A stretch of 64,000 nt of DNA from an uncultured Paracoccaceae bacterium (GTDB lineage: Bacteria > Pseudomonadota > Alphaproteobacteria > Rhodobacterales > Rhodobacteraceae), in the NCBI GenBank assembly GCA_934500835.1, contig CAKSTR010000004.1, forward strand, positions 260,356 through 324,355. The letters run 5' to 3'. A model generated the notes under the pieces. It did no database searches. It had not been told where the DNA came from and saw only the letters and a program-made list of their open reading frames with translations. The position numbers were made by a program, and so were the translations under genes. Numbering within the stretch: the stretch's first letter is position 1; every line of letters starts with the position of its first letter. Shown piece by piece: positions 1-64,000 of the stretch.

Positions 1-2017
1 AGGCATCCTTCTGGTCCGACAGTTGCATCAGCTTCTCATTGGCCTCGCGCAGCGCGCCGGCGGTGCGGGTCAGTTCCTCGCGCTGCGCCTCCAGTTGGGC
101 CGAATGCTCCATCCGCTGCGCGCTTTCGGACGCCACCGCCATCAGATCCTCGACCGAGACCGTGGCCCCGACGACAAGCTGGCTGATCATCGCATGGGCG
201 GTGGCCGCCCCGACGGAACCTGACAGCCGCTGTTCCAGATCCGACAGGAATTCCGGCGTCGGATCGGGCAGCAGGCTCTCGGTCTTGCCTTGCGCGCGGG
301 CCTCGGTCTCGAACAGGGCCTGCGCGGCATCCTCGCCAAGGATCTGCTGCGCCATCACCAGAAGCTCTTCGGGTTCCGCCACGCCCCTGCTCCAGCGGCG
401 GGGGCTGCCGGTCTGGTCGTCGAAGATATTGACGAAAGCCGCCCCCTGCAGCCGTTCGACCGGGCCAGGAAAGGTCAGGACCGAGACGATGACGAAGGCG
501 GTGCCGTTCAGCATCAGCGACCAGAAAAGCGCATGGATCAGGGGGTCCATGCCCTCGACCCCGAACAGCGCCTGCGGCCGCAGCCAGGACAGCCCGGCCG
601 GGCCTTCGGCCATAAGCCCGGCCGAAAGCACCGCATCCGGCCCGAAAGAGGGCAGGAACAGCGCATAGGCCCAGGTCACGAAGCCGGTCACCAGACCCGC
701 CAGCGCACCCGACCGGGTGGCCCCACGCCAGAAGATGCCCCCCATCATCGCCGGCAGGAACTGCGCCACCCCGGCAAAGGCGATCAGCCCGATGGCCGCC
801 AGTGCCGCCGCCCCGCCCGAGATATGGTGATAGCCATACCCCATCGCCATCACCGCCCCGATCGAGATGCGGCGCGCGTTCAGCACCAGCCCGCGCAGGT
901 CCCCCGCCATTGCCGCGGCCGGGCGCATCCGCAGCCAGGCCGGCATGACGATATGGTTCGACACCATGGTTGCCAGCGCAATCGCCTCGACGATCACCAT
1001 CGAGGTGGCCGATGAGAACCCGCCGAGAAAGGCCAGCATGGCCAGCGCCCCCTGCCCCTCGGCCAGAGGCAGGGTCAGGACGAACATGTCGGGGTTGGCA
1101 GTGTCGGGCAGCCGCTCCAGCCCCATCACGGCGATGGGAACGATGAAAAGGCTCATCGCCAGAAGATAGGCCGGGAAGGCCCAGCTGGCGCGGGCAAGAT
1201 GCCCCTCGTCGGCATTCTCGACCACCATGACCTGAAACATCCGCGGCAGGCAGATGACGGCTGCCGCCGACAGGAACAAGAGGCCCGTCCAGCGCCCGGG
1301 CTGCATCGTCCAGCCCGACAGCGGCGAGGCGTCGATCTTCGCCAGCATGCCGTCGATGCCGCCCGCCAGCCCCCAGACCACGAAGATCCCGACGGCCAGA
1401 AGCGCCACCAGCTTCACCACCGCCTCGACCGCAATGGCGGTGACGATGCCGTGGTGCTGCTCTTTGGCGTCCAGATTGCGGGTGCCGAAAAGGATGGTGA
1501 ACAGCGCCAGCCCCGCCGCCACCCAGATCGCGGTCTGCCCGGCATCAAGCGGCGTCTCCCCGCCGGCGCTGGCACTGGCGAAGGCGCCAAAGGACAGCAC
1601 CACCGACTGCAACTGCAGCGCGATATAGGGCGTGGTCGCCACCACGGCCATCAGCGTCACCACCACGCCAAGGCTGTTCGACTTGCCGAACCGGCTTGAG
1701 ATCAGGTCGGCGATCGAGGTCACCCGGTGCTGCCGCCCGATCCTGACCAGCTTGCGCAAGATCCACCACCAGCCGATGAACACCAGCGTCGGGCCAAGGT
1801 AGATGGTCAGGAACTCCATCCCCGAGCGGGCGGCATAGCCGACCGCACCGTAGAACGTCCAGGCCGTGCAATAGATCGACAGCGACAGCGTGTAGACGAC
1901 GGGCGAGCGCAACCAGCCCAGCCGTCCCGCCCGCGCGCGCCTTTCGACCAGAAACGCCACCGAGAAGAGAAAGATCACATAGGCCAGACAGGCCAGGACC
2001 AGCAGGTTGAAGGGCAT
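1..2017 (-). CDS. Sodium/solute symporter fused to a sensor histidine kinase (N-terminal part)
   Basis: The gene runs off the left edge, so only about 672 N-terminal residues are seen. It opens MPFNLLVLACLAYV and continues with many hydrophobic helices typical of the SSS symporter fold (YxxRSGMEFLxIYLGPT-like region, residues 50-75). Beyond about residue 600 it becomes soluble: a polar linker followed by a heptad-rich coiled coil (AQLEAQREELTRTAGALREA), which normally leads into the kinase DHp domain; the catalytic part lies outside the window. The ATG overlaps the stop of the 86-residue gene (TGATG), so translation is probably coupled. With the response regulator two genes upstream and an ScfR/RamB-like regulator next door, a role in sensing and importing a carboxylate such as acetate is inferred. 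The family resembles CbrA-type transporter kinases. Confidence 0.8.
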   Translation of the reverse strand, partial: MPFNLLVLACLAYVIFLFSVAFLVERRARAGRLGWLRSPVVYTLSLSIYCTAWTFYGAVGYAARSGMEFLTIYLGPTLVFIGWWWILRKLVRIGRQHRVTSIADLISSRFGKSNSLGVVVTLMAVVATTPYIALQLQSVVLSFGAFASASAGGETPLDAGQTAIWVAAGLALFTILFGTRNLDAKEQHHGIVTAIAVEAVVKLVALLAVGIFVVWGLAGGIDGMLAKIDASPLSGWTMQPGRWTGLLFLSAAAVICLPRMFQVMVVENADEGHLARASWAFPAYLLAMSLFIVPIAVMGLERLPDTANPDMFVLTLPLAEGQGALAMLAFLGGFSSATSMVIVEAIALATMVSNHIVMPAWLRMRPAAAMAGDLRGLVLNARRISIGAVMAMGYGYHHISGGAAALAAIGLIAFAGVAQFLPAMMGGIFWRGATRSGALAGLVTGFVTWAYALFLPSFGPDAVLSAGLMAEGPAGLSWLRPQALFGVEGMDPLIHALFWSLMLNGTAFVIVSVLTFPGPVERLQGAAFVNIFDDQTGSPRRWSRGVAEPEELLVMAQQILGEDAAQALFETEARAQGKTESLLPDPTPEFLSDLEQRLSGSVGAATAHAMISQLVVGATVSVEDLMAVASESAQRMEHSAQLEAQREELTRTAGALREANEKLMQLSDQKDA

Positions 2018-2277
2018 CAGTCGTCCTCGTCCCCCTCGCCGGCGGCAGAGAGGCCGGGGGCGAAGGCGGCGGCGACCAGAACAAGAAGGGCCCAGGTCAG
2101 GAAGAAATAGACCACGTCACCGGAGAGAAGCCGCTGCCCCTCGCCGGCGGGGGACCACAGCACCGGCAGGATGAAGAGGAAGGTGCCGAAGACCGGCAGC
2201 AGCCGGGCGGCATCGCGCAGGCGGCGGCGGCGATAGGGGATGCGGGCAAGGAACAGCGGGCGGCGCGGGCGTTTCAT
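2017..2277 (-). CDS. Small membrane protein of the symporter-kinase operon
   Basis: An 86-residue protein with a basic N-terminus (MKRPRRPLFLARIPYRRRR), two hydrophobic segments at roughly residues 22-42 and 53-75, and an acidic tail ending EGDEDD. Positive-inside charge suggests a cytoplasmic N-terminus. It overlaps the response regulator by 4 nt and the symporter-kinase by 1 nt, so all three are translated together. Small two-helix proteins are common partners beside SSS transporters, but I do not recognise a named family. A role as a subunit or stabiliser of the transporter-kinase is inference from position only. Confidence 0.65.
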   Translation of the reverse strand: MKRPRRPLFLARIPYRRRRLRDAARLLPVFGTFLFILPVLWSPAGEGQRLLSGDVVYFFLTWALLVLVAAAFAPGLSAAGEGDEDD

Positions 2278-2660
2278 GCCGCCCCCGCTTCGCCCGGTCC
2301 GGCAAGCTCTCGCACCACGGCCAGAATCTCGGCATTGGCGAAGGGTTTGGCGATGAAGCGGTCGGCCCCGGCGCGCTCGGCCGCCTCGCGGTCGCGCGGC
2401 TGGCCCTTGGCGGTCAGCATGACCACCGGCAGGCGGGCAGTCGGCGGCCGGGCGCGCAACTCGGCCAGAATTTCAAGACCCGAGGCGCCGGGCAACATAT
2501 GGTCAAGGATCACCACGGCGGGCATCAGTTCGGCGGCACGCAGGGCTGCGTCCTGCCCTTCGGACAGATGGACAACCTGCCAGCCGTCGCGCGACAGGAT
2601 GAAGCGGATCGCCTCGGCGATGTTCTCCTCGTCCTCGATGAGAAGCACCTGCTTGCCCAT
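2274..2660 (-). CDS. Single-domain response regulator (receiver domain only)
   Basis: A 128-residue CheY-like receiver with no output domain. It shows the acidic pair in VLLIEDEEN (residues 5-13), the phospho-acceptor Asp53 in VILDHMLPG, the MLTAK Thr/Lys region and the conserved lysine in FIAKPF near residue 105. The start at 2660 follows a purine-rich ribosome site (GGGAGGGACGG); longer upstream readings are not receiver-like. It is the first gene of the operon that continues with the small membrane protein and the SSS-kinase, so it is the likely phosphotransfer partner of that kinase. Without an output domain it must act through protein contacts or as a phosphate relay. Confidence 0.85.
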   Translation of the reverse strand: MGKQVLLIEDEENIAEAIRFILSRDGWQVVHLSEGQDAALRAAELMPAVVILDHMLPGASGLEILAELRARPPTARLPVVMLTAKGQPRDREAAERAGADRFIAKPFANAEILAVVRELAGPGEAGAA

Positions 2661-2781
2661 CCGTTTCCGTCCCTCCCCGGTCTTGTGCCGGCCGCCTTGC
2701 CCCGCACTATCGGACGATCCGGCGCGCCTGTCAAAACCGCTCGTCACGCGCCTTCCGCTTTTCACCCTGCCGGGGGACCGG

Positions 2782-4074
2782 TCACACGCCTTCGCGGGTG
2801 ATCGTGGGTTCGCGGCGGGCCGGACAATCGCCGCGCGGGCAGATCCGGCAGGTCGAGCCGATGCCAAGGGCGCCCGCCGCCGGCCCCGGATCGGGCAGGA
2901 TCAGCATTGCGGCCTCGCGCAGCTCGGGCCCGGCGAAACCGCCCGCCAGCCGCGGCTGGCAAAAGGCCAGCGTGGTGAATCGCGCACCCGAAGGTCCGGG
3001 CGTCTGGACCTGCGCCCGGACCGGCTGCATCGGCCGGCCAAGCGCGGCGTAAAGCGGCCAAAGCGGGCAGGCCGCCCCAAAGCGCGGAAGCGCAAAGCCC
3101 GAAGCGGGCTTGCGGAAGGTCAGCGTGCCCGAGGCATCGCAAGAGACGAAACCCGCCACCGCCCCCGGAAGCAGCGCCATGCGCCGCATCACCCGGATGA
3201 CATCGGTGCCGAAGACCGCCGCCAGACGGGCGGGATCGGTGCCGACCTCCTGCTGCGCCGCAGAGAAGGCCGCCAGCGGCAAAAGCCGCGCGTCTTCCGC
3301 CGCCTGCGCCAGATGGGCGCGTGCCAGCGCCCGCGCGGCCGAGGAGGCCAGTGCCGCCACATCCCCGTCATGGGCGGCAAGATCGCCGGTCTCCAGCGCC
3401 GCCAGATGCCAGCCCTGCCGCGCCAGCCAGTCCTCGACCTCTTCCTGCGGCGCTGCCAGCCCCTGCTCGCGCCCCTCTCCCGCGCCATCGGTGCCGTCGA
3501 GATAGGCGACCAGCGCCTCGGCCCCGCCGGCCAGCCGTTCGGAATCCAGATGGAGGTTGCGGTGGAAGCGCGCCTGCAGGCCGGGGTCCAGATCGCCCGT
3601 CTCGGCCAGGATCCCGGCCGTGGCCCGGACCGACGTCAGGGCCGAAAGCAACTCATGCAGCGCGGCAGACAGGTGGGGATCATGGGTCATGCGGTCGTTC
3701 AGGGCCTCGACCGCCCGCTCAAGTTGCCCCGCCCGCGCCTGCAGACCCGCCGTCACCGCCGCCCAGCCGGGAAAGCGCCCCGCGAATTCTTCAAGCCGGT
3801 CCAGTTCCGCCGGAACCCCCGGCAGGCCGGCGGCGGCGGCCCGCAGATCTTCGGCCAGCGCCTGCCCTGCCCCTTCGGCCAGCGCCTCGGCCTCCAGCCC
3901 CAGGACGAGCGCAAGGCGGGCCAGCACGTCGGGCGTGACCTTTCGGCGGTTATGTTCGATCAGGTTGAGGTAGGAGGGCGAGATTCCCGCCTGCCGCGAC
4001 AGGTCCGCCTGCCGCAGCCCCAGGGCAAGACGCCGTTCGCGCAGCCGCGTCCCCGCAAGTGCCGTGATCGCCAT
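2782..4074 (-). CDS. XRE-family regulator of the ScfR/RamB (short-chain fatty acid) type
   Basis: 430 residues. Residues 8-65 form an XRE helix-turn-helix (RLRERRLALGLRQADLSRQA then SPSYLNLIEHNRR). The long remainder resembles the DUF2083 family found in RamB, PrpC-operon regulators and ScfR, and it ends with a cysteine-containing segment (TCRICPRGDCPARRE) also seen in that family. Members control acetate or propionate metabolism genes. The gene is beside the symporter-kinase operon on the same strand, 121 bp upstream of the response regulator. A palindromic AT-rich site lies 19 bp upstream of its ATG and may be its own operator. Its specific ligand is unknown. Confidence 0.75.
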   Translation of the reverse strand: MAITALAGTRLRERRLALGLRQADLSRQAGISPSYLNLIEHNRRKVTPDVLARLALVLGLEAEALAEGAGQALAEDLRAAAAGLPGVPAELDRLEEFAGRFPGWAAVTAGLQARAGQLERAVEALNDRMTHDPHLSAALHELLSALTSVRATAGILAETGDLDPGLQARFHRNLHLDSERLAGGAEALVAYLDGTDGAGEGREQGLAAPQEEVEDWLARQGWHLAALETGDLAAHDGDVAALASSAARALARAHLAQAAEDARLLPLAAFSAAQQEVGTDPARLAAVFGTDVIRVMRRMALLPGAVAGFVSCDASGTLTFRKPASGFALPRFGAACPLWPLYAALGRPMQPVRAQVQTPGPSGARFTTLAFCQPRLAGGFAGPELREAAMLILPDPGPAAGALGIGSTCRICPRGDCPARREPTITREGV

Positions 4075-4092
4075 CCCTTCGCCGGGCTCCGC

Positions 4093-4119
4093 CTTGTAAA
4101 TTTACAGACAGTTTACAAG
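4093..4119. promoter_or_regulatory. Palindromic operator upstream of the ScfR/RamB-like gene
   Basis: CTTGTAAA (4093-4100) and TTTACAAG (4112-4119) form a perfect 8-bp inverted repeat. Inside it TGTAAATTTACA (4095-4106) is itself a perfect 12-bp palindrome. The AT-rich block stands out in GC-rich DNA just upstream of the regulator's ATG at 4074, as expected for an autoregulatory operator. The binding protein is inferred. Confidence 0.6.
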
Positions 4120-4205
4120 CGGCGGGGGGCGGAAATCAATTGTGCGGCTGCCGCCGCAAGCCTTTCTGGTGATGGCGGGCGGCGTCTCTTTGGGACCGCC
4201 ATTGC

Positions 4206-4330
4206 CTGATGGGGGTTTCACCCCCAAACCCCGAGGATATTTAGGCCAGGGTGAAGAGGCTTTCATTCTGGCCCAGATATCTCCGCGCGGCGCGCAAAGG
4301 CGAGAGGAAAGGCTTGCGTCATAAGGCGTC
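4206..4330. repeat. Dispersed intergenic repeat, copy 1
   Basis: A G-run/C-run hairpin (GGGGGTTTCACCCCC) is followed by an AAACCCC..GATATTT core and, further on, AAAGGCTTGCG. The same succession occurs at 22,208-22,355, also between genes. It looks like a short noncoding repeat family of this genome; no ORF with a ribosome site is seen in it. Confidence 0.55.
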
Positions 4331-4333
4331 CAT

Positions 4334-4732
4334 TCAGCCGCCGGCTGCGTCGAGAGAGGGAAAGCGATGGCCATAAAAGCCGATCGCGCGCAGGGCGCAG
4401 TCCTGCACGGCAAGGTGCAGGTAGGCCTGTTCGTTCTGTCCGCCGGCGTTGCTGTCCTGTGCCAGCGCCGCCCGGCCGTGGCCCAGGGCGGACCCGGCGC
4501 GCAGGCGCCAGAAGGCGATCTGTTCGTCAAGATGCCGCTCCATCCCCGGATCGCCCCGGCCGCGCGTGATTTCGCGGATGCGTTCGGCGGTGGCGAGGCA
4601 ATAGGCGGCCTCCTCCTTCGGGCCGGGGCTGGCGAAAAGCCAGCGCGGCGGCGCGGACCTGCCGTCTTGCCAGGCCATCCAACCAAGCCAGCCAAGGCCG
4701 GTAGCTGTCAGCAGCAGTCCAGTCAGCTTCAT
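4334..4732 (-). CDS. Hypothetical small exported or membrane-anchored protein
   Basis: 132 residues starting MKLTGLLLTATGLGWLGWMA, a single hydrophobic N-terminal segment that could be an anchor or signal. The rest is soluble and mostly helical, with cysteines in AAYCLATAERI and AVQDCALRAIG. The ATG at 4732 is chosen because a further 18 residues to 4786 would put a cysteine-rich stretch before the signal-like segment. I do not recognise the family. It stands alone between a repeat and the ABC transporter operon. Confidence 0.5.
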   Translation of the reverse strand: MKLTGLLLTATGLGWLGWMAWQDGRSAPPRWLFASPGPKEEAAYCLATAERIREITRGRGDPGMERHLDEQIAFWRLRAGSALGHGRAALAQDSNAGGQNEQAYLHLAVQDCALRAIGFYGHRFPSLDAAGG

Positions 4733-4839
4733 GCATCCGCCCGCCTTTCGGGCGCAGCAAAGCAGGCAAAGGTTAAGGAATCGCATGAAAAAGGCGGGCG
4801 CAGGTTGCCCCGCGCCCGCCCTGTCAAAGCGCCGGCGGA

Positions 4840-5829
4840 TTACTGCGCCAGCGCCTTGTCGGTGATGTCATGCGTCCAGGCCATGCCTTCGGGCGCCTTG
4901 GTGATCGCCGGGTTCTCGGGCGAGACGGCGGCCAGAAGCGAGGCGACGGTGGCCTCGTAATCGGCCGGGTCCAGGGCGCCATTGCCGTCGGCGGTCAGCT
5001 TGGCGACCTCTTTCATCATGTATTGCTGGTGGGCCAGAGACTGCGCGCCGGATTCGTCGTTGTCGATGACGATCTGTGCCGCCTCGTCGGGGTTGGCCTC
5101 GGCATATTTCCAGCCCTTCATCGAGGCGCGGACGAATTTCACCATGGTCTCGGCAAAGGCCGGGTCGGCCAGCCTTTCCTCCATGACGTAAAGCCCGTCC
5201 TCCAGCACCACGACACCCTGATCGCGGTAGGAGAAGGTCACCAGTTGATCCGGGGTGATGCCGGCATCCAGCACCTGACCATATTCGTTGTAGGTCATCA
5301 CCGAGATGCAGGCGGCCTGTTTCTGCAACAGCGCGTCGACGTTGAAGGCCTGTTTCAGCACCGTCACCCCGCCGGCCGACCCGTCAGTGGCAAGGCCCAG
5401 CTTCGCCATCCAGGCGTAGAACGGGTATTCGTTGCCGAAGAACCAGACGCCAAGGGTCTTGTCGGCGAAATCGGCGGTGGTCTCGACCCCCATCTCCTTC
5501 AGGCAGGTGAACTCCAGCCCCGCGCCCTTGAAGGGCTGCGCGATATTGACCAGCGGCACGCCGCGTTCGCGCGCGGCAAGACCGGCCGGCATCCAGGTGG
5601 TGATGACATCGGCCTGGCCGCTGGCGATCACCTGCTCGGGGGCGATGTCGGGGCCGCCGGGCTTGATGGTGACATTCAGGCCTTCCTCATCGTAGAAGCC
5701 CTTGTCCTTGGCGACGTAATAGCCGGCGAACTGCGCCTGCGTCACCCATTTCAGCTGCAGGGTCACGTCCTCGGCACTGGCCGATCCGGCCATAAGCGCC
5801 AAGAGACCCGCGGTCAGAATCTTCTTCAT
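4840..5829 (-). CDS. ABC transporter substrate-binding protein, NMT1/SsuA class
   Basis: 329 residues with a clear signal peptide (MKKILTAGLLALMAGSASA), so periplasmic. The mature part begins with LQLKWVTQAQFAGYYVAKDKGFYDEEGLNV-type sequence, characteristic of the NMT1/THI5-like family that includes pyrimidine-precursor, nitrate and sulfonate binders. The start at 5829 follows a perfect GGAGGTGA ribosome site. It lies downstream of two matching permeases, and the whole importer is in the same minus-strand series as dihydropyrimidinase and the carbamoyl amidohydrolase. Uptake of a pyrimidine or ureide is therefore the best guess. Confidence 0.85.
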   Translation of the reverse strand: MKKILTAGLLALMAGSASAEDVTLQLKWVTQAQFAGYYVAKDKGFYDEEGLNVTIKPGGPDIAPEQVIASGQADVITTWMPAGLAARERGVPLVNIAQPFKGAGLEFTCLKEMGVETTADFADKTLGVWFFGNEYPFYAWMAKLGLATDGSAGGVTVLKQAFNVDALLQKQAACISVMTYNEYGQVLDAGITPDQLVTFSYRDQGVVVLEDGLYVMEERLADPAFAETMVKFVRASMKGWKYAEANPDEAAQIVIDNDESGAQSLAHQQYMMKEVAKLTADGNGALDPADYEATVASLLAAVSPENPAITKAPEGMAWTHDITDKALAQ

Positions 5830-5892
5830 AGTCACCTCCATGTTGCCGCCCGGATGGTTGATGTTCCCCGGGTCAGGGTTGTACGTCCAGTG

Positions 5893-6747
5893 CTAACTCC
5901 GTTGCGAGGGGTGCCAGAAGGTCACCCCCTTCTCGATCAGGGCGATCAGCCCGTAAAGCGCCGACCCGGCCAGCGCCGCCACGGCGATCTCGGCCCAGAC
6001 CAGTTCAAGGTTCAAGACCCCGACCGCAGTCGAGATGCGAAAGCCCATGCCCACCACCGGGCTGCCGAAATATTCCGCGACAATGGCCCCGATCAGCGCC
6101 AGCGAGGCCGCGATCTTCAGCCCGTTGAAGACGAAGGGCATGGCGGCGGGCAGCCGCAGCTTCCACAGCGCCTGCCAGTAGCTGGCCCCCCAGGTCGCCA
6201 TCAGGTCGCGCTGCATCCGCTCGGAGGACGCCAGCCCTGCCACCACATTGATCAGCATGGGGAAGAACACCATGGCCACCACGACGGCGGCCTTGGACTG
6301 CCAGCCGAAGCCGAACCACATCACCAGGATCGGTGCGAGGCCGACGATGGGCAGCGCCGCGACGAAATTGCCCACCGGCAGCAGCCCGTCGCGCAGGAAG
6401 GGCACCCGGTCGCAGACCACCGCCGCGACGAAGGCCGCCCCCGTGCCGATCACGAATCCCGACAGCGCGCCCTTCACCACCGTCTGCACGAAATCGGCCC
6501 AGAGCACTCCGGTCGAGGCCGCGAATTTCGCGGCAATCGCCGAAGGGGCCGGCAGGATGACGGGCGAGAGGCCGAAGCCGCGCACCAGCCCCTCCCACAG
6601 CACCAGAAGGGTGACGCCGAAAAGGATCGGCACGAAGATCCGCCCGGCGCGGGTCCGCCCCATAGCGCCGCCCGCCACAACCGTGTTCACCGCCCAGGCC
6701 CCGGCCCAGAAGGCCAGCGCAAGGATCAGGATCATGGTCCCGCTCAT
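5893..6747 (-). CDS. ABC transporter permease, SsuC/NrtB type
   Basis: 284 residues, about six membrane helices, with the BPD permease signature region (EAA-like loop) in ATWGASYWQALWKLRLPAAM. The start MSGTMILILALAFW at 6747 overlaps the preceding permease stop (ATGA). It pairs with the second permease and the binding protein. Two different permeases per importer is the usual layout of the SsuC-like pyrimidine/riboflavin-type systems of alphaproteobacteria. Substrate assignment to pyrimidines is by context. Confidence 0.85.
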   Translation of the reverse strand: MSGTMILILALAFWAGAWAVNTVVAGGAMGRTRAGRIFVPILFGVTLLVLWEGLVRGFGLSPVILPAPSAIAAKFAASTGVLWADFVQTVVKGALSGFVIGTGAAFVAAVVCDRVPFLRDGLLPVGNFVAALPIVGLAPILVMWFGFGWQSKAAVVVAMVFFPMLINVVAGLASSERMQRDLMATWGASYWQALWKLRLPAAMPFVFNGLKIAASLALIGAIVAEYFGSPVVGMGFRISTAVGVLNLELVWAEIAVAALAGSALYGLIALIEKGVTFWHPSQRS

Positions 6748-7610
6748 GCCCGCACCCCCATTCTGCTTGCGGCCAGTCGCTCGGCCAGCCCCACGGCAAG
6801 GATCAGGATCCCCGCCAGAATGGCCGATGCGAACAGCGCGGCCCAGGTGATCAGCGGCTCGCCATACTGGCTGCCCAGAAGCATCCTTGCGCCAAGGCCT
6901 TCCACCGCGCCTGTCGGCAATTCGCCGACGATGGTCCCCACCAAGGCCGCCGCCACGGCCACTTTCAGCGAGGCGAAGAAATAGGGCATCGAGGCCGGCA
7001 GGCGCAGCTTGAAGAAGGTCTGCCCCTCGCTCGCCCCCCATGTCTTCAGCAGGTCCAGCTGCATCTGGTCCGGCGCGCGCAGGCCCTTGACCATGCTGAC
7101 CAGCACCGGAAAGAAGCTCAGGTAAGAGGCGATGATCGCCTTTGGCACCTCGCGCCCCTCGATCCCCAGCTGGTTGGTCAGCACAAGGATCATCGGCGCG
7201 ATGGCGACGATGGGCACGGTCTGGCTGATGATCGCCCAAGGCATCACCGACATGTCCATGACGCGGAACCGCACGATGGCCATCGCCAGCCCGACGCCCA
7301 TCACGATGCCAAGGGCAAAGCCCCACATCGTGCCGCGGAAGGTGACGAAGCCATGATAGACCAGGCTGCGTTTCGACGTGATCGCCTGCCCCGCCAGCCC
7401 CTCCCACAGCTTGGCCGCCACCTGATGCGGCGGCGGCAAAAGCGGGCGGTCCTGCGCCATGGTCTGCGGGATCACCTCGGCCAGCGTGACGGTCTGGCCG
7501 CTGCGTGCCGCCTGATCATAGATCCAGGTCGAATTCATCCAGATCGCGGCCAGATACCAGATCACGGTCAGGCCCAGAAGCACGGCAAGGACCGGAAGGG
7601 CGCGCTTCAT
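6744..7610 (-). CDS. ABC transporter permease, SsuC/NrtB type
   Basis: 288 residues, MKRALPVLAVLLGLTVIWYL start, a periplasmic loop (about residues 25-85) and then five or so helices. The EAA-like cytoplasmic loop is KTWGASEGQTFFKLRLPASM. It overlaps both neighbours by 4 nt (SMR-like gene upstream, second permease downstream), so the series is co-translated. Together with the ATPase at 8027-8806 and the binding protein it makes a complete importer. Confidence 0.85.
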   Translation of the reverse strand: MKRALPVLAVLLGLTVIWYLAAIWMNSTWIYDQAARSGQTVTLAEVIPQTMAQDRPLLPPPHQVAAKLWEGLAGQAITSKRSLVYHGFVTFRGTMWGFALGIVMGVGLAMAIVRFRVMDMSVMPWAIISQTVPIVAIAPMILVLTNQLGIEGREVPKAIIASYLSFFPVLVSMVKGLRAPDQMQLDLLKTWGASEGQTFFKLRLPASMPYFFASLKVAVAAALVGTIVGELPTGAVEGLGARMLLGSQYGEPLITWAALFASAILAGILILAVGLAERLAASRMGVRA

Positions 7611-7942
7611 CCCGCCCTCCCCGTCGGCCAAAGCATCATCGCCACGGCCGCCGTGCCCAGCGCGATACCGCCCCATTGCAGGCCCGACGGGCGCTCGGCA
7701 AAGAAGATCACGGCGACCAGCGTGGCCAGAACCAGCTGCAGCACCGCCGAGATCGAGATGGCCATTGCCATCCCGCTTTCGCGCATGATCCGCAGCATCA
7801 CGAGGTTGCCAAGCGCATAAAGCGCCAGCGAGGTCAGGATCATCCACAGATGCCCCTGCCCGGCATAGCCGCGCAGCGCCGAAGCCGCCAGAAGGAAGAT
7901 GCCGGTCGCCAGCGCCAGCCAGAGCATTCCGACGCTGCTCAT
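7607..7942 (-). CDS. Small DMT/SMR-like transporter
   Basis: 111 residues with four hydrophobic helices, the size and layout of SMR/EamA-type half transporters (LALATGIFLLAASALRG at the N-terminus, QLVLATLVAVIFFAERPS before helix 4). The FFAERPS segment matches the loop seen before the last helix in EamA proteins. It sits inside the pyrimidine transport operon, overlapping the permease by 4 nt, which suggests export of an intermediate or product such as beta-alanine. That role is a guess. Confidence 0.7.
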   Translation of the reverse strand: MSSVGMLWLALATGIFLLAASALRGYAGQGHLWMILTSLALYALGNLVMLRIMRESGMAMAISISAVLQLVLATLVAVIFFAERPSGLQWGGIALGTAAVAMMLWPTGRAG

Positions 7943-8026
7943 GCCCCTCTCTCCAAGGTCATACCCATGTCATTCCCGGAACAAACGCTCCGCGCGGCTT
8001 GCTGCGGACAGGCCCAGAGGGCGCGC

Positions 8027-8806
8027 TCAGTCATCCGAATGCCCCGCGCGCAGGCCTTCACGGACACGATGGGCGATCTCGATGAACTCACGGCTGTCGC
8101 GGATATCCAGCGGGCGTTCGCGCGGCAGGGGGGAGTCGATCACATCGGTGATGCGGCCCGGGCGCGGCGACATGACCACGATCTTGGTCGACAGATACAC
8201 CGCCTCGGGGATGGAATGGGTGACAAAGCCGATGGTCTTGCCGGTGCGCGCCCAAAGCTTCAGCACTTCTTCATTCAGCCGGTCGCGCACAATCTCATCC
8301 AGCGCGCCAAAGGGTTCGTCCATCAGCAGAATGTCGGCATCGAAGGCCAAAGCGCGGGCAATCGAGGCCCTTTGCTGCATCCCCCCCGACAACTGCCAGG
8401 GAAACTTGCCGCCAAAGCCGGACAGCTCCACCAGTTCCAGCACCCGCTCAACCCGTTCTTTCTGTTCCCCCTTGGAAAACCCCATGATTTCAAGCGGAAG
8501 CCGGATATTCCCCGCAATCGTCCGCCAGGGATAGAGCCCCGCCGCCTGAAAGACATAGCCATAGGCCCGCTTCCGCCGCGCCTCATCCGCCGTCATCCCG
8601 TTGACGGCCAGACTGCCCCCCGTCGGATGCTCCAATGCCGCAATGCAGCGCAGGAAAGTTGTTTTCCCACAACCACTTGGCCCGATGAACGATACGAACT
8701 CCCCCTTGCCAATGCTCAGGTTCACATCCTTCAAAGCCTGCACCGGCCCGTCAGCGGTCTGGAAAACCAGATTGAGTCCCTTTGCCTCGACCACTGGCTG
8801 GCTCAT
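8027..8806 (-). CDS. ABC transporter ATP-binding protein
   Basis: 259 residues. Walker A is GPSGCGKTT near residues 43-51, the signature is LSGGMQQRASIARA near 138, Walker B is DILLMDEPFGALDE, and the H-loop is FVTHSIPEA. This is the SsuB/NrtD class that powers NMT1-type importers. The start MSQPVVEAKGL at 8806 is preferred to an in-frame ATG 15 codons upstream because it gives the usual family N-terminus. It is 8 bp downstream of a small membrane protein gene and 84 bp upstream of the SMR-like gene in the same orientation. Confidence 0.9.
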   Translation of the reverse strand: MSQPVVEAKGLNLVFQTADGPVQALKDVNLSIGKGEFVSFIGPSGCGKTTFLRCIAALEHPTGGSLAVNGMTADEARRKRAYGYVFQAAGLYPWRTIAGNIRLPLEIMGFSKGEQKERVERVLELVELSGFGGKFPWQLSGGMQQRASIARALAFDADILLMDEPFGALDEIVRDRLNEEVLKLWARTGKTIGFVTHSIPEAVYLSTKIVVMSPRPGRITDVIDSPLPRERPLDIRDSREFIEIAHRVREGLRAGHSDD

Positions 8807-8814
8807 CGTATCCT

Positions 8815-9237
8815 TCAAACCCCGTCCCCCCCAAAGACCCGCCGCCCACACTGCCGCACCGTCCAGTAAACACCTCCCGCAACCGCCCCGGCCAGCGCAA
8901 AGGCGGCCAGCACCAAAGGCTCCTGATAGGCCGCAAGGATAACGACCGAACTGGCCGCCCCGACGCCACAGCCATTCAGAACATGTGCAGGCAAGCCGTC
9001 GCGCCCGGATCTTATCATGACCAGTTTCAGCCCCAGCACGACGGGCCAGACGATAGAGCCAACAATGAACGCGATGCCGAAAACCCGTTCTGCGTCCGGC
9101 AAGCCTTTGTCGGAATTTGAGGAAATCTCAAGAACCAGCCCCGCAGCCACCGCTGCGACGCCGTAAGCCACCACCGCCAAAATGGCGGTTTTCAACGCCT
9201 TCGGGACGATGATGGCAACAGGTTCGGCCAAGACCAT
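8815..9237 (-). CDS. Four-helix membrane protein of unknown function in the pyrimidine operon
   Basis: 140 residues, start MVLAEPVAIIVPKALK, with hydrophobic segments at about 14-35, 50-70, 85-105 and 110-130. No charged catalytic motif is visible and I do not recognise the family. Its ATG overlaps the dihydropyrimidinase stop by one base (TGATG), so it is translated with that gene and lies between the enzyme and the transporter ATPase. An accessory transport function is possible but unproven. Confidence 0.6.
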   Translation of the reverse strand: MVLAEPVAIIVPKALKTAILAVVAYGVAAVAAGLVLEISSNSDKGLPDAERVFGIAFIVGSIVWPVVLGLKLVMIRSGRDGLPAHVLNGCGVGAASSVVILAAYQEPLVLAAFALAGAVAGGVYWTVRQCGRRVFGGDGV

Positions 9238-10688
9238 CACACCCCCGTCGCCGGCACACCCGTCCGCACCACCGGCCTCGGCGCGGTCAGATCCTTCCAC
9301 GCCGACAGCGCCCGGTTGACCGCAGGCCGCGCCTCACGCGCCACGAATTTCCCGTGGCCCTCCTGCGTCTGCACCTTGCCATCGGCCACCGCCACCTGCC
9401 CCCGCGTCAGGGTGAAACGGGGCAGGCCCTTGACGCGCTGCCCCTCGAACACATTGTAATCAATGGCGGATTGCTGCGTGCCTGCCGTGATCACCTTTTC
9501 CTTCTCAGGATCCCAGACCACCAGATCGGCATCCGCCCCCACCAGAACCGCACCCTTCTTCGGATAGCAGTTCAGGATCTTGGCGATATTGGTCGAGGTC
9601 ACCGCGACAAACTCGTTCGGGGTCAGCCGGCCGGTGTTCACGCCGTGAGTCCAAAGCATCGGCATCCGGTCCTCAAGCCCGCCGGTGCCATTGGGGATCT
9701 TCGAGAAATCGCCCACCCCGAACCGCTTCTGAGCCGTGGTGAAGGCACAATGGTCGGTTGCCACGACCGACAGCGACCCCGATTGCAGCCCGGCCCAAAG
9801 GCTGTCCTGATGCTTCCTGTTGCGGAAGGGCGGCGACATCACGCGGCGCGCGGCGTGGTCCCAGTCGGGGTTGGCATATTCGCTGTCATCCAGCGTCAGG
9901 TGCTGGATCAGCGGCTCTCCCCAGACGCGCTTGCCCTGCTGGCGCGCCCGGCGGATCGCCTCATGCGCCTCTTCGCAAGAGGTGTGGACGACATAAAGCG
10001 GCACTCCCGCCATATCGGCGATCATGATGGCGCGGTTGGTCGCCTCACCCTCGACCTGCGGCGGGCGGGAGTAGGCATGAGCCTCCGGGCCGGTGTTGCC
10101 CTCGGCCAAGAGTTTCGCCGTCAGCTCGGCCACCACATCGCCATTCTCGGCATGGACCATGGCAAGACCGCCCAACTCGCCGATCCGGCGGAAGCTGGCG
10201 AACATCTCGTCATCGTTCACCATCAGCGCGCCCTTGTAGGCCATGAAATGCTTGAAGCTGGTCATGCCGGCCTTGACGCTGTCGGCCATGCCGTCCCAGA
10301 CCTTCTCGCCCCACCATGTCACCGCCATGTGGTAGGAGTAGTCGCAATTCGCCCGGGTGGATTTGTTGTGCCACATCTGGGCGGCATCCATCAGCCCCTG
10401 CCCCTGCCCCGGCAGCACGAAATCCACCACCATCGTGGTGCCGCCCGCCAGCGCCGCCCGCGTGCCGGATTCGAAATCATCGGTGGAATAGGTGCCCATG
10501 AAGGGCATCTCCAGATGCGTATGCGGATCGATCCCGCCGGGCATGACATAGCAGCCGGTGGCATCGAGTTCGGTGCCGCCCTTCAGGTTCGGCCCAATCT
10601 CGGTGATCACGCCATTCTCAACCAGCACATCGGCTTTGTAGGTCAGGTCGGCGGTAACGATGGTGCCGTTCTTGATGAGGGTGGTCAT
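9237..10688 (-). CDS. hydA: Dihydropyrimidinase (hydantoinase)
   Basis: 483 residues, the normal length for the family. Hydrolyses dihydrouracil and dihydrothymine to N-carbamoyl-beta-amino acids, the second step of reductive pyrimidine breakdown. The binuclear metal site is visible: HTH in GGIDPHTHLEMP near residue 57, the lysine expected to be carboxylated in FKHFMAYKG near 150, then HAENGD, VHTSCEEAHEA and the final DHCAF. The start has a GAGGCTC ribosome site. It lies between the carbamoyl amidohydrolase and the importer, under the RutR-type operators at 12,356-12,403. The C-terminal tail is moderately long and proline-rich, not unusual. Confidence 0.93.
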   Translation of the reverse strand: MTTLIKNGTIVTADLTYKADVLVENGVITEIGPNLKGGTELDATGCYVMPGGIDPHTHLEMPFMGTYSTDDFESGTRAALAGGTTMVVDFVLPGQGQGLMDAAQMWHNKSTRANCDYSYHMAVTWWGEKVWDGMADSVKAGMTSFKHFMAYKGALMVNDDEMFASFRRIGELGGLAMVHAENGDVVAELTAKLLAEGNTGPEAHAYSRPPQVEGEATNRAIMIADMAGVPLYVVHTSCEEAHEAIRRARQQGKRVWGEPLIQHLTLDDSEYANPDWDHAARRVMSPPFRNRKHQDSLWAGLQSGSLSVVATDHCAFTTAQKRFGVGDFSKIPNGTGGLEDRMPMLWTHGVNTGRLTPNEFVAVTSTNIAKILNCYPKKGAVLVGADADLVVWDPEKEKVITAGTQQSAIDYNVFEGQRVKGLPRFTLTRGQVAVADGKVQTQEGHGKFVAREARPAVNRALSAWKDLTAPRPVVRTGVPATGV

Positions 10689-10700
10689 TGTGAGCCTCGC

Positions 10701-11027
10701 TTAATTCGCCTGCTTTGGCGTGTATCCGTTCAGTGATAGGCGGCGCTTCGCTTTTGCCAACTCGTCGGACGTAAACAGAGCGTGCCACTCAGGATTCTCC
10801 ACCACGAGGGCCTCGACAGTCAGGTCCAGGCGCCCCGCCAAATAAAGCGCTGTAAAACCATCTGACTGCTTGGGGGCATTGATCAATGACTTGGCCGTCA
10901 ACCATCCGCCATCTTTTTTGACCATGCGCAAAAAGACGTTTGCGGTATAGTTCGCCTCGCCTTTGGCGCGGGCATAAATGTCAAGCATTGCTTGGTCGAA
11001 TCTTTTGACCAGTCCTGCGTCATTCAC
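10701..11027 (-). CDS. Conserved-context protein of unknown function between two pyrimidine genes
   Basis: 108 residues, GTG start overlapping the amidohydrolase stop (GTGA). Predicted soluble and mostly helical: KRFDQAMLDIYARAKGEANY, then a FLRMVKKDGGW segment that could hold a helix-turn-helix (LTAKSLINAPKQSDGFTALY), then a basic C-terminus. I do not recognise a named family. Translation coupling ties it to pyrimidine catabolism; it could be a small regulator or chaperone, but nothing in the sequence decides this. Confidence 0.6.
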   Translation of the reverse strand: MNDAGLVKRFDQAMLDIYARAKGEANYTANVFLRMVKKDGGWLTAKSLINAPKQSDGFTALYLAGRLDLTVEALVVENPEWHALFTSDELAKAKRRLSLNGYTPKQAN

Positions 11028-12274
11028 CCCACCACCTCCGCCACCTCAAGCACGGCATGCAGCAGCACATCCGTCCCCGCCGCCGCCCATTCCGGGCTGA
11101 TCTTCTCGGCCTCGTTGTGGGAAAGCCCGTCCACACAGGGGCACATCACCATCACGGTCGGTGCCACGCGGTTGATCCAGCAGGCGTCGTGGCCGGCGCC
11201 GGATACGATGTCCATGTAGGAATATCCCAGCTTTTCAGCCGATTGCCGGACGATCTTCACAAGACCGGGGTCAAAGGTGACGGGGTCGAAATGGCCCACG
11301 GCCTCGATGCTGCACCCCAGACCCAGCTCCTTTGCAACCGCATGCGCCGCGCGTTCGACCTCGGCCCGCATCGCATCCAGCTTGGCCTGCTCGGGTGAAC
11401 GGATGTCGACGGTGAACACCACCTTACCGGGGATCACGTTGCGCGAGTTGGGGAAGACCTTGACCTGCCCGACCGCCCCCACCGCATCCGGCTGGTGGCT
11501 CATGGCGATCTGATGCACCCGCTCGGTGATCCGCGCCATGCCAAGGCCCGCATTGACCCGCATCGCCATCGGGGTGCTGCCGGTATGGGCATCCTTGCCG
11601 GTCAGGGTGATCTCAAGCCACCACAGGCCCTGCCCGTGGGTCACGACGCCAATGGTCTTGCCTTCGGCCTCCAGGATCGGGCCCTGCTCGATGTGCAACT
11701 CCAGCATGGCATGCATCTTGCGCGCGCCCGTCACCTCATCCCCGACCCAGCCGATCCGCTGCAACTCCTCGCCAAAGACCTTGCCGTCCAGATCCGTCCG
11801 CCCCTTGGCATAGTCCTCGGTATGAATACCCGCAAAGACGCCCGAGGCCAGCATGGCGGGGGCAAAGCGCGCGCCCTCTTCATTGGTCCAGTTGGTCACC
11901 ACGACAGGGTGCCTGGTCTGCACGCCCATGTCGTTCATCGTCCGCACGACTTCCAGCGCCCCAAGCACGCCAAGCACGCCGTCATACTTGCCACCCGTCG
12001 GCTGGGTGTCGAGGTGACTGCCCATATAGACCGGAAGGGCGTCGGGGTCGGTGCCGGGCCGGGTTGCGAACATGTTGCCCATGGTATCGACACCCATGGT
12101 CATGCCCGCGGCCTTGCACCAGCCGGCGATAAGGTGGCGACCGGCCGAATCCGCATCCGTCAGGGTCTGGCGGTTGCAGCCCCCCGCAATGCCGGGGCCG
12201 ATCAGCGCCATCTCTTCAAGGCTGTCCCACAGACGTGCGGAATCGATCCGCAGATTCTCTCCCGGTGCTGGCAT
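11024..12274 (-). CDS. N-carbamoyl-beta-alanine / N-carbamoyl-amino-acid amidohydrolase (M20 type)
   Basis: 416 residues, M20/hydantoinase-carbamoylase family. Hydrolyses N-carbamoyl-beta-alanine to beta-alanine, ammonia and CO2, the third step of the reductive pathway. Metal ligands and motifs are visible: GSHLDTQPTGGKYDG near residue 85, TNEEGARF near 128, LELHIEQGPIL near 190 and GAGHDACW near 375. The start MPAPGENLRIDSARLW at 12,274 is chosen; upstream reading to 12,385 crosses the operators. First gene of the minus-strand series, directly downstream of two RutR-like sites. Confidence 0.9.
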   Translation of the reverse strand: MPAPGENLRIDSARLWDSLEEMALIGPGIAGGCNRQTLTDADSAGRHLIAGWCKAAGMTMGVDTMGNMFATRPGTDPDALPVYMGSHLDTQPTGGKYDGVLGVLGALEVVRTMNDMGVQTRHPVVVTNWTNEEGARFAPAMLASGVFAGIHTEDYAKGRTDLDGKVFGEELQRIGWVGDEVTGARKMHAMLELHIEQGPILEAEGKTIGVVTHGQGLWWLEITLTGKDAHTGSTPMAMRVNAGLGMARITERVHQIAMSHQPDAVGAVGQVKVFPNSRNVIPGKVVFTVDIRSPEQAKLDAMRAEVERAAHAVAKELGLGCSIEAVGHFDPVTFDPGLVKIVRQSAEKLGYSYMDIVSGAGHDACWINRVAPTVMVMCPCVDGLSHNEAEKISPEWAAAGTDVLLHAVLEVAEVVG

Positions 12275-12355
12275 CAGCTTGCTCTCCCTGTCGTGGCCGG
12301 GCGTCTTTTGCGCCCTTCGGTCCGGGTCCGAGACGCCTTGCGGCGAATCTTTTCC

Positions 12356-12403
12356 TGACCGTATGGTCAAGAGACACGCGACCACAACCTGACCATCCGG
12401 TCA
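12356..12403. promoter_or_regulatory. Two RutR-type operators in the divergent promoter
   Basis: TGACCGTATGGTCA (12,356-12,369) and TGACCATCCGGTCA (12,390-12,403) each contain TGACC and GGTCA arms, close to the published RutR consensus TTGACCAnnTGGTCAA. Their centres are 34 bp apart, between the divergent starts of the amidohydrolase (12,274, minus) and a TetR gene (12,423, plus). They are probably bound by one or both RutR-like proteins encoded just to the right. Confidence 0.8.
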
Positions 12404-12422
12404 ACACTTTCCCGGGGCCGCC

Positions 12423-13079
12423 ATGGACAATGACGCCGAAAATCCGCGCAGGAAAGTGCCGCGCCGCACAGGGATCCGGCGCGAGAACGAAAGGCTCATC
12501 CTGGATGCCGCCGAGAAGGTCTTTGCCGAGGCCGGATATGGCGGCGCCACCATGCAGCTGATCGCCGACATGGCCGGGCTGCCAAAGGCCAACCTGCATT
12601 ATTACTTCGCCACCAAGGAGGACCTCTACCGCCGGGTGGTCGAGAATATTTTCACCATCTGGCTGCGGGCCGCGGACACATTCGACACCGCCGCCGACCC
12701 CGAGACCGGCATCGGCGCCTATATCGAGGCGAAGATGCGGATCAGCCGCGAACATCCTTTCGGCTCGAAGGTCTGGGCGTCGGAGGTGATGCATGGTGCG
12801 CCGGTGATCCAGGACTATCTGGAGGGCACCCTGCGCACCTGGGCCGAGGGGCGGATGCGGTCGATCCAGCGCTGGATCGACGAAGGCCTGATGGCACCGA
12901 TCGATCCGCGGCATCTTCTGTACGTGATCTGGGCGACGACGCAGCACTATGCCGATTTCGGCCATCAGATCGAGACGCTGAACGGCGGCCGGGCCTATTC
13001 GGACCGGCAATGGAAAGACGCGACCGAAAGCGTGAAGGCAATCATCCTGCGCGGCATCGGCATCGCCGCCACCCCCTGA
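12423..13079 (+). CDS. TetR-family regulator, RutR-like paralogue
   Basis: 218 residues. The N-terminal TetR helix-turn-helix spans about 20-70 (ILDAAEKVFAEAGYGGATMQ, then ANLHYYFATKEDLYRRV). The C-terminal half shares with RutR the pattern APIDPRHLLYVIWATTQHYA near residues 158-177. It is divergent from the amidohydrolase, and its ATG is 19 bp after the second TGACC/GGTCA operator, so it likely represses itself and the catabolic operon. It is the less RutR-like of two paralogues in the locus, so its ligand may be a different pathway intermediate. Confidence 0.85.
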   Translation: MDNDAENPRRKVPRRTGIRRENERLILDAAEKVFAEAGYGGATMQLIADMAGLPKANLHYYFATKEDLYRRVVENIFTIWLRAADTFDTAADPETGIGAYIEAKMRISREHPFGSKVWASEVMHGAPVIQDYLEGTLRTWAEGRMRSIQRWIDEGLMAPIDPRHLLYVIWATTQHYADFGHQIETLNGGRAYSDRQWKDATESVKAIILRGIGIAATP

Positions 13080-13161
13080 TTTTCGCCGAAGGCGGATCGC
13101 CGCTGGAAATCCGCTGCGGCGCCCGGCATTCTTGGGTGCGAGCCCCTTGCAAGGACCGGCC

Positions 13162-13629
13162 ATGACCGATGCCCTGACTGCCGACGATCTGATCGCGGAA
13201 TCGCGTCTGCTGATCTTTCCGCGCTTCACCGAGGATACCGCGCTGGCGCTTGGCCTCATTCTGGTCGAGCTGGCGCGCGCCGCCAACCTGCCGGTGGTGA
13301 TCGACATCCGCAGCGCCGAACGCTGCTTCTTCCATGCGGCCCTGCCCGGCTCTGCCCCGCTGAACGACCTTTGGGCCAGACGGAAATCGGCGACGGCACT
13401 GATGTTTCAGGAATCTTCCCTGCTGGTCGGCATGCGCAACCGTGACAAGGGCGAGAGCCTTGCCAAACACGGCCTGTCCCCGGACAGTCATGCAGACCAT
13501 GGCGGCGCAGTGCCGATCCGGGTCGAGGGTGTCGGGGTGGTTGCCTGCGTCACCGTCTCGGGCCTGCCGCAGATCGAGGATCACCAACTGGCCATCCGCG
13601 CGATCGAGACACTACTGGCCCGCGACTGA
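13162..13629 (+). CDS. UPF0303 / heme-degrading-domain (HbpS/GlcG-like) protein
   Basis: 155 residues. It matches the UPF0303 group of the HbpS/GlcG-like fold: LGLILVELARAANLPVVIDI, then RCFFHAALPGSAPLNDLWAR and the C-terminal GVVACVTVSGLPQIEDHQLA. Members are cytosolic alpha/beta proteins, some reported to bind heme or small ligands; their exact role is unsettled. The start at 13,162 follows AAGGACCGGCC; an ATG ten codons upstream has no better ribosome site. It sits between the two TetR genes on the same strand, so it may be co-transcribed with them. Confidence 0.8.
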   Translation: MTDALTADDLIAESRLLIFPRFTEDTALALGLILVELARAANLPVVIDIRSAERCFFHAALPGSAPLNDLWARRKSATALMFQESSLLVGMRNRDKGESLAKHGLSPDSHADHGGAVPIRVEGVGVVACVTVSGLPQIEDHQLAIRAIETLLARD

Positions 13630-13734
13630 CCCCGCAGGCGCTGCAGCAAGGGCACAAGCCTGCGGGGGGGCTAGCGAATGCCTTGAAACCGGGCGGCAAT
13701 GTGTGAAGGATGGGCGTCCCGGAAAGATCGACCC

Positions 13735-14352
13735 ATGACCCCACAGCGCAGCCGAATCCAGCAAAAGAACCGCGAGGCCATCCTTGAGGCGGCGCTTGAG
13801 GTGTTCTCTGCGCAAGGCTTCCGTGGCGCGACACTGGACCAGATCGCCGATGGCGCGGGCCTGTCCAAGCCGAACCTGCTGTACTACTTTCCGTCGAAGG
13901 AGGCGGTGCACAACGCGCTGCTGACCGGGCTTCTCGACACCTGGCTGGACCCGCTGAAAGCGATGGACCCCAAAGGAGAGCCGGTCACGGAAGTGCTGGC
14001 CTATGTCCGCCGCAAGCTGGTCCTGGCCCGCGACTTTCCCCGCGAAAGCCGCCTTTTCGCCGGCGAGATCATCCAGGGCGCGCCCCGGCTGGCGGGGGTG
14101 ATCGAGACCGATCTGCGCAACCTGGTCGAAGCCCGCGCCGCCACCTTGCGGCAATGGATGGACGAGGGCCGCATCGCGCGGGTCGATCCGGTGCACCTCA
14201 TTTTCTCGATCTGGGCGCTGACCCAGCATTACGCCGATTTCGACGCGCAGGTGCGGCTGGTGCTTGGCCCCGGCCACAACCCTTTTGCCGAGGCCGGGGG
14301 CTTCCTTGACACCCTTTTCCGCCGCCTGCTGGAGCCGGGGCCCGACCGCTAG
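13735..14352 (+). CDS. rutR: Pyrimidine utilisation regulator RutR
   Basis: 205 residues, TetR family. Similarity to E. coli RutR is visible along the length: KPNLLYYFPSKEA in the helix-turn-helix, DTWLDPLKA at the start of the ligand domain, RDFPRESRLFAGEI, and the late DPVHLIFSIWALTQHYADF. RutR binds uracil and releases operators of TTGACCA..TGGTCAA type; two such sites are 1.3 kb upstream. The start at 13,735 follows GGAAAG. Part of a plus-strand trio embedded in a minus-strand catabolic locus. Confidence 0.88.
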   Translation: MTPQRSRIQQKNREAILEAALEVFSAQGFRGATLDQIADGAGLSKPNLLYYFPSKEAVHNALLTGLLDTWLDPLKAMDPKGEPVTEVLAYVRRKLVLARDFPRESRLFAGEIIQGAPRLAGVIETDLRNLVEARAATLRQWMDEGRIARVDPVHLIFSIWALTQHYADFDAQVRLVLGPGHNPFAEAGGFLDTLFRRLLEPGPDR

Positions 14353-14450
14353 AAGACCCGTCGAATTAGGATCGAATGCGCCGGGCTTTGCGGGCGCGAA
14401 GGCGGGTATTTTCTGCTAGGGTCGATGCTTGTGGGGACACATTGCCTGGG

Positions 14451-14771
14451 ATGACGGATATGGAAGCACTCTCCTCCGTCCGGCCAGCGGTGCAGACGTT
14501 GGGAACACCGCCGCAAACGGCCGGCACAGATCCGGGCAGCTCGACTGCCCAAAACGGCGCGCGTGCAGAATTCGCGGTTGCGCCGGAAATAGCTCAGGCA
14601 CTGGCCCCGGCGGCGGGCGCAGCCCGGACCGCGATGGCCGGGGATCAGGCGCTGCCGGATGGCGACTATGTGGTGGAAAGCGCCAAGGCGCGGGCGCTTG
14701 CGGCACAAAGGGCTTATGAGATGGCCTCGCTGGTGGCCGGGCTGAACCCGCTGAACGATCCGGTGCCCTGA
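14451..14771 (+). CDS. Hypothetical protein
   Basis: 106 residues, start MTDMEALSSVRPAVQTLGTP. The first two thirds are alanine-, proline- and glycine-rich and look disordered; the end is a helix-forming segment (SAKARALAAQRAYEMASLVA). I do not recognise the family. It lies alone on the plus strand between rutR and preA. An ATG 25 codons upstream in frame lacks a better ribosome site, so the start is uncertain. Confidence 0.45.
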   Translation: MTDMEALSSVRPAVQTLGTPPQTAGTDPGSSTAQNGARAEFAVAPEIAQALAPAAGAARTAMAGDQALPDGDYVVESAKARALAAQRAYEMASLVAGLNPLNDPVP

Positions 14772-14816
14772 AAGGCTGCCGCAAGGCCAGGCCCCGCGCG
14801 GCAGCCTTCCGCGCCG

Positions 14817-16118
14817 TTACTCGGCGGCCTGCGCCGACATCGGGTTGTTCGGATGCGTCGTCCAGTCGGCAAAGTCGCCCACCTTGCGGCCGGTGCGCGG
14901 GTCCAGCGTGCCCTTGGTCATCGGCACCATGGTGATGCAGTTCTCGACCGGGCAGACGTTGACGCACAGGTTGCAGGCCACGCATTCATCGTCCTTCACG
15001 GTGAAGGTGCGGTCCGCCGACATGGCGATGGCCTGGTGGCTGGTGTCCTCGCAGGCCGCGTAGCAGCGGCCGCATTTGATGCAATCGTCCTGATTGATCT
15101 GCGCCTTGGTGACGTAGTTCAGGTTCAGGTGCTGCCATTCGACGAAGTTCGGCACCGCACGCCCGACCAGATCCGACAGCGCCATGCCCTTGCCGTCGAG
15201 ATAGTCCGACAGGCCCGAGATCATCTCTTGCACCACCTTGAAGCCATAGGTCATGGCGGCGGTGCAGACCTGCACATTGCCCGCCCCCATGGCCAGAAAC
15301 TCGGCCGCGTCGCGCCAGGTGGTGACGCCGCCGATGCCGCTGATGGGCAGGCCGCGGGTTTCCTCGTACCGGGCAATCTCGCCCACCATGTTCAGGGCGA
15401 TCGGCTTCACCGCCGGGCCGCAATAGCCGCCATGGCTGCCCTTGCCGTCGATCATCGGGAAGGGCGAGAAATCATCCAGGTCGACATTGGTGATCGACTT
15501 GATGGTGTTGATCAGGGAAACCGCGTCCGCCCCGCCCCGGTGTGCCGCAATCGCCGGCGGCAGGATCGAGGTGATGTTCGGCGTCAGCTTCACGATACAG
15601 GGCATCCGCGAGTATTTCTTCACCCAACGGGTGACCATCTCGATGTATTCCGGCACCTGCCCCACGGCCGATCCCATGCCGCGTTCGGCCATGCCATGGG
15701 GGCAGCCGAAGTTCAGTTCCACGCCGTCGGCCTCGGTGTCCTCGATCTGTGACAGGATGGCCTCCCAGTAATCTTCCTCGCAGGGCACCATGAGCGAGAT
15801 GACAAGGGCGCGGTCCTTCCACTTGCGCTTGACCTCCTTGATCTCGCGCAGGTTCACCTCCAGCGGGCGGTCGGTGATCAACTCGATGTTGTTCAGGCCC
15901 AGAAGCCGGCGGTCGGCGCCCCAGATCGCGCCATAGCGCGGGCCGGAGACATTGACGATGGGCGGGCCTTCGGCGCCGAGGGTCTTCCAGACCACACCGC
16001 CCCAACCCGCCTCGAAGGCGCGCTCGACGTTGTATTTCTTGTCCGTCGGCGGGGCCGAGGCCAGCCAGAACGGGTTGGGCGATTTGATCCCGATGAAATT
16101 CGAGGTGAGGTCAGCCAT
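14817..16118 (-). CDS. preA: NAD-dependent dihydropyrimidine dehydrogenase subunit PreA
   Basis: 433 residues. Reduces uracil and thymine to their dihydro forms with PreT, the first step of the pathway. Residues 1-320 are the FMN-binding TIM barrel of the dihydroorotate-dehydrogenase superfamily (NPFWLASAPPTDKKYNVERA near 14, NFGCPHGMAERGMG near 130). The C-terminus has two 4Fe-4S motifs, CIKCGRCYAAC near 340 and CVACNLCVNVC near 378. The start MADLTSNFIGIKSPNPFWL follows an AGGAGGCTCGTT ribosome site. It is separated from preT by a DedA gene in the same orientation. Confidence 0.95.
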   Translation of the reverse strand: MADLTSNFIGIKSPNPFWLASAPPTDKKYNVERAFEAGWGGVVWKTLGAEGPPIVNVSGPRYGAIWGADRRLLGLNNIELITDRPLEVNLREIKEVKRKWKDRALVISLMVPCEEDYWEAILSQIEDTEADGVELNFGCPHGMAERGMGSAVGQVPEYIEMVTRWVKKYSRMPCIVKLTPNITSILPPAIAAHRGGADAVSLINTIKSITNVDLDDFSPFPMIDGKGSHGGYCGPAVKPIALNMVGEIARYEETRGLPISGIGGVTTWRDAAEFLAMGAGNVQVCTAAMTYGFKVVQEMISGLSDYLDGKGMALSDLVGRAVPNFVEWQHLNLNYVTKAQINQDDCIKCGRCYAACEDTSHQAIAMSADRTFTVKDDECVACNLCVNVCPVENCITMVPMTKGTLDPRTGRKVGDFADWTTHPNNPMSAQAAE

Positions 16119-16193
16119 AACGAGCCTCCTTGCGACAAGCTGGGAGAGAAACGGAAGAAGACGGTGCGCCAGCACGGCGCATGTTCGGCAAGG

Positions 16194-16727
16194 TCAGGCG
16201 AAGACCGACCAGAGCCAGCCGAAGATGTCGCCGCCGAACTGGCCGAGCTTGGGAATCAGCCAGGCCCAGGCGGCGCAGCCAAGGATGTTCCACAGCATGA
16301 ACCGGCGCAGGGGCATTCCGGTCATGCCGGCCAGAAGGAACACCACGGGCCGCAGCACGGTCAGGAAATGCCCGATCAGCACCGTTGCGGCGCCGTATTT
16401 CACGAAGGCGGCGCGGGCTTTTTCCACCATCTCGGGATGGTCCGACATCGGCCGCATCTCCAGCACCGCGCGGCCGTAATGCCGGCCCAGCCAGTAGCTG
16501 AATGTGGACCCGATGAACGCCCCCGCTGCCGCCCCGGCCCAGAGCGGCCAGAACTCCACCTTGCCGGTGGCCACCATGGCCCCCACCGCCATCAGCACGG
16601 CGGTCGACGGAATCAGGATCGACAGGAAGGCCGTGGTCTCTGCCGCGGCAAAGACCAGCATGATCAAGGGCAACCAGGCCTGGTTGCGCTCGATCCAGGT
16701 GATGAAGAACTCTGCGATCGCGTCCAT
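16194..16727 (-). CDS. DedA-family membrane protein
   Basis: 177 residues with four to five hydrophobic stretches and the DedA/SNARE-associated signature: FLSILIPSTAVLMAVGAMVA, GAFIGSTFSYWLGRHYG near residues 68-85 and FLTVLRPVVFLLAGMTGMP near 120-140. DedA proteins are inner-membrane lipid or proton-coupled transport proteins. Its position between preT and preA, in the same direction with short gaps, suggests co-transcription, though no role in pyrimidine breakdown is known. Confidence 0.88.
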   Translation of the reverse strand: MDAIAEFFITWIERNQAWLPLIMLVFAAAETTAFLSILIPSTAVLMAVGAMVATGKVEFWPLWAGAAAGAFIGSTFSYWLGRHYGRAVLEMRPMSDHPEMVEKARAAFVKYGAATVLIGHFLTVLRPVVFLLAGMTGMPLRRFMLWNILGCAAWAWLIPKLGQFGGDIFGWLWSVFA

Positions 16728-16793
16728 GTCGGTCCCTTGCCCGCGCCCGGTTTGGCGTGGCTTGCCCTCCGGGGCAAGGGGAAAGCGCCATCA

Positions 16794-18119
16794 TCACGTC
16801 GCCGTCAGATAGCGGTGGATCGCCTCGGCGGCGTCGCGGCCCTCGGCAACGGCGGTGACGGTCAGATCCTCGCCCCCCGCCGCGCAATCGCCGCCAACCC
16901 ACAGCCCGCCGGCAAGCCCGGCAGCGTCGATCTTGCCATTGGTGGTGGCAATGCCCTCGGGCACGCCCTGCAGGGTCTGGCCGATGGCCTTGAAGACCTG
17001 ATCGGCCTTCAGGCGGAACACCTCGGGCAACAGTTTCAGCCCGCCCGGGCCATCCTCGGTATAGGCGAATTCAACCGCCTCGACGTGGCCGTTGCCCAGA
17101 ACCTTGACCGGGGCGGCATTGTGGATGATCCGCACCCCGGCCTGCACCGCGTGGTCCTGCTCATGGCCCGAGGCGGACATCTTCTCCTGCCCGCGCCGGT
17201 AGACGATGGTGACATTCTCGGCCCCCAGCAGCTTGGACTGGACGGCGGCATCGACTGCCGTCATGCCACCGCCGATCACCACGACATCGCGCCCCACGGC
17301 CAGCTTGCGCAGGTCCGGGGACTGGCGCAGATCGGCGATGAAGTCGACGGCGTTGCCGACCCCGTCCATATCCTCGCCCTCGGCACGCAGGGCATTCACG
17401 CCTTGCAGGCCGATGCCGAGAAAGACGCCGTCAAACGCCTGCCGCAGACCGTCCAGCGTGATGTCGCGGCCCAGCTCAACCCCGGTTTTCAGGGTGATGC
17501 CACCGATGGAGAGAAGCCAGTCCACCTCGCGCGCGGCAAAGCCCCCCGTCGCCTTGTACGAGGCGATGCCGTATTCGTTCAGCCCCCCCGCCTTGGCGCG
17601 GCGGTCATAGACCGTCACCTCATGCCCCTTCATGGCCAGCCGGTGGGCGCAGGCCAGCCCGGCAGGCCCCGCCCCCACGACCGCAATCCGCTTCCCGGTA
17701 GAAGCGGCCCGGGTGAAGGGATGCGTGGCCTTTTCCATGGCGGTATCGGTGGCATAGCGCTGCAACCGGCCGATCTCGACCGGCTTGCCTTCGGCGGTCT
17801 CGCGCACGCAGGCCTCTTCGCACAGCGTCTCGGTCGGGCAGACCCTTGCGCAGATGCCGCCAAGGATGTTCTGGCTCCAGATCGTCTTCGCTGCCGCCTC
17901 GGGGGTGCCGGTGGCGATCTGGCGGATGAAAAGCGGGATGTCGATGGTGGTCGGACAGGCCGTCATGCAGGGCGCGTCATGGCAGAAATAGCAGCGATCC
18001 GCCGCGACCCGCGCCTCGTGCAGATCGAAGGCTGGCTCGTGATCCGAGAAATTCCGCGCGATCGTATCGGCGGACAGACGCGCCGGGACGATACCGGGCG
18101 TAAGCGGACTGTTCGGCAT
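16794..18119 (-). CDS. preT: NAD(P)-dependent dihydropyrimidine dehydrogenase subunit PreT
   Basis: 441 residues. It resembles the N-terminal half of mammalian DPD and the GltD/AegA group. Cysteine motifs for two iron-sulfur clusters are CYFCHDAPCMTACPT near residue 44 and CARVCPTETLCEEAC near 84. The FAD-binding loop is VVGAGPAGLACA near 130 and the NAD site is VVIGGGMTAVDAA near 265. It transfers electrons from NAD(P)H to PreA. The ATG at 18,119 follows a GGGAAGG ribosome site; the longer upstream reading crosses the AT-rich promoter and is rejected. Confidence 0.93.
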   Translation of the reverse strand: MPNSPLTPGIVPARLSADTIARNFSDHEPAFDLHEARVAADRCYFCHDAPCMTACPTTIDIPLFIRQIATGTPEAAAKTIWSQNILGGICARVCPTETLCEEACVRETAEGKPVEIGRLQRYATDTAMEKATHPFTRAASTGKRIAVVGAGPAGLACAHRLAMKGHEVTVYDRRAKAGGLNEYGIASYKATGGFAAREVDWLLSIGGITLKTGVELGRDITLDGLRQAFDGVFLGIGLQGVNALRAEGEDMDGVGNAVDFIADLRQSPDLRKLAVGRDVVVIGGGMTAVDAAVQSKLLGAENVTIVYRRGQEKMSASGHEQDHAVQAGVRIIHNAAPVKVLGNGHVEAVEFAYTEDGPGGLKLLPEVFRLKADQVFKAIGQTLQGVPEGIATTNGKIDAAGLAGGLWVGGDCAAGGEDLTVTAVAEGRDAAEAIHRYLTAT

Positions 18120-18183
18120 GGCGACCTTCCCTTGGCTTGCTCTGACGGCTTGCTTTTGTCGAATCGTCTCACAGGTCTGAAAT

Positions 18184-18199
18184 TTTATCAAACGGTAAA
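18184..18199. promoter_or_regulatory. Dyad operator candidate upstream of preT
   Basis: TTTATC (18,184-18,189) and GGTAAA (18,194-18,199) form an imperfect inverted repeat (TTTA.C....G.TAAA) in an AT-rich stretch 65 bp upstream of preT. It does not match the RutR consensus, so preT-preA may answer to a different regulator. Function is inferred from position only. Confidence 0.35.
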
Positions 18200-18340
18200 T
18201 TTCCAGAATGTGCGAAAGTTTAGCCGCTTGCAGGACCGCCGACGTCCGCCGCTTGGGGAATGGGCGCTTTTCACCCTTGGCGGGCTGTCCTATAAGCAGG
18301 CAGCCCCAGGCTCCGGCAGAAAAGCCCAACAGAGGACGGC

Positions 18341-18832
18341 ATGAGCAAACATTCCCCCGACGCGGACGTCGCCTTCATCTCGGCGCTGGCCGAGCTTCTG
18401 AACAAGAACGAACTGACCGAGCTTTCGGTAAAGCGCGAATATGGCGAGGACGACAGCCTTGAAGTCCGCGTGGTCAAGCAGGTGACGGTCGTGCAGGCCG
18501 CGGCCCCTGCCCCGGTCTATGCCGCCCCGGCAGCCGCTGCCCCCGTCGCCGCGGCGCCCGCAGCCGCCCCTGCCGCCGCCGAGGACCCCAGCCAGCACCC
18601 CGGCGCCGTAACCTCGCCCATGGTCGGCACCGCCTATCTGGCGGCCGAGCCGGGCGCTGCGCCCTTCGCGACGGTGGGTACGGTCGTCACCGAAGGCCAG
18701 ACCGTGCTGATCATCGAGGCGATGAAGACGATGAACCACATCCCGGCGCCGAAATCGGGCACCGTGAAGCGCATCCTAGTCGATGACGGCACGCCGGTCG
18801 AATATGGCACGCCGCTTCTGATCATCGAATAA
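18341..18832 (+). CDS. accB: Acetyl-CoA carboxylase biotin carboxyl carrier protein
   Basis: 163 residues. N-terminal dimerisation/partner region (1-45), an alanine/proline-rich mobile linker (53-82) and a C-terminal biotinyl domain (88-163). The biotinylated residue is Lys129 in [11 protein letters not shown]; the usual EAMKMMN has a Thr for the second Met here, a tolerated variation. It carries the carboxyl group for malonyl-CoA synthesis in the cytoplasm. Immediately followed by accC, 10 bp away, as in most bacteria. Confidence 0.97.
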
Positions 18833-18842
18833 GGGCGCAGGG

Positions 18843-20189
18843 ATGTTCGAGAAAATCCTGATCGCCAACCGGGGCGAAATCGCCCTGCGGGTGATCCGCG
18901 CCGCGCGCGAGATGGGGATCAAGTCGGTCGCCGTCCACTCCACCGCCGATGCCGATGCCATGCATGTGCGGATGGCGGATGAATCGGTCTGCATCGGCCC
19001 GGCCCCCAGTTCGGAAAGCTATCTGTCCAAGGCCGCGATCATCTCGGCCTGCGAGATCACCGGCGCGCAGGCCGTGCATCCGGGCTATGGCTTCCTGTCG
19101 GAAAACGCCGCCTTCGCGCAGGCGCTGGAAGACCACGGCATCACCTTCATCGGTCCGTCCGCCCAGCACATCCGCATCATGGGCGACAAGATCACCGCCA
19201 AGGAAACCGCGAAATCGCTGGGGATTCCGGTGGTTCCGGGATCGGATGGCGGCGTGCCCGACTTCGACACCGCCAAGGTGGTCGCGCTGGAGATCGGCTA
19301 TCCGGTGATCATCAAGGCCACCGCCGGTGGCGGCGGTCGCGGCATGAAGGTCGCCAAGTCCGAGGAAGAGCTGGAAGTCGCCTTCCGCACCGCGCGGAGC
19401 GAGGCCAAGGCCGCCTTTGGCAATGACGAGGTCTATATCGAGAAATACCTCCAGCGCCCGCGCCATATCGAGATTCAGGTCTTCGGCGACGGCAAGGGCA
19501 AGGCGGTGCATCTGGGCGAACGCGACTGTTCGCTGCAACGCCGCCACCAGAAGGTGTTCGAGGAGGCCCCCGGGCCGGCGATCACGCCAGAAATGCGGGC
19601 AAGGATCGGCCAGGTCTGTGCCGATGCGGTGGCCAAGATCGCCTATATCGGCGCCGGCACCATCGAATTCCTGTTCGAGGACGGCGAGTTCTACTTCATC
19701 GAGATGAACACCCGCCTGCAGGTCGAACACCCCGTCACCGAGTATATCTTCGACGTCGACCTTGTGCGCGAACAGATCCGCGTCGCCGCCGGCCTGCCGA
19801 TGTCCTTCGAACAGCAGGATCTCAAGGTGCATGGCCATGCGATCGAGGTGCGGATCAATGCCGAGAAGATGCCGAACTTCGCGCCCTGCCCCGGCCGGGT
19901 GACGCAGTATCATGCTCCCGGCGGCCTGGGGGTGCGGATGGATTCGGCCCTTTATGATGGCTACCGCATCCCGCCCTATTACGATTCCCTGATCGGCAAG
20001 CTGATCGTGCATGGCCGCGACCGGGACGAGGCGCTGGCCCGGCTCTCGCGCGCCTTGGGAGAGCTGATCGTCGACGGCGTCGACACCACGGTGCCCTTGT
20101 TCCGCGCGCTTCTGGCAGAGCCGGACATCCAGACGGGGGATTACTCGATCCACTGGCTGGAAAAGTGGCTGGCCGCCAACTTCAGCTGA
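18843..20189 (+). CDS. accC: Acetyl-CoA carboxylase biotin carboxylase subunit
   Basis: 448 residues, standard length. ATP-grasp enzyme that carboxylates biotin on AccB. Visible family markers: [20 protein letters not shown] at the N-terminus, [15 protein letters not shown] near 78, the glycine-rich ATP loop [12 protein letters not shown] near 159-170, [15 protein letters not shown] near 222 and the catalytic [14 protein letters not shown] near 287-300. Second gene of the accBC operon; start 8 bp after AGGG. Confidence 0.97.
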
Positions 20190-20195
20190 GTTTCA

Positions 20196-20268
20196 GGCGG
20201 CGCGGCCCCGGCTGCGCCGCCGGCAAATTTCTTGGAAGAAATTTGCAAAATCCTTCGAAGGATTTTGC
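20196..20268. repeat. Hairpin cluster: GC-rich stem plus two perfect palindromes
   Basis: A GC stem (GGCGGCGC 20,196-20,203 with GCGCCGCC 20,214-20,221) follows accC and is followed by two overlapping palindromes. The first has arms GCAAATTTCTT/AAGAAATTTGC at 20,223-20,246. The second has arms GCAAAATCCTTC/GAAGGATTTTGC at 20,245-20,268. The array probably ends accBC transcription and abuts the aat start codon. Similar palindromes occur at 22,243-22,275. Confidence 0.65.
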
Positions 20269-20270
20269 CG

Positions 20271-20921
20271 ATGCCCCCGGCTCTGGACCCCGACCTGTTG
20301 CTGCACGCCTATGCCATGGGGATCTTTCCCATGGCGGAATCGCGCGATGATGACAGTATCCATTGGGTCGATCCGCGCCACCGGGGCATCTTTCCGCTGG
20401 ACGGTTTCCACATCTCGCGCAGCCTGTCCCGCCTGATCCGGCGCAGCGCCTTCACCATCCGCACCGACACCGCTTTCGAGGCCGTGGTGGACGCCTGCGC
20501 CGACCGCGACGAGACCTGGATCAATGCGCCGATCCGCGCCGCCTATGCCGAGTTGCACCGCCGCGGCCATGCCCATTGCCTTGAGGTCTGGTCCGGCCCC
20601 CATCTTGTCGGCGGCGTCTATGGCGTCACCCTGGGCGCGGCCTTCTTCGGCGAGTCGATGTTCTCGGCAGAGACCGGCGGCTCCAAGACCGCGCTGGCCT
20701 TCCTGATCCACCGGCTGCGCGCAGGCGGCTTCACGCTCTTCGACACCCAGTTCCTGACCCCGCATCTGGCCAGCCTCGGTGCGATCGAGATTCCGCGGGC
20801 CGAGTACCAGCGCCGCCTGGCATCGGCTGTCGCGCTGCCCGCCACCTTCGATCCGCCGGGCTACTGCGCCTCGGTCTCGTCGGTGCTTTCGGGCGTCTCC
20901 TCGGATTGCGGCGCGGTATAG
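20271..20921 (+). CDS. aat: Leucyl/phenylalanyl-tRNA-protein transferase
   Basis: 216 residues. Adds Leu or Phe to N-terminal Arg/Lys of proteins, making them ClpS/ClpAP substrates in the N-degron pathway. Markers: HAYAMGIFPMAESRDDDSIHWVDP-type opening near residues 12-35, HISRSLSRLIR, and GGVYGVTLGAAFFGESMFS followed by ETGGSKTAL near 118-145. The ATG at 20,271 is preferred over a TTG at 20,232, because family members begin shortly before the HAYxxGxFPM motif. Its only ribosome site, GAAGGAT, lies inside the second palindrome of the upstream hairpin cluster. The 3' end overlaps the convergent DUF2155 gene by about 60 bp. Confidence 0.93.
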   Translation: MPPALDPDLLLHAYAMGIFPMAESRDDDSIHWVDPRHRGIFPLDGFHISRSLSRLIRRSAFTIRTDTAFEAVVDACADRDETWINAPIRAAYAELHRRGHAHCLEVWSGPHLVGGVYGVTLGAAFFGESMFSAETGGSKTALAFLIHRLRAGGFTLFDTQFLTPHLASLGAIEIPRAEYQRRLASAVALPATFDPPGYCASVSSVLSGVSSDCGAV

Positions 20922-21274
20922 CCCGGCACCACGCAGCGCAGAACCCAGACGTCATAGCGCGGGTGGTCCATCGCCGACAGCGCAGGGCTGGACGCCAGCA
21001 TCCAGCCCGAGAACACCGGATCGGCGCGCGTCGAATCCATCACCGTCAGATGGGCCTGCGCATCCGCCGCCGGGTTGTCGGAAGGGTAGCGGCAGGCATC
21101 CAGCTGGATGGTCAGCCGCCCGTTCGACGCCGACTGCCCCCGCGCCAGTTCCATATCGCCGGTCTGGCCGGTCAGCTTGTCCAGCCAGCGCAGCACGCCA
21201 CCGGGCGCGTCGGAAAACCCCTGCGCCATCGCCGGCCCCGCGGCCAGCGCCAGAACCAGCGCCAGGCGCATCAT
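20861..21274 (-). CDS. DUF2155 periplasmic protein
   Basis: 137 residues with a signal peptide (MMRLALVLALAAGPAMA). The mature part has the DUF2155 core: LRWLDKLTGQTGDMELARGQ, RLTIQLDACRYP and FSGWMLASSPALSAMDHPRYDVWVLRC, with two cysteines likely to pair. The function is unknown; in Rhodobacterales it is regularly found beside mlaD-like and NDUFA12 genes, as here. It converges on aat with overlapping 3' ends. Confidence 0.88.
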   Translation of the reverse strand: MMRLALVLALAAGPAMAQGFSDAPGGVLRWLDKLTGQTGDMELARGQSASNGRLTIQLDACRYPSDNPAADAQAHLTVMDSTRADPVFSGWMLASSPALSAMDHPRYDVWVLRCVVPGYTAPQSEETPESTDETEAQ

Positions 21275-21738
21275 GGCGCGGGCGCCGCGTCGGACTTGCC
21301 GCCGCCGACGAATTTCATCAGCAGGGAGACCAGCGAGACCGACCCTTGGGTATCCTCGATCTCTTCTCCGGGGCCGAGATTCTCCAGCGCGCCGCCCGGC
21401 ACGATTTCGACGAAGTTGCCGCCAAGCAGCCCCTCCGAGGAAATCAGGATGGCGCTGTCGGTCGGCAACTGGATGTCGCTGCGGATCTGCACCACCGCAT
21501 CGGCCATGAAGGTTTCGGGGTTCAGCTTCAGAGAGGAAATGGTCCCCACCTTCAGCCCGGCCAGCCGCACATCCGACCCCGCCGAGATGCCATCGACGGC
21601 GCGAAAGCTTGCGGTCAGCGCATAGCTGTCCGCCCCGCCCCCGGCCAGCCCGGTCCCCCGGGCGGCATAGAAGGCAAAGCCCAGGGCCACGGCCAGAACG
21701 GCCGCACCGGCAGCGATTTCAGCGCGCGATCCGGCCAT
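21271..21738 (-). CDS. mlaD: MlaD-family lipid transport protein
   Basis: 155 residues: one N-terminal membrane helix (AAGAAVLAVALGFAFYAA, 9-26) and a single MCE domain (about 38-118) with GISAGSDVRLAGLKVGTISS and LISSEGLLGGNFVEIVPGG. MlaD hexamers bind lipid in the periplasm and deliver it to the MlaFE transporter that keeps the outer membrane asymmetric. The other mla genes are not in this window. It overlaps DUF2155 by 4 nt and the NDUFA12 gene by one base, so the three form an operon. Confidence 0.88.
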   Translation of the reverse strand: MAGSRAEIAAGAAVLAVALGFAFYAARGTGLAGGGADSYALTASFRAVDGISAGSDVRLAGLKVGTISSLKLNPETFMADAVVQIRSDIQLPTDSAILISSEGLLGGNFVEIVPGGALENLGPGEEIEDTQGSVSLVSLLMKFVGGGKSDAAPAP

Positions 21739-22112
21739 TATTCGGGCGCCCAGGCCTCGTAGTCGCGCCGCTCAACCGGCTGGCTGCGACGGATCGATCC
21801 GGGCGGAGCATAGGCCAGTTCGGTGCCCGAGAGGTTCTCGACATGCGGCCGCTCCCAGGACTTGCGCACCAGCGGGGCCTTGGTCGGCGGCTCTTCCCAG
21901 GTGTGGTGCAGCCAGCCATGCCAGTCCGGCGGCACGCGGCTGGCTTCCATCTCACCGTTGAAGATCACCCAGCGGCGCTTGCCATCCGCGGTCTGGTAAT
22001 AGGCGTTGCCCTGGTCATCCTCGCCCACCTTGCGGCCCTTGCGGGCGGTGAAGATCTGGGTGCCAAGGGTCTGGCTGTTCCACCAGGTCAGCAGGCGCTT
22101 CAGGAAGTACAT
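21738..22112 (-). CDS. NADH:ubiquinone oxidoreductase accessory subunit NDUFA12 (B17.2 type)
   Basis: 124 residues from [20 protein letters not shown]. The NDUFA12 family pattern is clear: [12 protein letters not shown], then [20 protein letters not shown] and [11 protein letters not shown]. In alphaproteobacteria, as in mitochondria, it is an accessory subunit of complex I on the matrix/cytoplasmic side. The start at 22,112 is chosen because upstream sequence belongs to the intergenic repeat. First gene of the NDUFA12-mlaD-DUF2155 series. Confidence 0.92.
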
Positions 22113-22207
22113 GCGGCAGGTCTCCGGTTCGTTGCGCTTGGTATGGCCGATTGCGCGACCAAGGTCCAGTGGCCCGGATCGTCCCCTGCCGGCAACCGCC
22201 GAAGAAT

Positions 22208-22355
22208 TGGGGGCCAGCCCCCAAACCCCCGGGATATTTCTTCCAAGATGAAAGGGCTTCATCTTGGAAGAAATATCCTCGGCGAAGCCCGCACGAGGCG
22301 GTTGGCGCCTGCGCCAGAGCCGAGACGAAAGGCTTGCGCCTGCAAGGCGCTCGAC
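22208..22355. repeat. Dispersed intergenic repeat, copy 2, with long hairpin
   Basis: A G/C hairpin and AAACCCCC..GATATTT core as at 4,206. Then TTTCTTCCAAGATGAA is met by its complement TTCATCTTGGAAGAAA across a short AGGGC loop, a strong stem at about 22,238-22,274. AAAGGCTTGCG closes the unit. It lies between ridA and NDUFA12 and contains no credible gene. Confidence 0.6.
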
Positions 22356-22364
22356 CTGCCGGCA

Positions 22365-22748
22365 TCAGCCGGGAAGACGTGCTGTCACCTCGATCTCGAT
22401 CTTGTGGCGCGGATCGATCAGCCCGGCCTCGAACATGGTCGCGGCGGGCGGATGGGCACCGAAAGTGGCGGAGAGCAAGGGCCAGCACGGCGCAAAATCG
22501 GCGCGGTCGGGCAGGATGTAGTGGACCCGCACCACATCGGCGAAGGTGGCACCCGCCGCCTGCAGCGCCCGGTCGATGATCTGCAGCGCAAGGGCGCATT
22601 GCTCGGTGACGTTTTCGGGGACGATGCCGGTGGCGTGGTCTGTGCCGGTCGTGCCCGACACATGCACCCAGCCGCCCGCCACCACGGCGCGGGCATAGCC
22701 GATCTTCGGCTCCCAGGTTGATCCGGTGCAGATGCGTCGAATGGTCAT
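22365..22748 (-). CDS. RidA-family (YjgF/UK114) protein
   Basis: 127 residues from [20 protein letters not shown]. RidA-family features include [17 protein letters not shown] near 25-45, [19 protein letters not shown] and the C-terminal [11 protein letters not shown]. The catalytic-type arginine of RidA lies in [14 protein letters not shown]; the exact subgroup is uncertain, since several RidA subfamilies are not imine deaminases. Single gene between the repeat and the clpX terminator. Confidence 0.85.
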
Positions 22749-22769
22749 CAGCGGGCCCTTCCAAAGCAA

Positions 22770-22795
22770 GACGCCGCCCGTTCCGGGGCGGCGTC
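22770..22795 (-). terminator. Intrinsic terminator after clpX
   Basis: Arms GACGCCGCCC (22,770-22,779) and GGGCGGCGTC (22,786-22,795) form a perfect 10-bp stem. Read on the minus strand it is followed by TTGCTTT, and it sits 20 bp past the clpX stop codon. Confidence 0.7.
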
Positions 22796-22815
22796 ACTGT
22801 CTTTCCACGCGCGAG

Positions 22816-24078
<1,263 letters not shown>

Positions 24079-24161
24079 CCGTTTCCCTTTGCCTTGCACG
24101 CCTTTCCGGCGGCCCCCTCGGGCAAGTCTAGGCCAAGGCCCAGACCTCCACAATGCGAAAA

Positions 24162-24192
24162 CGCCCCCGGCGACCGGCTGGCACCGGGGGCG
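24162..24192 (-). terminator. Intrinsic terminator after clpP
   Basis: CGCCCCCGG (24,162-24,170) and CCGGGGGCG (24,184-24,192) make a 9-bp stem; on the minus strand it is followed by TTTTCGC. It is placed 6 bp after the clpP stop and partly separates clpP from clpX. Confidence 0.75.
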
Positions 24193-24197
24193 AAACC

Positions 24198-24830
24198 TTA
24201 CTTCGCGGTGTCGTCCATCTTGCCGCGATCGGCGAGGATTTCGTCGATCAGGCCCCAGTCCTTGGCATCCTCGGCCGACATGAAATTGTCGCGCTCAAGG
24301 GCGGCCACCACGTTTTCCATCGTCTGGCCGGTATGCTTGACATAGATCCCGTTCAGCCGGTCCTTCAGCTTCTGGGTTTCCTGCGCATGGATCATGATGT
24401 CGGTGGCCTGGCCCTGATAGCCGCCCGAGGGCTGGTGAACCATCACGCGGCTGTTGGGCAGGCTGAAGCGCATCCCCTTTTCACCCGCCGTCAGCAAGAG
24501 CGACCCCATCGACGCCGCCTGCCCGATCACCAGGGTGGAGACCTTCGGCTTGATGTATTGCATGGTGTCATAGATCGACAGGCCCGAGGTGACGACACCG
24601 CCGGGGCTGTTGATATACATCGAGATTTCCTTCGAGGGGTTCTCGGCCTCAAGGAACAGAAGCTGGGCGCAGATCAGGCTGGACATGCCGTCGTGAACCG
24701 GGCCGGCAAGGAAGATGATCCGCTCCTTCAAGAGGCGCGAGAAGATGTCATAGGCACGTTCGCCCCGGCTGGTCTGTTCAACGACCATCGGGACAAGGGT
24801 GTTCATATAGGTGTCTATCGGATCGCGCAT
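24198..24830 (-). CDS. clpP: ATP-dependent Clp protease proteolytic subunit ClpP
   Basis: 210 residues. Serine protease that forms the tetradecameric chamber used by ClpX and ClpA. The catalytic Ser is in [11 protein letters not shown] near 103, the His in [11 protein letters not shown] near 128, and the Asp near 177 ([10 protein letters not shown] region). The start [20 protein letters not shown] at 24,830 matches the family; the longer reading to 25,079 is not conserved-looking. The 263 bp upstream, up to the sensor kinase gene, hold no gene. Confidence 0.97.
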
Positions 24831-25093
24831 CTGTGGCCTGCCTCTTCTGTCACGCTCAGGGTTATCGGCGGAGAGTTTCCAGAGTCTTAGTGTCGCGTGG
24901 CGAGGGCTGCAAGAGCACCCCCGAAAACTGCCCGCACCAATGGTTGGTCCACGCGCCGGCCGGCCCCCTTCATCTTGACGACATCGCCCGGCAGAGACTG
25001 CAGTCAGGGTCTGCGCCCGCGCTTCGGAAACACATGTCCGCAGGACTGGCGCCAAGCCGCGGCACCGCGTTGCAGACAAGCGCGGCCACGGGT

Positions 25094-26413
25094 TCAGCGC
25101 GCCAGCGCCAGTTCCACCTTCAGCCCGCCCACGGCCTCGCTGTCGCCAAGGTAAAGCCCGCCGCCATGGTTGCGCGCCACATCGGCCGCGATGGAAAGCC
25201 CCAGGCCCACGCCGCCGCCGCGGTTCGGGTCACGCTCGGCGTCCAGCCTTGTGAAGGGCCGCAGCGCCTCTTCGCGCCGCTCGGCCGGGATGCCGGGGCC
25301 GTTGTCCTCGACCACCACGCGCAGGAAACGGTCGGTGAACTGCAGCCGCACTTCGGCCCGGCTGCCATAGCGCAGGGCATTGCCGACAAGGTTTTCAACC
25401 GCCCGCGCCACCGCATGCGGCCGCAGCCGCACCGGACCCGCGCTGCCCTCGATGCCGGTCAGTTGCACCTGCCTGCCGCCGCGCTGTGCGTCCTCGACCA
25501 CCCGGGCGACAAGGGCCTCCGCATCCACCTCTTCCATCTCTTCCATCGCATCGCCGCGCGCAAAGGACAGGAATTCATCCACCATCCGCTCCATCTGCGC
25601 CACATCGCCGATCAGGGCGCGGGTGTCCTCGTCCTCGGGCAGCAGCGACAGGCCAAGCCGCAGCCGGGTCAGGGGCGTGCGCAGATCGTGGCTGACGCCG
25701 GACAGGAGGAGGGTCCGCTGTTCGATCTGCCGCTCGATCCGGGCGCGCATGTCGATGAAGGCCGCCCCCGCCGCCCGCACCTCCAGCGCGCCACGCGGGC
25801 GATAGGCGATGCGCTGGCCCTTGCCGAAAGCCTCGGCCGCCTGCGCAAGCCTTGTGATCGGCCGCAACTGGTTGCGCAGGAAGACATAGGCGATCACCGT
25901 CATCAGAACCGAGGTCAGAAGCATCAGCACCAAAAGCTGATGCGGGTTCGTGGCCCCCATCCGCCGCCGCGAGACATCGGCCTGCAGGGGACCATGCCCG
26001 GTCTGGAACACCAGCCGTGTGGTACGGTCGGGATCGGTCACATCCGCGGCCACCAGCTCGGGCAATTGGTCATGCAGGGTGGCGATGATCTCACGCCCCG
26101 CCAGATCGAACCGGCCAGCCGCATCCGCCATCGGTGCCGTGTCTGCTGGTGGCAGGGTCAGCGCGATCTGCAAGGGATCGGCCACATGGCGGGCGTGGGC
26201 CAGACCCTCTGCCGGCGTGGTGCCCGCATCGAACTCGGCCAGCACCAGCGCCAGATCCAGCGCCACCCCTTGCGTCATCTGCCGTGTCACCCCTTCATAG
26301 TGGCGCTGGATGAAGGCCATGGACACCACCAGCTGGATGGTGACGATGGGGACGATCAGGATCAGGGCGGCGCGGGCATAGATGCCGCGCGGAAGAAAGC
26401 GTTTCATGACCAT
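25094..26413 (-). CDS. EnvZ-like sensor histidine kinase without an adjacent regulator
   Basis: About 439 residues: membrane helix at 15-35, periplasmic sensor to about 160, second helix at 163-180, HAMP region with the P-element [15 protein letters not shown], DHp with the phospho-His in [20 protein letters not shown] near 240, and an ATPase domain with N-box [13 protein letters not shown]1 VEDNGPGIP and GVGLGLSIA. This is the EnvZ/OmpR-partner class. No response regulator gene lies beside it, so the partner is elsewhere. ATGs at 26,413 and 26,407 are both possible. It is divergent from the MBL gene with only 15 bp between starts. Confidence 0.9.
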
Positions 26414-26428
26414 TTGGGAAGGCTAGCC

Positions 26429-27334
26429 ATGACCGTGCCGATTGGAAAGGCCGCGCCTGCGCCTGCCGCCCTGCCCGGCCGGTTGCGGCGGGTTCTGGCC
26501 GGGAACCCCTCTCCGATGACCGGCCCGGGGACCTGGACCGACATCGTCGGCTCGGGCGAGGTGGCGGTGATCGACCCCGGCCCCGCCCTTGAGGGTCACC
26601 TCCAGGCCGTTCTCGCCGCTCTCGACCCCGGCGAGCGGGTTGCCGCCATCCTTGTCACCCACGCCCATCTGGACCACTCGGCCCTTGCCCCTGCCCTGTC
26701 GCGGGCGACGGGCGCCCCGGTCCTGGCCTTCGGCACCGCCACCGAAGGCCGCAGCCCTGCCATGCAGCGGCTGGTCGAGGGCGGCCTGCGCAGCGGCGGC
26801 GAGGGGCTGGACCTTGCCTTCACCCCCGACCGCCGCCTTGCCGACGACGAGATCATCAGCGGCCCCGACTGGAGCCTGCGGGCCGTTCACACCCCCGGCC
26901 ATCTTGGCGGCCATCTCTGCCTTGCCTGGGAGGATGTGCTTTTTGCCGGAGATCACGTCATGGGTTGGGCACCCAGCCTTGTCTCGCCGCCCGATGGCGA
27001 CATGGGGGCCTATATGGCCTCGCTCGCGCGGCTGGCGCGTCAGGAATGGCGCTTGATGCTGCCGACGCACGGCGATCCGGTTGCCGACCCCGCCGCGCGA
27101 CTGGCCGAACTGACCGCCCACCGCCGCGCCCGCGAAGCGCAAGTGGCCGAGGCGCTGCGCCGCGGCCCCGTCCCGCTGGATGCGGTGACGGCCGCCGTCT
27201 ACCGCGACCTGGCCCCCGCCCTCCTGCCCGCCGCCCGCCGCAACGCCCTTGCGCATCTGATTGATCTTGCAGAGCGAAACCAGGCCAGAGCTACCCCTTT
27301 CCCCGGTCCCGAAGCCCTGTGGTCCTGCCCCTGA
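26429..27334 (+). CDS. MBL-fold metallo-hydrolase
   Basis: 301 residues. The metal-binding motif is THAHLDHSA near 73-81, followed by HTPGHLGGHLC near 155 and FAGDHVMGW near 172, with the late ligand in PTHGDPV near 210. The C-terminal 60 residues form a winged-helix-like region (HLIDLAERNQ). It resembles the LACTB2-like group; the substrate is unknown. The start at 26,429 follows GGGAAGGCTAGCC, 15 bp from the divergent kinase start, so the promoters overlap. It ends 70 bp before tRNA-Asn. Confidence 0.88.
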   Translation: MTVPIGKAAPAPAALPGRLRRVLAGNPSPMTGPGTWTDIVGSGEVAVIDPGPALEGHLQAVLAALDPGERVAAILVTHAHLDHSALAPALSRATGAPVLAFGTATEGRSPAMQRLVEGGLRSGGEGLDLAFTPDRRLADDEIISGPDWSLRAVHTPGHLGGHLCLAWEDVLFAGDHVMGWAPSLVSPPDGDMGAYMASLARLARQEWRLMLPTHGDPVADPAARLAELTAHRRAREAQVAEALRRGPVPLDAVTAAVYRDLAPALLPAARRNALAHLIDLAERNQARATPFPGPEALWSCP

Positions 27335-27404
27335 GCACAAGGCACAGTTTTTGCCCTTTTGCCCCTTGCCGCCCCCATGCCCCCTTGCTATACGGCCCCG
27401 GTGT

Positions 27405-27479
27405 TCCGGCGTAGCTCAGCGGTAGAGCAGTTGACTGTTAATCAATTGGTCGTAGGTTCGATCCCTACCGCCGGAGCCA
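27405..27479 (+). tRNA. tRNA-Asn (anticodon GTT), with encoded CCA
   Basis: A full cloverleaf is readable: acceptor TCCGGCG/CGCCGGA, D-arm GCTCAGCGGTAGAGC, anticodon arm TTGACTGTTAATCAA with GTT, T-arm GTAGGTTCGATCCCTAC, discriminator G and CCA. Its 3' 47 bp (27,433-27,479) are the left attachment site of the element to the right. Confidence 0.97.
27433..27479 (+). repeat. attL: 47-bp direct repeat within tRNA-Asn
   Basis: From GACTGTTAATCAATTGG to CCGGAGCCA the sequence is identical to 45,483-45,529. Bases on either side differ (T versus C before, G versus A after). Integration into the 3' half of a tRNA rebuilds the tRNA, as here. Confidence 0.95.
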
Positions 27480-27499
27480 GAAATCCCTAGTGGATACAG

Positions 27500-28174
27500 C
27501 TACTTAGAATAGACCTGCCTTCGGGCGGGTCTTTCTAATTTCGCAACCGGGGGAACACCGGGGGAACATTTGTCACCCCAAGTCGCGTCGAACCGTTTGG
27601 CAGAGAGACGAAACAACCGGTTAGGCATAGCTCGCCCCGCCCGCCACTGCGCCCGGCGGGCACACGATCTAGAACAGAATCGCGCACCGTGTTTGGGAAT
27701 GAACTCCACAGAGCAGTAGTTGCAGCAGACCGGTGAGGGCTGGGGCTTGGCACAACGCACACAGCAGAAGCGCTGATAGTCCTTATGTGCATTAAACTGA
27801 TCGCCGCAGCGCGCGCACGTTTTGATGCGCCGCCGCCTGTGCCAAGCTTCCTTTGCGCGCCCCCCGCAAAGGCTAGAACAAAACTTTGCGTTCAGTGGCC
27901 TCGCATCATCAATTGCGATCCCGCACATCGGGCAAGATCGTCCGCATCGCGCTTCCGCCCGCGCGGCGCGTTCGATCTGATAGCGATTTCGGTCTCGACA
28001 TCGCGCGTTGCAAAATCTGCGGTGGGTACGCGCATTTGGGGGTAGCGGCGCCTGACATTCTTCGCACCAAGCCGTCAGACCCGACGGATCGCCAGCCGTA
28101 TCGCCCGGCCTTCCTGCGCATGCTTGATCCGATGAACGCCCTGATAAAAAGTCGCCGCGCAGTTTTCGCTGCAA
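27500..28174 (-). CDS. Protein with four C4 zinc-ribbon repeats
   Basis: The C-terminal ~190 residues carry four copies of a C-x2-C-x(12-14)-C-x3-C unit: CEEC..CNARC, CPMC..CSSLC, CARC..CVRC and CNYC..CSRSC. Each resembles a treble-clef or zinc-ribbon finger with a basic C-terminal helix, so nucleic-acid binding is likely. The start is uncertain: no ATG with a ribosome site follows the stop of the upstream gene; a TTG at 28,174 or an ATG at 28,210 would both overlap it deeply. A -1 frameshift from the upstream gene, which ends in one such finger, would instead give a single five-finger protein. Last gene of the element's late operon. Confidence 0.6.
   Translation of the reverse strand: MQRKLRGDFLSGRSSDQACAGRPGDTAGDPSGLTAWCEECQAPLPPNARTHRRFCNARCRDRNRYQIERAARAEARCGRSCPMCGIAIDDARPLNAKFCSSLCGGRAKEAWHRRRRIKTCARCGDQFNAHKDYQRFCCVRCAKPQPSPVCCNYCSVEFIPKHGARFCSRSCARRAQWRAGRAMPNRLFRLSAKRFDATWGDKCSPGVPPVAKLERPARRQVYSK
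27511..27536 (+). terminator. UUCG-loop terminator just inside the element
   Basis: AGACCTGCC (27,511-27,519), loop TTCG and GGCGGGTCT (27,524-27,532), followed by TTTCT on the plus strand. It would stop the tRNA-Asn transcript. It overlaps the last codons of the zinc-ribbon gene on the other strand. Confidence 0.7.
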
Positions 28175-28563
28175 AACTTGTGATGCCCCTCGGGCAATGG
28201 CGCGTGACATTTCACGCACCGGGTTCTTTCGATCAGCGTCCCCGCTGCGACCGTCCATTCCAATTGCCCCTCATACCAGGTTGGCCGGATCGCCCCGACC
28301 ACAGCGAAGGCATCCTCCAAAGCCAAGCGGGCCAGCGCGTTGGCATCTGTCCAACGCCAGCCCTGCAGGCACAGTTCCGACCGGACACAATGCCGCAACA
28401 CACCCTCCAGCCCGAACAGCGTAGCCACAGCCCGAGCCTCAAAAGCCAGTAGGGACACCGCCGCAAGATCTTTGACCATCTGCTGATACCGGCCAGAACC
28501 GAAACGGCGGCGCTGCGCATCTCTCTGGTTGCGCCGGATATGCAGGGATCGATCCAGATGCAT
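28075..28563 (-). CDS. Late-operon protein ending in one C4 zinc ribbon
   Basis: 162 residues from MHLDRSLHIRRNQRDAQRRR. The first 40 residues are very basic, the middle is helical (VKDLAAVSLLAFEARAVATL), and the end has CVKCHAPLPEGHHKFCSENC, the same finger type as in the next gene. The ATG overlaps the upstream stop (TGATG). It may be fused by frameshifting to the downstream four-finger frame, which overlaps it in the -1 frame. No family recognised. Confidence 0.6.
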   Translation of the reverse strand: MHLDRSLHIRRNQRDAQRRRFGSGRYQQMVKDLAAVSLLAFEARAVATLFGLEGVLRHCVRSELCLQGWRWTDANALARLALEDAFAVVGAIRPTWYEGQLEWTVAAGTLIERTRCVKCHAPLPEGHHKFCSENCAATFYQGVHRIKHAQEGRAIRLAIRRV

Positions 28564-28919
28564 CACCCCACCATCGCGTCGAACAATGCCGCCGAAATCG
28601 GCCGAGGCGAGACCACCGGCGCCGGCTTATTGCCCGTCATCTCAGCACTGCCCCTGCCGTAAAACGCTGCCATCCAGACCGCGTCCATCGCCAACAGGAT
28701 AGCTACATGCTCCGCCCCCAGCGGAGTTCGCATCAGTTGACAGAAGGCCACAATCTCGGAGGGCTGCAGCGCGTTCGGTCCTGCAGAGTGGTAGGTGCGG
28801 GTGGATGACAGCTGCACGAACATCTGCCAGAGGCCCCGCGCTGCCTCAGGAACGCGCCGCCGCGCACCGCCCAGATGTGCCCGCACCTCATTGCAAAGAA
28901 GGCGCTCAAGTCTGCTCAC
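28563..28919 (-). CDS. Phage late protein, tail-chaperone-like
   Basis: 118 residues, GTG start overlapping the upstream gene by 14 nt. The core TYHSAGPNALQPSEIVAFCQ followed by LMRTPLGAEHVAILLAMDAV resembles small phage proteins with the pattern LTPxEIxAxCRLTxxxLxxWExxxLxxLD, often annotated as tail assembly proteins. That assignment is by eye and weak. It sits between the Ntn-like gene and the zinc-ribbon genes, after rather than before the tape measure. Confidence 0.55.
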   Translation of the reverse strand: MSRLERLLCNEVRAHLGGARRRVPEAARGLWQMFVQLSSTRTYHSAGPNALQPSEIVAFCQLMRTPLGAEHVAILLAMDAVWMAAFYGRGSAEMTGNKPAPVVSPRPISAALFDAMVG

Positions 28920-29667
28920 GGTCCCGGTCCATCAGGTATTTAGGCATCGGTTCGCCAAGGGTCGGGTCAATGGGCTTGCCGATGACATCCTCGGGCCAGC
29001 GGTGAGCAATCCACGATTGGCAGAGGCGGCGGTCAACCAAGGCGATTTGCACGAAGGCACCCGCGTTGAAGCGAGCTGCCAGACCCGCGATATCACCGCT
29101 TTCGGCGCGGGCGGCGCAGATCATCCGCACCAGCATATCCACATCGTTATCGTCATCGGTGGCAAAGGGCAGGCCAAAGCGCGCCTTGATCATCGACGCC
29201 GGAGCCGTGGAACACCAAATCCTATCGCGAGGCATGGGGAGCAGGGTCCAGGGTGGCAGCACCGTTGTGCGGCCAGACCCTTCGTCGATGGTCTCCTTTT
29301 CATAGCTGACCACCCGCCAGCCCTCGAACTGTTCACGCTGGCCAGACCAGCCAGCCACTGTGACGTTGGTGCGATGGTCGCCACCGACAATCATCCCCTG
29401 CGCCACCGCGTGGAAATGGCAACGCTTAACAAGATCGGGAAGCACTTCGACCAAATCATCGAAGTCCTTGACCCCGCAGGGCATAAACCACCCCAGCAAG
29501 TGATCGAAGCCGCCGATTCCAGTGATTGCCATAACCGCATTCAGTTCCGGCATCAGAGACAGCTTGGACATATAGGCAACTACGGCCCCGGTCGCGGGGT
29601 CACTGGCCACCCCATCACCTGCCATGACAACGTAGTCATCGGTGACGATCAGGGCTATCGCACTCAC
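28906..29667 (-). CDS. Proteasome/HslV-like (Ntn-hydrolase-fold) phage protein
   Basis: 253 residues, GTG start overlapping the tape-measure stop (GTGA). The N-terminus MSAIALIVTDDYVVMAGDGVASD followed by an SKLSLMPELNAVMAITG strand pattern is like the first strands of HslV and proteasome beta subunits (xxVVIGGDGQAT...). Thr1 is absent; removal of Met would expose Ser. The remaining region has W-rich strands (VTVAGWSGQREQFEGWRVVS). No such protein is part of the standard siphophage set that I know. Protease activity, or a dead fold used as a tail protein, are both possible. Confidence 0.6.
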   Translation of the reverse strand: MSAIALIVTDDYVVMAGDGVASDPATGAVVAYMSKLSLMPELNAVMAITGIGGFDHLLGWFMPCGVKDFDDLVEVLPDLVKRCHFHAVAQGMIVGGDHRTNVTVAGWSGQREQFEGWRVVSYEKETIDEGSGRTTVLPPWTLLPMPRDRIWCSTAPASMIKARFGLPFATDDDNDVDMLVRMICAARAESGDIAGLAARFNAGAFVQIALVDRRLCQSWIAHRWPEDVIGKPIDPTLGEPMPKYLMDRDREQT

Positions 29668-31838
29668 GCCGGTTTCCTTTCCATGATGATTTCCGGGCCA
29701 CCTTCGCAGCCGGGCACCATGCCGCCAAGTTCATAGCCCGGCAGGCCCCGATGCAGCGCCTCTAGCAACGGCAGGCCAAGCCGACGCACGGACTTCTGCG
29801 AGAAGACATATTCGCCTCCGTGGACCACACCCTTGGGTTCTTTCCTGGCCCCGTCGCCCGTGTAGCCACCCTGATCAAAACCAAGCAAGCCACCAACCAG
29901 ACCAAAGACACCTTCGCCACCAACCGCCTCAAGCAAACTGAACATGCCCTTCTTGAACTGCATCTTGGCGATCTCGATCAGCAGGGATGCAATGGCATCC
30001 TTGGCGCTGGCGCTGCCATCGATCATCGCCTCGAAGATGCCGCCCAGAGCGTCCCGCCCCTTCTCACTGACAGCCTCGAGCTGCTTGATCCGATCGGCTG
30101 CAGCCTCGGCCTCCAACCCGGCGGTGACAAAGGCCCGCGCCTGTTCCTCGATCTCGGCCGTCAGCTCCGGCGTGATTGCCAGCCCTTGCTTCTGCGCCGC
30201 CATCAGAAGCTCGGCCTTCTTGCGCGCATAGTCAGAGGCGCCGGCATAGTCACCCCCCGCCTCGGCCGCAGAGATGAAGGCAGCGGTTTCCGCCTCCAGC
30301 AAAAGGATCTCTTGCCGGGTCGCTTCCATTGCCGCTTCGAAATCATCACGGGATCGCCCGCCGCCACCACCGCCGGCCGGTGCTTTCGGTGTGCCGGGCA
30401 GACCGAAGTCAGGATCATTCGGTGCGGGCTTCGGCCTCGGGCTGGTGGCCATCTGTCCCGGCCCCGGCGGTAGAAGGTCTTGGCCCGATCCCGACAGCGG
30501 CGTGCCGGTGTCCATCAGCGCGATACCAGCGATTTCATCCCGTGCAGCACGGGCAGCGCCGGGCAGAAGACCAATCCATTCCAGAAGGCTCTGAACCTGC
30601 CCAATCACATCACCAAGGCGGGCCTGATCAAGTTCGCCCATGGCGGCGATACTGTTCTCCGCTTCGGTGACAACCTCACGCAGCCGGTCGGCGTATTCCT
30701 CGCCGGTGATCGTGCCATCCTCAAAGGCGCGGGCGGCGTCCCCGATCCGGGTTGCGAGGTCGGTGAGGGTCTGCGCCCCGGCTTCATTGCCGACACCGCG
30801 AAGCATGTTGCTGGCGTCCGACAGCGCAGGCACCAACCGCCGTGCCTCGCTGGCAAGTTCCACATATTCGCGTTTCATCGCCTCGATACTGGCCAGCGCA
30901 GTCTGCGGAACCTCGGGCAGATCGGCCAAGGCGTTCGCAACATCATCGCCGACAACGCGGCTGGTCAGATCCTTGTCAAAGGTCAGTCGTTCGCGTTCCC
31001 GCTCGATCATGCCGAAGTAATACCCGGCCTCGACCACCCCAGTGCGCCACATGCTTTGCAGCCGGGATTCCACCTCGCGGAACTTCGCGTCCAGTTCAGC
31101 GGCCTTGGCGATCATGTCGGAATCCATGACGATCCCTAGATCCCGCGCACGGGCGATCTGTGCCGATATACCAGCCTCGCCCTTGTCGAGCAGCTGGACG
31201 AACTGTTCCCCGCCGGTGCCGCCAAAGAGTTCATCCGCAATGCGGATTTGCGCGGCCTTGTCGAGGCCTTCCAGGCGGCCGATGATTTCGAGCATCAGGG
31301 CTGAAGGATCCTTCAGCTTGGTCTTCAGCTCGGCGGCAGTGAACCCGAGGCGGGCGAACGCTTCCGCCGCCGAGCCGCCGCCGGTAACCACGAACTCATC
31401 TGCCCGCAGGCTCAATTCCTTGAAGCCATCGGTCAGGGCGTCGATTCCGATCCGGTTCTGCTTCGCGACATAGCCCCATTCCTGGAAACCCTCGGCAGAC
31501 ATGCCGGCGCGCTTGGCTTCGTCCCCGACCTGGGCAATCTCGCGGACGGTGTTGCGGGCCTCCCGCGCAGCCATCCCCAACCCGGTGGTGATGGCGCCCA
31601 CCGCAAAGGCCTTTCCGAAGGCGCCGATGTTGCTGGAGATGGAGGCCATCGCCTGATTGATACGCCCAGAAGACCGGACCATGTCAGTCTCCATCTGCCG
31701 GGTGGCCGAGGATGAGCCGCGCCGCAAGCGGGTGTAGCTGGTGGTGCCGGTGCGCTCGGCCTTGGCCATCCGCTTCTCGAATTCCGAGATGCGGGCCTCA
31801 AGCATCACCACAAGGCGTTCATCGGCTCCGGCGCTCAT
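29664..31838 (-). CDS. Phage tail tape measure protein
   Basis: 724 residues. N-terminal coiled-coil (EARISEFEKRMAKAERTGTT), a hydrophobic stretch at about 70-95 (AFGKAFAVGAITTGLGMAAR), long helical middle, a Pro/Gly-rich hinge near 450-480 and a C-terminal domain (GVFGLVGGLLGFDQGGYTGD, then GVVHGGEYVFSQ) typical of lambdoid-type tape measures. It sets tail length, so the virion is expected to have a long tail; by size a short siphophage-like tail. It begins 10 bp after the large terminase stop, an unusual neighbour. Confidence 0.88.
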   Translation of the reverse strand: MSAGADERLVVMLEARISEFEKRMAKAERTGTTSYTRLRRGSSSATRQMETDMVRSSGRINQAMASISSNIGAFGKAFAVGAITTGLGMAAREARNTVREIAQVGDEAKRAGMSAEGFQEWGYVAKQNRIGIDALTDGFKELSLRADEFVVTGGGSAAEAFARLGFTAAELKTKLKDPSALMLEIIGRLEGLDKAAQIRIADELFGGTGGEQFVQLLDKGEAGISAQIARARDLGIVMDSDMIAKAAELDAKFREVESRLQSMWRTGVVEAGYYFGMIERERERLTFDKDLTSRVVGDDVANALADLPEVPQTALASIEAMKREYVELASEARRLVPALSDASNMLRGVGNEAGAQTLTDLATRIGDAARAFEDGTITGEEYADRLREVVTEAENSIAAMGELDQARLGDVIGQVQSLLEWIGLLPGAARAARDEIAGIALMDTGTPLSGSGQDLLPPGPGQMATSPRPKPAPNDPDFGLPGTPKAPAGGGGGGRSRDDFEAAMEATRQEILLLEAETAAFISAAEAGGDYAGASDYARKKAELLMAAQKQGLAITPELTAEIEEQARAFVTAGLEAEAAADRIKQLEAVSEKGRDALGGIFEAMIDGSASAKDAIASLLIEIAKMQFKKGMFSLLEAVGGEGVFGLVGGLLGFDQGGYTGDGARKEPKGVVHGGEYVFSQKSVRRLGLPLLEALHRGLPGYELGGMVPGCEGGPEIIMERKPA

Positions 31839-31847
31839 GCCAGCCCC

Positions 31848-33455
31848 CTATCCTATCACCAACATGTCTTCGTCGAACCAGTCCTGGCTGGAAATGAACC
31901 GGCTCTCGCCCGCCGTCGCCCGGCCGATCGCCATCACGGTGGCCACGGCGCCATCGATCTTGTTGCCGGACTTGCCCTTGTGGAACTGCCTGTTCCCGGC
32001 CTTGTCGGTCTCGACCTGGACGTTGGAGAAGTTCCAGCGCAGCACCGGGTTGCCGCCATGGCGCAGCTGGCGACCGAGGATGACCCGCTCCAGCGCCATC
32101 ACGGCCGGGTTCATGCTGACCCAGCCCTGCCGGAACTCGGCCACCGGCAAGCCATCGTCGCCCAGAGCGGCCATCATCATCCGCCCGAGGTGGGGATCGA
32201 AAGACACTTCCTGCACATTGAACCGGGCGCAAAGTTCCCGGATATGATCCTCAACCGCACGGGGATCGACCACGTTTCCCGCAGTCCGGATGATGTGGCC
32301 CTGATCGGCCCAGCCGACATAATCCACCTCATTCCGCTCTCCCCTGTCGCGAAGATTGTCCTCGGGACAGAAGAACAGCGGGTGCAGGTTATAGGTGTCC
32401 CCGTCGCGGAACGCCGCGACGGCACAGGTCAGATCTTCATTCTTGGACAGATCGACAGCCACCCAGCATGGCACCTGCCGCGCTTCCATGTCTTCCAGAT
32501 CGACCTCATGCGCGCCTTCATCCCAGATCGACATCTCGACAAAGGGCGAAGTGGACTGATCAAGCCAGCGATTAAGGTTGAACTGCAGAAAGCTGTCACG
32601 GTCGAACGGCGAATTCAGGGCCTTCTGGGCCTTGTCGCGGTAGGCCTCCAGGTTGGGATAGCCATGGGCAAGGCCGGGGTTCACCGCATGCCACAGGTCT
32701 TCGTCCTGCCAGTCGTCTTCCGGCTCTGCCATGAAGATCACCGGCAGGGTCGCCGGATCCTCGATCTCGCCCTTCTGCACCTTGATCGCATATTCGACAT
32801 GCTTCCAGGCGAGGTTGTCCTGCCCCCTGCCCGAGGTCGAGGCGATGATCAGCAGGGTTTCGGCCACCTTGACCATGGCCGATTCCAGCGCCTCCCACAG
32901 CAGCAACCCGGGGCGCCCCTGCCAGACGTGCAATTCGTCGGCAATGACGACATTCGGGGTCAGGCCATGGTGCGACTTCCCCTCGCCCGACAAGGCCTTG
33001 TAGACCGAGCTTACCCGCGGGCATTTGATTTCCGAGGTGTGATCGGTGACCGTCAGGTGCCGCCCCAGCTCGGGGTCGTTCTGCACGATCATCGTGGCTT
33101 CGCGGAACAACTCGCGCGCCTGTTCCTGCGCAGAGGCAGCAGAATAGACCCGCTGGCCGAAGGCGCGTTCCGGCCCCATCAGGTGCAGCAGCGTCAGCAG
33201 GGCGCAGAAGGCCGTCTTGCGATTGCCACGCGGCACAATCAGCACCACACGCCGCACCACGCGGCTGCCATCGGGATGGCGCGGGCCATAGATCTTGCGG
33301 ATCATCCGCTCCTGCCACAGATCCAACTGCATGGCGCGGCACGGCAGGCGGCTTTTCGGATGCCGCAGCAGGCGCAGCCATTGCACCGCCCTTTCGCCGT
33401 GCCCCTCGGGGTCCGGAATGTCGCTGTCATCATCGATCCAAGCCGGGCGCAGCAT
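31848..33455 (-). CDS. Phage terminase large subunit
   Basis: 535 residues. ATPase part: Walker A-like VPRGNRKTAFCALL near residue 75-88 and Walker B in NVVIADELHVW near 163. Nuclease part begins with WVAVDLSKNEDLTCAVAAFR near 315, continues with VSFDPHLGRMM and ends with the late acidic HKGKSGNKIDGAVATVMA. This is the HK97/P27-associated class that cuts and packages DNA into the prohead. The ATG overlaps the small subunit stop by one base. Complete length. Confidence 0.93.
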   Translation of the reverse strand: MLRPAWIDDDSDIPDPEGHGERAVQWLRLLRHPKSRLPCRAMQLDLWQERMIRKIYGPRHPDGSRVVRRVVLIVPRGNRKTAFCALLTLLHLMGPERAFGQRVYSAASAQEQARELFREATMIVQNDPELGRHLTVTDHTSEIKCPRVSSVYKALSGEGKSHHGLTPNVVIADELHVWQGRPGLLLWEALESAMVKVAETLLIIASTSGRGQDNLAWKHVEYAIKVQKGEIEDPATLPVIFMAEPEDDWQDEDLWHAVNPGLAHGYPNLEAYRDKAQKALNSPFDRDSFLQFNLNRWLDQSTSPFVEMSIWDEGAHEVDLEDMEARQVPCWVAVDLSKNEDLTCAVAAFRDGDTYNLHPLFFCPEDNLRDRGERNEVDYVGWADQGHIIRTAGNVVDPRAVEDHIRELCARFNVQEVSFDPHLGRMMMAALGDDGLPVAEFRQGWVSMNPAVMALERVILGRQLRHGGNPVLRWNFSNVQVETDKAGNRQFHKGKSGNKIDGAVATVMAIGRATAGESRFISSQDWFDEDMLVIG

Positions 33456-33916
33456 CAGGCACGGCCCCCTCGCTGAACCGACACCAGACCTGCGCTCCAC
33501 AGATCGGTCTGCGCACCGTTGTTCTCTTCGATCGACGGACGCGACCGCGATGCCGGGGTGCAGCCCAGTTCGGCCGCCAGCAGTCGGGCCTTGTTCACCG
33601 CATCGGACAGCACCGACATGGCCGGGTTTTTCCGCCACCCGGTCAGCAGCGGGTTGCCATCCTTGTCCACCTTGAAAATCCGGGCACTGATCCCGTTCTC
33701 GTTGATGTCGCGTTCCGCCTGCCGGGCGATGCCCACCATCACGCAATAGGATTCGAACATGGCAAGGTCGGCCTCGGTCATCACCCGCCGATCGGCAAGA
33801 ATGGGCAGGGTCCGCGCCCATTCGTCCGCCGCCTCTTCCGCCATATCCTCGGGCGGGGGCATCTCTTTCAACGCCTTACTGTCGATCCGGATGTGCTGGG
33901 GCTTCCTGCCGCGCAT
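33455..33916 (-). CDS. Phage terminase small subunit, P27 family
   Basis: 153 residues. Starts MRGRKPQHIRIDS and has the P27-family helix region AEEAADEWARTLPILADRRV followed by MTEADLAMFESYCVMVGIAR, with NPAMSVLSDAVNKARLLAAE near 105. It recognises phage DNA and regulates the large subunit. It overlaps the head closure gene and terL by single bases, so this block is translated as a unit. Confidence 0.9.
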   Translation of the reverse strand: MRGRKPQHIRIDSKALKEMPPPEDMAEEAADEWARTLPILADRRVMTEADLAMFESYCVMVGIARQAERDINENGISARIFKVDKDGNPLLTGWRKNPAMSVLSDAVNKARLLAAELGCTPASRSRPSIEENNGAQTDLWSAGLVSVQRGGRA

Positions 33917-34230
33917 CAGTCGACCCTCACGCAGCGCAGTTCAAGGCCCCAGTTGCGGCCCAAAATCAGGATGTCCTTCAAGTTGAAGACCTGCCCCGAG
34001 AAGCTGACCCGATCGGCATTCGTCACGCCGGACAGGTATCGGGTGCGGAAGACCGCCACCGTCTCGTCAGTGGCGCCGAAATTGCGGATGAATTCGGTGG
34101 TGGATTCCGCGACCCGTTCGGCCCGCAGGGTGGCCAGATCGGTCCAGGTGCTGGTCGGGGTGCCCGCCGCGTTCACGCCATGGGTGGCGCGCTGGAGGGT
34201 CAGGACATGGCGCAGCGTGCCGGATTTCAT
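33916..34230 (-). CDS. Phage head closure (head-tail joining) protein
   Basis: 104 residues starting MKSGTLRHVLTLQRATHGVN and with ATLRAERVAESTTEF and ILGRNWGLELRCVRVD, the pattern of the phage_H_T_join (SPP1 gp16/HK97 gp7-type) family. It plugs the portal after packaging. The ATG at 34,230 overlaps the DUF3168 gene by 4 nt. Confidence 0.85.
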   Translation of the reverse strand: MKSGTLRHVLTLQRATHGVNAAGTPTSTWTDLATLRAERVAESTTEFIRNFGATDETVAVFRTRYLSGVTNADRVSFSGQVFNLKDILILGRNWGLELRCVRVD

Positions 34231-34637
34231 GCCGGCACCTCGCACACCAGAACCTCGACCGTGACGACACCGTGAGAGGTCTCGCCATCGGGGTCGCGCA
34301 TCTGGCGCATGCTGGTCACCAGCGCATCGGCGCAATGCAGCCCCGCACCAAGGTCAAGGCGCCCGGCATGGATCGCGGCACGGATAGCCGCACCTATTGC
34401 CTTGACGCCCTCCAGCGAGGCTTCCCGCTTCCAGACGTGGAGGGTGTGGAACACCCGCACATGCGCCCGCGCCAGGCTGGTGGCTTCGTCCGCCGCCTGG
34501 CTTTCGCCCAGCACGATCGATGGCGACGGGTTCGGCCGCTGGTTGCGGTCAAGGATCGCCTCGGCCGGCACCAGGGCAATGACAGCCGGGGTCGCCAGAA
34601 GGCGAGCGCGGATGGAGATCTGGACGGCGAGTTCCAT
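34227..34637 (-). CDS. DUF3168 tail completion protein
   Basis: 136 residues: MELAVQISIRARLLATPAVI, PSIVLGESQAADEATSLARA, HTLHVWKREASLEGVKAI. This matches the DUF3168 family of tail terminator/completion proteins, usually just after the gp10-like gene as here. A GTG one codon upstream is possible. Overlaps both neighbours by 1-4 nt. Confidence 0.85.
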   Translation of the reverse strand: MELAVQISIRARLLATPAVIALVPAEAILDRNQRPNPSPSIVLGESQAADEATSLARAHVRVFHTLHVWKREASLEGVKAIGAAIRAAIHAGRLDLGAGLHCADALVTSMRQMRDPDGETSHGVVTVEVLVCEVPA

Positions 34638-35044
34638 CACTTCGCCTCCCTGATCGCCTTGCCGATGCCGCGCTTGATCGCGGCCATCGCCTTCGCGCGA
34701 TGCATTCGAAACGCGGGCCAGAAGAACGGCTGCGCCGGATGGAACGTGGTGCCGTATTCCTGCAAGTGGGGATAACGCACATCGGTGTTGCCAACCGTGA
34801 TCGCCACCACATTTTCCGGCACCACCATGGAGCCGCCGGGCTGGCTATAGGCCGGTGTCGCCTCGCCCGGCCCGGTGACCGTGATGCTGTGCTCCAGATC
34901 GCCTTCGTCCACCGGCGCCAGCGCCTTCATGGTGCCTGCCATGGCATCCGCCTGTTTCACCAGTACCGGCTGGACCGCCGCCCGCGCCGCCTTCGGTATG
35001 GCCTTCATGCGCCGCTGAAAGCTGGAAAGCCCACCGTCCGACAT
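34637..35044 (-). CDS. HK97 gp10-like tail component
   Basis: 135 residues: MSDGGLSSFQRRMKAIPKAA, then MAGTMKALAPVDEGDLEHSI and QEYGTTFHPAQPFFWPAFRM, the hallmark motifs of the HK97 gp10 family (YAxxxEYGTxxxxAxPFxxPA). It acts in head-tail joining or tail assembly. Coupled to its neighbours by base overlaps. Confidence 0.9.
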   Translation of the reverse strand: MSDGGLSSFQRRMKAIPKAARAAVQPVLVKQADAMAGTMKALAPVDEGDLEHSITVTGPGEATPAYSQPGGSMVVPENVVAITVGNTDVRYPHLQEYGTTFHPAQPFFWPAFRMHRAKAMAAIKRGIGKAIREAK

Positions 35045-35355
35045 CAGAAGCTCCAGTCCCGATGCGCCACGACGATATCGGCAACGCCCCAGGGCATGTC
35101 CCGCGCGCCGTCGCCGGCGGTCTCGCGGTTCTCATACCACCAGGCCGCCAGCTGAAGGACGGCTTCGATCAGGTCCGGCGGGATCGGATCTTGATCCTGT
35201 CCACCAAAGCGTTCCTCGATTTTGAAGCCAAGCTGGCGCTCGATCAGGCTTTGCGCCGATGCGAGCTTGGATTCGAGCAGATGATCATCTTCTGGCCCGA
35301 GATCAGGGGTAAAGTTCAGATGCATCTTAAGGTGGCCGAGGGTGGCGATGGTCAT
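35044..35355 (-). CDS. Phage head-tail connector (gp6-like)
   Basis: 103 residues from MTIATLGHLKMHLNFTPDLG, with DDHLLESKLASAQSLIERQL, then PDLIEAVLQLAAWWYENRET. This is the gp6/QLRG-type head-tail connector that docks below the portal. The ATG at 35,355 is preferred to a TTG two codons upstream. Confidence 0.87.
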   Translation of the reverse strand: MTIATLGHLKMHLNFTPDLGPEDDHLLESKLASAQSLIERQLGFKIEERFGGQDQDPIPPDLIEAVLQLAAWWYENRETAGDGARDMPWGVADIVVAHRDWSF

Positions 35356-35357
35356 GA

Positions 35358-35786
35358 TCAAATCCGTTCGATCTCGCCGTTCGGCTGAAGTGTTGCCAAC
35401 AGCTTGATCAGAGAGTTTGCAGCGTCGAAAACCTCATCCAAGGCGATCACCAGCGCGCACCATTGGCGGATGGGCTGAACGCCCCCTTGAATTGGAAAGC
35501 GCAGCTGGAAGGCATATTCATCGCGGGACCGTGAGGCTTCCCACAACAGCAGCTGCCCCGCATCATCGGGGTCCAGCGCCATTACGATCTGCATAGGCCG
35601 GAGCCTCATCAACCCCTTGATCACCTCGGCGTTGGTTGACAGGTGGCTGGTCGCATCCACCATGTCCCATTCCACGCCAGCCGAACCGAAGCTTTCCGCC
35701 GATCCGACCTCGATCCAGCCCGACACCGCCGATGCATTCGCACCGGCAGCAATGTAAAGCCGTGATCCTGCGACGGGGAACAGCAT
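35358..35786 (-). CDS. Tail-tube-like protein, paralogue 2
   Basis: 142 residues. Its layout parallels the adjacent 158-residue gene: a strand-rich start (MLFPVAGSRLYIAAGANASA), a central SFGSAGVEWDMVDATSHLST segment against the neighbour's SLGSLGDTSAEI, a YAFQLRFP against YAWKLVLN, and a common VFDAAN near the end. The two look like an old tandem duplication of a tail-tube fold. One could be the tube and the other a terminator or minor tube protein. Function by context. Confidence 0.65.
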   Translation of the reverse strand: MLFPVAGSRLYIAAGANASAVSGWIEVGSAESFGSAGVEWDMVDATSHLSTNAEVIKGLMRLRPMQIVMALDPDDAGQLLLWEASRSRDEYAFQLRFPIQGGVQPIRQWCALVIALDEVFDAANSLIKLLATLQPNGEIERI

Positions 35787-35789
35787 CGA

Positions 35790-36266
35790 TCAGGTATCCG
35801 CGTCCACCTTGACGATGTTCGAGTTCACCCAGAGCGTCAGATGCTGCTTCATCACGTTGTTCGCAGCGTCGAACACCTCGGGCGCCGCGCCAACCTTGGC
35901 GATGAAGTAGCGCTCGGACGGGGTGCCGCCGGCCGGGGCATCGTTCAGCACCAGTTTCCAGGCATAGTCATGGATGGTCTTCTCGGCCGCGATCGCAGCA
36001 GCCTGCCCGGCACCGGCGTAATCGGCGCCGCAGATCACTTCCATCGTCCCGGCGTTCCGGGTGCCCTTCAGGCGCTTGGTGCGGCCTTCACCGATGATGT
36101 CGATGCTGATCTCAGCCGAAGTATCGCCCAGCGAACCGAGCGATTCCAGTTCCTTGATCTCCAGCCAAGTCTGGCTGCTATAGTCGGCAAGCACGAAGTC
36201 GGTGGATTTCTGGGCAAGAACGCCGCCCAGGAAGAGCTTGGCGCCGTTGGTGGCATAGAGTGCCAT
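35790..36266 (-). CDS. Major tail tube-like protein, paralogue 1
   Basis: 158 residues: MALYATNGAKLFLGGVLAQK, then SLGDTSAEISIDIIGEGRTK followed by RLKGTRNAGTMEVIC, resembling the phage tail tube family in which ...RxxKGTRNAGxMEVVxG... is common. It would polymerise around the tape measure. Placed between the HNH gene and its own paralogue, upstream of the connectors rather than after them. Confidence 0.78.
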   Translation of the reverse strand: MALYATNGAKLFLGGVLAQKSTDFVLADYSSQTWLEIKELESLGSLGDTSAEISIDIIGEGRTKRLKGTRNAGTMEVICGADYAGAGQAAAIAAEKTIHDYAWKLVLNDAPAGGTPSERYFIAKVGAAPEVFDAANNVMKQHLTLWVNSNIVKVDADT

Positions 36267-36270
36267 AGGT

Positions 36271-36627
36271 TCACCTCACAGGGTTGCGGCGCTCTTGACG
36301 TTGCTTGGCGCCGGAATGGTGGAACTTGCAGAGGGTCTGCAGATTGGTCGGGTCGAGGCGCCGCTCCGGGGCAACCCGGCGCGGCACAATGTGATCCACC
36401 TCCATAGACTCTTCCCGGACGCCGCAGATTGCGCAGTTCGGGTGCCGCTTGAGGTGTTCCGCCCGCAGCTTCCGCCAGTCGGCCCCGAGGCCTCGGGCGG
36501 TGGCGCTGGGGCGCTTCTTGTCGAACCGCGCCTTGCGCTCTGCCGTCCGCTTCACCTCGCAGGGGCAGAGGATCCCGGCGGCAACACGATGGCCGCAGCC
36601 GCAAATCCGGGGCGGTTTCGAGGGCAT
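36271..36627 (-). CDS. HNH endonuclease
   Basis: 118 residues. N-terminal C4 pair (ICGCGHRVAAGILCPCE), basic linker, then the HNH core: NCAICGVREESMEVDHIVPR near 66-85 and LDPTNLQTLCKFHHSGAKQ near 94-112. Phages of the HK97 type often encode an HNH protein that works with the terminase in cos cleavage; here it is far from terS/terL, between a capsid accessory gene and the tail tube. The ATG overlaps the upstream stop by one base. Confidence 0.88.
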   Translation of the reverse strand: MPSKPPRICGCGHRVAAGILCPCEVKRTAERKARFDKKRPSATARGLGADWRKLRAEHLKRHPNCAICGVREESMEVDHIVPRRVAPERRLDPTNLQTLCKFHHSGAKQRQERRNPVR

Positions 36628-37007
36628 CAGGCCACCGGGCGTTTGTCGGGCGCCAGCACAGCGACGGCGCCGGCTGCGATGCTGGTGCCCCCGGCTTTCG
36701 TCAAAGACAGCCGGATGTAGCGTTTGAAGCCGAGGTAGCCGAAGCGATACACGCTGTCGGCGGCAAGGACAGCGGGCGCGTTGGTCTGCAGCTGCGCTGC
36801 TGCCACGTTTGCCCATCCGGTCGAGCCGTTGTCGCTCTCCTGCAGCGTGGCCCCGAAAGCGCCCGCGCTGGCAATGGCGCCGGTCGCCAGCAGAATGGCG
36901 GCGGCGCTGTTGCCCAGCAGATCGATACTGACGCCATCGACCGAGGCGGACTGCACCGCGTGGGCCAGGGCCAGACGGCCCGCGATGTCGGAATAGATGT
37001 CACACAT
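36627..37007 (-). CDS. Probable head accessory protein
   Basis: 126 residues of small, beta-rich sequence: MCDIYSDIAGRLALAHAVQS, AAAILLATGAIASAGAFGAT, then a run with NGSTGWANVAAAQLQTNAP and RFGYLGFKRYIRLSLTKAGG. It lies directly after the major capsid gene, the usual place of decoration or head-stabilising proteins. I do not recognise the family with certainty. Confidence 0.6.
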   Translation of the reverse strand: MCDIYSDIAGRLALAHAVQSASVDGVSIDLLGNSAAAILLATGAIASAGAFGATLQESDNGSTGWANVAAAQLQTNAPAVLAADSVYRFGYLGFKRYIRLSLTKAGGTSIAAGAVAVLAPDKRPVA

Positions 37008-37019
37008 GGCGGTTGCTCC

Positions 37020-38153
37020 TTACGAGGTTGCCATCTTGAGTTTGCGGAACCGCGCGGCCTGCAAAACGCCGCCGCCCACGCGCCGGTTGGCGTGGATGCG
37101 GGTCAGCCCGTTGGTGCGGCGGGTGAAGGGGTCGACAAGGATATCCAGGTCCACCCGGTCGAGGATCCGGTAGGCCTTGAAGTCGCCATAGATGATCGGG
37201 AAGGCGTCCCCGGCGATATCCGGCATGTCGATTATCTCGATCACCGGGCGCCCCAGAACCGTCGCTGGCTGGCCTTCCTGATACGACCGCTGCCACAGGT
37301 AGTTGCCCTGCCCGTCCTTCAGCTTCATCACCGTCGCCAGTGTGGTGCTGTTCATCGCCCAGGCGCCGGCGCCGCGATAGGTCGCGGGCACGGCATAGAG
37401 CAGCGAGATCAGCGCGTCGGCCGAGAGGTTCGCAGCGTGCCCATTCGCCGTGTAGCCGATGTCGGCGTGACGCATGAACCCTTCCGGCTCCAGCACCCCT
37501 TGGCCCCACACAAAGGCGGTGGCCTCTTTCTTGCCGAAGTCCTCGGCCAAAGCGGCCCGCACCTCAGCCTCGGCCTGCGGGACATCTGCCAGCAGGCGGT
37601 TCGAGATGTCCACGAAGGTCGCCAGTTCCTTGACCGCGATTTCCTTCTGGCCGAACGTGATTTCGCTTTCCTCACGGGCCTGGGTCTCGCCCACCCACTT
37701 GGCGTTGGTCATATCACCTCGCGTCGGGTAGATGGTCGACGTGGCCGTGGTGCCCATGACAGAGGCCACCCTGCGGATGGGCGAGTATTCCACCAGATCG
37801 CGGATCACTTCCGTCGACAGTTCGGCAGGCGCGAGATAGCCGCCAGCCTGGCTGGAGGACTCGTTCAGCGCCTTCTGATCCTCGGGCGCAATGGCATCCC
37901 CCAGGCGCAGATAGGCTGCGAAAGCCTTCCGCTCGACCGAAGGTTCATCTTCGGCCTTCTTGTCACCGGGAGCCGGGCGGTTCGCCTTCGCCTCGATCTT
38001 GTCGATCCGGCCGCCCATCTCGGTCAGTTTGGTTTCGACCGTTTTGGTCAGATCACCGATGGCCTTGGTGACCATATCCGCAGGATCGTCCTCTTCGCCC
38101 TTCAGGGTCAGGGCCGTGCTGCCAAGCAGCTGGTTCTTCATCAGGTGCCGCAT
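37020..38153 (-). CDS. Phage major capsid protein, HK97 fold
   Basis: 377 residues. An N-terminal coiled-coil delta domain (residues 18-60, ETKLTEMGGRIDKIEAKANR) is followed by RKAFAAYLRLGD and the fold core: SSQAGGYLAPAELSTEVIRD, TSTIYPTRGDMTNAKWVGET, and late RPVIEIIDMPDIAGDAFPII. Length and order suit a scaffold-less HK97-type capsid processed by the protease encoded 2 bp upstream. Confidence 0.93.
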   Translation of the reverse strand: MRHLMKNQLLGSTALTLKGEEDDPADMVTKAIGDLTKTVETKLTEMGGRIDKIEAKANRPAPGDKKAEDEPSVERKAFAAYLRLGDAIAPEDQKALNESSSQAGGYLAPAELSTEVIRDLVEYSPIRRVASVMGTTATSTIYPTRGDMTNAKWVGETQAREESEITFGQKEIAVKELATFVDISNRLLADVPQAEAEVRAALAEDFGKKEATAFVWGQGVLEPEGFMRHADIGYTANGHAANLSADALISLLYAVPATYRGAGAWAMNSTTLATVMKLKDGQGNYLWQRSYQEGQPATVLGRPVIEIIDMPDIAGDAFPIIYGDFKAYRILDRVDLDILVDPFTRRTNGLTRIHANRRVGGGVLQAARFRKLKMATS

Positions 38154-38155
38154 GT

Positions 38156-38659
38156 CTACCTCGCTGCGAGCTGCGCCGTGGCGCGTTGAAGGGCTGCAGT
38201 GATGCGCAGGGCGCCCACCGCATCTTTGGCGCTGGTGATCCGTGCGCCGGGGTGCATGGGCAGCGTCACCAGCGACGCTTCCATGAGGTTCAGTCCCGTG
38301 ATGTTCCGACCGCGCGGCTTGCGCGGCGTGGCCTTGGTGGTCAGGAAACCGATCGAAATGCCGCGCACAGCCCCCGCCTGCACCAGGGCGCGAACCTCGC
38401 TGGCACGGGGCAGATCATCGACCAGCAGACGGCCCTTCAGGTGCAGGCCATCCACCTTCTCTTCGGCCTCTTCCCAGACGCCCACCGGATCATTCTGATC
38501 ATGGCCGAACAGCATGGGCAGTGGCAGGGTGACGCCCGCAAAGGCGCCTTTCTGGATCATGTCACCCACGCGGTCAGCGGTGGCAAAGGGCCAGGCCAGC
38601 GCCGAGATGGCGCCCGTGTCATCGGCGAGGATCTTGGTCTCGATGAAGCTGCGATCCAT
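38156..38659 (-). CDS. HK97-family prohead protease
   Basis: 167 residues: IETKILADDTGAISALAWPF, then MLFGHDQNDPVGVWEEAEE with the catalytic-type His, and AGAVRGISIGF with the Ser near 105 and LMEASLVTLPMHPGARI near 130. It trims the capsid N-terminal domain during maturation. ATG at 38,659 overlaps the upstream stop; a GTG one codon earlier is possible. Confidence 0.92.
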   Translation of the reverse strand: MDRSFIETKILADDTGAISALAWPFATADRVGDMIQKGAFAGVTLPLPMLFGHDQNDPVGVWEEAEEKVDGLHLKGRLLVDDLPRASEVRALVQAGAVRGISIGFLTTKATPRKPRGRNITGLNLMEASLVTLPMHPGARITSAKDAVGALRITAALQRATAQLAAR

Positions 38660-39051
38660 CACGCGCCCCCTTTGGCAAAGGCCCGACGCGACCCGGCGAA
38701 CTCATCGACCTGTTCCTGCACCCAGCGACCCGCTTTCAGCAGGCGCAGCGCGCCATCGAAGGTGAAGGGCACCGGCTGCCCAGCCTCGGTCGCCTCCCAG
38801 CCCAGGACGCAACGGGCGAGGTTGCGCAGGCGGCAGGTCTCGCGGTTCTCGGCACTGACCCGGCCTTCATCACTGGCCATCTCCGCCAGATCATCCGCCA
38901 GCTTGACCCGCGCCCGCGCCTGCACGGTGGAATCCGGGCCAGCGATCAGCAGGCGGATGCCCACCGGCTTGCCCTCATAGGGATCGAGCAGGTCGAGCCA
39001 GCGGCCGCGATCCTGATCCTCGGCAATGTTCGCCACATCAGACAGGTTCAA
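38659..39051 (-). CDS. Phage protein of unknown function between portal and protease
   Basis: 130 residues with a TTG start preceded by a strong GGAGG site 6 bp away. Helical: GRWLDLLDPYEGKPVGIRLL, then RLRNLARCVLGWEATEAGQP and VPFTFDGALRLLKAGRWVQE. The order GW..x..PVPF..dnA..LL...W.  resembles small tail-assembly chaperones, but its place between portal and protease does not fit that role. Left as unknown. Confidence 0.6.
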   Translation of the reverse strand: MNLSDVANIAEDQDRGRWLDLLDPYEGKPVGIRLLIAGPDSTVQARARVKLADDLAEMASDEGRVSAENRETCRLRNLARCVLGWEATEAGQPVPFTFDGALRLLKAGRWVQEQVDEFAGSRRAFAKGGA

Positions 39052-40258
39052 CAGGGGCCTCCTTCACGGGTGGCGCCGGCGGCGCATCAGGCGCCGCCGC
39101 AGTTTGGGTGATGTTGGGATTCAGGAACTCATCACCGCCATCGCGCGGCGGCAGGCCGATCCAGCCCCGTCCTTCGTTGGCGTTGATGGTGCGGCTGGCG
39201 ATCAGGCTGTTGATCACGGTCGCCCGCGTGGCGAGATCTGCCCGGGTCAGGTCATCCCGATCGAACCGGATGGCAAGGCGGGCGCGGTCCTCGGGGGCGA
39301 TCAGCGCCCGGCGCAGCGCGCCCTCAAGCCCGCGCAACCATGGCTCCAGCGTGTAGGACAGGAACTCGCGGCCCTTCTGTTCCGTGTTCGACCACGTGGC
39401 GCGGCTCAGATCGCCCACCATCGGCGCCGGGATGTTGAAGACCCGGGCGATTTCTTCGATCTGGAATCGGCGATTCTCAAGGAACTGGGCATCGGTGCTG
39501 TTGAAGGTGAAGGCCTCGAACTCGGCTCCATCGATCAGAACGGCCGTTTTGCCCGTTGCGTTCTCGCCCTCATGCGTGGCCCGCCAGGCCGCGCTGATCT
39601 TCTTGACCGACTCTTCGCCCAGCCCCCTGGGGAACTTCAGCGCGCCGGACGGACGCGCCCCGCGCGAGAACAGCCGCGCCGCGTGACGCTCAAGCGCGAC
39701 CGCCACACCGATCGCCGCGCGGGCCAAGGTCAGCGGGGCGCGGCCCAACGGTGGCAGAAGGTGGATCACATCCAGCGCAGAAACAGCGCGACCGTTCAGC
39801 TTGTAGGCCCGTTCGCCCGTGGTCTGATCCAGATCGAACATTAGGATCCCGGGCATATAACGGAGGATTTCCAGCGGGCGCCCGTCATCGGCGCGGATCA
39901 CCAGCGCCATGCCGCCCTGATCGAGGGTCAGGGCATCAACCACGATCTGCCGGATGAACTCGAAGCTCGTGGTCCAGTCGTTCACTTCATCGCGCAGCAG
40001 GGGCAGCAGCTGGTGGCCTTCGTCGTCAGTTTCAACCCCGTCCTCAATGACCTTGACGAACACATCCAGCGAGGCGACGGCCTCCGAGATCAGCTGGATC
40101 GCATTCGCCACCACCGGCACCCGCAGGGCCTCGGCCGCCGAAACCGTGACCCCGCCCGCAGTTGGGGAAGCCCCAACGATGAGATCCCACCAGGACGCCG
40201 CCGAAGTCAGCGATTTCTGTTCGGCCACAGGGGCCTTTCTGGCGAAGGGGTTCCACAT
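39038..40258 (-). CDS. Phage portal protein, HK97 family
   Basis: 406 residues. Family markers: ALRVPVVANAIQLISEAVAS near 43-62, FEFIRQIVVDALTLDQGGMA near 98, DVIHLLPPLGRAPLTLARAA near 163 and IEEIARVFNIPAPMVGDLSR near 268. The C-terminal tail is proline/alanine-rich. It forms the dodecameric ring for DNA entry. It starts the structural operon; its stop overlaps the next gene by 14 nt. Confidence 0.93.
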   Translation of the reverse strand: MWNPFARKAPVAEQKSLTSAASWWDLIVGASPTAGGVTVSAAEALRVPVVANAIQLISEAVASLDVFVKVIEDGVETDDEGHQLLPLLRDEVNDWTTSFEFIRQIVVDALTLDQGGMALVIRADDGRPLEILRYMPGILMFDLDQTTGERAYKLNGRAVSALDVIHLLPPLGRAPLTLARAAIGVAVALERHAARLFSRGARPSGALKFPRGLGEESVKKISAAWRATHEGENATGKTAVLIDGAEFEAFTFNSTDAQFLENRRFQIEEIARVFNIPAPMVGDLSRATWSNTEQKGREFLSYTLEPWLRGLEGALRRALIAPEDRARLAIRFDRDDLTRADLATRATVINSLIASRTINANEGRGWIGLPPRDGGDEFLNPNITQTAAAPDAPPAPPVKEAPVEPV

Positions 40259-40341
40259 TCCCCAGTTTATGGGATCGGGAAAGCACGTTCGGGAAGCTGG
40301 CTAAATCTGGGAAACCGTGGGTTTTCGTTGGTTTCGGAAAA

Positions 40342-40617
40342 TTACTTGGACCGCATCCACGCATCGATCTCATCAGACCAAGCGAAATATCTGCCCCCGG
40401 GGCGGTAGATCGGGGTGTCGTCGCGGGCCGCTAGGGTGCGTACCGTGTCGATGGACAGGCCCATATACGCGGCGATCTGGGCGAGGCCCCAGATGGGCCG
40501 ACGCGGCTCCAACACCGTGTCGGCCCGGAATCGATCCAGCTTTGGCAGGTCAGCTGGGGCCGGAACTGTCATCTTTCGTCCCACTATCTCGACCTTCGAC
40601 ACTGCCTCTGTCTCCAT
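40342..40617 (-). CDS. Small helix-turn-helix DNA-binding protein
   Basis: 91 residues. The C-terminal half is an excisionase/MerR-like winged helix: IWGLAQIAAYMGLSIDTVRT, then the wing DDTPIYRPGGRYFAWSDEID ending AWMRSK. It may regulate the structural operon that starts 84 bp downstream, or bind the packaging start site. Assignment to a precise family is not possible. Confidence 0.7.
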   Translation of the reverse strand: METEAVSKVEIVGRKMTVPAPADLPKLDRFRADTVLEPRRPIWGLAQIAAYMGLSIDTVRTLAARDDTPIYRPGGRYFAWSDEIDAWMRSK

Positions 40618-40648
40618 GAATCCGGATTAACCCATTGAAAAACACCAT

Positions 40649-41143
40649 TTAGCCGCCCTCTGGCGTTCGCCTCCCCCCGCCGGTCCCCGGCTTAGGGGTA
40701 AAGTTCAGGACCACCCCCCGGGCGGTGCAGATGGCAGCTGGCTTTGGCCCAAGGGACTGCAGATAGGCCGCCGCGCTCTCCGGGTCAGCAAGGTCCAGCA
40801 TGCTGACATGTTCCCTGATCACCATTTCAGCGTATGGCAGCATCTCATCCTCGCCGACCTTTTCCAGCGCGGCCAACCTCTCATCAGGCGACATCAGCTG
40901 TCTGCGCATCCAAGCTTCCAAAGCGCGGCGCGAGGCCCACCACCTGCCACCGACCAGTGTTACGGGCAGATCGTTGACGCGTTCGCGGGCCAGCTTGAGC
41001 GTGGTCACCTTCGACAGGCCAAGCGCCGCCGCGATGGCGGGCATGCCGATCAGCCTATCCGCTATCCGGTCCAACGCCTCGGCCGTGTCAGCATCCGTCA
41101 TGCCCGCCGCTGGCAGGCGCTCAGCTTCCTTGGTTGGTTTCAT
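40649..41143 (-). CDS. Helix-turn-helix protein of the element's regulatory block
   Basis: 164 residues from MKPTKEAERLPAAGMTDADT. An excisionase-like helix-turn-helix lies at about 34-75 (IGMPAIAAALGLSKVTTLKL, then ARERVNDLPVTLVGGRWWAS). The rest is helical with a disordered Gly/Arg tail. The ATG overlaps the upstream stop and follows GGGGATGAT. Related by layout to the 91-residue neighbour. Confidence 0.65.
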   Translation of the reverse strand: MKPTKEAERLPAAGMTDADTAEALDRIADRLIGMPAIAAALGLSKVTTLKLARERVNDLPVTLVGGRWWASRRALEAWMRRQLMSPDERLAALEKVGEDEMLPYAEMVIREHVSMLDLADPESAAAYLQSLGPKPAAICTARGVVLNFTPKPGTGGGRRTPEGG

Positions 41144-41790
41144 ATCATCCCCTTTCTCTGTTCCACCCATCGCAGCGCAACGGCCTCGCCGATCTGATCG
41201 CCTGCGGCCGGCGGGCTGCGGATCGGCACAATCCAGAACTCTTCCCCAGCACGTCGCGACCGTTCAGCAAGAACCTCCAGCCGGGGCTGGTCGCCACGTT
41301 TCAGCCATGCCTGCCAATTCTCAACACTTGCACCGCTGATCGGAATCGCCGACATCGCCCTTTTTGCGCCCCCCGTCGCGCGCGCAAGGTTTCCAGGTTC
41401 CTTTCCAAGGTTACTGTCCGGATTCCGGACATGGTTTTCGGCATTTTCCGGACATGGCTTCTTTGTCCGTTTTCCGGACATGGCCCGTGTCCGGATTTCG
41501 GATGCGGGGCACTCTTTGAAACCGGACAAGCTGTAGGATGTCGGCCGGTTCATCCCGGTCTTTCCGTCGAACATGGCGTTGCGCCGGATCAGCGTAAGAC
41601 GCTCCAACTCGGCCAGATGCACATTCAGCGTTGAACGCGACATTTCGCATTCTTCGGCGAGTGTTTCCTGCATCGGGTTGCATTGGCCTGTCTTGGCATT
41701 GTGGTGATCAGCCAGATTCAAAAGCACGATCTTTGTCGCTGGCTTCAGACCACGAAGTTTAAGCGCCCACTTGGTTGCGACATGGCTCAT
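41140..41790 (-). CDS. Winged-helix regulatory or replication-type phage protein
   Basis: 216 residues, MSHVATKWALKLRGLKPATK followed by IVLLNLADHHNAKTGQCNPM and a winged helix (LAEECEMSRSTLNVHLAELE near 46-65). Proteins starting MSHVATKWA are frequent in Rhodobacterales prophages and are annotated as helix-turn-helix proteins, some near replication genes. The C-terminal 60 residues end in a tryptophan-containing domain (WQAWLKRGDQPRLEVLAERS). The start at 41,790 is the conserved one; 20 upstream residues are not. Confidence 0.75.
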   Translation of the reverse strand: MSHVATKWALKLRGLKPATKIVLLNLADHHNAKTGQCNPMQETLAEECEMSRSTLNVHLAELERLTLIRRNAMFDGKTGMNRPTSYSLSGFKECPASEIRTRAMSGKRTKKPCPENAENHVRNPDSNLGKEPGNLARATGGAKRAMSAIPISGASVENWQAWLKRGDQPRLEVLAERSRRAGEEFWIVPIRSPPAAGDQIGEAVALRWVEQRKGMI

Positions 41791-41806
41791 TGTAGGAAAT
41801 CGACGG

Positions 41807-42127
41807 TCAGGTGGACGGATGAACATCCGCACCCTGCCCTCCGGCGCCAAGCGTGGAATCCGCCTTCAGCCGCAGTTCGATCTCAGGCCAGCACTCGCAA
41901 AATGCTGACGCGTCCAGCACCTGCGACAGGATATCGGCTCGCTCTCCGATCACGGTCATCAGTGCAGAAATGCCTGATCGAACCAGGTAGTCCCCCAACA
42001 CAGGCGGACAGCTATCAATGATAACCGTCGCCGATCTGATCATACCCTCAAGATACAGCGCCATGTTGTAGGGGCATTCTTCCGAATACGGCCTGCCGGC
42101 CGTCATGGTTGCGGGCCTGTCGCTCAT
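41807..42127 (-). CDS. Hypothetical protein of the element
   Basis: 106 residues from MSDRPATMTAGRPYSEECPY. Helical, with CPYNMALYLEGMIRSATVII and ALMTVIGERADILSQVLDAS. No recognised family. Its ATG overlaps the stop of the 91-residue gene upstream (ATGA), so it is part of the early operon. Confidence 0.55.
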   Translation of the reverse strand: MSDRPATMTAGRPYSEECPYNMALYLEGMIRSATVIIDSCPPVLGDYLVRSGISALMTVIGERADILSQVLDASAFCECWPEIELRLKADSTLGAGGQGADVHPST

Positions 42128-42399
42128 GCCGCCCCCCCAGCGGCGATCCATTGCGCCGCGAGCAAATCGACCGCCTCTTTCGACTTGGCTTCGATGGAAT
42201 TCACCAACGCCCAGACGGGCGCGGCCGACCGGGATGCTTCATCAATCAGACCGGAATCGAGCAAAACCACTTCAAGCGCGATGACCAGACCGCGCAGATC
42301 GTGCATGGCGTATTCCATAGCCTGATGGGCATCGCGCAAGGCCGGCGCTACGCGGGGGCTGGGGATTGTATCGGTGATTCTGCCGCTGAGCATGTTCAT
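42124..42399 (-). CDS. Hypothetical small helical protein of the element
   Basis: 91 residues, MNMLSGRITDTIPSPRVAPA then a long helix pair (QAMEYAMHDLRGLVIALEVV and APVWALVNSIEAKSKEAVDL). It may be a small oligomeric protein. No family recognised. Overlaps both neighbours by 4 nt. Confidence 0.55.
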   Translation of the reverse strand: MNMLSGRITDTIPSPRVAPALRDAHQAMEYAMHDLRGLVIALEVVLLDSGLIDEASRSAAPVWALVNSIEAKSKEAVDLLAAQWIAAGGAA

Positions 42400-42608
42400 G
42401 CTGCCACCTCGCGCGCCTGCAACCAGGCAAGGACAGCGGTTTCGCGCCAGTAGTTGCGCTTGCCGATGGCGATCGGGCGGGGGAAGGCCAGGTCGGGCCG
42501 GTTCATCCAGCGGTGCAGGGTGACCTTGGACACGCCGCCGCAGATGGTGCGGACAGCTGCCGAGGGGATCATGCGGCCCGTCAGGGGTTGCGATTCATTC
42601 GGCTGCAT
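42396..42608 (-). CDS. AlpA-like transcriptional regulator
   Basis: 70 residues with the AlpA/excisionase-type helix-turn-helix: VRTICGGVSKVTLHRWMNRP, then LAFPRPIAIGKRNYWRETAV. AlpA proteins of phages control excision and early genes. It overlaps the ribbon-helix-helix gene by 14 nt at its start and the next gene by 4 nt at its end. Confidence 0.8.
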   Translation of the reverse strand: MQPNESQPLTGRMIPSAAVRTICGGVSKVTLHRWMNRPDLAFPRPIAIGKRNYWRETAVLAWLQAREVAA

Positions 42609-42828
42609 GGTTCGATACCCCCGTATGGCTCTGTTGATCCATCACGGCGGCGGGGGCTTGGTCGCCAAACTGTCCCCCCGCTGCCTCCCTCAGGATCATA
42701 ACAAGATGGGTGTTGAATGAACGCCCCGCCCGGATGGCCTGAATTTTGATCTCGGTGAGCAGATCTCGCGGCAGACGCAGCGATGTCGAGACGACATCGA
42801 CACCCGAACTTGGTTGAATGGTCTTCAT
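42595..42828 (-). CDS. Arc/MetJ-like ribbon-helix-helix protein (leftward)
   Basis: 77 residues. Ribbon-helix-helix core: VVSTSLRLPRDLLTEIKIQA, then IRAGRSFNTHLVMILREAAG (residues 12-51). It is the first gene of the leftward early operon, with a perfect GGAGG ribosome site. It faces a second ribbon-helix-helix gene across a 109-bp region full of inverted repeats; one or both proteins are likely to bind there. Confidence 0.8.
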   Translation of the reverse strand: MKTIQPSSGVDVVSTSLRLPRDLLTEIKIQAIRAGRSFNTHLVMILREAAGGQFGDQAPAAVMDQQSHTGVSNHAAE

Positions 42829-42847
42829 GTTTTGCCTCCGAATTGCC

Positions 42848-42916
42848 TTAGTATGTAGTTCATACTAATCGCCACTTCATACTATTGCGTCAAGGCAAAA
42901 ATAGTATGAAGTGGCG
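42848..42916. promoter_or_regulatory. Divergent switch region with three related inverted repeats
   Basis: TTAGTATG (42,848-42,855) and CATACTAA (42,861-42,868) form one perfect repeat. CGCCACTTCATACTATT (42,870-42,886) and AATAGTATGAAGTGGCG (42,900-42,916) form a second, with 17-bp arms and a 13-bp spacer. All four arms contain AGTATG or its complement CATACT, the probable recognition unit. The site lies between the two divergent ribbon-helix-helix genes. Confidence 0.85.
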
Positions 42917-42937
42917 AGTATCCGAAGGTGAGTGCCC

Positions 42938-43312
42938 ATGACTGACGAAGCCGATTACCCTAGCCGAAAGATGGAGCAGTTCGTTGTTCGCCTGCCCGAT
43001 GGCATGCGCAAGCGCATCAAAGCCGCTGCTGACGCAAATAGCCGGTCGATGAACGCCGAGATCGTCGCCACACTGGAAGAGAAGTATCCGCCAGTCCCTT
43101 CTCGGGACGAAGAGATTATGTCAATGATGGCGGATCTGATGCGAGCTCAGAAGGAGATAAGCCGTTCTCTCGACAAGATGGTCGAGGCGAACGACTCCGA
43201 GCAGGTGCACGAATTGGGGGTGCGCTATAAAGCATTGATGTCGCACCACGAAACGACACTTGCCAACCTCAAGATGCTTCTCACCATGCCAAAGTCGCCG
43301 AGCGAGCATTGA
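42938..43312 (+). CDS. Arc-like ribbon-helix-helix protein (rightward)
   Basis: 124 residues from MTDEADYPSRKMEQFVVRLP. Arc-type ribbon-helix-helix at residues 11-52 (FVVRLPDGMRKRIKAAADAN, then SRSMNAEIVATLEEK), followed by a helical C-terminal region that may oligomerise. It is the only clear plus-strand gene in the element and reads away from the leftward operon, as a lysogeny-type repressor would. A GTG two codons upstream is possible. Confidence 0.85.
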   Translation: MTDEADYPSRKMEQFVVRLPDGMRKRIKAAADANSRSMNAEIVATLEEKYPPVPSRDEEIMSMMADLMRAQKEISRSLDKMVEANDSEQVHELGVRYKALMSHHETTLANLKMLLTMPKSPSEH

Positions 43313-43406
43313 TACCATTCAAGCCCCCCTCCGCCTGGCCAAATCCCCCCCTTACCCTCGACCAGATCGGCCCAAAGCCCCGCCCAAGCCTGTGATCCTG
43401 GAAGCC

Positions 43407-43763
43407 TTATCCGCGAACAAGCCGAACCTTGAACCACTCTGCCAAACCGGCCATCGAGAGATTCCGCTGCACGGCATCCACCACCACATCATCAATGCGA
43501 TCCCCGGGCAGCGCCTCCAGCAGGTAGCCGCTGCGCTCAATCAGAACAAAGGTGCAGGCCCAGGCGGCGCGCTTGTTCCCGTCCGAAAATCCGTGCGAGG
43601 TCGCCACGCCGTGCAGCAGCGCGGCGCACTTCTGATGAATGAAGCGATGGTATCCGTGATAAGGGCGGCCAAGCGCGCCTTCCAGTGAGTCGAGATTCAG
43701 AACACCCTGCCGCCCACCGCCATACCCTAAGGCGACGTCATGGGCGTCAAGGGCATCCTGCAA
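43407..43763 (-). CDS. doc: Doc/Fic-family toxin (death-on-curing)
   Basis: About 118 residues. The Fic-fold active site is HGFSDGNKRAAWAC near 55-68, the HxFxDxNKR form typical of Doc kinases that inactivate EF-Tu. The N-terminal DALDAHDVALGYGGG matches the first helix of the family. No ATG exists in frame: the reading begins after the antitoxin stop, and the TTG at 43,763 or a start a few codons earlier must be used, which points to translational coupling. Paired with the gene 20 bp upstream. Confidence 0.85.
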   Translation of the reverse strand: MQDALDAHDVALGYGGGRQGVLNLDSLEGALGRPYHGYHRFIHQKCAALLHGVATSHGFSDGNKRAAWACTFVLIERSGYLLEALPGDRIDDVVVDAVQRNLSMAGLAEWFKVRLVRG

Positions 43764-43782
43764 AGTCAGGCGATAGTGGCGC

Positions 43783-43992
43783 TTACCGATTTGCCAGCCG
43801 GATCATGGCCTCGCGGTGGCGTTCCGCGTTGCTCCTGACCGCCTCCATGCTCGCAGCGCTGGTCTTGCCCTTTTCGACCTTGGGAGCCTGCGCCAGCGAA
43901 GAGCCTGCGACAGTTTTTACCGAACAGGACACATTGCCGCGCTTTACGGTTGTGGTGAACTTTCCGGAACTGGACTGTTTCAGGGCGGGCAT
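43783..43992 (-). CDS. Antitoxin of the Doc pair
   Basis: 69 residues from MPALKQSSSGKFTTTVKRGN, with a beta-rich basic start and a helical C-terminus (AASMEAVRSNAERHREAMIR) suited to wrap the toxin. It does not look like classical Phd. An upstream ATG at 44,040 would add 16 residues. Stop lies 20 bp before the usable Doc start, with no terminator between. Confidence 0.65.
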   Translation of the reverse strand: MPALKQSSSGKFTTTVKRGNVSCSVKTVAGSSLAQAPKVEKGKTSAASMEAVRSNAERHREAMIRLANR

Positions 43993-44073
43993 GGCTGGTC
44001 TCTGGTTACGGGTATATACCTTACACCCTTCGATTAGCATTTAGTGAAGGCGCCGCCCAAGTCAAGAAAACGC

Positions 44074-45312
44074 TCACCCTCTCATCCTGACCACGTTCCC
44101 GGCCCCACCCTCGACCAGCTGCGCAATGAAGCGCCCCCAGGCCTCCAGCGCGGCCCGCTTTTCGTCGGCATAATCGTGGCGCTGATAAACCGCGACGATA
44201 CCGCCACCTGTGCCGCTGACATGGTTCAGCACGGCCTCGGTGACGCGCACGGGGATGCCCAGCCGGGCCATCCCGGTGGCGGCCGTCCGGCGCAGGTCGT
44301 GAAAGGTCCAGTGCGGGATTTCGACCGGCTCGCCCCTCTCCTTGACCGCAGCCTTCGCCATGCCCTCTGCCAGATGCCGCATCGCCTTGCCAAAGCCAGA
44401 AACTGCCGTGGTGCCGGTGGTGGTGAAGATGAAGCGCACCCTGCCCTTATCGTCGGCAACCCGCTCCACCGCCTCCAGCAGGCCCTGCAGAGCGGCCGTA
44501 AGGGGCACGTCATGCGCGCGCCCGTTCTTGGTGCGCGAGGGTGCAAGGTGCCAAAGGTCGCCCCGAATCTCAGCGTCTGTCATCTGGGCGGCCTCATTCA
44601 ACCGCTGGCCGGTCAACAATAGCACCTTACCCAAAGGTCCCCAGGGAAATCCCTCGGCCTCGCAGGCCTGCCAGAACCAGCGGATTTCATCATCTGACAG
44701 GACGCGATCCCGGCTCTTCTCTTTGGCCGGCGCCTTGACGGTCATCGTAGGCGGAACCGCGATCACATCGCGGCTGGCACACCAGCCGAAGAACTTGGAA
44801 AGATATGCGCGGATCCGGTTGGCAGTGGTCGCCTTGCCTGCATCCACCAGATCATCGAGAAGATCGATCACGTCGCGCTTGGTGATGGTGCCAATGTTCC
44901 GGTCGCCCCAGCGCGGCGTCACGTGCAGGGCCAGTTGCTGACGAACCGTCTTGCCACTGCGCAGGCCCGCAAGATGTCGCTTGTCGAACTGATCGATCAG
45001 GCTGCGCACCTTGTCCCGGTCGTTCTCAGGCTTTGGCGCCTTGGCCGCCTTGACCTCGGCCGAGGGGTCGCGCCCCTCACTGGCAGCTGCGAGGGCGTCT
45101 CTCGCCCGGGCGCGGGCATCTGCCAGCGACAACACGGGATAGGCCCCCAGCGTCATCCTACGGTGCGTCCCGCCATGGCGATAGCGAACCTGCCAGCCCT
45201 TCTTCCCGGTCGGTTGCACCACGAGGTAAAGCCCGGTGCAAAGATCATCGGGAACCTCTTGTCGGCGATCGGTTGGCTGCAGCCTATCGACGTTCTGGGC
45301 GCTGAGCTTCAT
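44074..45312 (-). CDS. int: Tyrosine-type integrase of the element
   Basis: 412 residues. N-terminal DUF4102-type arm-binding domain (GLYLVVQPTGKKGWQVRYRH, then RRMTLGAYPVLSLADARARA), SAM-like core-binding domain near 100-190, and a catalytic domain with Arg in LLTGQRLNEAAQM near 238, HDLRRTAATGMARLG near 338 and the Tyr nucleophile in VAVYQRHDYADEKR near 378. It reads away from attR, which is 170 bp upstream of its start. The family commonly uses tRNA 3' ends, as found here. Confidence 0.95.
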   Translation of the reverse strand: MKLSAQNVDRLQPTDRRQEVPDDLCTGLYLVVQPTGKKGWQVRYRHGGTHRRMTLGAYPVLSLADARARARDALAAASEGRDPSAEVKAAKAPKPENDRDKVRSLIDQFDKRHLAGLRSGKTVRQQLALHVTPRWGDRNIGTITKRDVIDLLDDLVDAGKATTANRIRAYLSKFFGWCASRDVIAVPPTMTVKAPAKEKSRDRVLSDDEIRWFWQACEAEGFPWGPLGKVLLLTGQRLNEAAQMTDAEIRGDLWHLAPSRTKNGRAHDVPLTAALQGLLEAVERVADDKGRVRFIFTTTGTTAVSGFGKAMRHLAEGMAKAAVKERGEPVEIPHWTFHDLRRTAATGMARLGIPVRVTEAVLNHVSGTGGGIVAVYQRHDYADEKRAALEAWGRFIAQLVEGGAGNVVRMRG

Positions 45313-45482
45313 AGTCAATCGGCCTCCGGCTGGGGAACAGTCTGGGGAACAGAGTATCTGATGCCGCCTGTTACCGACCGAATGCGTTAGAAATCAACTT
45401 ATGTCAATAATTCAAGCATGATACATCACATCAGCTATGCACTTCGTCACTTTTAGATAGCGACTGCTATGCTACACTATTC

Positions 45483-45529
45483 GACTGTTAATCAATTGGT
45501 CGTAGGTTCGATCCCTACCGCCGGAGCCA
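45483..45529 (+). repeat. attR: 47-bp copy of the tRNA-Asn 3' half
   Basis: Identical to 27,433-27,479. The 5' half of the tRNA is missing, so this is not a tRNA gene. It marks the right end of the 18-kb element. Confidence 0.95.
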
Positions 45530-45537
45530 ACAAGATC

Positions 45538-45570
45538 AAGGGGTTAGCTGAAAAGCTGACCCCTTCTTCA
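45538..45570 (+). terminator. Displaced original tRNA-Asn terminator
   Basis: AAGGGGTTAGCT (45,538-45,549), loop GAAA, AGCTGACCCCTT (45,554-45,565), then CTTCTTC. Its position right after attR suggests it ended the tRNA-Asn transcript before the element inserted 18 kb upstream of it. Confidence 0.7.
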
Positions 45571-45851
45571 TTTGCAGTGTAAGCACTGTGTAAGCAGGAT
45601 TTGGGCGGATTCACTGGGGCTTATTGGCCATGCGCTGAATCGGGGGGCTGTTCCCGCTGCATGTCAGCCCCGCCCTACCAGCCCCATGCCCACCTTCGGA
45701 CAGGATGAACGAGGCCCCGGCGCGGGCTTCTAGCGGCCATGTCCTGCCCTACCCGGCCCGAGTGTAAGCAAAGTGTAAGCGGTTTACGGGGCCGGAGATT
45801 CGCAATGTGCATCCATAGCCCCGCTGCCAGCTTTGGCTCAGATCAACACTA
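45571..45851. other. Intergenic stretch without a recognisable gene
   Basis: About 280 bp between the displaced terminator and the first remnant gene. The short repeated phrase GTGTAAGC occurs at about 45,577, 45,590 and 45,773. Small plus-strand readings lack ribosome sites. No function seen. Confidence 0.4.
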
Positions 45852-46058
45852 TCAGCCCCGCGCCCTTCCGATACGGCCCCGCAATATGCCTTCAATATCG
45901 ACCATAAGGTCGGCAATTTCCGCTACCGGGATACCGTGCTTCGCAGAAATGTATCGCTTACAACTCAGTGCCAGAGCCGGAACATCACGCTCTTCAGCCC
46001 TGCCGTCGATGTTCTCTTCTGCCCATTGTCTTGCCAATTCATGAACGTGTCCGGCCAT
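45852..46058 (-). CDS. Small hypothetical protein of the prophage remnant
   Basis: 68 residues from MAGHVHELARQWAEENIDGR, ending in a basic tail (GILRGRIGRARG). A strong AAGGAGGAAAGCGT ribosome site precedes the ATG, so it is probably real. One cysteine; helical. I do not recognise it. Confidence 0.55.
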   Translation of the reverse strand: MAGHVHELARQWAEENIDGRAEERDVPALALSCKRYISAKHGIPVAEIADLMVDIEGILRGRIGRARG

Positions 46059-46136
46059 ACGCTTTCCTCCTTGATTGAGAAGGCTAGAATATCCCGCCTG
46101 AGACAGTTCGGAAAGGTGCCCATCATACCCAGCCCG

Positions 46137-46415
46137 TCACCCCTCTGGATTGAGGAACCGCGTCACCTTCCGCAGAAGGTCCATATCCGAAGGGGTCGGG
46201 AAAGTGGGGCTAGGATTGGGCAGCGCCTTGGGGTTGGCCTTCATAGCGCACAGGTCAGGCAGCAGCCATGCCAAGCGGTTAAGCTGGAAGCGGTCGGCTT
46301 CCTTTAGGCCATGGGCGGCAAGCGTGGCAGCGTCAGACCGTGCCAGCCGCCGCAACTCGGGCACGACATGGGCCTCCAGACCATCAAGGGTATAGGTCGG
46401 GGCTTCCTCTGACAT
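46137..46415 (-). CDS. Phage-remnant protein downstream of the portal gene
   Basis: 92 residues, MSEEAPTYTLDGLEAHVVPE then LRRLARSDAATLAAHGLKEA and an end LLRKVTRFLNPEG. Helical and overlapping the upstream gene (ATG within the TAA overlap). It probably belongs to the head-tail block of the older prophage; no family named. Confidence 0.55.
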   Translation of the reverse strand: MSEEAPTYTLDGLEAHVVPELRRLARSDAATLAAHGLKEADRFQLNRLAWLLPDLCAMKANPKALPNPSPTFPTPSDMDLLRKVTRFLNPEG

Positions 46416-46903
46416 TACGGCCCCACCGGGTCAGGGATCGGATCGGGGATAGGGTCGGGAACAGGGGGCCACGCCTCATTGGGGTGCAACAGGCGGGGCA
46501 TCGGGGCCATAACGGGCTTGCCCAGCACCTTGACCATTACCCCCGCCACATCGCCCGATTTCACCGCCATCACATGAAAGAGCGTGGGGCCGAGCGGGTC
46601 CGTCATACCGATCAGGAAGCCATGGTCCAGAAGGGTGGAGGTCAGGACGGAGAGAGTCACAGCCCCGGCATGGCTGGTGCCATCGGTGTATTCGCCCTGC
46701 CAGATGCCCAACCTGTCTTCGCTTGGCAGATCACGGAAGGCGTGGGTCCGTTCCACCTCACGAAAGACCATCTGGCCTTGGTCGTCATAGATCACCACGC
46801 CCCCGGCATCGGTTTCCGCCCTGTAGATCACGGCAGGCTGATGGAACGGGGATTTGGCCGCAACACGGGAAAAGCCTCTGCGGAAGGCATCTCTCACACT
46901 CAT
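46415..46903 (-). CDS. Phage-remnant protein directly after the portal gene
   Basis: 162 residues starting MSVRDAFRRGFSRVAAKSPF, a beta-rich middle (AVIYRAETDAGGVVIYDDQG, HAGAVTLSVLTSTLLDHGFL) and a Pro/Asp repeat tail (VPDPIPDPIPDPVG). Its place and size would suit a head-tail joining protein. The ATG overlaps the portal stop. Family not certain. Confidence 0.55.
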   Translation of the reverse strand: MSVRDAFRRGFSRVAAKSPFHQPAVIYRAETDAGGVVIYDDQGQMVFREVERTHAFRDLPSEDRLGIWQGEYTDGTSHAGAVTLSVLTSTLLDHGFLIGMTDPLGPTLFHVMAVKSGDVAGVMVKVLGKPVMAPMPRLLHPNEAWPPVPDPIPDPIPDPVGP

Positions 46904-47964
46904 CAGTTTTCCTCGGATTCCTTGATTGCGGACGGGCTTGGCCGCGAGCCATCAGGCAAGGTCAAATTCCACCCCACCAAACCCATCGCCTCAGCGACCG
47001 GGACGCCGCTCTGCACAAGGCTGGACACGGCACGGGCACGGCCTGCCACATCGGCAGACATGAGGCCGTCAATCGAGAGGCGTTCAATGCCCAGCTTGCG
47101 GCGCAGTTCCGGGGCGATGGATGCTGCCAAGGGCGCAACGGTGGCGAGGGCGAAGATGCGGTATGTCTCCCGCAGGCCCGCAGAGTTGCCGCCGTGCTGC
47201 ATCAGACCGGGCGGAACACCACAGGCTCCCAAGATGCGGGCGTGAAGGTCAGCGGCCAGCCCGTTCAATTCCATCTTGGACAGATCGGGCGTGAGTTCCA
47301 CCCGCCGCTACTCTTCGGCACGGCCCCCGGTATGGTGCGCCAGATCGGCCTTGGACGTGATAACGGCCAGACCACCAGAGCGAAGGCCAGCCGTCACCGC
47401 CCCCGATTGTTCGCCAAGGTTGGCAGGCAGGGGCAAAATCCCTTTACCAGCATACGGAAGGGCATTGACCACGGCCCCTTCCAGATCAGCCATCAGCTTG
47501 GCAGACAGCCCAAGGAAGGCGAGAGGGCTACGCCCGCGCCACGGCATAGCGGGATCAGGATTGATCACCAGCCGCACCACCTCGGGCGACAGTGCTTTGA
47601 TAGATTCCGTTCCGTCCGGCGTCGGGATGGACAGCAGGAACCGCCCCCCAGCCTGTTCATCCCAATGGGCCGCACGGGTCAGGGCGAGGTCGGACCCGTC
47701 AAAGGCGATATGCCAGCACGATTCACCGCGCCAAAACAGATCGGCCCCGATTGCGGACAGCACAGCCGGATTGAGGGCATCAGCGGCCCCGCCCTCAGCA
47801 GAGAGCATCCCAATGGAACGGGTCCATACTCCACTACAAGTTGCAATGGTCGCGCTCAGAGCCGTTTCTGTGCCCATTGCCGCCATGCGGGCCGACTGGA
47901 CATAAGACGCCGTATAGGCCCCCTGTGAACGGGTCTCACGCTTAGAGAAAGGCCACAGTTTCAA
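46903..47964 (-). pseudogene. Phage portal protein interrupted by an in-frame amber codon
   Basis: The reading starts at a TTG (47,964) with a GGAGGT ribosome site: LKLWPFSKRETRS, later ALSPEVVRLVINPDPAMPWR and SPLAFLGLSAKLMADLEGAV. TAG at 47,308-47,310 stops it after 218 codons. Translation in the same frame then continues at once as VELTPDLSKMELNGLAADLH and ARILGACGVPPGLMQHGG, the normal C-terminal third of an HK97-type portal. So one nonsense mutation splits an otherwise intact gene of 354 codons. It is a different portal from the one at 39,038-40,258. Confidence 0.85.
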
Positions 47965-48059
47965 AGTCTTACCTCCGAAGCAATTAACGCTCCACAGCCA
48001 GAGGCCCATATCGCCCCTTGGAATGACTCTCTTGTAAAACTTGAGTCGCCCGCAGCCTG

Positions 48060-48483
48060 ACTCTTCCATTCGCGCCGTGCCGTCACGCGCCCCACGGGTG
48101 GACACCTGCGACGAGAACACAGGCGAGAAGCCAGCCGCTTTCAGGCGGTCAAACTCGCTCACGGCGGTATTGGCAAGCAGCGTGTCCATCAGCGTTTGCA
48201 TCAGGATCGGTGCCCCGGCGATACGGACTTGCGAGGGGTCCGACAGCTTGGCCGTTTCCATGATTTCCACGGCCCGCAGCAGCAGGGCAGAGAAGGACGC
48301 TTTGGCGGTCAGGGCGGCAGTGCGGCCCCCGGTCAGAACGGTATTCAGGCCCGCAGGCTGTTCATCCGCACCCGTGCCTTGGAAGACGGCCTTGTCGATG
48401 CCTTCCCGCAGCACTTCGGACAGGTCGCGGCGCAGGATCATATCCAGCGCGCTGTTCTGCCGAATGGCTTGCCGGGTCGCCGA
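48060..48483 (-). pseudogene. Major capsid protein fragment truncated on both sides
   Basis: The readable part has HK97-capsid features: ALDMILRRDLSEVLREGIDK, then AVFQGTGADEQPAGLNTVLT and IAGAPILMQTLMDTLLANTA. The N-terminal region is replaced at about 48,484 by an IS3 transposase end on the opposite strand, and the C-terminal domain is missing before the portal start. Capsid upstream of portal is the reverse of the usual order, so a deletion or inversion has also occurred. Confidence 0.75.
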
Positions 48484-48645
48484 ATGGAAGGAGGACTACA
48501 ACCGACACAGACCCCACTCCGCCCTCGGCAATGTCCCACCGGCGGAATTTGCCATGAAGATCAGACTGGAAAAGCAAGCAGCTTAGACCCAGAAATCAAC
48601 CCAAGGACTCTCTCAAACGCTGGAGGGAACACGGGGCTCAGGTCA
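48484..48645 (+). mobile_element. 3' remnant of an IS3-family element
   Basis: The first 103 bp encode the C-terminus of an IS3-type transposase: EWKEDYNRHRPHSALGNVPP then AEFAMKIRLEKQAA and stop at 48,586. The following noncoding end, closing with GGGCTCAGGTCA near 48,645, looks like an IS terminus (complement TGACCTGAGCCC). The rest of the element is absent. Confidence 0.75.
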
Positions 48646-49147
48646 AAGGCACATAGCACGTAGCGCCACCGCTCGTTGACCACCCCTGTGTGTGATGCTG
48701 CTTTAATCCTTGAACGGCGGCTTTGAGAGTACAGCAAGCAGCATCCTGTCCGGCCGACTGGCATCTAAAGCCTCCCCCTGATCAGCCGACATGTATCCGA
48801 TTAGCCCCGAACGGCAAGCTGGGAGGACTCATGACAAAATGTCACTTTTGTCACGAGTGCTGCTGTCGCAGCCCGCCCTCAGGTGCCACCAGCCCGAGAG
48901 GATGCCCCGCAGTTTGGCATCGCGCCGTTGGTTCCCGGTCATTCCCGACAAGGCACTCCTGTTCCGCGCACCGATGTGGGAACACAAGTGGGAATGCGAA
49001 CCCTAATCTTTCAAATAATCAAGTAATATCAGTATGATAGATGAGATGTATGGCGGGCCGAAGCCGACGAAACAGAGAACTACACCTACGCTATAGCCCT
49101 CCAAAAGTGAGTCTCAAACCCATCCGGCTGCGTCATGCCCAGAAGCC
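48646..49147. other. About 500 bp without a confident gene
   Basis: The region joins the IS remnant to the defence operon. It contains a perfect repeat TGACAAAA/TTTTGTCA (48,832-48,853) that overlaps the start of a possible 68-residue reading from ATG 48,831 (MTKCHFCHECCC, good GGAGG site) whose later part looks noncoding. AT content rises near 49,010-49,050, where a promoter could lie. Confidence 0.35.
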
Positions 49148-49174
49148 GTAAAGCGTTGCTTTACAGGCAACGCT
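49148..49174. promoter_or_regulatory. Overlapping palindromes upstream of the HigA-like gene
   Basis: GTAAAGC (49,148-49,154) and GCTTTAC (49,158-49,164) flank GTT. Overlapping this, AGCGTTGC (49,152-49,159) pairs with GCAACGCT (49,167-49,174). Such nested palindromes are usual operators for HigA/XRE repressors. The site is 52 bp upstream of the HigA-like start codon. Confidence 0.65.
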
Positions 49175-49225
49175 AGGTCCGATACGCTGCATCCGACTCG
49201 ATGAACAATCACCGGACAGCGCGCG

Positions 49226-49549
49226 ATGACCGATGAGGATGGCCTTCGGCTAAAAAAGCCTTCCCATCCGGGCGGCTTCGTGAAGCACGAGGTCTTGAAA
49301 CCGCTCGGCCTGTCGGTGACTGAGGCGGCGGATGCGCTGGGCGTCACGCGCCCGGCACTGTCGGCGCTCCTGAACGAGCGCGCGCACCTGTCGCCGGACA
49401 TGGCGATCCGGATCGAAAAAGCCTTTGGCATCTCGATGGAGACGCTGATGCGCATGCAGAACAGCTACGACATTGCGCAGGCCCGCAAGCGGGAAGCGGA
49501 GATCAAGGTCGAGCGATACTCGGGAATGAATACGAAAGGGCGGGCATGA
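49226..49549 (+). CDS. Solitary HigA-like XRE repressor
   Basis: 107 residues. The HigA-type opening PSHPGGFVKHEVLKPLGLSV is followed by the helix-turn-helix EAADALGVTRPALSALLNER and AHLSPDMAIRIEKAFGISME (residues 30-75). HigA normally follows a RelE-like HigB toxin gene, but none lies upstream and no RelE-like reading is seen. Its stop overlaps the methyltransferase ATG (ATGA), so it is the first gene of the defence operon and may act as its controller. The palindromes upstream fit autoregulation. Confidence 0.85.
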   Translation: MTDEDGLRLKKPSHPGGFVKHEVLKPLGLSVTEAADALGVTRPALSALLNERAHLSPDMAIRIEKAFGISMETLMRMQNSYDIAQARKREAEIKVERYSGMNTKGRA

Positions 49550-51372
49550 CGGAGCTGAGTTTCAAGGGCAAAGAGTTTGTTTATAACCACCATCTGGCGG
49601 TGCCCTTCCGTCCGCTCGTGCCCGATGAAAGCAAGGGCATCGGTCCTGTCGCGCTTGACGGCAACCTCGTCATCCACGGCGACAACCTGCACGCGCTGAA
49701 GGCGCTCCTGCCGCTCTACGCGGGCAAGGTGGACTGCATCTTTATCGATCCGCCGTACAACACCGGCAACGAGGGATGGTGCTACGACGATAACGTCAAT
49801 GCGCCAATGATCCGGGAGTGGCTGGAGTCCAATCCGGTCGGTGTTGAGGACGGCCTACGTCATGACAAATGGTGTGCCATGATGTGGCCGCGCCTTCGGA
49901 TGCTCCATGAGCTGCTGGCGGACCATGGCGTCATCTTTATAACCATCGATGATAACGAGGCGCACCGCCTCACAAATATTTGCTACGAAATACTTGGTGA
50001 GGAAAATCATGTCGCCACCTTCATCTGGCGGAAAGTGGATAGCCCGAACGATAACAAGGTAGCTATCACACCTGACCATGATTACGTCCTCTGTTTTGCG
50101 CGCGATATTGGCTCTGCAAAGTTCAAGAGGATGATCGCCCCGTCCATCCTGAAAGCTTATCCGAACCGAGACGAGAACGGACGCCCTTTTAGAGATCGCC
50201 TTCTGAAGAAGAACGGACGGGCGAGTCTCCGCCGTGATCGGCCGACCATGTTCTTCCCGCTTGAAGACCCCGATGGAAATGAGGTTTTCCCCATACATGA
50301 TAACGGGGAAGAAGCGCGATGGTCGATGGGGAAGAAGGGCATCAAGAAACACAAAGATGCCGGTACATTGATCTGGAAGAGGATCGAAAAGCTCGGACGT
50401 GAAGTGTGGGAGCCTTACACCCGCGAGTTTGCGCCCGAAGACAATCCCACGCGGCCGTTTCCAACGATTTGGAGCGACGTGGATACGATGCGGCAGGCCA
50501 AGGCAATGCTCAGGAACATATTTGGCACGTCTGATTTGTTCGACACGCCGAAAACCGTGAAGCTTCTGGACAGGATCATCGACATTGCTGCCGATGATGA
50601 CGCAATTATCCTAGATTCCTTTGCGGGTTCTGCAACAACGGCTCACGCCGTGCTCGAAGCCAACAAGCGCGACGGCGGCAATCGCCGCTTCATTCTCGTG
50701 GAAATGGAGGAATATGCCGACAGCCTGACGGCAGAGCGCGTCCGGCGTGTCATCAACGGCTATGATTTCCAGGGCACACAGCGAACAGAGATGTTGCGGG
50801 AGCGGCTGAACTGGCGCGCGCTCAGCAATGCCGGAGAGCTGGCGCACAAGGTCGAAGGAATCGAGAACCTGCACGGCCACGAATACGACCGCATCAAGAA
50901 GGAAGTGAAAGACGGCGAGCTGATCGTCACCGGCGAAAAGACGGTGGCGGAACGCGCAGAAGGTCTTGGCGGCACCTTCACCTATTGCACCCTCGGCGAT
51001 CCCGTCGAACTGGACAAGGTGCTGAGCGGCGAAACCCTGCCGCCCTATGCCGGTCTCGGCGCGGCGCTGTTCCACATGGCGACCAATCAGGCGCTCGACC
51101 CCGCCGCTGTGCGCGAGGATGATTTTTATCTCGGTGCCATGGAAGGGCAACACGTCTGGTTGATCTACAAGCCCAATCTCGACTGGCTAAAGTCGCCGGA
51201 AGCGGCCTTGACGCTGGCGCGCGCCAAGGCATTCGCCGCCTCCGATCCGGACAAGCGGCATCTTGTCTTCGCCCCGGCGCGCTTCGTGAGCCACAAGATG
51301 CTGGCGGAACAGAACATCCCCGTGGAGTTCGTGCCGCTGCCTTTCGCGCTCTACCGGATAGATCGGAGCTGA
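49546..51372 (+). CDS. Type III-like DNA methyltransferase (Mod), beta class
   Basis: 608 residues. Motif IV DPPYNTGN is at residue 68, before the SAM-binding motif FAGSATTAHAV near 359, which is the beta-class order of type III Mod enzymes (N6-adenine or N4-cytosine methylation; DPPY favours N6-adenine). The C-terminal ~200 residues hold no further motif I recognise and may read the target. It overlaps the HigA-like gene by 4 nt and precedes the Res gene by 4 bp, the normal mod-res pairing. Confidence 0.92.
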   Translation: MTELSFKGKEFVYNHHLAVPFRPLVPDESKGIGPVALDGNLVIHGDNLHALKALLPLYAGKVDCIFIDPPYNTGNEGWCYDDNVNAPMIREWLESNPVGVEDGLRHDKWCAMMWPRLRMLHELLADHGVIFITIDDNEAHRLTNICYEILGEENHVATFIWRKVDSPNDNKVAITPDHDYVLCFARDIGSAKFKRMIAPSILKAYPNRDENGRPFRDRLLKKNGRASLRRDRPTMFFPLEDPDGNEVFPIHDNGEEARWSMGKKGIKKHKDAGTLIWKRIEKLGREVWEPYTREFAPEDNPTRPFPTIWSDVDTMRQAKAMLRNIFGTSDLFDTPKTVKLLDRIIDIAADDDAIILDSFAGSATTAHAVLEANKRDGGNRRFILVEMEEYADSLTAERVRRVINGYDFQGTQRTEMLRERLNWRALSNAGELAHKVEGIENLHGHEYDRIKKEVKDGELIVTGEKTVAERAEGLGGTFTYCTLGDPVELDKVLSGETLPPYAGLGAALFHMATNQALDPAAVREDDFYLGAMEGQHVWLIYKPNLDWLKSPEAALTLARAKAFAASDPDKRHLVFAPARFVSHKMLAEQNIPVEFVPLPFALYRIDRS

Positions 51373-51376
51373 CGCC

Positions 51377-53968
51377 GTGTTTCGCCAGCTCGATTATCAG
51401 GATCGCGTACTCTCGACGCTTGACGCCTATCTTGACCTCCTGAAGGAAAAGAAAACGCGCGCCGACAAGGTGGCGGCGCTCGCCGCGCAAGACCCGGACC
51501 TTGGCCTTGCCATTCCGGATTTCGCGAAAGAGGCTTGGGAAGCGATGAAGGCGGCGGGGAAGCTGCCCGCTTCCCGCGCCGCGATTCCGTTCTCGCCGCG
51601 CATGGACGGCTGCGAGCGGCCCGTGCCCAACGCCGTGCTGAAAGTGCCAACCGGCGGCGGTAAGACATGGCTTGCCGTCTCCGCCGTCTCGCGGGTGATG
51701 GGCCGCTATCTCGACCGCAACACTGGTTTCGTCCTGTGGATCGTGCCGAACGAGGCGATTTATACGCAGACGCTCAAGCACCTGAAGGATCGCCAGCACC
51801 CCTACCGTCAGGCGCTGGACCGCGCGGCGGCGGGGCGCGTGAAGATCATGGAGAAAACGGACCGGCTCGATGCGCGGGACGTGGAAACCAATCTCTGCGT
51901 CATGCTGCTGATGCTGCAATCCGCGAACCGCGAGACGCAGGATTCCCTGAAAATGTTTCAGGACCGGGGCGACGTGCACGGCTTCTTCCCGCCCGAAGGC
52001 GAACAACAGGCTCATCAGGCCGCCATCGACCGCACCCCGAACCTCTCCGCCTATACGGGCATGTTCCCGATGGTGAAGGATTCTCTCGGGAACGCCCTCA
52101 GGATCATCCGGCCCGTGGTCGTGATGGATGAAGGCCACCGCGCCATTTCCGATCTCGCCTTCGGCACGCTTTACGGATTCAACCCGTGTTTCGTGCTGGA
52201 GCTGACGGCCACGCCGCAGGATGTGCAGCCGCGCGGCGGCCGCAATCCGCGCGAAGGCCGCTATGCCAATGTGCTGGTGGAAGTGACGGGGCGCGAGCTG
52301 GACCGTGAGGGCATGATAAAGATGCCGCTCAACCTTGATCCCCGGCAGGGCAATGACTGGAAGGCGACGCTGAACGCAGCCCTTGCCAAGCTCAACGCGC
52401 TCGATGCCGAAGCCCGGCAACTGCGAGCCGATACGGGCCGCTATATTCGACCGATCATGCTGATCCAGGTCGAGCGCACGGGCGCGGATCAGCGCGAAAG
52501 CGGCCATATCCACGCCGAGGACGTGAAGGAATGGCTCCTGACGGCAGGTTTCGATCAGGCGGAAATCGCGATCAAAACCGCGCAGCAGAACGATCTCAAC
52601 GATCCGGAAAATCAGGACCTCTTGTCGCCCACCAACCGCGTGCGGGCGATCATCACGAAACAGGCCCTGCAAGAGGGCTGGGATTGCCCCTTCGCCTATG
52701 TGCTGTGCAGCCTTGCGGCCAGCGCCAACCTCAAGGCCATGACTCAGCTTGTCGGCCGCATTCTCCGCCAGCCCGGCGCGCTCAAAACGGACGTTGAAGC
52801 GCTCGATGAGTGCCACGTCATCACGCATCACGCCGATACTGCGACGGTCGTCGGTGCCATTAAAGACGGCCTCGAACAGGACGGCCTCGGCGATCTGGTC
52901 CTGCGCGTGACGCAGGACGACAAGAGCGGGACCGGTAAGACGGCCCGCACGATCAATCGCCGCCCGGCTTTCGCCTCCACGGAAATCTACCTGCCCAAGG
53001 TGATGGTGGTGGAAAGTGGCGACGCGCGCGAGCTGGACTACGAGACGGATGTGCTTTCCGCGCTCGACTGGCGGGGTTTCGATCCGCAGGACATCGCGGA
53101 TCGGGTGCCCGAAAACGCACAGGCGGCGGAAAGCCAGCTCCAACGGATCAGGCTTGCCGAGGACGGCGACGAATTGTTCGTCGGCGAGACTGTCGCCGCC
53201 AACGCGGAAATCCTCGCCTTCGATCCGGCGCATGCTGTCCGGATGATTTCCGACATCGTGCCGAATCCCTTCGTCGGCCGCGAGATTGTCGGCGCGACGG
53301 TTGCGGCCCTGCGGGCGCGGGGCTTCGATGACGCGAAGCTCGGCCTGCTCGCTAGCCTGATCGTGGAAGAGCTGCGCAAGGGCCTCGAAGCGGCGCGGAA
53401 CGCGCGCGCCGAAGCCCTGTTCAAGGCCGAGGTAGCGGCGGGACGCATCCAGTTCCGCTTGCGGCTCGATGGCGGCAACTGGCGAATGCCGTTCAGCATC
53501 GAAACGACGGAACCGGAGAACGCCCGCCAACTCCTTAACCGCGCCGGTGGCCCGCTCGAGAAGAGCCTGTTCGCTCCGGTCTATGAGAACGAGCTGAACA
53601 GCGACGAGCGGGATGTGGCGGTCTATCTCGACGGCGAAAAGACGCTGGCCTGGTGGCACCGCAATGTCGCGCGGACGCAATACGGCATTCAGGGATGGAA
53701 GAAGGCCAAAATCTATCCGGATTTCATCTTCGCCGTGCAGCGCGACGGCGAAGCGAAGCGTATCACGGTGCTGGAAACCAAGGGCGACCAACTCGACAAC
53801 CTCGACACGGCGTACAAGCGCGAGGCGCTTGCGTTCCTCTCGGACCATTTCGAATGGGACGAGGCAACGCCGGTCGGCGAGCTGGAACTGGTCAACAACG
53901 GCGAGACCGTGGAAGGCACCTTGATCCTGATGAGCGAATGGAAGGCGAAACTGCCCGCGTATCTCTGA
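51377..53968 (+). CDS. Type III-like restriction helicase-nuclease (Res)
   Basis: 863 residues, GTG start. Superfamily 2 helicase motifs: Walker A KVPTGGGKTWLA near 89-100, motif II MDEGHRA near 250 (DEGH instead of DEAH), motif III LTATPQ near 278 and motif VI QLVGRILRQP near 456-465. The C-terminus has the nuclease pattern PDFIFAVQRDGEA with VLETKGDQL (Asp near 782, Glu/Lys near 801), the PD-(D/E)xK site of Res subunits. It pairs with Mod; both carry complete motifs, so restriction is predicted to be functional. Confidence 0.9.
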   Translation: MFRQLDYQDRVLSTLDAYLDLLKEKKTRADKVAALAAQDPDLGLAIPDFAKEAWEAMKAAGKLPASRAAIPFSPRMDGCERPVPNAVLKVPTGGGKTWLAVSAVSRVMGRYLDRNTGFVLWIVPNEAIYTQTLKHLKDRQHPYRQALDRAAAGRVKIMEKTDRLDARDVETNLCVMLLMLQSANRETQDSLKMFQDRGDVHGFFPPEGEQQAHQAAIDRTPNLSAYTGMFPMVKDSLGNALRIIRPVVVMDEGHRAISDLAFGTLYGFNPCFVLELTATPQDVQPRGGRNPREGRYANVLVEVTGRELDREGMIKMPLNLDPRQGNDWKATLNAALAKLNALDAEARQLRADTGRYIRPIMLIQVERTGADQRESGHIHAEDVKEWLLTAGFDQAEIAIKTAQQNDLNDPENQDLLSPTNRVRAIITKQALQEGWDCPFAYVLCSLAASANLKAMTQLVGRILRQPGALKTDVEALDECHVITHHADTATVVGAIKDGLEQDGLGDLVLRVTQDDKSGTGKTARTINRRPAFASTEIYLPKVMVVESGDARELDYETDVLSALDWRGFDPQDIADRVPENAQAAESQLQRIRLAEDGDELFVGETVAANAEILAFDPAHAVRMISDIVPNPFVGREIVGATVAALRARGFDDAKLGLLASLIVEELRKGLEAARNARAEALFKAEVAAGRIQFRLRLDGGNWRMPFSIETTEPENARQLLNRAGGPLEKSLFAPVYENELNSDERDVAVYLDGEKTLAWWHRNVARTQYGIQGWKKAKIYPDFIFAVQRDGEAKRITVLETKGDQLDNLDTAYKREALAFLSDHFEWDEATPVGELELVNNGETVEGTLILMSEWKAKLPAYL

Positions 53969-53990
53969 CGGCGCGGTATTGGGGGGGCGT

Positions 53991-54206
53991 ATGGAATTTG
54001 ATCCGGCATTGTCATTCTCGGACAACCTTGCCCGTTTCCGGGCGGAAGCGGAGCGCATCGATGCCGATTGCGCCCGCATTCTTTTCGACAATTTGGCCCT
54101 GCTGGCGCGCGACGGTGATGCGACGCGCACCCGTCAGGCCGTTCAGGAGTTCAACCGGGCGATCCTCGCCGCGCTCGACGGCCTGCCGGAAGGGCCTGCG
54201 GCATGA
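53991..54206 (+). CDS. 71-residue protein between Res and the Rad50-like ATPase
   Basis: MEFDPALSFSDNLARFRAEA, then ERIDADCARILFDNLALLAR and VQEFNRAILAALDGLPEGPA. It is predicted to be two or three helices, acidic, without a known motif. The ATG follows a run of seven G; its end overlaps the next ATG by 4 nt, so it is translated with the ATPase and may be its subunit. Not recognised. Confidence 0.7.
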   Translation: MEFDPALSFSDNLARFRAEAERIDADCARILFDNLALLARDGDATRTRQAVQEFNRAILAALDGLPEGPAA

Positions 54207-56701
54207 GCCGGTATTTTCTAGCTTCCGCCGCCATTGAGGGATTTCGCGGCATCAATAATGACGGCGATCCCCTCGTGCTGAAGTTCAAGCACGATGCCGT
54301 CAATTCCGTCCATGCGCCCAATGGGGTCGGAAAAAGCTCGATCTTCGAAGCGCTGCACTTTGCCCTGCACGGCACGGTGCCGCGCCTGGAAGGGATGCAG
54401 GACGCCGAACAGGGTGCCAGTTACATCGTCAACAAGTTCCATCCGGCGCAACAGGCGACGGTCGCCCTTGTTTTCAAGAGCGATGACGGCACGCCCGATG
54501 TGTCGATCACCGTCACCCGGACGGCGGCGGGCGGACGGGTCGTCACGTCTCCTTCCGGCCACGCCGATCCGGACAGCTTCCTCGCCGATCTTTGCGAGGA
54601 TTTCGTGCTGGTCGATTACCCGCGCTTTGCCTCCCTCGTGGACTGCTCGGCCTTGGAGCGCGGGCGCTCCTTCGCCTCGCTGGTCGGCATGAGCCGGTAT
54701 TCCCAGCTCCGGCAGGCGCTCGACGGGGCCAAGAACACCCGCAACATCAATGGCGATCTTGGGCTGTCCACGCTTGACACCGAAGTGACCGCCGAAAACC
54801 GCGCCTTGGGGGTTGTTGAACAGCGCATCCTCGCCGCGCATCAGGAAGTGACCGGCGTGGCCGGTGGCCAGATGGCGGATACAGCCGCGCTGAAAGCGCA
54901 GGTGACGGCCGGATTGGCGGGCATCGCGCTTTTCACGCCGTTGCTCGCCAACGCCTCGGTGATGGACTTCGATTTTGACGCCGCTGAAAAGATCGTCGAT
55001 CAGGAAGAAGGCGGCGCGGCGCGGAAAACTCTCGACGGCCTCAACACCGCCGTCACGACGCTCGGCGGCTTGCAGGTCTCGGCGGCGGAACTTGCCGAGA
55101 TCGACGCGCTGGTGACGGCGGCCAAGGCGCGCGACGATGCGATGCGCAACGTCGGTGCCGCCAGCCTGCACGCCTTGCTGAAAAGCGCGCTGTCGGTTGT
55201 GAACAGTGCGGACTGGCACGATCCGAAGGTCTGCCCTGTCTGCGAAAAGGCTGGCGACGGGCCGCTTCAGGATCAACTGGAAGCGAAGATCGCGCTTTAC
55301 GACGAGGCCGATCAGCTCGACGCGGAGCTGAAACGGCAGGTGCAGAGCGCGGGATGCGTTGGCAAGCTCCGGCAGCTTGAAGAGCAGGCGCGTCTTGGCG
55401 TTGTGGACGCTGATCGCATCGCGCCGGTCCTGACGCTGGCCGCGCGCCAGTCGTCGGTTTCGACGGCGGACCTGGAACGCGCAAAGGATGCGCTTGGCGC
55501 GCTCGAAGCGAAGCGGGTTGACGTGCTCACGGCAATCAATGCCGAGATAGCGACGCTGCAAGCCGGCTTGCCGCCGTCGCTGGTCGCCGTCACCCGCACC
55601 CTTGGGCAGGCCAAGCAATTCCGCGACGCCATGAACGAATACGAGCGGACCCTTCCGGCGCTCGCGGCCAAACGGGCCAAGCTCGCAAAGCTCAATCGCT
55701 GGAAGACGTTCATCACGAACGTAGCCGGGCAGTTCGCAACGGCGGAAAGCGCGCTCGCCAATGCACGCATCACGGATATTCAGGCTAGTTGTCAGGAGCT
55801 TTTCGGGCATCTGGTGCGCGGGGGTCCGGACGTGCGGCCGACGCTGAACCGGGCGCAGAATACCGAACAGGTAGATTTGAAGCTCGCCGATTTCTTCGGC
55901 CTTCCAAACCAAAGCGCGCGGGCGCTCCTGTCGGAGAGCTACCGCAATGCCGTCGCCGCCTCCATCTTCATGGCGGCGGCTACCCGGCAACAGGGCGTAC
56001 CGCGCTTCATGGTGTTGGATGATGTGACGTCAAGTTTCGATGCCGGACATCAATTCAGCCTGATGGATACGATCCGGACGAAATTGCGCTTTGGCGCGGC
56101 GAACGGTCTGCCCGGCGGACTTCAATTCATCATCCTCAGCCATGATACGAGCCTTGAGAAGTATTTTGACCGGCTCAACGGCACGACGGAGTGGAATCAC
56201 CAAAAGCTACAAGGCATGCCGCCCCGTGGGCGGCTAATGATCGCCACGCAACAGGCGGATCGCCTGAAGGCGCAGGCGGAGCAATATCTGAATGCGGGGC
56301 AGATAGATATCGGTGAACCGTTTGTCCGCCAGTATCTTGAATACAAGCTCGGCCAGATCATCACCCGTTTAGAGGTTCCGGTGCCGCCCGATTACGCGAC
56401 GCGGGGCGACAAGCGTACCTTGTCCACGTATGTGGACGCGATCACGGCGGCGGTCGCGCTCTATCAGGCGGCGGGGCGCTGCGTCCTCTCCGCTCAACAG
56501 GTCGCCGACCTTCAGAACCACCACATGCCTTCCATCATGGCGAACTATGTCAGCCACTATGAGACAGGCGCAGGCAATCCGTTCAACGCCTATGCCTTGC
56601 TCGGCGTTCTGCAAAGTGTGGACGCGCTTGCCGATTGTTTCTGCTGGACCGATCCTGCCAACAATCAGCGGAAATATTATCGACGACTTGATCGGCAGTA
56701 A
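54203..56701 (+). CDS. Rad50/SMC-like ATPase with a CxxC hook
   Basis: 832 residues. Walker A APNGVGKSSIFEAL at 38-51 within an SMC-like N-terminal lobe (IEGFRGINNDGDPLVLKFKH). Coiled coil to either side of a CPVC motif at residues 344-347, a Rad50-type zinc hook. The C-terminal lobe has LSESYRNAVAASIF (signature-like, near 577), Walker B FMVLDDVTSSFD near 603-614 and an H-loop in ILSHDTSLEKY. A further ~150 residues follow the ATPase. The arms are far shorter than in true Rad50. It probably senses or handles DNA ends for the restriction operon. Confidence 0.85.
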   Translation: MSRYFLASAAIEGFRGINNDGDPLVLKFKHDAVNSVHAPNGVGKSSIFEALHFALHGTVPRLEGMQDAEQGASYIVNKFHPAQQATVALVFKSDDGTPDVSITVTRTAAGGRVVTSPSGHADPDSFLADLCEDFVLVDYPRFASLVDCSALERGRSFASLVGMSRYSQLRQALDGAKNTRNINGDLGLSTLDTEVTAENRALGVVEQRILAAHQEVTGVAGGQMADTAALKAQVTAGLAGIALFTPLLANASVMDFDFDAAEKIVDQEEGGAARKTLDGLNTAVTTLGGLQVSAAELAEIDALVTAAKARDDAMRNVGAASLHALLKSALSVVNSADWHDPKVCPVCEKAGDGPLQDQLEAKIALYDEADQLDAELKRQVQSAGCVGKLRQLEEQARLGVVDADRIAPVLTLAARQSSVSTADLERAKDALGALEAKRVDVLTAINAEIATLQAGLPPSLVAVTRTLGQAKQFRDAMNEYERTLPALAAKRAKLAKLNRWKTFITNVAGQFATAESALANARITDIQASCQELFGHLVRGGPDVRPTLNRAQNTEQVDLKLADFFGLPNQSARALLSESYRNAVAASIFMAAATRQQGVPRFMVLDDVTSSFDAGHQFSLMDTIRTKLRFGAANGLPGGLQFIILSHDTSLEKYFDRLNGTTEWNHQKLQGMPPRGRLMIATQQADRLKAQAEQYLNAGQIDIGEPFVRQYLEYKLGQIITRLEVPVPPDYATRGDKRTLSTYVDAITAAVALYQAAGRCVLSAQQVADLQNHHMPSIMANYVSHYETGAGNPFNAYALLGVLQSVDALADCFCWTDPANNQRKYYRRLDRQ

Positions 56702-56740
56702 TCGCCGAAACTGCTAAAGAAGGCGAAGGGGGAGTGGGCG

Positions 56741-58663
56741 ATGGCATCCGAACAGCAGTTGTTGGCATTTGATCAGCGTTTCTTGGACCGCCATGCTGGA
56801 CCGATCATTTCTGATCTTTCGGTCGCCTTGGTCGAACTTGTCGCGAATGCTTGGGATGCCTACGCGACAGAGGTGGACATAACTTGGCCGACAAATGACG
56901 GTGCCCGGAAATTCTCGATTAAGGATAACGGTCGCGGCATGACCGCCGCGCAGTTCGAGCAGCGCTGGGGCGTCTTTGATTATAATCGGGTAAAGGCCGA
57001 GGGCGAGTATGTCTCACCCCCCACAGAACTCCCCGAACTGGCGCCGCGCCGAGTATACGGACGCAATGGTAGAGGGCGGCACGGCGGCTTCGCCTTCTCC
57101 AATCCCTATGAAATAATCATAGAGGCCGCTGGCGAAAAAGTAGCCTATCGGGTTTCCAGGGGCGGGCAGCGCCCCTTCTATTGGGAAATCATTAAGCGTG
57201 AACAGAGCACCGGGCACGGTGTGGAAATTCGCGCGGTAGAATCGACGCGGCTACGGCTTAGCGCCGCTGATGTTCGAGAGGTGCTTGGAACACGCTTTCT
57301 GACAGACCCGAACTTCAAGGTGTCGGTGGACAGCCAGCCCGTCACTTTCGATGACATTCCCCAGGATTTTTTGCGGGAGAGCTTCGTCGATATCCCCGAT
57401 ATCGGTCGTGCGACAATCCTCATGATCGACTCGCAGCGGGCCGACCGGACAACGCGGCAGCACGGCATCGCTTGGCATGTCAACAACCGGCTGGTCGGTG
57501 ATTGCGGCTGGCGCGGCACCGACTATGAACGCGTGCTCGACGGGCGGACGAGCGAAGCCAAGCGCTTCACGTTCATCGTCTTTGCCGACTTCTTGGCGGA
57601 CAGCGATGCCGTGCTGCCAGACTGGTCGGGGTTCCAGCCCAACAATGAAATCTGGAAGAAGACTCAGATCGCCGTACAGGACAAAATTCGCGAAGAAATT
57701 GCTGCGTTCAATTTCGAGCGGCGTTCGGAAGCCAAGGAGGCGGTTCGCGAACGCTATGCTTCGACCGTCGTCAGGATAGCTCCGAGCGCGCGTGAGCGGT
57801 GGAACAGCTTTGTCGATCAAGTCATCGATACCTGCCCCGGCATCTCTCCCGAACAGATTGATCAAGTGGCTGGCATTCTTGCTAATTTGGAGGCGTCGTC
57901 GTCCCAATACAGCTTGCTGGCGCGACTGCATGGCCTTCAACCAGGCGAGCTGGACCAATTGGACGGCATTCTCGCAGATTGGAGTGTCGCGACCGCTAAG
58001 CTGGCGCTAGATGAAATCCAGAATCGACTGAGGCTGATCGGCGAACTGCACGAAAAGCTTCGCGATGAACGCGCCGATGAAGTCCGCGAGCTTCAGCCTC
58101 TTATTGAGCGGAGTCTATGGGTATTCGGTCCTGAGTTCGAAAGCATCGAGTTCACGTCGAATCGCGGCATGTCGGAGGTTATCAGACGGTTGCTTGGCGG
58201 AACCGCACAGGGCAGCCTGAACCGGCCCGACTTCGTTATTCTACCCGATAGCAGTGTAGGACTGTTTGCCCGCCCCGCGTTCGATGAGCAGCACGAAGTT
58301 ATTGGCGTGGAGCACTTGATTGTTGTCGAGTTGAAGCGGCCCGGCATTCCTATCGTCATGGATCAGAAGAACCAAGCATGGAAGTATGTCGTTGAATTGC
58401 AGACTCACGGATTGATCGACGATTCTACGCGTGTGACCTGTTTTGTCCTGGGATCGCGACTAACGCCGCGTGAAGGCGTCCGTGAGGAAGGGCGGACCAA
58501 GATTATCCCCATGGCCTATGAAACATTTATCCGACGTGCCGAAACTCGGATGCTTAATCTGTATGCACGGCTTTCCGAGGCACCATTCCTGCGCCAAGCT
58601 GGCTTGGATGCCGACAGCTTCGTGAAAGAGCCAATCGCACGCCAAGGTGGTTTCGACGTGTAG
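56741..58663 (+). CDS. GHKL (MORC/MutL/Hsp90-like) ATPase fused to a PD-(D/E)xK-like nuclease domain
   Basis: 640 residues. Bergerat ATP site: N-box ELVANAWDAYA near 32-42 (Asn36), G1 DNGRGM at 62-67 and G2-type GRNGRGRHGGFAF at 107-119. A middle S5/transducer-like region follows (GIAWHVNNRLVGDCGWRG near 243). The C-terminal third has RPDFVIL (Asp497) and IVVELKRPG (Glu530, Lys532), the PD...ExK order of restriction-like nucleases, then QAWKYVVEL. Bacterial MORC-like ATPases in restriction operons are known. It starts 39 bp after the Rad50-like gene with a GGGGGAG ribosome site. Confidence 0.85.
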   Translation: MASEQQLLAFDQRFLDRHAGPIISDLSVALVELVANAWDAYATEVDITWPTNDGARKFSIKDNGRGMTAAQFEQRWGVFDYNRVKAEGEYVSPPTELPELAPRRVYGRNGRGRHGGFAFSNPYEIIIEAAGEKVAYRVSRGGQRPFYWEIIKREQSTGHGVEIRAVESTRLRLSAADVREVLGTRFLTDPNFKVSVDSQPVTFDDIPQDFLRESFVDIPDIGRATILMIDSQRADRTTRQHGIAWHVNNRLVGDCGWRGTDYERVLDGRTSEAKRFTFIVFADFLADSDAVLPDWSGFQPNNEIWKKTQIAVQDKIREEIAAFNFERRSEAKEAVRERYASTVVRIAPSARERWNSFVDQVIDTCPGISPEQIDQVAGILANLEASSSQYSLLARLHGLQPGELDQLDGILADWSVATAKLALDEIQNRLRLIGELHEKLRDERADEVRELQPLIERSLWVFGPEFESIEFTSNRGMSEVIRRLLGGTAQGSLNRPDFVILPDSSVGLFARPAFDEQHEVIGVEHLIVVELKRPGIPIVMDQKNQAWKYVVELQTHGLIDDSTRVTCFVLGSRLTPREGVREEGRTKIIPMAYETFIRRAETRMLNLYARLSEAPFLRQAGLDADSFVKEPIARQGGFDV

Positions 58664-58820
58664 TTGATCTGGCAAGAAAAAAGTTCGGTAACTTAGGGCT
58701 CTGCCCTCGGCGCACTTCGAAAGGCTTCCGCCCAGCTTCCTCCGCGCGTGACGCGCTCCGTGCAGCCGGTTCCCCGCGAAGCCTCCCTCCGTTTGCACAC
58801 CCGGTCTCGGCGACGGCCAG

Positions 58821-58854
58821 AAGGTCAGGCGCGGCGTTCCGCTTCGCTGACCTT
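58821..58854. promoter_or_regulatory. Hairpin upstream of ardA
   Basis: AAGGTCAG (58,821-58,828) and CTGACCTT (58,847-58,854) form perfect arms around an 18-nt region that can pair further. It lies 20 bp before the ardA start codon. ArdA genes of conjugative elements are known to be expressed early in recipients, in some plasmids from folded single-stranded promoters; such a role here is speculative. Confidence 0.4.
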
Positions 58855-58874
58855 CAGACCCGAGGATCAGAGAC

Positions 58875-59384
58875 ATGACCAACGTATCCGACAGCACCCC
58901 CCGCATCTATATCGCTTGCCTCGCCGCCTACAACAACGGCCATCTGCACGGAGCTTGGATCGACGCGGATCAGGACGCGGACCAGATTAGGGACGCGATT
59001 GCCGCGATGCTTGCCCGTTCCCCTGTCGAGGACGCGGAGGAATACGCCATTCACGATTACGAGGGCTTCGAGGGCGTCAGCATCTCGGAATATGCCGGCA
59101 TCGACACCGTGGCGCGGGTGGCGACTTTCATCGCAGAGCATGGCGCACTTGGCGCGGGCCTGCTGGAGCAGTTCAGCGGCGACATGGACCAAGCCGAATC
59201 CGCCTTTGAGGATTGCTATCATGGTCAGTTCGCCAGCCTCGCCGACTACATGGAGGAATTGACCACCGAGAGCGTCACGATCCCAGAGGCGCTGCGCTAC
59301 TATGTCGATTGGGAGGGGATGGCGCGCGACGCCGAGATGGGCGGCGATCTGTTCACTATCGAGACGGCGCACGGCGAGGTCTGA
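58875..59384 (+). CDS. ardA: Anti-restriction protein ArdA, C-terminus probably cut by an IS
   Basis: 169 residues. The ArdA opening PRIYIACLAAYNNGHLHGAW at residues 9-28 is diagnostic, and the protein is strongly acidic (DADQDADQIRD; SGDMDQAESAFEDCY) as expected for a DNA mimic that blocks type I restriction enzymes. It ends GGDLFTIETAHGEV, and its stop TGA (59,382-59,384) is the first three bases of the IS terminal repeat, so the original last residues appear lost. ArdA usually travels with conjugative elements. It lies 211 bp after the defence operon. Confidence 0.9.
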   Translation: MTNVSDSTPRIYIACLAAYNNGHLHGAWIDADQDADQIRDAIAAMLARSPVEDAEEYAIHDYEGFEGVSISEYAGIDTVARVATFIAEHGALGAGLLEQFSGDMDQAESAFEDCYHGQFASLADYMEELTTESVTIPEALRYYVDWEGMARDAEMGGDLFTIETAHGEV

Positions 59385-59420
59385 ACCGCGCCGGGTTTGC
59401 CGGAGGCTGATTTTGGTTAG

Positions 59421-60326
59421 TTACGCGGCCATGTCTTCAGTTTCCAGAGCGGCGTAGAAGTTTGCCTCTGCTTCCGCTGGCGGAATGTTCCCGATCGGCT
59501 CAAGCAGGCGGCGGTGGTTGAACCAGTCGACCCATTCGAGGGTGGCATACTCGACGGCCTCGAAGTTACGCCACGGTCCGCGACGGTGGATGACCTCGGC
59601 CTTGAAGAGACCGTTGACCGTCTCCGCCAAGGCGTTGTCGTAGCTGTCGCCGACACTGCCCACGGATGGTTCGATTCCGGCCTCACCCAACCGCTCGGTG
59701 TAGCGAATGGACAGGTATTGCGACCCGCGGTCGGAATGGTGGACGAGCCCCGCGCCCTTGACTGGGCGGCGATCGTGGACGGCCTGTTCGAGAGCATCGA
59801 GCACGAAGCCTGCGTGTGCGGTTTGGCTCGCCCGCCAGCCGACGATCCGGCGGGCGTAGGCGTCGATGACGAAGGCGACATAGACGAACCCTCGCCAAGT
59901 GGCGACGTAGGTGAAATCGCTGACCCAGAGCATGTTCGGCGCGGGCACGCGGAACTGGCGGTTCACCTTGTCCAAAGGGCACGGGGCCTTCTTGTCGGGG
60001 ATGGTCGTCTTGTGCGGCTTGCCCCGGATGATGCCTTGAATACCCATGCCCTTCATCAGCCGGGCCACGGTGCAACGGGCAACCGCGAAGCCTTCCCGAT
60101 CCAGCTGACGCCAGACCTTGCGCACTCCGTAGACACGCCAGTTCGCCTCGAACACGCGCTCGATCTCGGGCCGCAGCGCAGCGTCCCGCCGGGCACGATC
60201 CGATAGCCGGGCCGGATCGGCCCGCTTCGCCAGGTGATCGTAGTAGGTGGACGGGGCGATCGGCAGAACCTTGCAGATCGGCTCGACCCCATGTTCACCA
60301 CGATGATCGTCAATGAACCCGACCAT
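59421..60326 (-). CDS. IS3-family transposase OrfB
   Basis: 301 residues from [20 protein letters not shown]. An HTH_21-type region is followed by the rve integrase core: [20 protein letters not shown] (first Asp), [20 protein letters not shown] (second Asp) and the Glu in [19 protein letters not shown], a complete DDE triad. The ATG overlaps the orfA stop (TGATG); an OrfAB fusion by -1 shifting in the overlap (frame open upstream to 60,500) is also possible, as usual in IS3 elements. Confidence 0.93.
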
Positions 60327-60649
60327 CACTTCGACCGGCGGTCGAGCTCCGCCATCGCAAAATATGCGCTCGCCTTGCGCAGGATCTCGTTGGCCTGGCG
60401 CAACTCCCGGTTCTCCCGTTCCAGCGCCTTCATCTTCTCTGCCATGTCGGTCGGGATGCCCGCGCGCTTGCCGCTGTCGACCTCGGCCTTCTTCACCCAC
60501 TCGTTCAGGGTCTGGGGCGCACAGCCGATCTTCGCGGAAATCGACATGACCGCCTGCCAGCGCGATCCATGCTGACCCTCATTGTCGAGAACCAGCCGCA
60601 CCGCACGCTCGCGCACTTCGGGGGAAAACTTGTTCGTCGTCTTGCTCAT
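60326..60649 (-). CDS. IS3-family transposase OrfA
   Basis: 107 residues: [20 protein letters not shown], helix-turn-helix ([20 protein letters not shown] near 37-56), then a leucine-zipper-like helix ([20 protein letters not shown] near 73-92). It binds the IS ends and provides the N-terminal part of the transposase. Complete, with orfB directly after it, so the element looks able to move. Confidence 0.93.
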
Positions 60650-60702
60650 GATGCTCCATCCTACTCAGGAGTTGGAGCCTCCGGCAAACCCGGAGCGGTT
60701 CA

Positions 60703-61060
60703 ATTCGGCAGCTGCTGGAACCGCCAGCTTAGCATTACGCGCGTCGCCGCCGTGAGCAAGGGCGGCGGCGCGGAGCTTCTCAGATGGCCTAGCGTCGACC
60801 GCCGTTATGGGCGCAACGAACGGGCAATCGCATATGATTCATGCGAGCGCTACGTTGGACGCTGACCCTAGGCCTGTGGGAGCCGGCCGCGCGCGGAGTC
60901 CGGGACGTAGTGCGAGTCGCGCGCCCGGCGGCGCCGTAGAGCAACCATCGCCGATCTACGGAACAGGTTCCGGTTGCGAGAACTGCATGCGTTCGATCCC
61001 TAGGCACGAACGTTCACACCTTGAACTTCGATGACAGTGTCGGCTACTCCTCGTTCGTGA
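60703..61060. other. Noncoding junction between the IS and the rRNA-modification operon
   Basis: No credible ORF with a ribosome site in about 360 bp. Base composition falls from left to right. The sequence next to the IS does not continue ardA, so the IS right side borders unrelated DNA. Confidence 0.4.
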
Positions 61061-61090
61061 TTGACCCCCGCTCTTCCGTATGGTTCTAAT
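61061..61090 (+). promoter_or_regulatory. Sigma-70-type promoter of the rRNA-modification operon
   Basis: TTGACC (61,061-61,066) and TCTAAT (61,085-61,090) are separated by 18 bp and match the -35 and -10 consensus at five of six bases each. They lie about 120 bp upstream of the RsmI-like start. Confidence 0.5.
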
Positions 61091-61208
61091 AGACTTGGTA
61101 CGGCTTACACGTCGCCGACGGTTGGGGGGCATCCGCCGCATCTGTTTATTCGTCGGTGCAATAGCTATCGACCTCATGATCAGCCGCATCGCTTAGCTTA
61201 GGTACGGC

Positions 61209-61943
61209 ATGGCGGCAATTTTCACCGGGAGGTCGACGGCTACAGTGTCCTGCTTGTTTGTCGTGGCCACTCCGATAGGGAATTTGGACGATATTTCTGT
61301 CAGAGCGCTAACTACTCTTCGCGAGATCGAAGTCCTAGTATGCGAGGATACCCGCGTCACACGTAAGTTGCTCAGCCATTTTGAGATCCCGAAGCCTAGA
61401 TTTCTTTTTTCGGCACACGAGCACAACGAGCATCAAGCAGTCGCACGTGTTGTTGGACTGCTCGATAAGGGTACAGATGTCGCATACACTAGCGACGCCG
61501 GGATGCCGGGGATCAGCGATCCGGGGTACCTATTGATCAGGGGAGCCATGGCGGCTGGACATCGGGTTGTTGCCATTCCCGGACCGAGCGCAGTGACGAC
61601 AGCCCTGGTAGTCTCGGGTCTTCCCTCCAACGGATTTGCTTTCTTTGGTTTCCCCCCACGGCGATCGGGAAAGCGGACCCATTTTCTGGAACGGATTGCA
61701 AGCTATCCCGAAACACTCGTCTTCTTCGAGTCGCCTCATAGGCTGCGAGCCTTCCTTGAGGATGCGCTGACTGTCCTCGGCAATCGCAGGGCAGCAATCG
61801 CGGTTGAACTGACCAAGATCTTCGAAACCGTCGAGCAGGCTTGGCTTGCCGAGCTAGTTGAGATGTTTGACACGCCCCCAAAGGGCGAGGTGACAGTCGT
61901 CATCGCTGGTGACAACGCCAAGTTCCGGCTTGCCCAGCCATGA
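61209..61943 (+). CDS. rsmI: RsmI-like 16S rRNA (cytidine-1402-2'-O)-methyltransferase
   Basis: 244 residues. The RsmI pattern is clear: LFVVATPIGNLDDISVRALT near 16-35, VLVCEDTRVTRKLLSHFEIP near 42, AHEHNEHQAV, YTSDAGMPGISDPGYLLIRG near 92-111 and PGPSAVTTALVVSGLP near 125. It methylates the 2'-O of C1402 in 16S rRNA with SAM. A housekeeping rsmI is expected elsewhere, with different neighbours, so this is probably an accessory copy. First gene of an operon; stop overlaps the next ATG (ATGA). Confidence 0.88.
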   Translation: MAAIFTGRSTATVSCLFVVATPIGNLDDISVRALTTLREIEVLVCEDTRVTRKLLSHFEIPKPRFLFSAHEHNEHQAVARVVGLLDKGTDVAYTSDAGMPGISDPGYLLIRGAMAAGHRVVAIPGPSAVTTALVVSGLPSNGFAFFGFPPRRSGKRTHFLERIASYPETLVFFESPHRLRAFLEDALTVLGNRRAAIAVELTKIFETVEQAWLAELVEMFDTPPKGEVTVVIAGDNAKFRLAQP

Positions 61944-63070
61944 CAAGCACTGCCGTAGGCCGTGCCGCCGCGCATACGCGCCGCGGCAGACAGCCCAAAC
62001 CGAGCTTTCTTCCAGACGCGACACGAGCGTTGGTCAAGGGTCTTGATTCGGGAGATCTCGAAAGTCTTGGCATACCTTCCCTAATGGTGAACGCCTTTCA
62101 TCTGGCGAACCGGCCAGGCACAGGTGCCGTCCGAAGCGTTGGCGGCGTTCACAAGTTTATGGGGTGGAATGGCCCAGTTTGGACGGACTCAGGTGGATTT
62201 CAGCTATTCTCATTGATCCGAGAAAACAGCACAAACGGACGCATTTCCGACGATGGTTTCGCACACTTCTCGCAGGACAACGGGCGTACGCTCCTGACGC
62301 CAAGCAAGTCAATTTCCAATCAGTGGCGCCTCGGAGCTGATGTCCAGTTTTGCCTCGACCAATGTACCCACCCTGATGATTCAAGGAGCGCTCAGGAGGA
62401 AAGCGTTCAACGAACCATCCAGTGGGCCAAGATCTGCAAGGCTGAGTTTGTGCGGCGATGTGAGTCCAGTCGCTTGGACCACGCAAGCCGGCCTTTGCTT
62501 TTTGGAGTGGTGCAGGGCGGCCAAGAACGCGATCTGCGGGAGCGGTGCGCGGAGGCGCTGCTGGAAATTGGATTTGATGGGTTTGGCTTCGGCGGTTGGC
62601 CCATCAGCGAAGATGGCGGTCTTGTGGACATGGTGTACCGTGTCGCCGAACTGATCCCGCGAGAATTCCCGCTGCATGGCCTAGGGATTGGTAGACCCGA
62701 CAACATCATCTCGGCCTGGCGGGCGGGCTACACAAGCTTTGATTCTGCTTTACCAACACGGAACGCACGGCGCGGACGGCTTCTAATTGCGGGAGATCTG
62801 GGCGCAAGCATTCAGGGCGATCCAAACTTCTTCAATTATATGTTCATTACAGAGAAGCAATATTATCGCGATGATCGCTCAGTGGACGAGACTTGCCCGG
62901 GGCCCTGCTGCACCCGTTATTCCCGCGCTTATCTGCATCATTTGTTTCGGATCGGCGACGCTTTGGCGCAGAGACTGGCCACAATACACAATTTAACTTT
63001 CATGCAGCGATTGATGCACGCCGCCATCAGCTACATGGACTGTGGAGACGAAGATGAGCCGCAAAGTTGA
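61940..63070 (+). CDS. Divergent tRNA-guanine transglycosylase-like protein
   Basis: 376 residues. TGT fold markers: AHTRRGRQPKPSFLPDATRA at the start, VWTDSGGFQLFS near 80 with the active-site Asp, CLDQCTHPDD near 133, LFGVVQGGQERDLRERCAEA near 185 and SFDSALPTRNARRGRLLIAG near 263 with the nucleophile-type Asp. Changes: GGLAVGE, which contacts the base, is here FGGWPISEDG; and the CxCxxC zinc site reads CPGPCC before TRYSRAYLHHL. The base used may therefore differ from preQ1. It is coupled to the genes on both sides. TGT-like genes beside G1405 methylases are known from the rmtD context. Confidence 0.8.
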   Translation: MTSTAVGRAAAHTRRGRQPKPSFLPDATRALVKGLDSGDLESLGIPSLMVNAFHLANRPGTGAVRSVGGVHKFMGWNGPVWTDSGGFQLFSLIRENSTNGRISDDGFAHFSQDNGRTLLTPSKSISNQWRLGADVQFCLDQCTHPDDSRSAQEESVQRTIQWAKICKAEFVRRCESSRLDHASRPLLFGVVQGGQERDLRERCAEALLEIGFDGFGFGGWPISEDGGLVDMVYRVAELIPREFPLHGLGIGRPDNIISAWRAGYTSFDSALPTRNARRGRLLIAGDLGASIQGDPNFFNYMFITEKQYYRDDRSVDETCPGPCCTRYSRAYLHHLFRIGDALAQRLATIHNLTFMQRLMHAAISYMDCGDEDEPQS

Positions 63071-63860
63071 AATTGATGTCGAACGCGTTCTTTCAGTTGT
63101 GATGCAGTCTCCAAAGTACCGGGATATCAGCGCAGATACGGTTCGCAACATCACCATCTGGGCTTCGCGGCGTGCTGAGTCGGAAAAGGAGGCAGTGAAG
63201 CTAGTCAAACGTAAACTTCATCAGATTTTCGCTGCTTTCCTTCCTTTGTCCGCAAAACGTAGTGTTGAACGGCTGGTCGATAAGACTCTTGATGGCGACG
63301 CTGACCAGTCCTTTGCCGCCTGCAAAGAAATCCTCGCGCTTCATGCTTCGACAGAAGAGCGACTTCCTATTCTACATGAGTACGGCGTACTACTGCGTTC
63401 CCTAGTCCCGCCTAACGGGACCGTGTTGGACATCGCTTGCGGGCTCAATCCCTTCACCCTGCCTTTCGTCGGCTTGCAGGGAGCCCGATACATCGCCTCT
63501 GACATTGACTGTAGGCTTATGACCGACATCGACCGGTTCCTGAGGGCGATTGATCCGCGCAACGCGGGCGTCTGCAGTGATGCGCTTGTTTCTCGCCCTA
63601 GTGAGCGTGTGGATGTAGTCCTTTTATTGAAGGCGGTCACCACACTTGAGCAGCAGGAGAAGGGCGCCTCGGCATCGCTGATTGCCGGTTTGCCTGCTCC
63701 AACGATCTTGATGTCGTTTCCCACGCGCAGCCTTGGCGGCCACCGTCGTGGCATGGAGGCGACCTACCGGAGTCTGGCTAGCTCCCTCTTCGATGGACTG
63801 GGATTGGTCGAGGAGGTGCTGCTCGGCACAGAGTTGTTTTTTATCCTGCGTCGAGACTAA
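63054..63860 (+). CDS. 16S rRNA (guanine-1405-N7)-methyltransferase, ArmA/Rmt type
   Basis: 268 residues from MSRKVEIDVERVLSVVMQSP. Aligned by eye with ArmA: KRKLHQIFAAF (ArmA KKKLHQIWGSY), LHASTEERLPIL (IHSSTNERVATL), SAM motif VLDIACGLNPFTLPF (ILDFGCGFNPLALPW), DVVLLLKAVTTLEQQE (DVVFLLKMLPVLKQQD) and MSFPTRSLGGHRRGMEATY (ISFPIKSLSGKEKGMEENY). The family methylates G1405 of 30S subunits, conferring high-level resistance to 4,6-disubstituted aminoglycosides. It overlaps the TGT-like gene by 17 nt; start chosen after a GGAG site. Subtype not determinable here. Confidence 0.88.
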   Translation: MSRKVEIDVERVLSVVMQSPKYRDISADTVRNITIWASRRAESEKEAVKLVKRKLHQIFAAFLPLSAKRSVERLVDKTLDGDADQSFAACKEILALHASTEERLPILHEYGVLLRSLVPPNGTVLDIACGLNPFTLPFVGLQGARYIASDIDCRLMTDIDRFLRAIDPRNAGVCSDALVSRPSERVDVVLLLKAVTTLEQQEKGASASLIAGLPAPTILMSFPTRSLGGHRRGMEATYRSLASSLFDGLGLVEEVLLGTELFFILRRD

Positions 63861-63916
63861 TCCGTTTGCACCAAGCGGGTGGAGCCGCTGGTGCCTGGCT
63901 TACTTCCTCAGGTCTG

Positions 63917-64000
63917 CGATGTGTGAGCTACCCCCCGAAAATCGGACAGTGACGGAAGCTACGATCTGAAGTCTGCTGATCTCCAAGCACGAGGAGATCA
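63917..64000. mobile_element. Possible IS left end at the window edge
   Basis: TGTGAGCTACCCCCCGAAAA followed by TCGGACAG resembles the terminal repeats of several IS3-family elements, and the AGGAGATCA at the edge would be a ribosome site for an orfA. The rest lies outside the window, so this is tentative. Confidence 0.35.

Follow-up and report, generated by a model that had tools for sequence, protein, structure and literature searches.

The closest described systems to the locus that is presented in this study are the 16S rRNA G1405-N7-methyltransferases Sgm, RmtF, RmtB, RmtC and ArmA (Pfam family FmrO), RsmI, which is the 2'-O-methyltransferase for C1402 of the 16S rRNA, and the tRNA-guanine transglycosylase (TGT) of Zymomonas mobilis, Tgt (PDB 1ozm and others). 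Transglycosylases act on tRNA and, in the case of DpdA, on DNA, and are not known to act on rRNA; DpdA is a DNA-guanine transglycosylase and sets a precedent for a TGT paralogue that works on another nucleic acid. In the literature that was covered, with most of the subscription papers outside its scope, there was no recognised description of a tgt-rmt-rsmI link, of a TGT paralogue acting on rRNA or of the GGWP motif that is described below. In the window, i.e., the whole analysed stretch of 64,000 nucleotides from an uncultured Paracoccaceae bacterium, the three overlapping genes for RsmI, a TGT and an Rmt-type methyltransferase that the initial annotation had proposed were confirmed at 61209-63860, all on the + strand, with the following features in and around them:

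61209..61943, + strand: rsmI, short form (244 aa), predicted 16S rRNA C1402 2'-O-methyltransferase, based on the TIGR00096 match and the RsmI tree
61940..63070, + strand: tgt' (376 aa), tRNA-guanine transglycosylase paralogue of the GGWP clade
62591..62602, + strand: codons of the GGWP motif (TGT' residues 218-221), which replaces the GGLAVG/GGLSVG of ordinary bacterial TGT
63054..63860, + strand: rmt (268 aa from ATG; alternative GTG start at 63042), predicted 16S rRNA G1405 N7-methyltransferase
59421..60649, - strand: left flank, outside the unit, IS3-family transposase genes
63924..64000, + strand: right flank, outside the unit, start of another IS3-family element that is cut by the window end

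The overlap of rsmI and tgt' is 4 bp long (ATGA at 61940-61943) and that of tgt' and rmt 17 bp (63054-63070). The single promoter that had also been proposed was not substantiated, as a scan for one promoter type found no sigma-70-like sites in 60600-64000 compared with a mean of 1.3 after shuffling.

The TGT had been taken to be ordinary and instead proved to be the most unusual of the three proteins. The window protein, here called TGT', belongs to the TGT family based on its PF01702 match (295.3 bits) and the presence of the catalytic D102, D156 and D280, and its score against the TIGR00430 equivalog (278.1 bits) was below the cut-off of 306.75. GGWP, which is invariant in alignment A1, was found in all of the 162 TGT' sequences (42 loci, including the window and excluding the split locus L182, and all 120 listed proteins) and in none of the 88 other TGTs (80 loci and eight further ones, among them L003-L005 at 351-389 bits), whereas the GGLAVG/GGLSVG loop was present in 71 of these 88 and in none of the 162. 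In a tree built from 17 of the 30 Anaerolineae TGT' loci and 17 of the 120 listed proteins, together with 13 of the 87 other TGT loci, TGT' forms a clade that is separate from the other TGTs. Within TGT', the three catalytic aspartates are kept at 100% and Q203 at 98%, while V45D, L231W and A232P (100% each), M260L (99%) and Y258H (93%) have been substituted and E235 is mostly lost. R286 and R289, which we take to be the contacts to U35 of the tRNA, are kept, as are Y330 and H333, presumably at the dimer interface. Of the zinc ligands C318, C320, C323 and H349, the window protein has all but C320, which is replaced by a glycine; a cysteine is present there in 78% of TGT', and because this position also varies in other members of the clade, the idea that the window copy is a lone wreck of the zinc site was rejected. 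The identification of TGT' as DpdA was rejected as well, since it scored 35.1 bits against the DpdA profile NF041059, which has a cut-off of 200. An additional TGT match was found in all of the 34 TGT' genomes that were checked (29/29 Anaerolineae, nine of them by the match count alone, G145 and 4/4 others), and hence TGT' is an extra enzyme.

The triplet is not unique to this strain and, as had been suggested, it recurs across genomes, namely in alphaproteobacteria, Hydrogenedentota, Anaerolineae and a Firmicutes bin. Among 42 TGT' loci from other genomes, Rmt was near TGT' in 35, i.e., on the same strand and within 0.7 kb in 34 and 4.2 kb away in another, and RsmI was next to TGT' or next beyond Rmt in 18; each ORF in this survey begins at its first start codon, which overstates the overlaps between genes. 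The order rsmI-tgt'-rmt was found in 8/8 alphaproteobacterial loci (8 of the 16 sampled genomes of one order) and in 3/3 loci of Hydrogenedentota (68 sampled genomes), the Firmicutes bin had tgt'-rmt-rsmI, and RsmI adjoined TGT' in only 6 of the 30 Anaerolineae loci. One Anaerolineae operon continues into an RsmF-like gene and adjoins a gene of the RsmE family. An apparent tgt'-rmt fusion in L206 was rejected, as the long ORF holds an overlapping frame. As a control, 87/87 other TGT loci had neither Rmt nor RsmI in the available surrounding stretch, which extended for 3 kb or more on each side in 57 of them. Rmt was present in all 42 genomes with TGT': in the seven loci without Rmt nearby (one of them at a contig end) it was encoded elsewhere in the genome, and in the 12 genomes outside Anaerolineae it stood beside TGT' in every case. 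In Anaerolineae, Rmt was found in 30/30 genomes with TGT' and in 13/169 without it (Fisher p 1e-25, without correction for kinship; many of the surveyed genomes are MAGs and related to one another). Seven of these 13 have an rsmI-rmt pair, which shows that the pair does not need TGT'. At E 1e-105, TGT' was found in none of 247 Acidobacteriota genomes (at most eight candidates scored per genome) and in none of the 394 genomes in a Rhodobacteraceae sample (at most five), neither set having a known positive, so that an empty answer shows nothing. A viral scan with alignment A1 gave nine loci, none in the TGT' clade, and one with alignment A2 gave no relative.

The assignment of the methylase to the G1405-type FmrO/Rmt family held, based on the profile PF07091 (FmrO; 154.4 bits, cut-off 27) and on a fold that is shared with the solved FmrO/Rmt members over the full length, and it is likely that the enzyme puts an N7-methyl group on G1405. 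The NCBIfam equivalog NF000466 was matched with 199.4 bits, below its cut-off of 250. In the Rmt tree, for which hits below 150 bits or 230 residues were excluded and 24 of the 66 proteins of the protein search were used, the window Rmt fell in a set of 23 rows (97, SH-aLRT only) and RmtA, RmtB and RmtH, to which it is 30-33% identical, in another. In view of the separate branch, the window Rmt was rejected as an ancestor of the clinical genes in the tree, which had been put forward as a possibility; these are RmtA, RmtB and RmtH, with RmtC, D, E, F, G and ArmA outside the tree. With the window Rmt alone as the query, no relatives were found in the genome contig collection.

The window RsmI matched TIGR00096 with 220.4 bits (cut-off 167.9) over profile positions 2-225 of 275, without the C-terminal part of the profile, and this short form very probably puts a 2'-O-methyl group on C1402. 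In the RsmI tree, from which one 41-bit hit was left out, it grouped with the triplet RsmIs of alphaproteobacteria and Hydrogenedentota in one clade (98/92), and the operon RsmIs of Anaerolineae were mostly placed among other Anaerolineae RsmIs, which suggests that the operons of these two groups were assembled separately. The idea of an accessory RsmI holds only in part: G003, G009 and G138 had two RsmI matches, but the operon rsmI was the only match in 7 of the 10 genomes checked (G543, G239, G466, G004, G048, G126 and G145). The proposed interplay of RsmI with G1405 methylation is borne out in print, as ArmA is stated to block the methylation by RsmI at C1402 in PMC12406665, which gives Lioy 2014 as its source.

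The observed gene identity, recurrence, co-occurrence, separate clade and residue changes are best read as one conserved decoding-centre modification operon, in which TGT' has a new target or a new base (probability of about 0.6). In the substrates, order of action and phenotype that we infer, Rmt would methylate G1405, the short RsmI would methylate C1402 and would be kept beside Rmt as its counterpart, since an unmatched RsmI may be blocked by the methylation of G1405 or by the methylase itself. TGT' would replace a guanine of a translational RNA by another base, and this is probably something other than plain queuosine-34 formation. It could possibly act in the decoding region of the 30S subunit itself; that TGT' is the first rRNA guanine transglycosylase, which would put a different (deaza)guanine in place of a guanine in the decoding region of the 16S rRNA, next to the m7G1405 and 2'-O-methyl-C1402 made by its operon partners, is a more doubtful proposal. 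The net effect would be an altered decoding accuracy and aminoglycoside binding. The missing zinc cysteine of the window TGT' and the scores of Rmt and TGT below the NCBIfam equivalog cut-offs were counted against this explanation, as were the seven TGT' loci without Rmt nearby, the 13 Anaerolineae genomes with Rmt and no TGT', and the low number of Anaerolineae loci in which RsmI adjoins TGT'.

It is also quite conceivable, if somewhat short of even odds, that TGT' works on the wobble position of tRNA and prefers another base, e.g., a salvaged deazaguanine, and that the operon is a unit of translation fidelity and aminoglycoside tolerance that acts on tRNA and the ribosome separately. The kept R286/R289 and Y330/H333 agree with this, and R286/R289, which fit a tRNA-like target, were counted against the main explanation. 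QueA adjoins TGT' in four Anaerolineae loci, which fits a queuosine link and likewise speaks against the main explanation, and as QueC was present in only 5/42 TGT' genomes, salvage of the base is plausible. In Vibrio cholerae, according to PMC10117853, TN-seq showed a loss of fitness in sub-MIC tobramycin when tgt, rsmI, rsmH or rsmF was inactivated, and tobramycin tolerance requires tgt, via Q34, according to PMC11703503. However, the former source also reports no clear change of the tobramycin MIC in the tgt mutant, all of the checked genomes have the further TGT match, and the other TGT loci lack the link to Rmt. Moreover, the loop is GGLAVG in preQ1-type and GG[LS][AS]G in queuine-type TGTs, as given in PMC11570991, and the GGWP pocket of TGT' is of neither type.

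That an acquired aminoglycoside-resistance gene and two housekeeping genes were carried along by insertion sequences is improbable as an explanation of the unit. The window triplet is flanked by two IS3-family elements, the insertion sequences on the flanks match Paracoccus and relatives, which makes a Rhodobacterales background likely, and the right-flank stretch matches Paracoccus yeei DNA whose end lies 3 bases short of the start of an IS3-family transposase gene. The G+C content of the triplet (55.9%) is lower than that of window positions 1-44000 (64.8%) and 44000-59400 (60.8%), and since TGT' was absent from the Rhodobacteraceae sample (0/394, a sample without a known positive), the window copy was probably imported. 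Nevertheless, the order is kept in other neighbourhoods in the alphaproteobacterial order and in Hydrogenedentota, the RsmI lineages in Anaerolineae are mostly separate and the triplet DNA had no match among the plasmid records; acquisition accounts for the window copy, not for the unit. A chance neighbourhood is effectively refuted: both rsmI and tgt occur widely and genes for RNA modification are often close neighbours, but the linkage is repeated with short overlaps in more than one gene order and in several phyla and is absent at all of the 87 other TGT loci.

The TGT' clade, in which the catalytic residues are kept, the contacts to the base and the RNA are changed and Rmt accompanies TGT' in all 42 genomes, makes it possible to test directly for a new rRNA modification. 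If TGT' does act on 16S rRNA, whole bacterial lineages would have a rebuilt decoding centre for reading codons. Beyond the clinics and antibiotic producers, G1405 methylases may be encoded on the chromosome, in a decoding-site operon together with a matched RsmI of their own; this is relevant to how such methylases are tolerated, given the report that RsmI is blocked by ArmA at C1402. Compared with the known systems, the window Rmt, unlike Sgm, RmtF, RmtB, RmtC and ArmA, is under the NF000466 cut-off, has its own branch with environmental relatives and recurrently partners TGT' and RsmI. The window RsmI passes the TIGR00096 cut-off as the known RsmI does, but it lacks the last ~50 profile positions, and the operon RsmI shares its operon with Rmt and TGT' and is the sole copy in 7 of the 10 genomes checked. 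The similarity of TGT' to DpdA is weak and far below the cut-off, and its operon partners modify RNA. Unlike Tgt of Zymomonas mobilis, TGT' has GGWP in place of GGLAVG, carries V45D, Y258H and M260L, has lost E235, belongs to a separate clade and coexists with another TGT.

The rsmI-tgt′-rmt triplet, whose gene identities, linkage, co-occurrence and residue changes were observed directly, is a real and recurring unit of known enzyme kinds in which one member has clearly diverged. It consists of a predicted C1402 2′-O-methyltransferase (RsmI), a TGT from a clade with a GGWP motif (TGT′) and a predicted G1405-type 16S methyltransferase (Rmt), and the overlaps between neighbouring genes are 4 and 17 bases.

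Features of the triplet and its surroundings in the window
61209-61943, + strand, RsmI gene (profile scan)
61940-63070, + strand, TGT gene (profile scan)
63054-63860, + strand, FmrO/Rmt gene (profile scan)
44.1-45.3 kb, phage integrase, left of the triplet and adjoining the island
49546-59384, island with a type III-like DNA methylase, an SMC-like ATPase, a HATPase protein and ArdA antirestriction

The left flank of the triplet is an IS3-family element, for which the best plasmid matches were Paracoccus copies (93.3% at full length; 97.8% over 84%); on the right, the triplet is flanked by the beginning of a second IS3-family element. The G+C content of the triplet was 55.9% compared with 64.8% in positions 1-44000 and 60.8% in 44000-59400 of the window, and equally low values were found in other stretches of the same island. 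Downstream of the type III-like methylase, the island also has an 863-aa open frame that looks like its restriction partner.

Among the protein database matches listed, the nearest Rmt (62%) and the nearest TGT (70%) each came from a 3127-base NCBI contig, probably one and the same to judge by the shared length. A scan of genomes with the TGT alignment yielded 80 loci, only two of which belonged to the window's TGT clade (476-477 bits; the remainder scored at most 389), and the genome search revealed that Rmt directly adjoined TGT′ in both. The gene order was TGT′-Rmt-RsmI in the Firmicutes bin (locus L002) and RsmI-TGT′-Rmt-second Rmt-RsmF-like in the Anaerolineaceae bin (locus L001), in which an RsmE-family gene and another RsmI follow on the opposite strand. 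RsmF was the best-matching model for the RsmF-like gene, at 252.6 bits, which is below its cut-off of 588. In this stretch downstream of the triplet (L001, 11849-14888), the divergent second Rmt-like gene and the RsmF-like gene overlap operon-fashion and the RsmE-family gene comes after them. A pair of Rmt matches also occurs in several more Anaerolineae genomes; the two are tandem neighbours in G138 and are separated by 12 kb in G074 and G121.

The TGT profile split the 199 Anaerolineae genomes into two well-separated classes, with 471-535 bits in 29 of them and at most 321 for the other matches listed. Genome G145 was counted as a thirtieth even though its tgt′ is broken across two frames (L182, 4415-5576); its neighbouring rsmI and rmt are open. 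Rmt was present in 43 of the 199 genomes, i.e., in all 30 with TGT′ and in 13 of the 169 without it, seven of which (G075, G122, G141, G159, G175, G189 and G202) have an rsmI-rmt pair. TGT′ was found in 3/385 Alphaproteobacteria, in 8/16 genomes of the order of one of these (all three earlier ones among them) and in 3/68 Hydrogenedentota, and in none of the 247 Acidobacteriota genomes or the 394 of the Rhodobacteraceae sample. All 42 TGT′ genomes, including the Firmicutes bin, had Rmt.

Linkage was counted over 42 TGT′ loci, all from genomes other than that of the window. In 34 loci Rmt shared the strand of TGT′ at a distance of up to 0.7 kb, and in one further locus this distance was 4.2 kb; the stretch examined held no Rmt in seven, one of which is at a contig end. 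RsmI adjoined TGT′ or came next beyond Rmt in 18 loci (8/8 alphaproteobacterial, 3/3 Hydrogenedentota, the Firmicutes locus and 6/30 Anaerolineae). In the control set of 87 loci of other TGTs, 57 of which had 3 kb or more of sequence to each side and nine of which were viral contigs, neither Rmt nor RsmI was found in the stretch examined. The initial annotation had suggested a search for recurrence of the triplet, and the triplet does recur, with the order rsmI-tgt′-rmt in every alphaproteobacterial and Hydrogenedentota locus.

The check for a second TGT covered 34 of the 42 genomes. At least two TGT matches were present in 29/29 Anaerolineae TGT′ genomes and in G145, and among the matches listed the further TGT was full-length at 274-305 bits for 20 of those 29 genomes; in G145 it scored 276 bits. 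The Firmicutes genome and three from Alphaproteobacteria each had a single TGT of 272-292 bits besides TGT′. The initial annotation had pictured an accessory operon RsmI beside a separate housekeeping copy. This fits three Anaerolineae genomes with two RsmI matches (G003, G009 and G138), but the operon RsmI was the sole match in seven of ten genomes, namely the three alphaproteobacterial ones, the Firmicutes one, G048, G126 and G145. Because these have no other match, it is often the RsmI of the operon that serves as the housekeeping enzyme. Two lengths of RsmI are seen in Anaerolineae genomes, a long one whose profile match runs to about 272 and a short one that stops at about 230; among the matches listed, the latter was found in Rmt operons, yet also in Anaerolineae genomes without Rmt.

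In the RsmI tree, the triplet RsmIs of the window, Alphaproteobacteria and Hydrogenedentota formed a single clade (98/92), while Anaerolineae operon RsmIs mostly grouped with other Anaerolineae RsmIs, except that of L001, which paired with that of L166, and that of L146, placed among the long forms; the Firmicutes RsmI grouped weakly with one Anaerolineae row. Based on these groupings, the linkage seems to have arisen, or to have been re-made, more than once. A quick-method Rmt tree placed the window Rmt with three metagenomic proteins, adjoining the alphaproteobacterial triplets, and RmtA, RmtB and RmtH apart from it in a set that weakly includes the Firmicutes Rmt.

QueC (preQ0 synthase) was matched in only five of the 42 TGT′ genomes, which may be incomplete, and had no match in 37, including all eight alphaproteobacterial ones; most hosts therefore probably rely on an external supply of deazaguanine, provided that they use such a base at all. 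The alphaproteobacterial genomes without a QueC match had two TGTs in those examined. In four Anaerolineae loci (L125, L126, L129 and L130), the gene immediately upstream of tgt′ belongs to one QueA cluster; the gene at L125 scored 487 bits to QueA, above the cut-off.

TGT′ keeps the two arginines that in TGT contact the base just 3′ to the target, and the other side is changed; as a lead only, a C-G-U kind of target would therefore suit it. U1406 is directly 3′ of G1405. One base cannot carry both an N7-methyl group and a 7-deazaguanine and so, if both enzymes act in helix 44, they would use different guanines or compete. TGT′ may add a further base change, at the decoding centre or on tRNA, and Rmt and RsmI may be a matched pair acting on the decoding centre. 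A TN-seq study of Vibrio cholerae found lower fitness in tobramycin when tgt, rsmI, rsmH or rsmF was inactivated; it shows no clear MIC change for tgt and notes that rsmF mutants had been tied previously to increased resistance (PMC10117853). For known G1405 enzymes, PMC12406665 reports that RsmI is blocked at C1402 by ArmA and that RsmF is blocked at C1407 by RmtC and Sgm.
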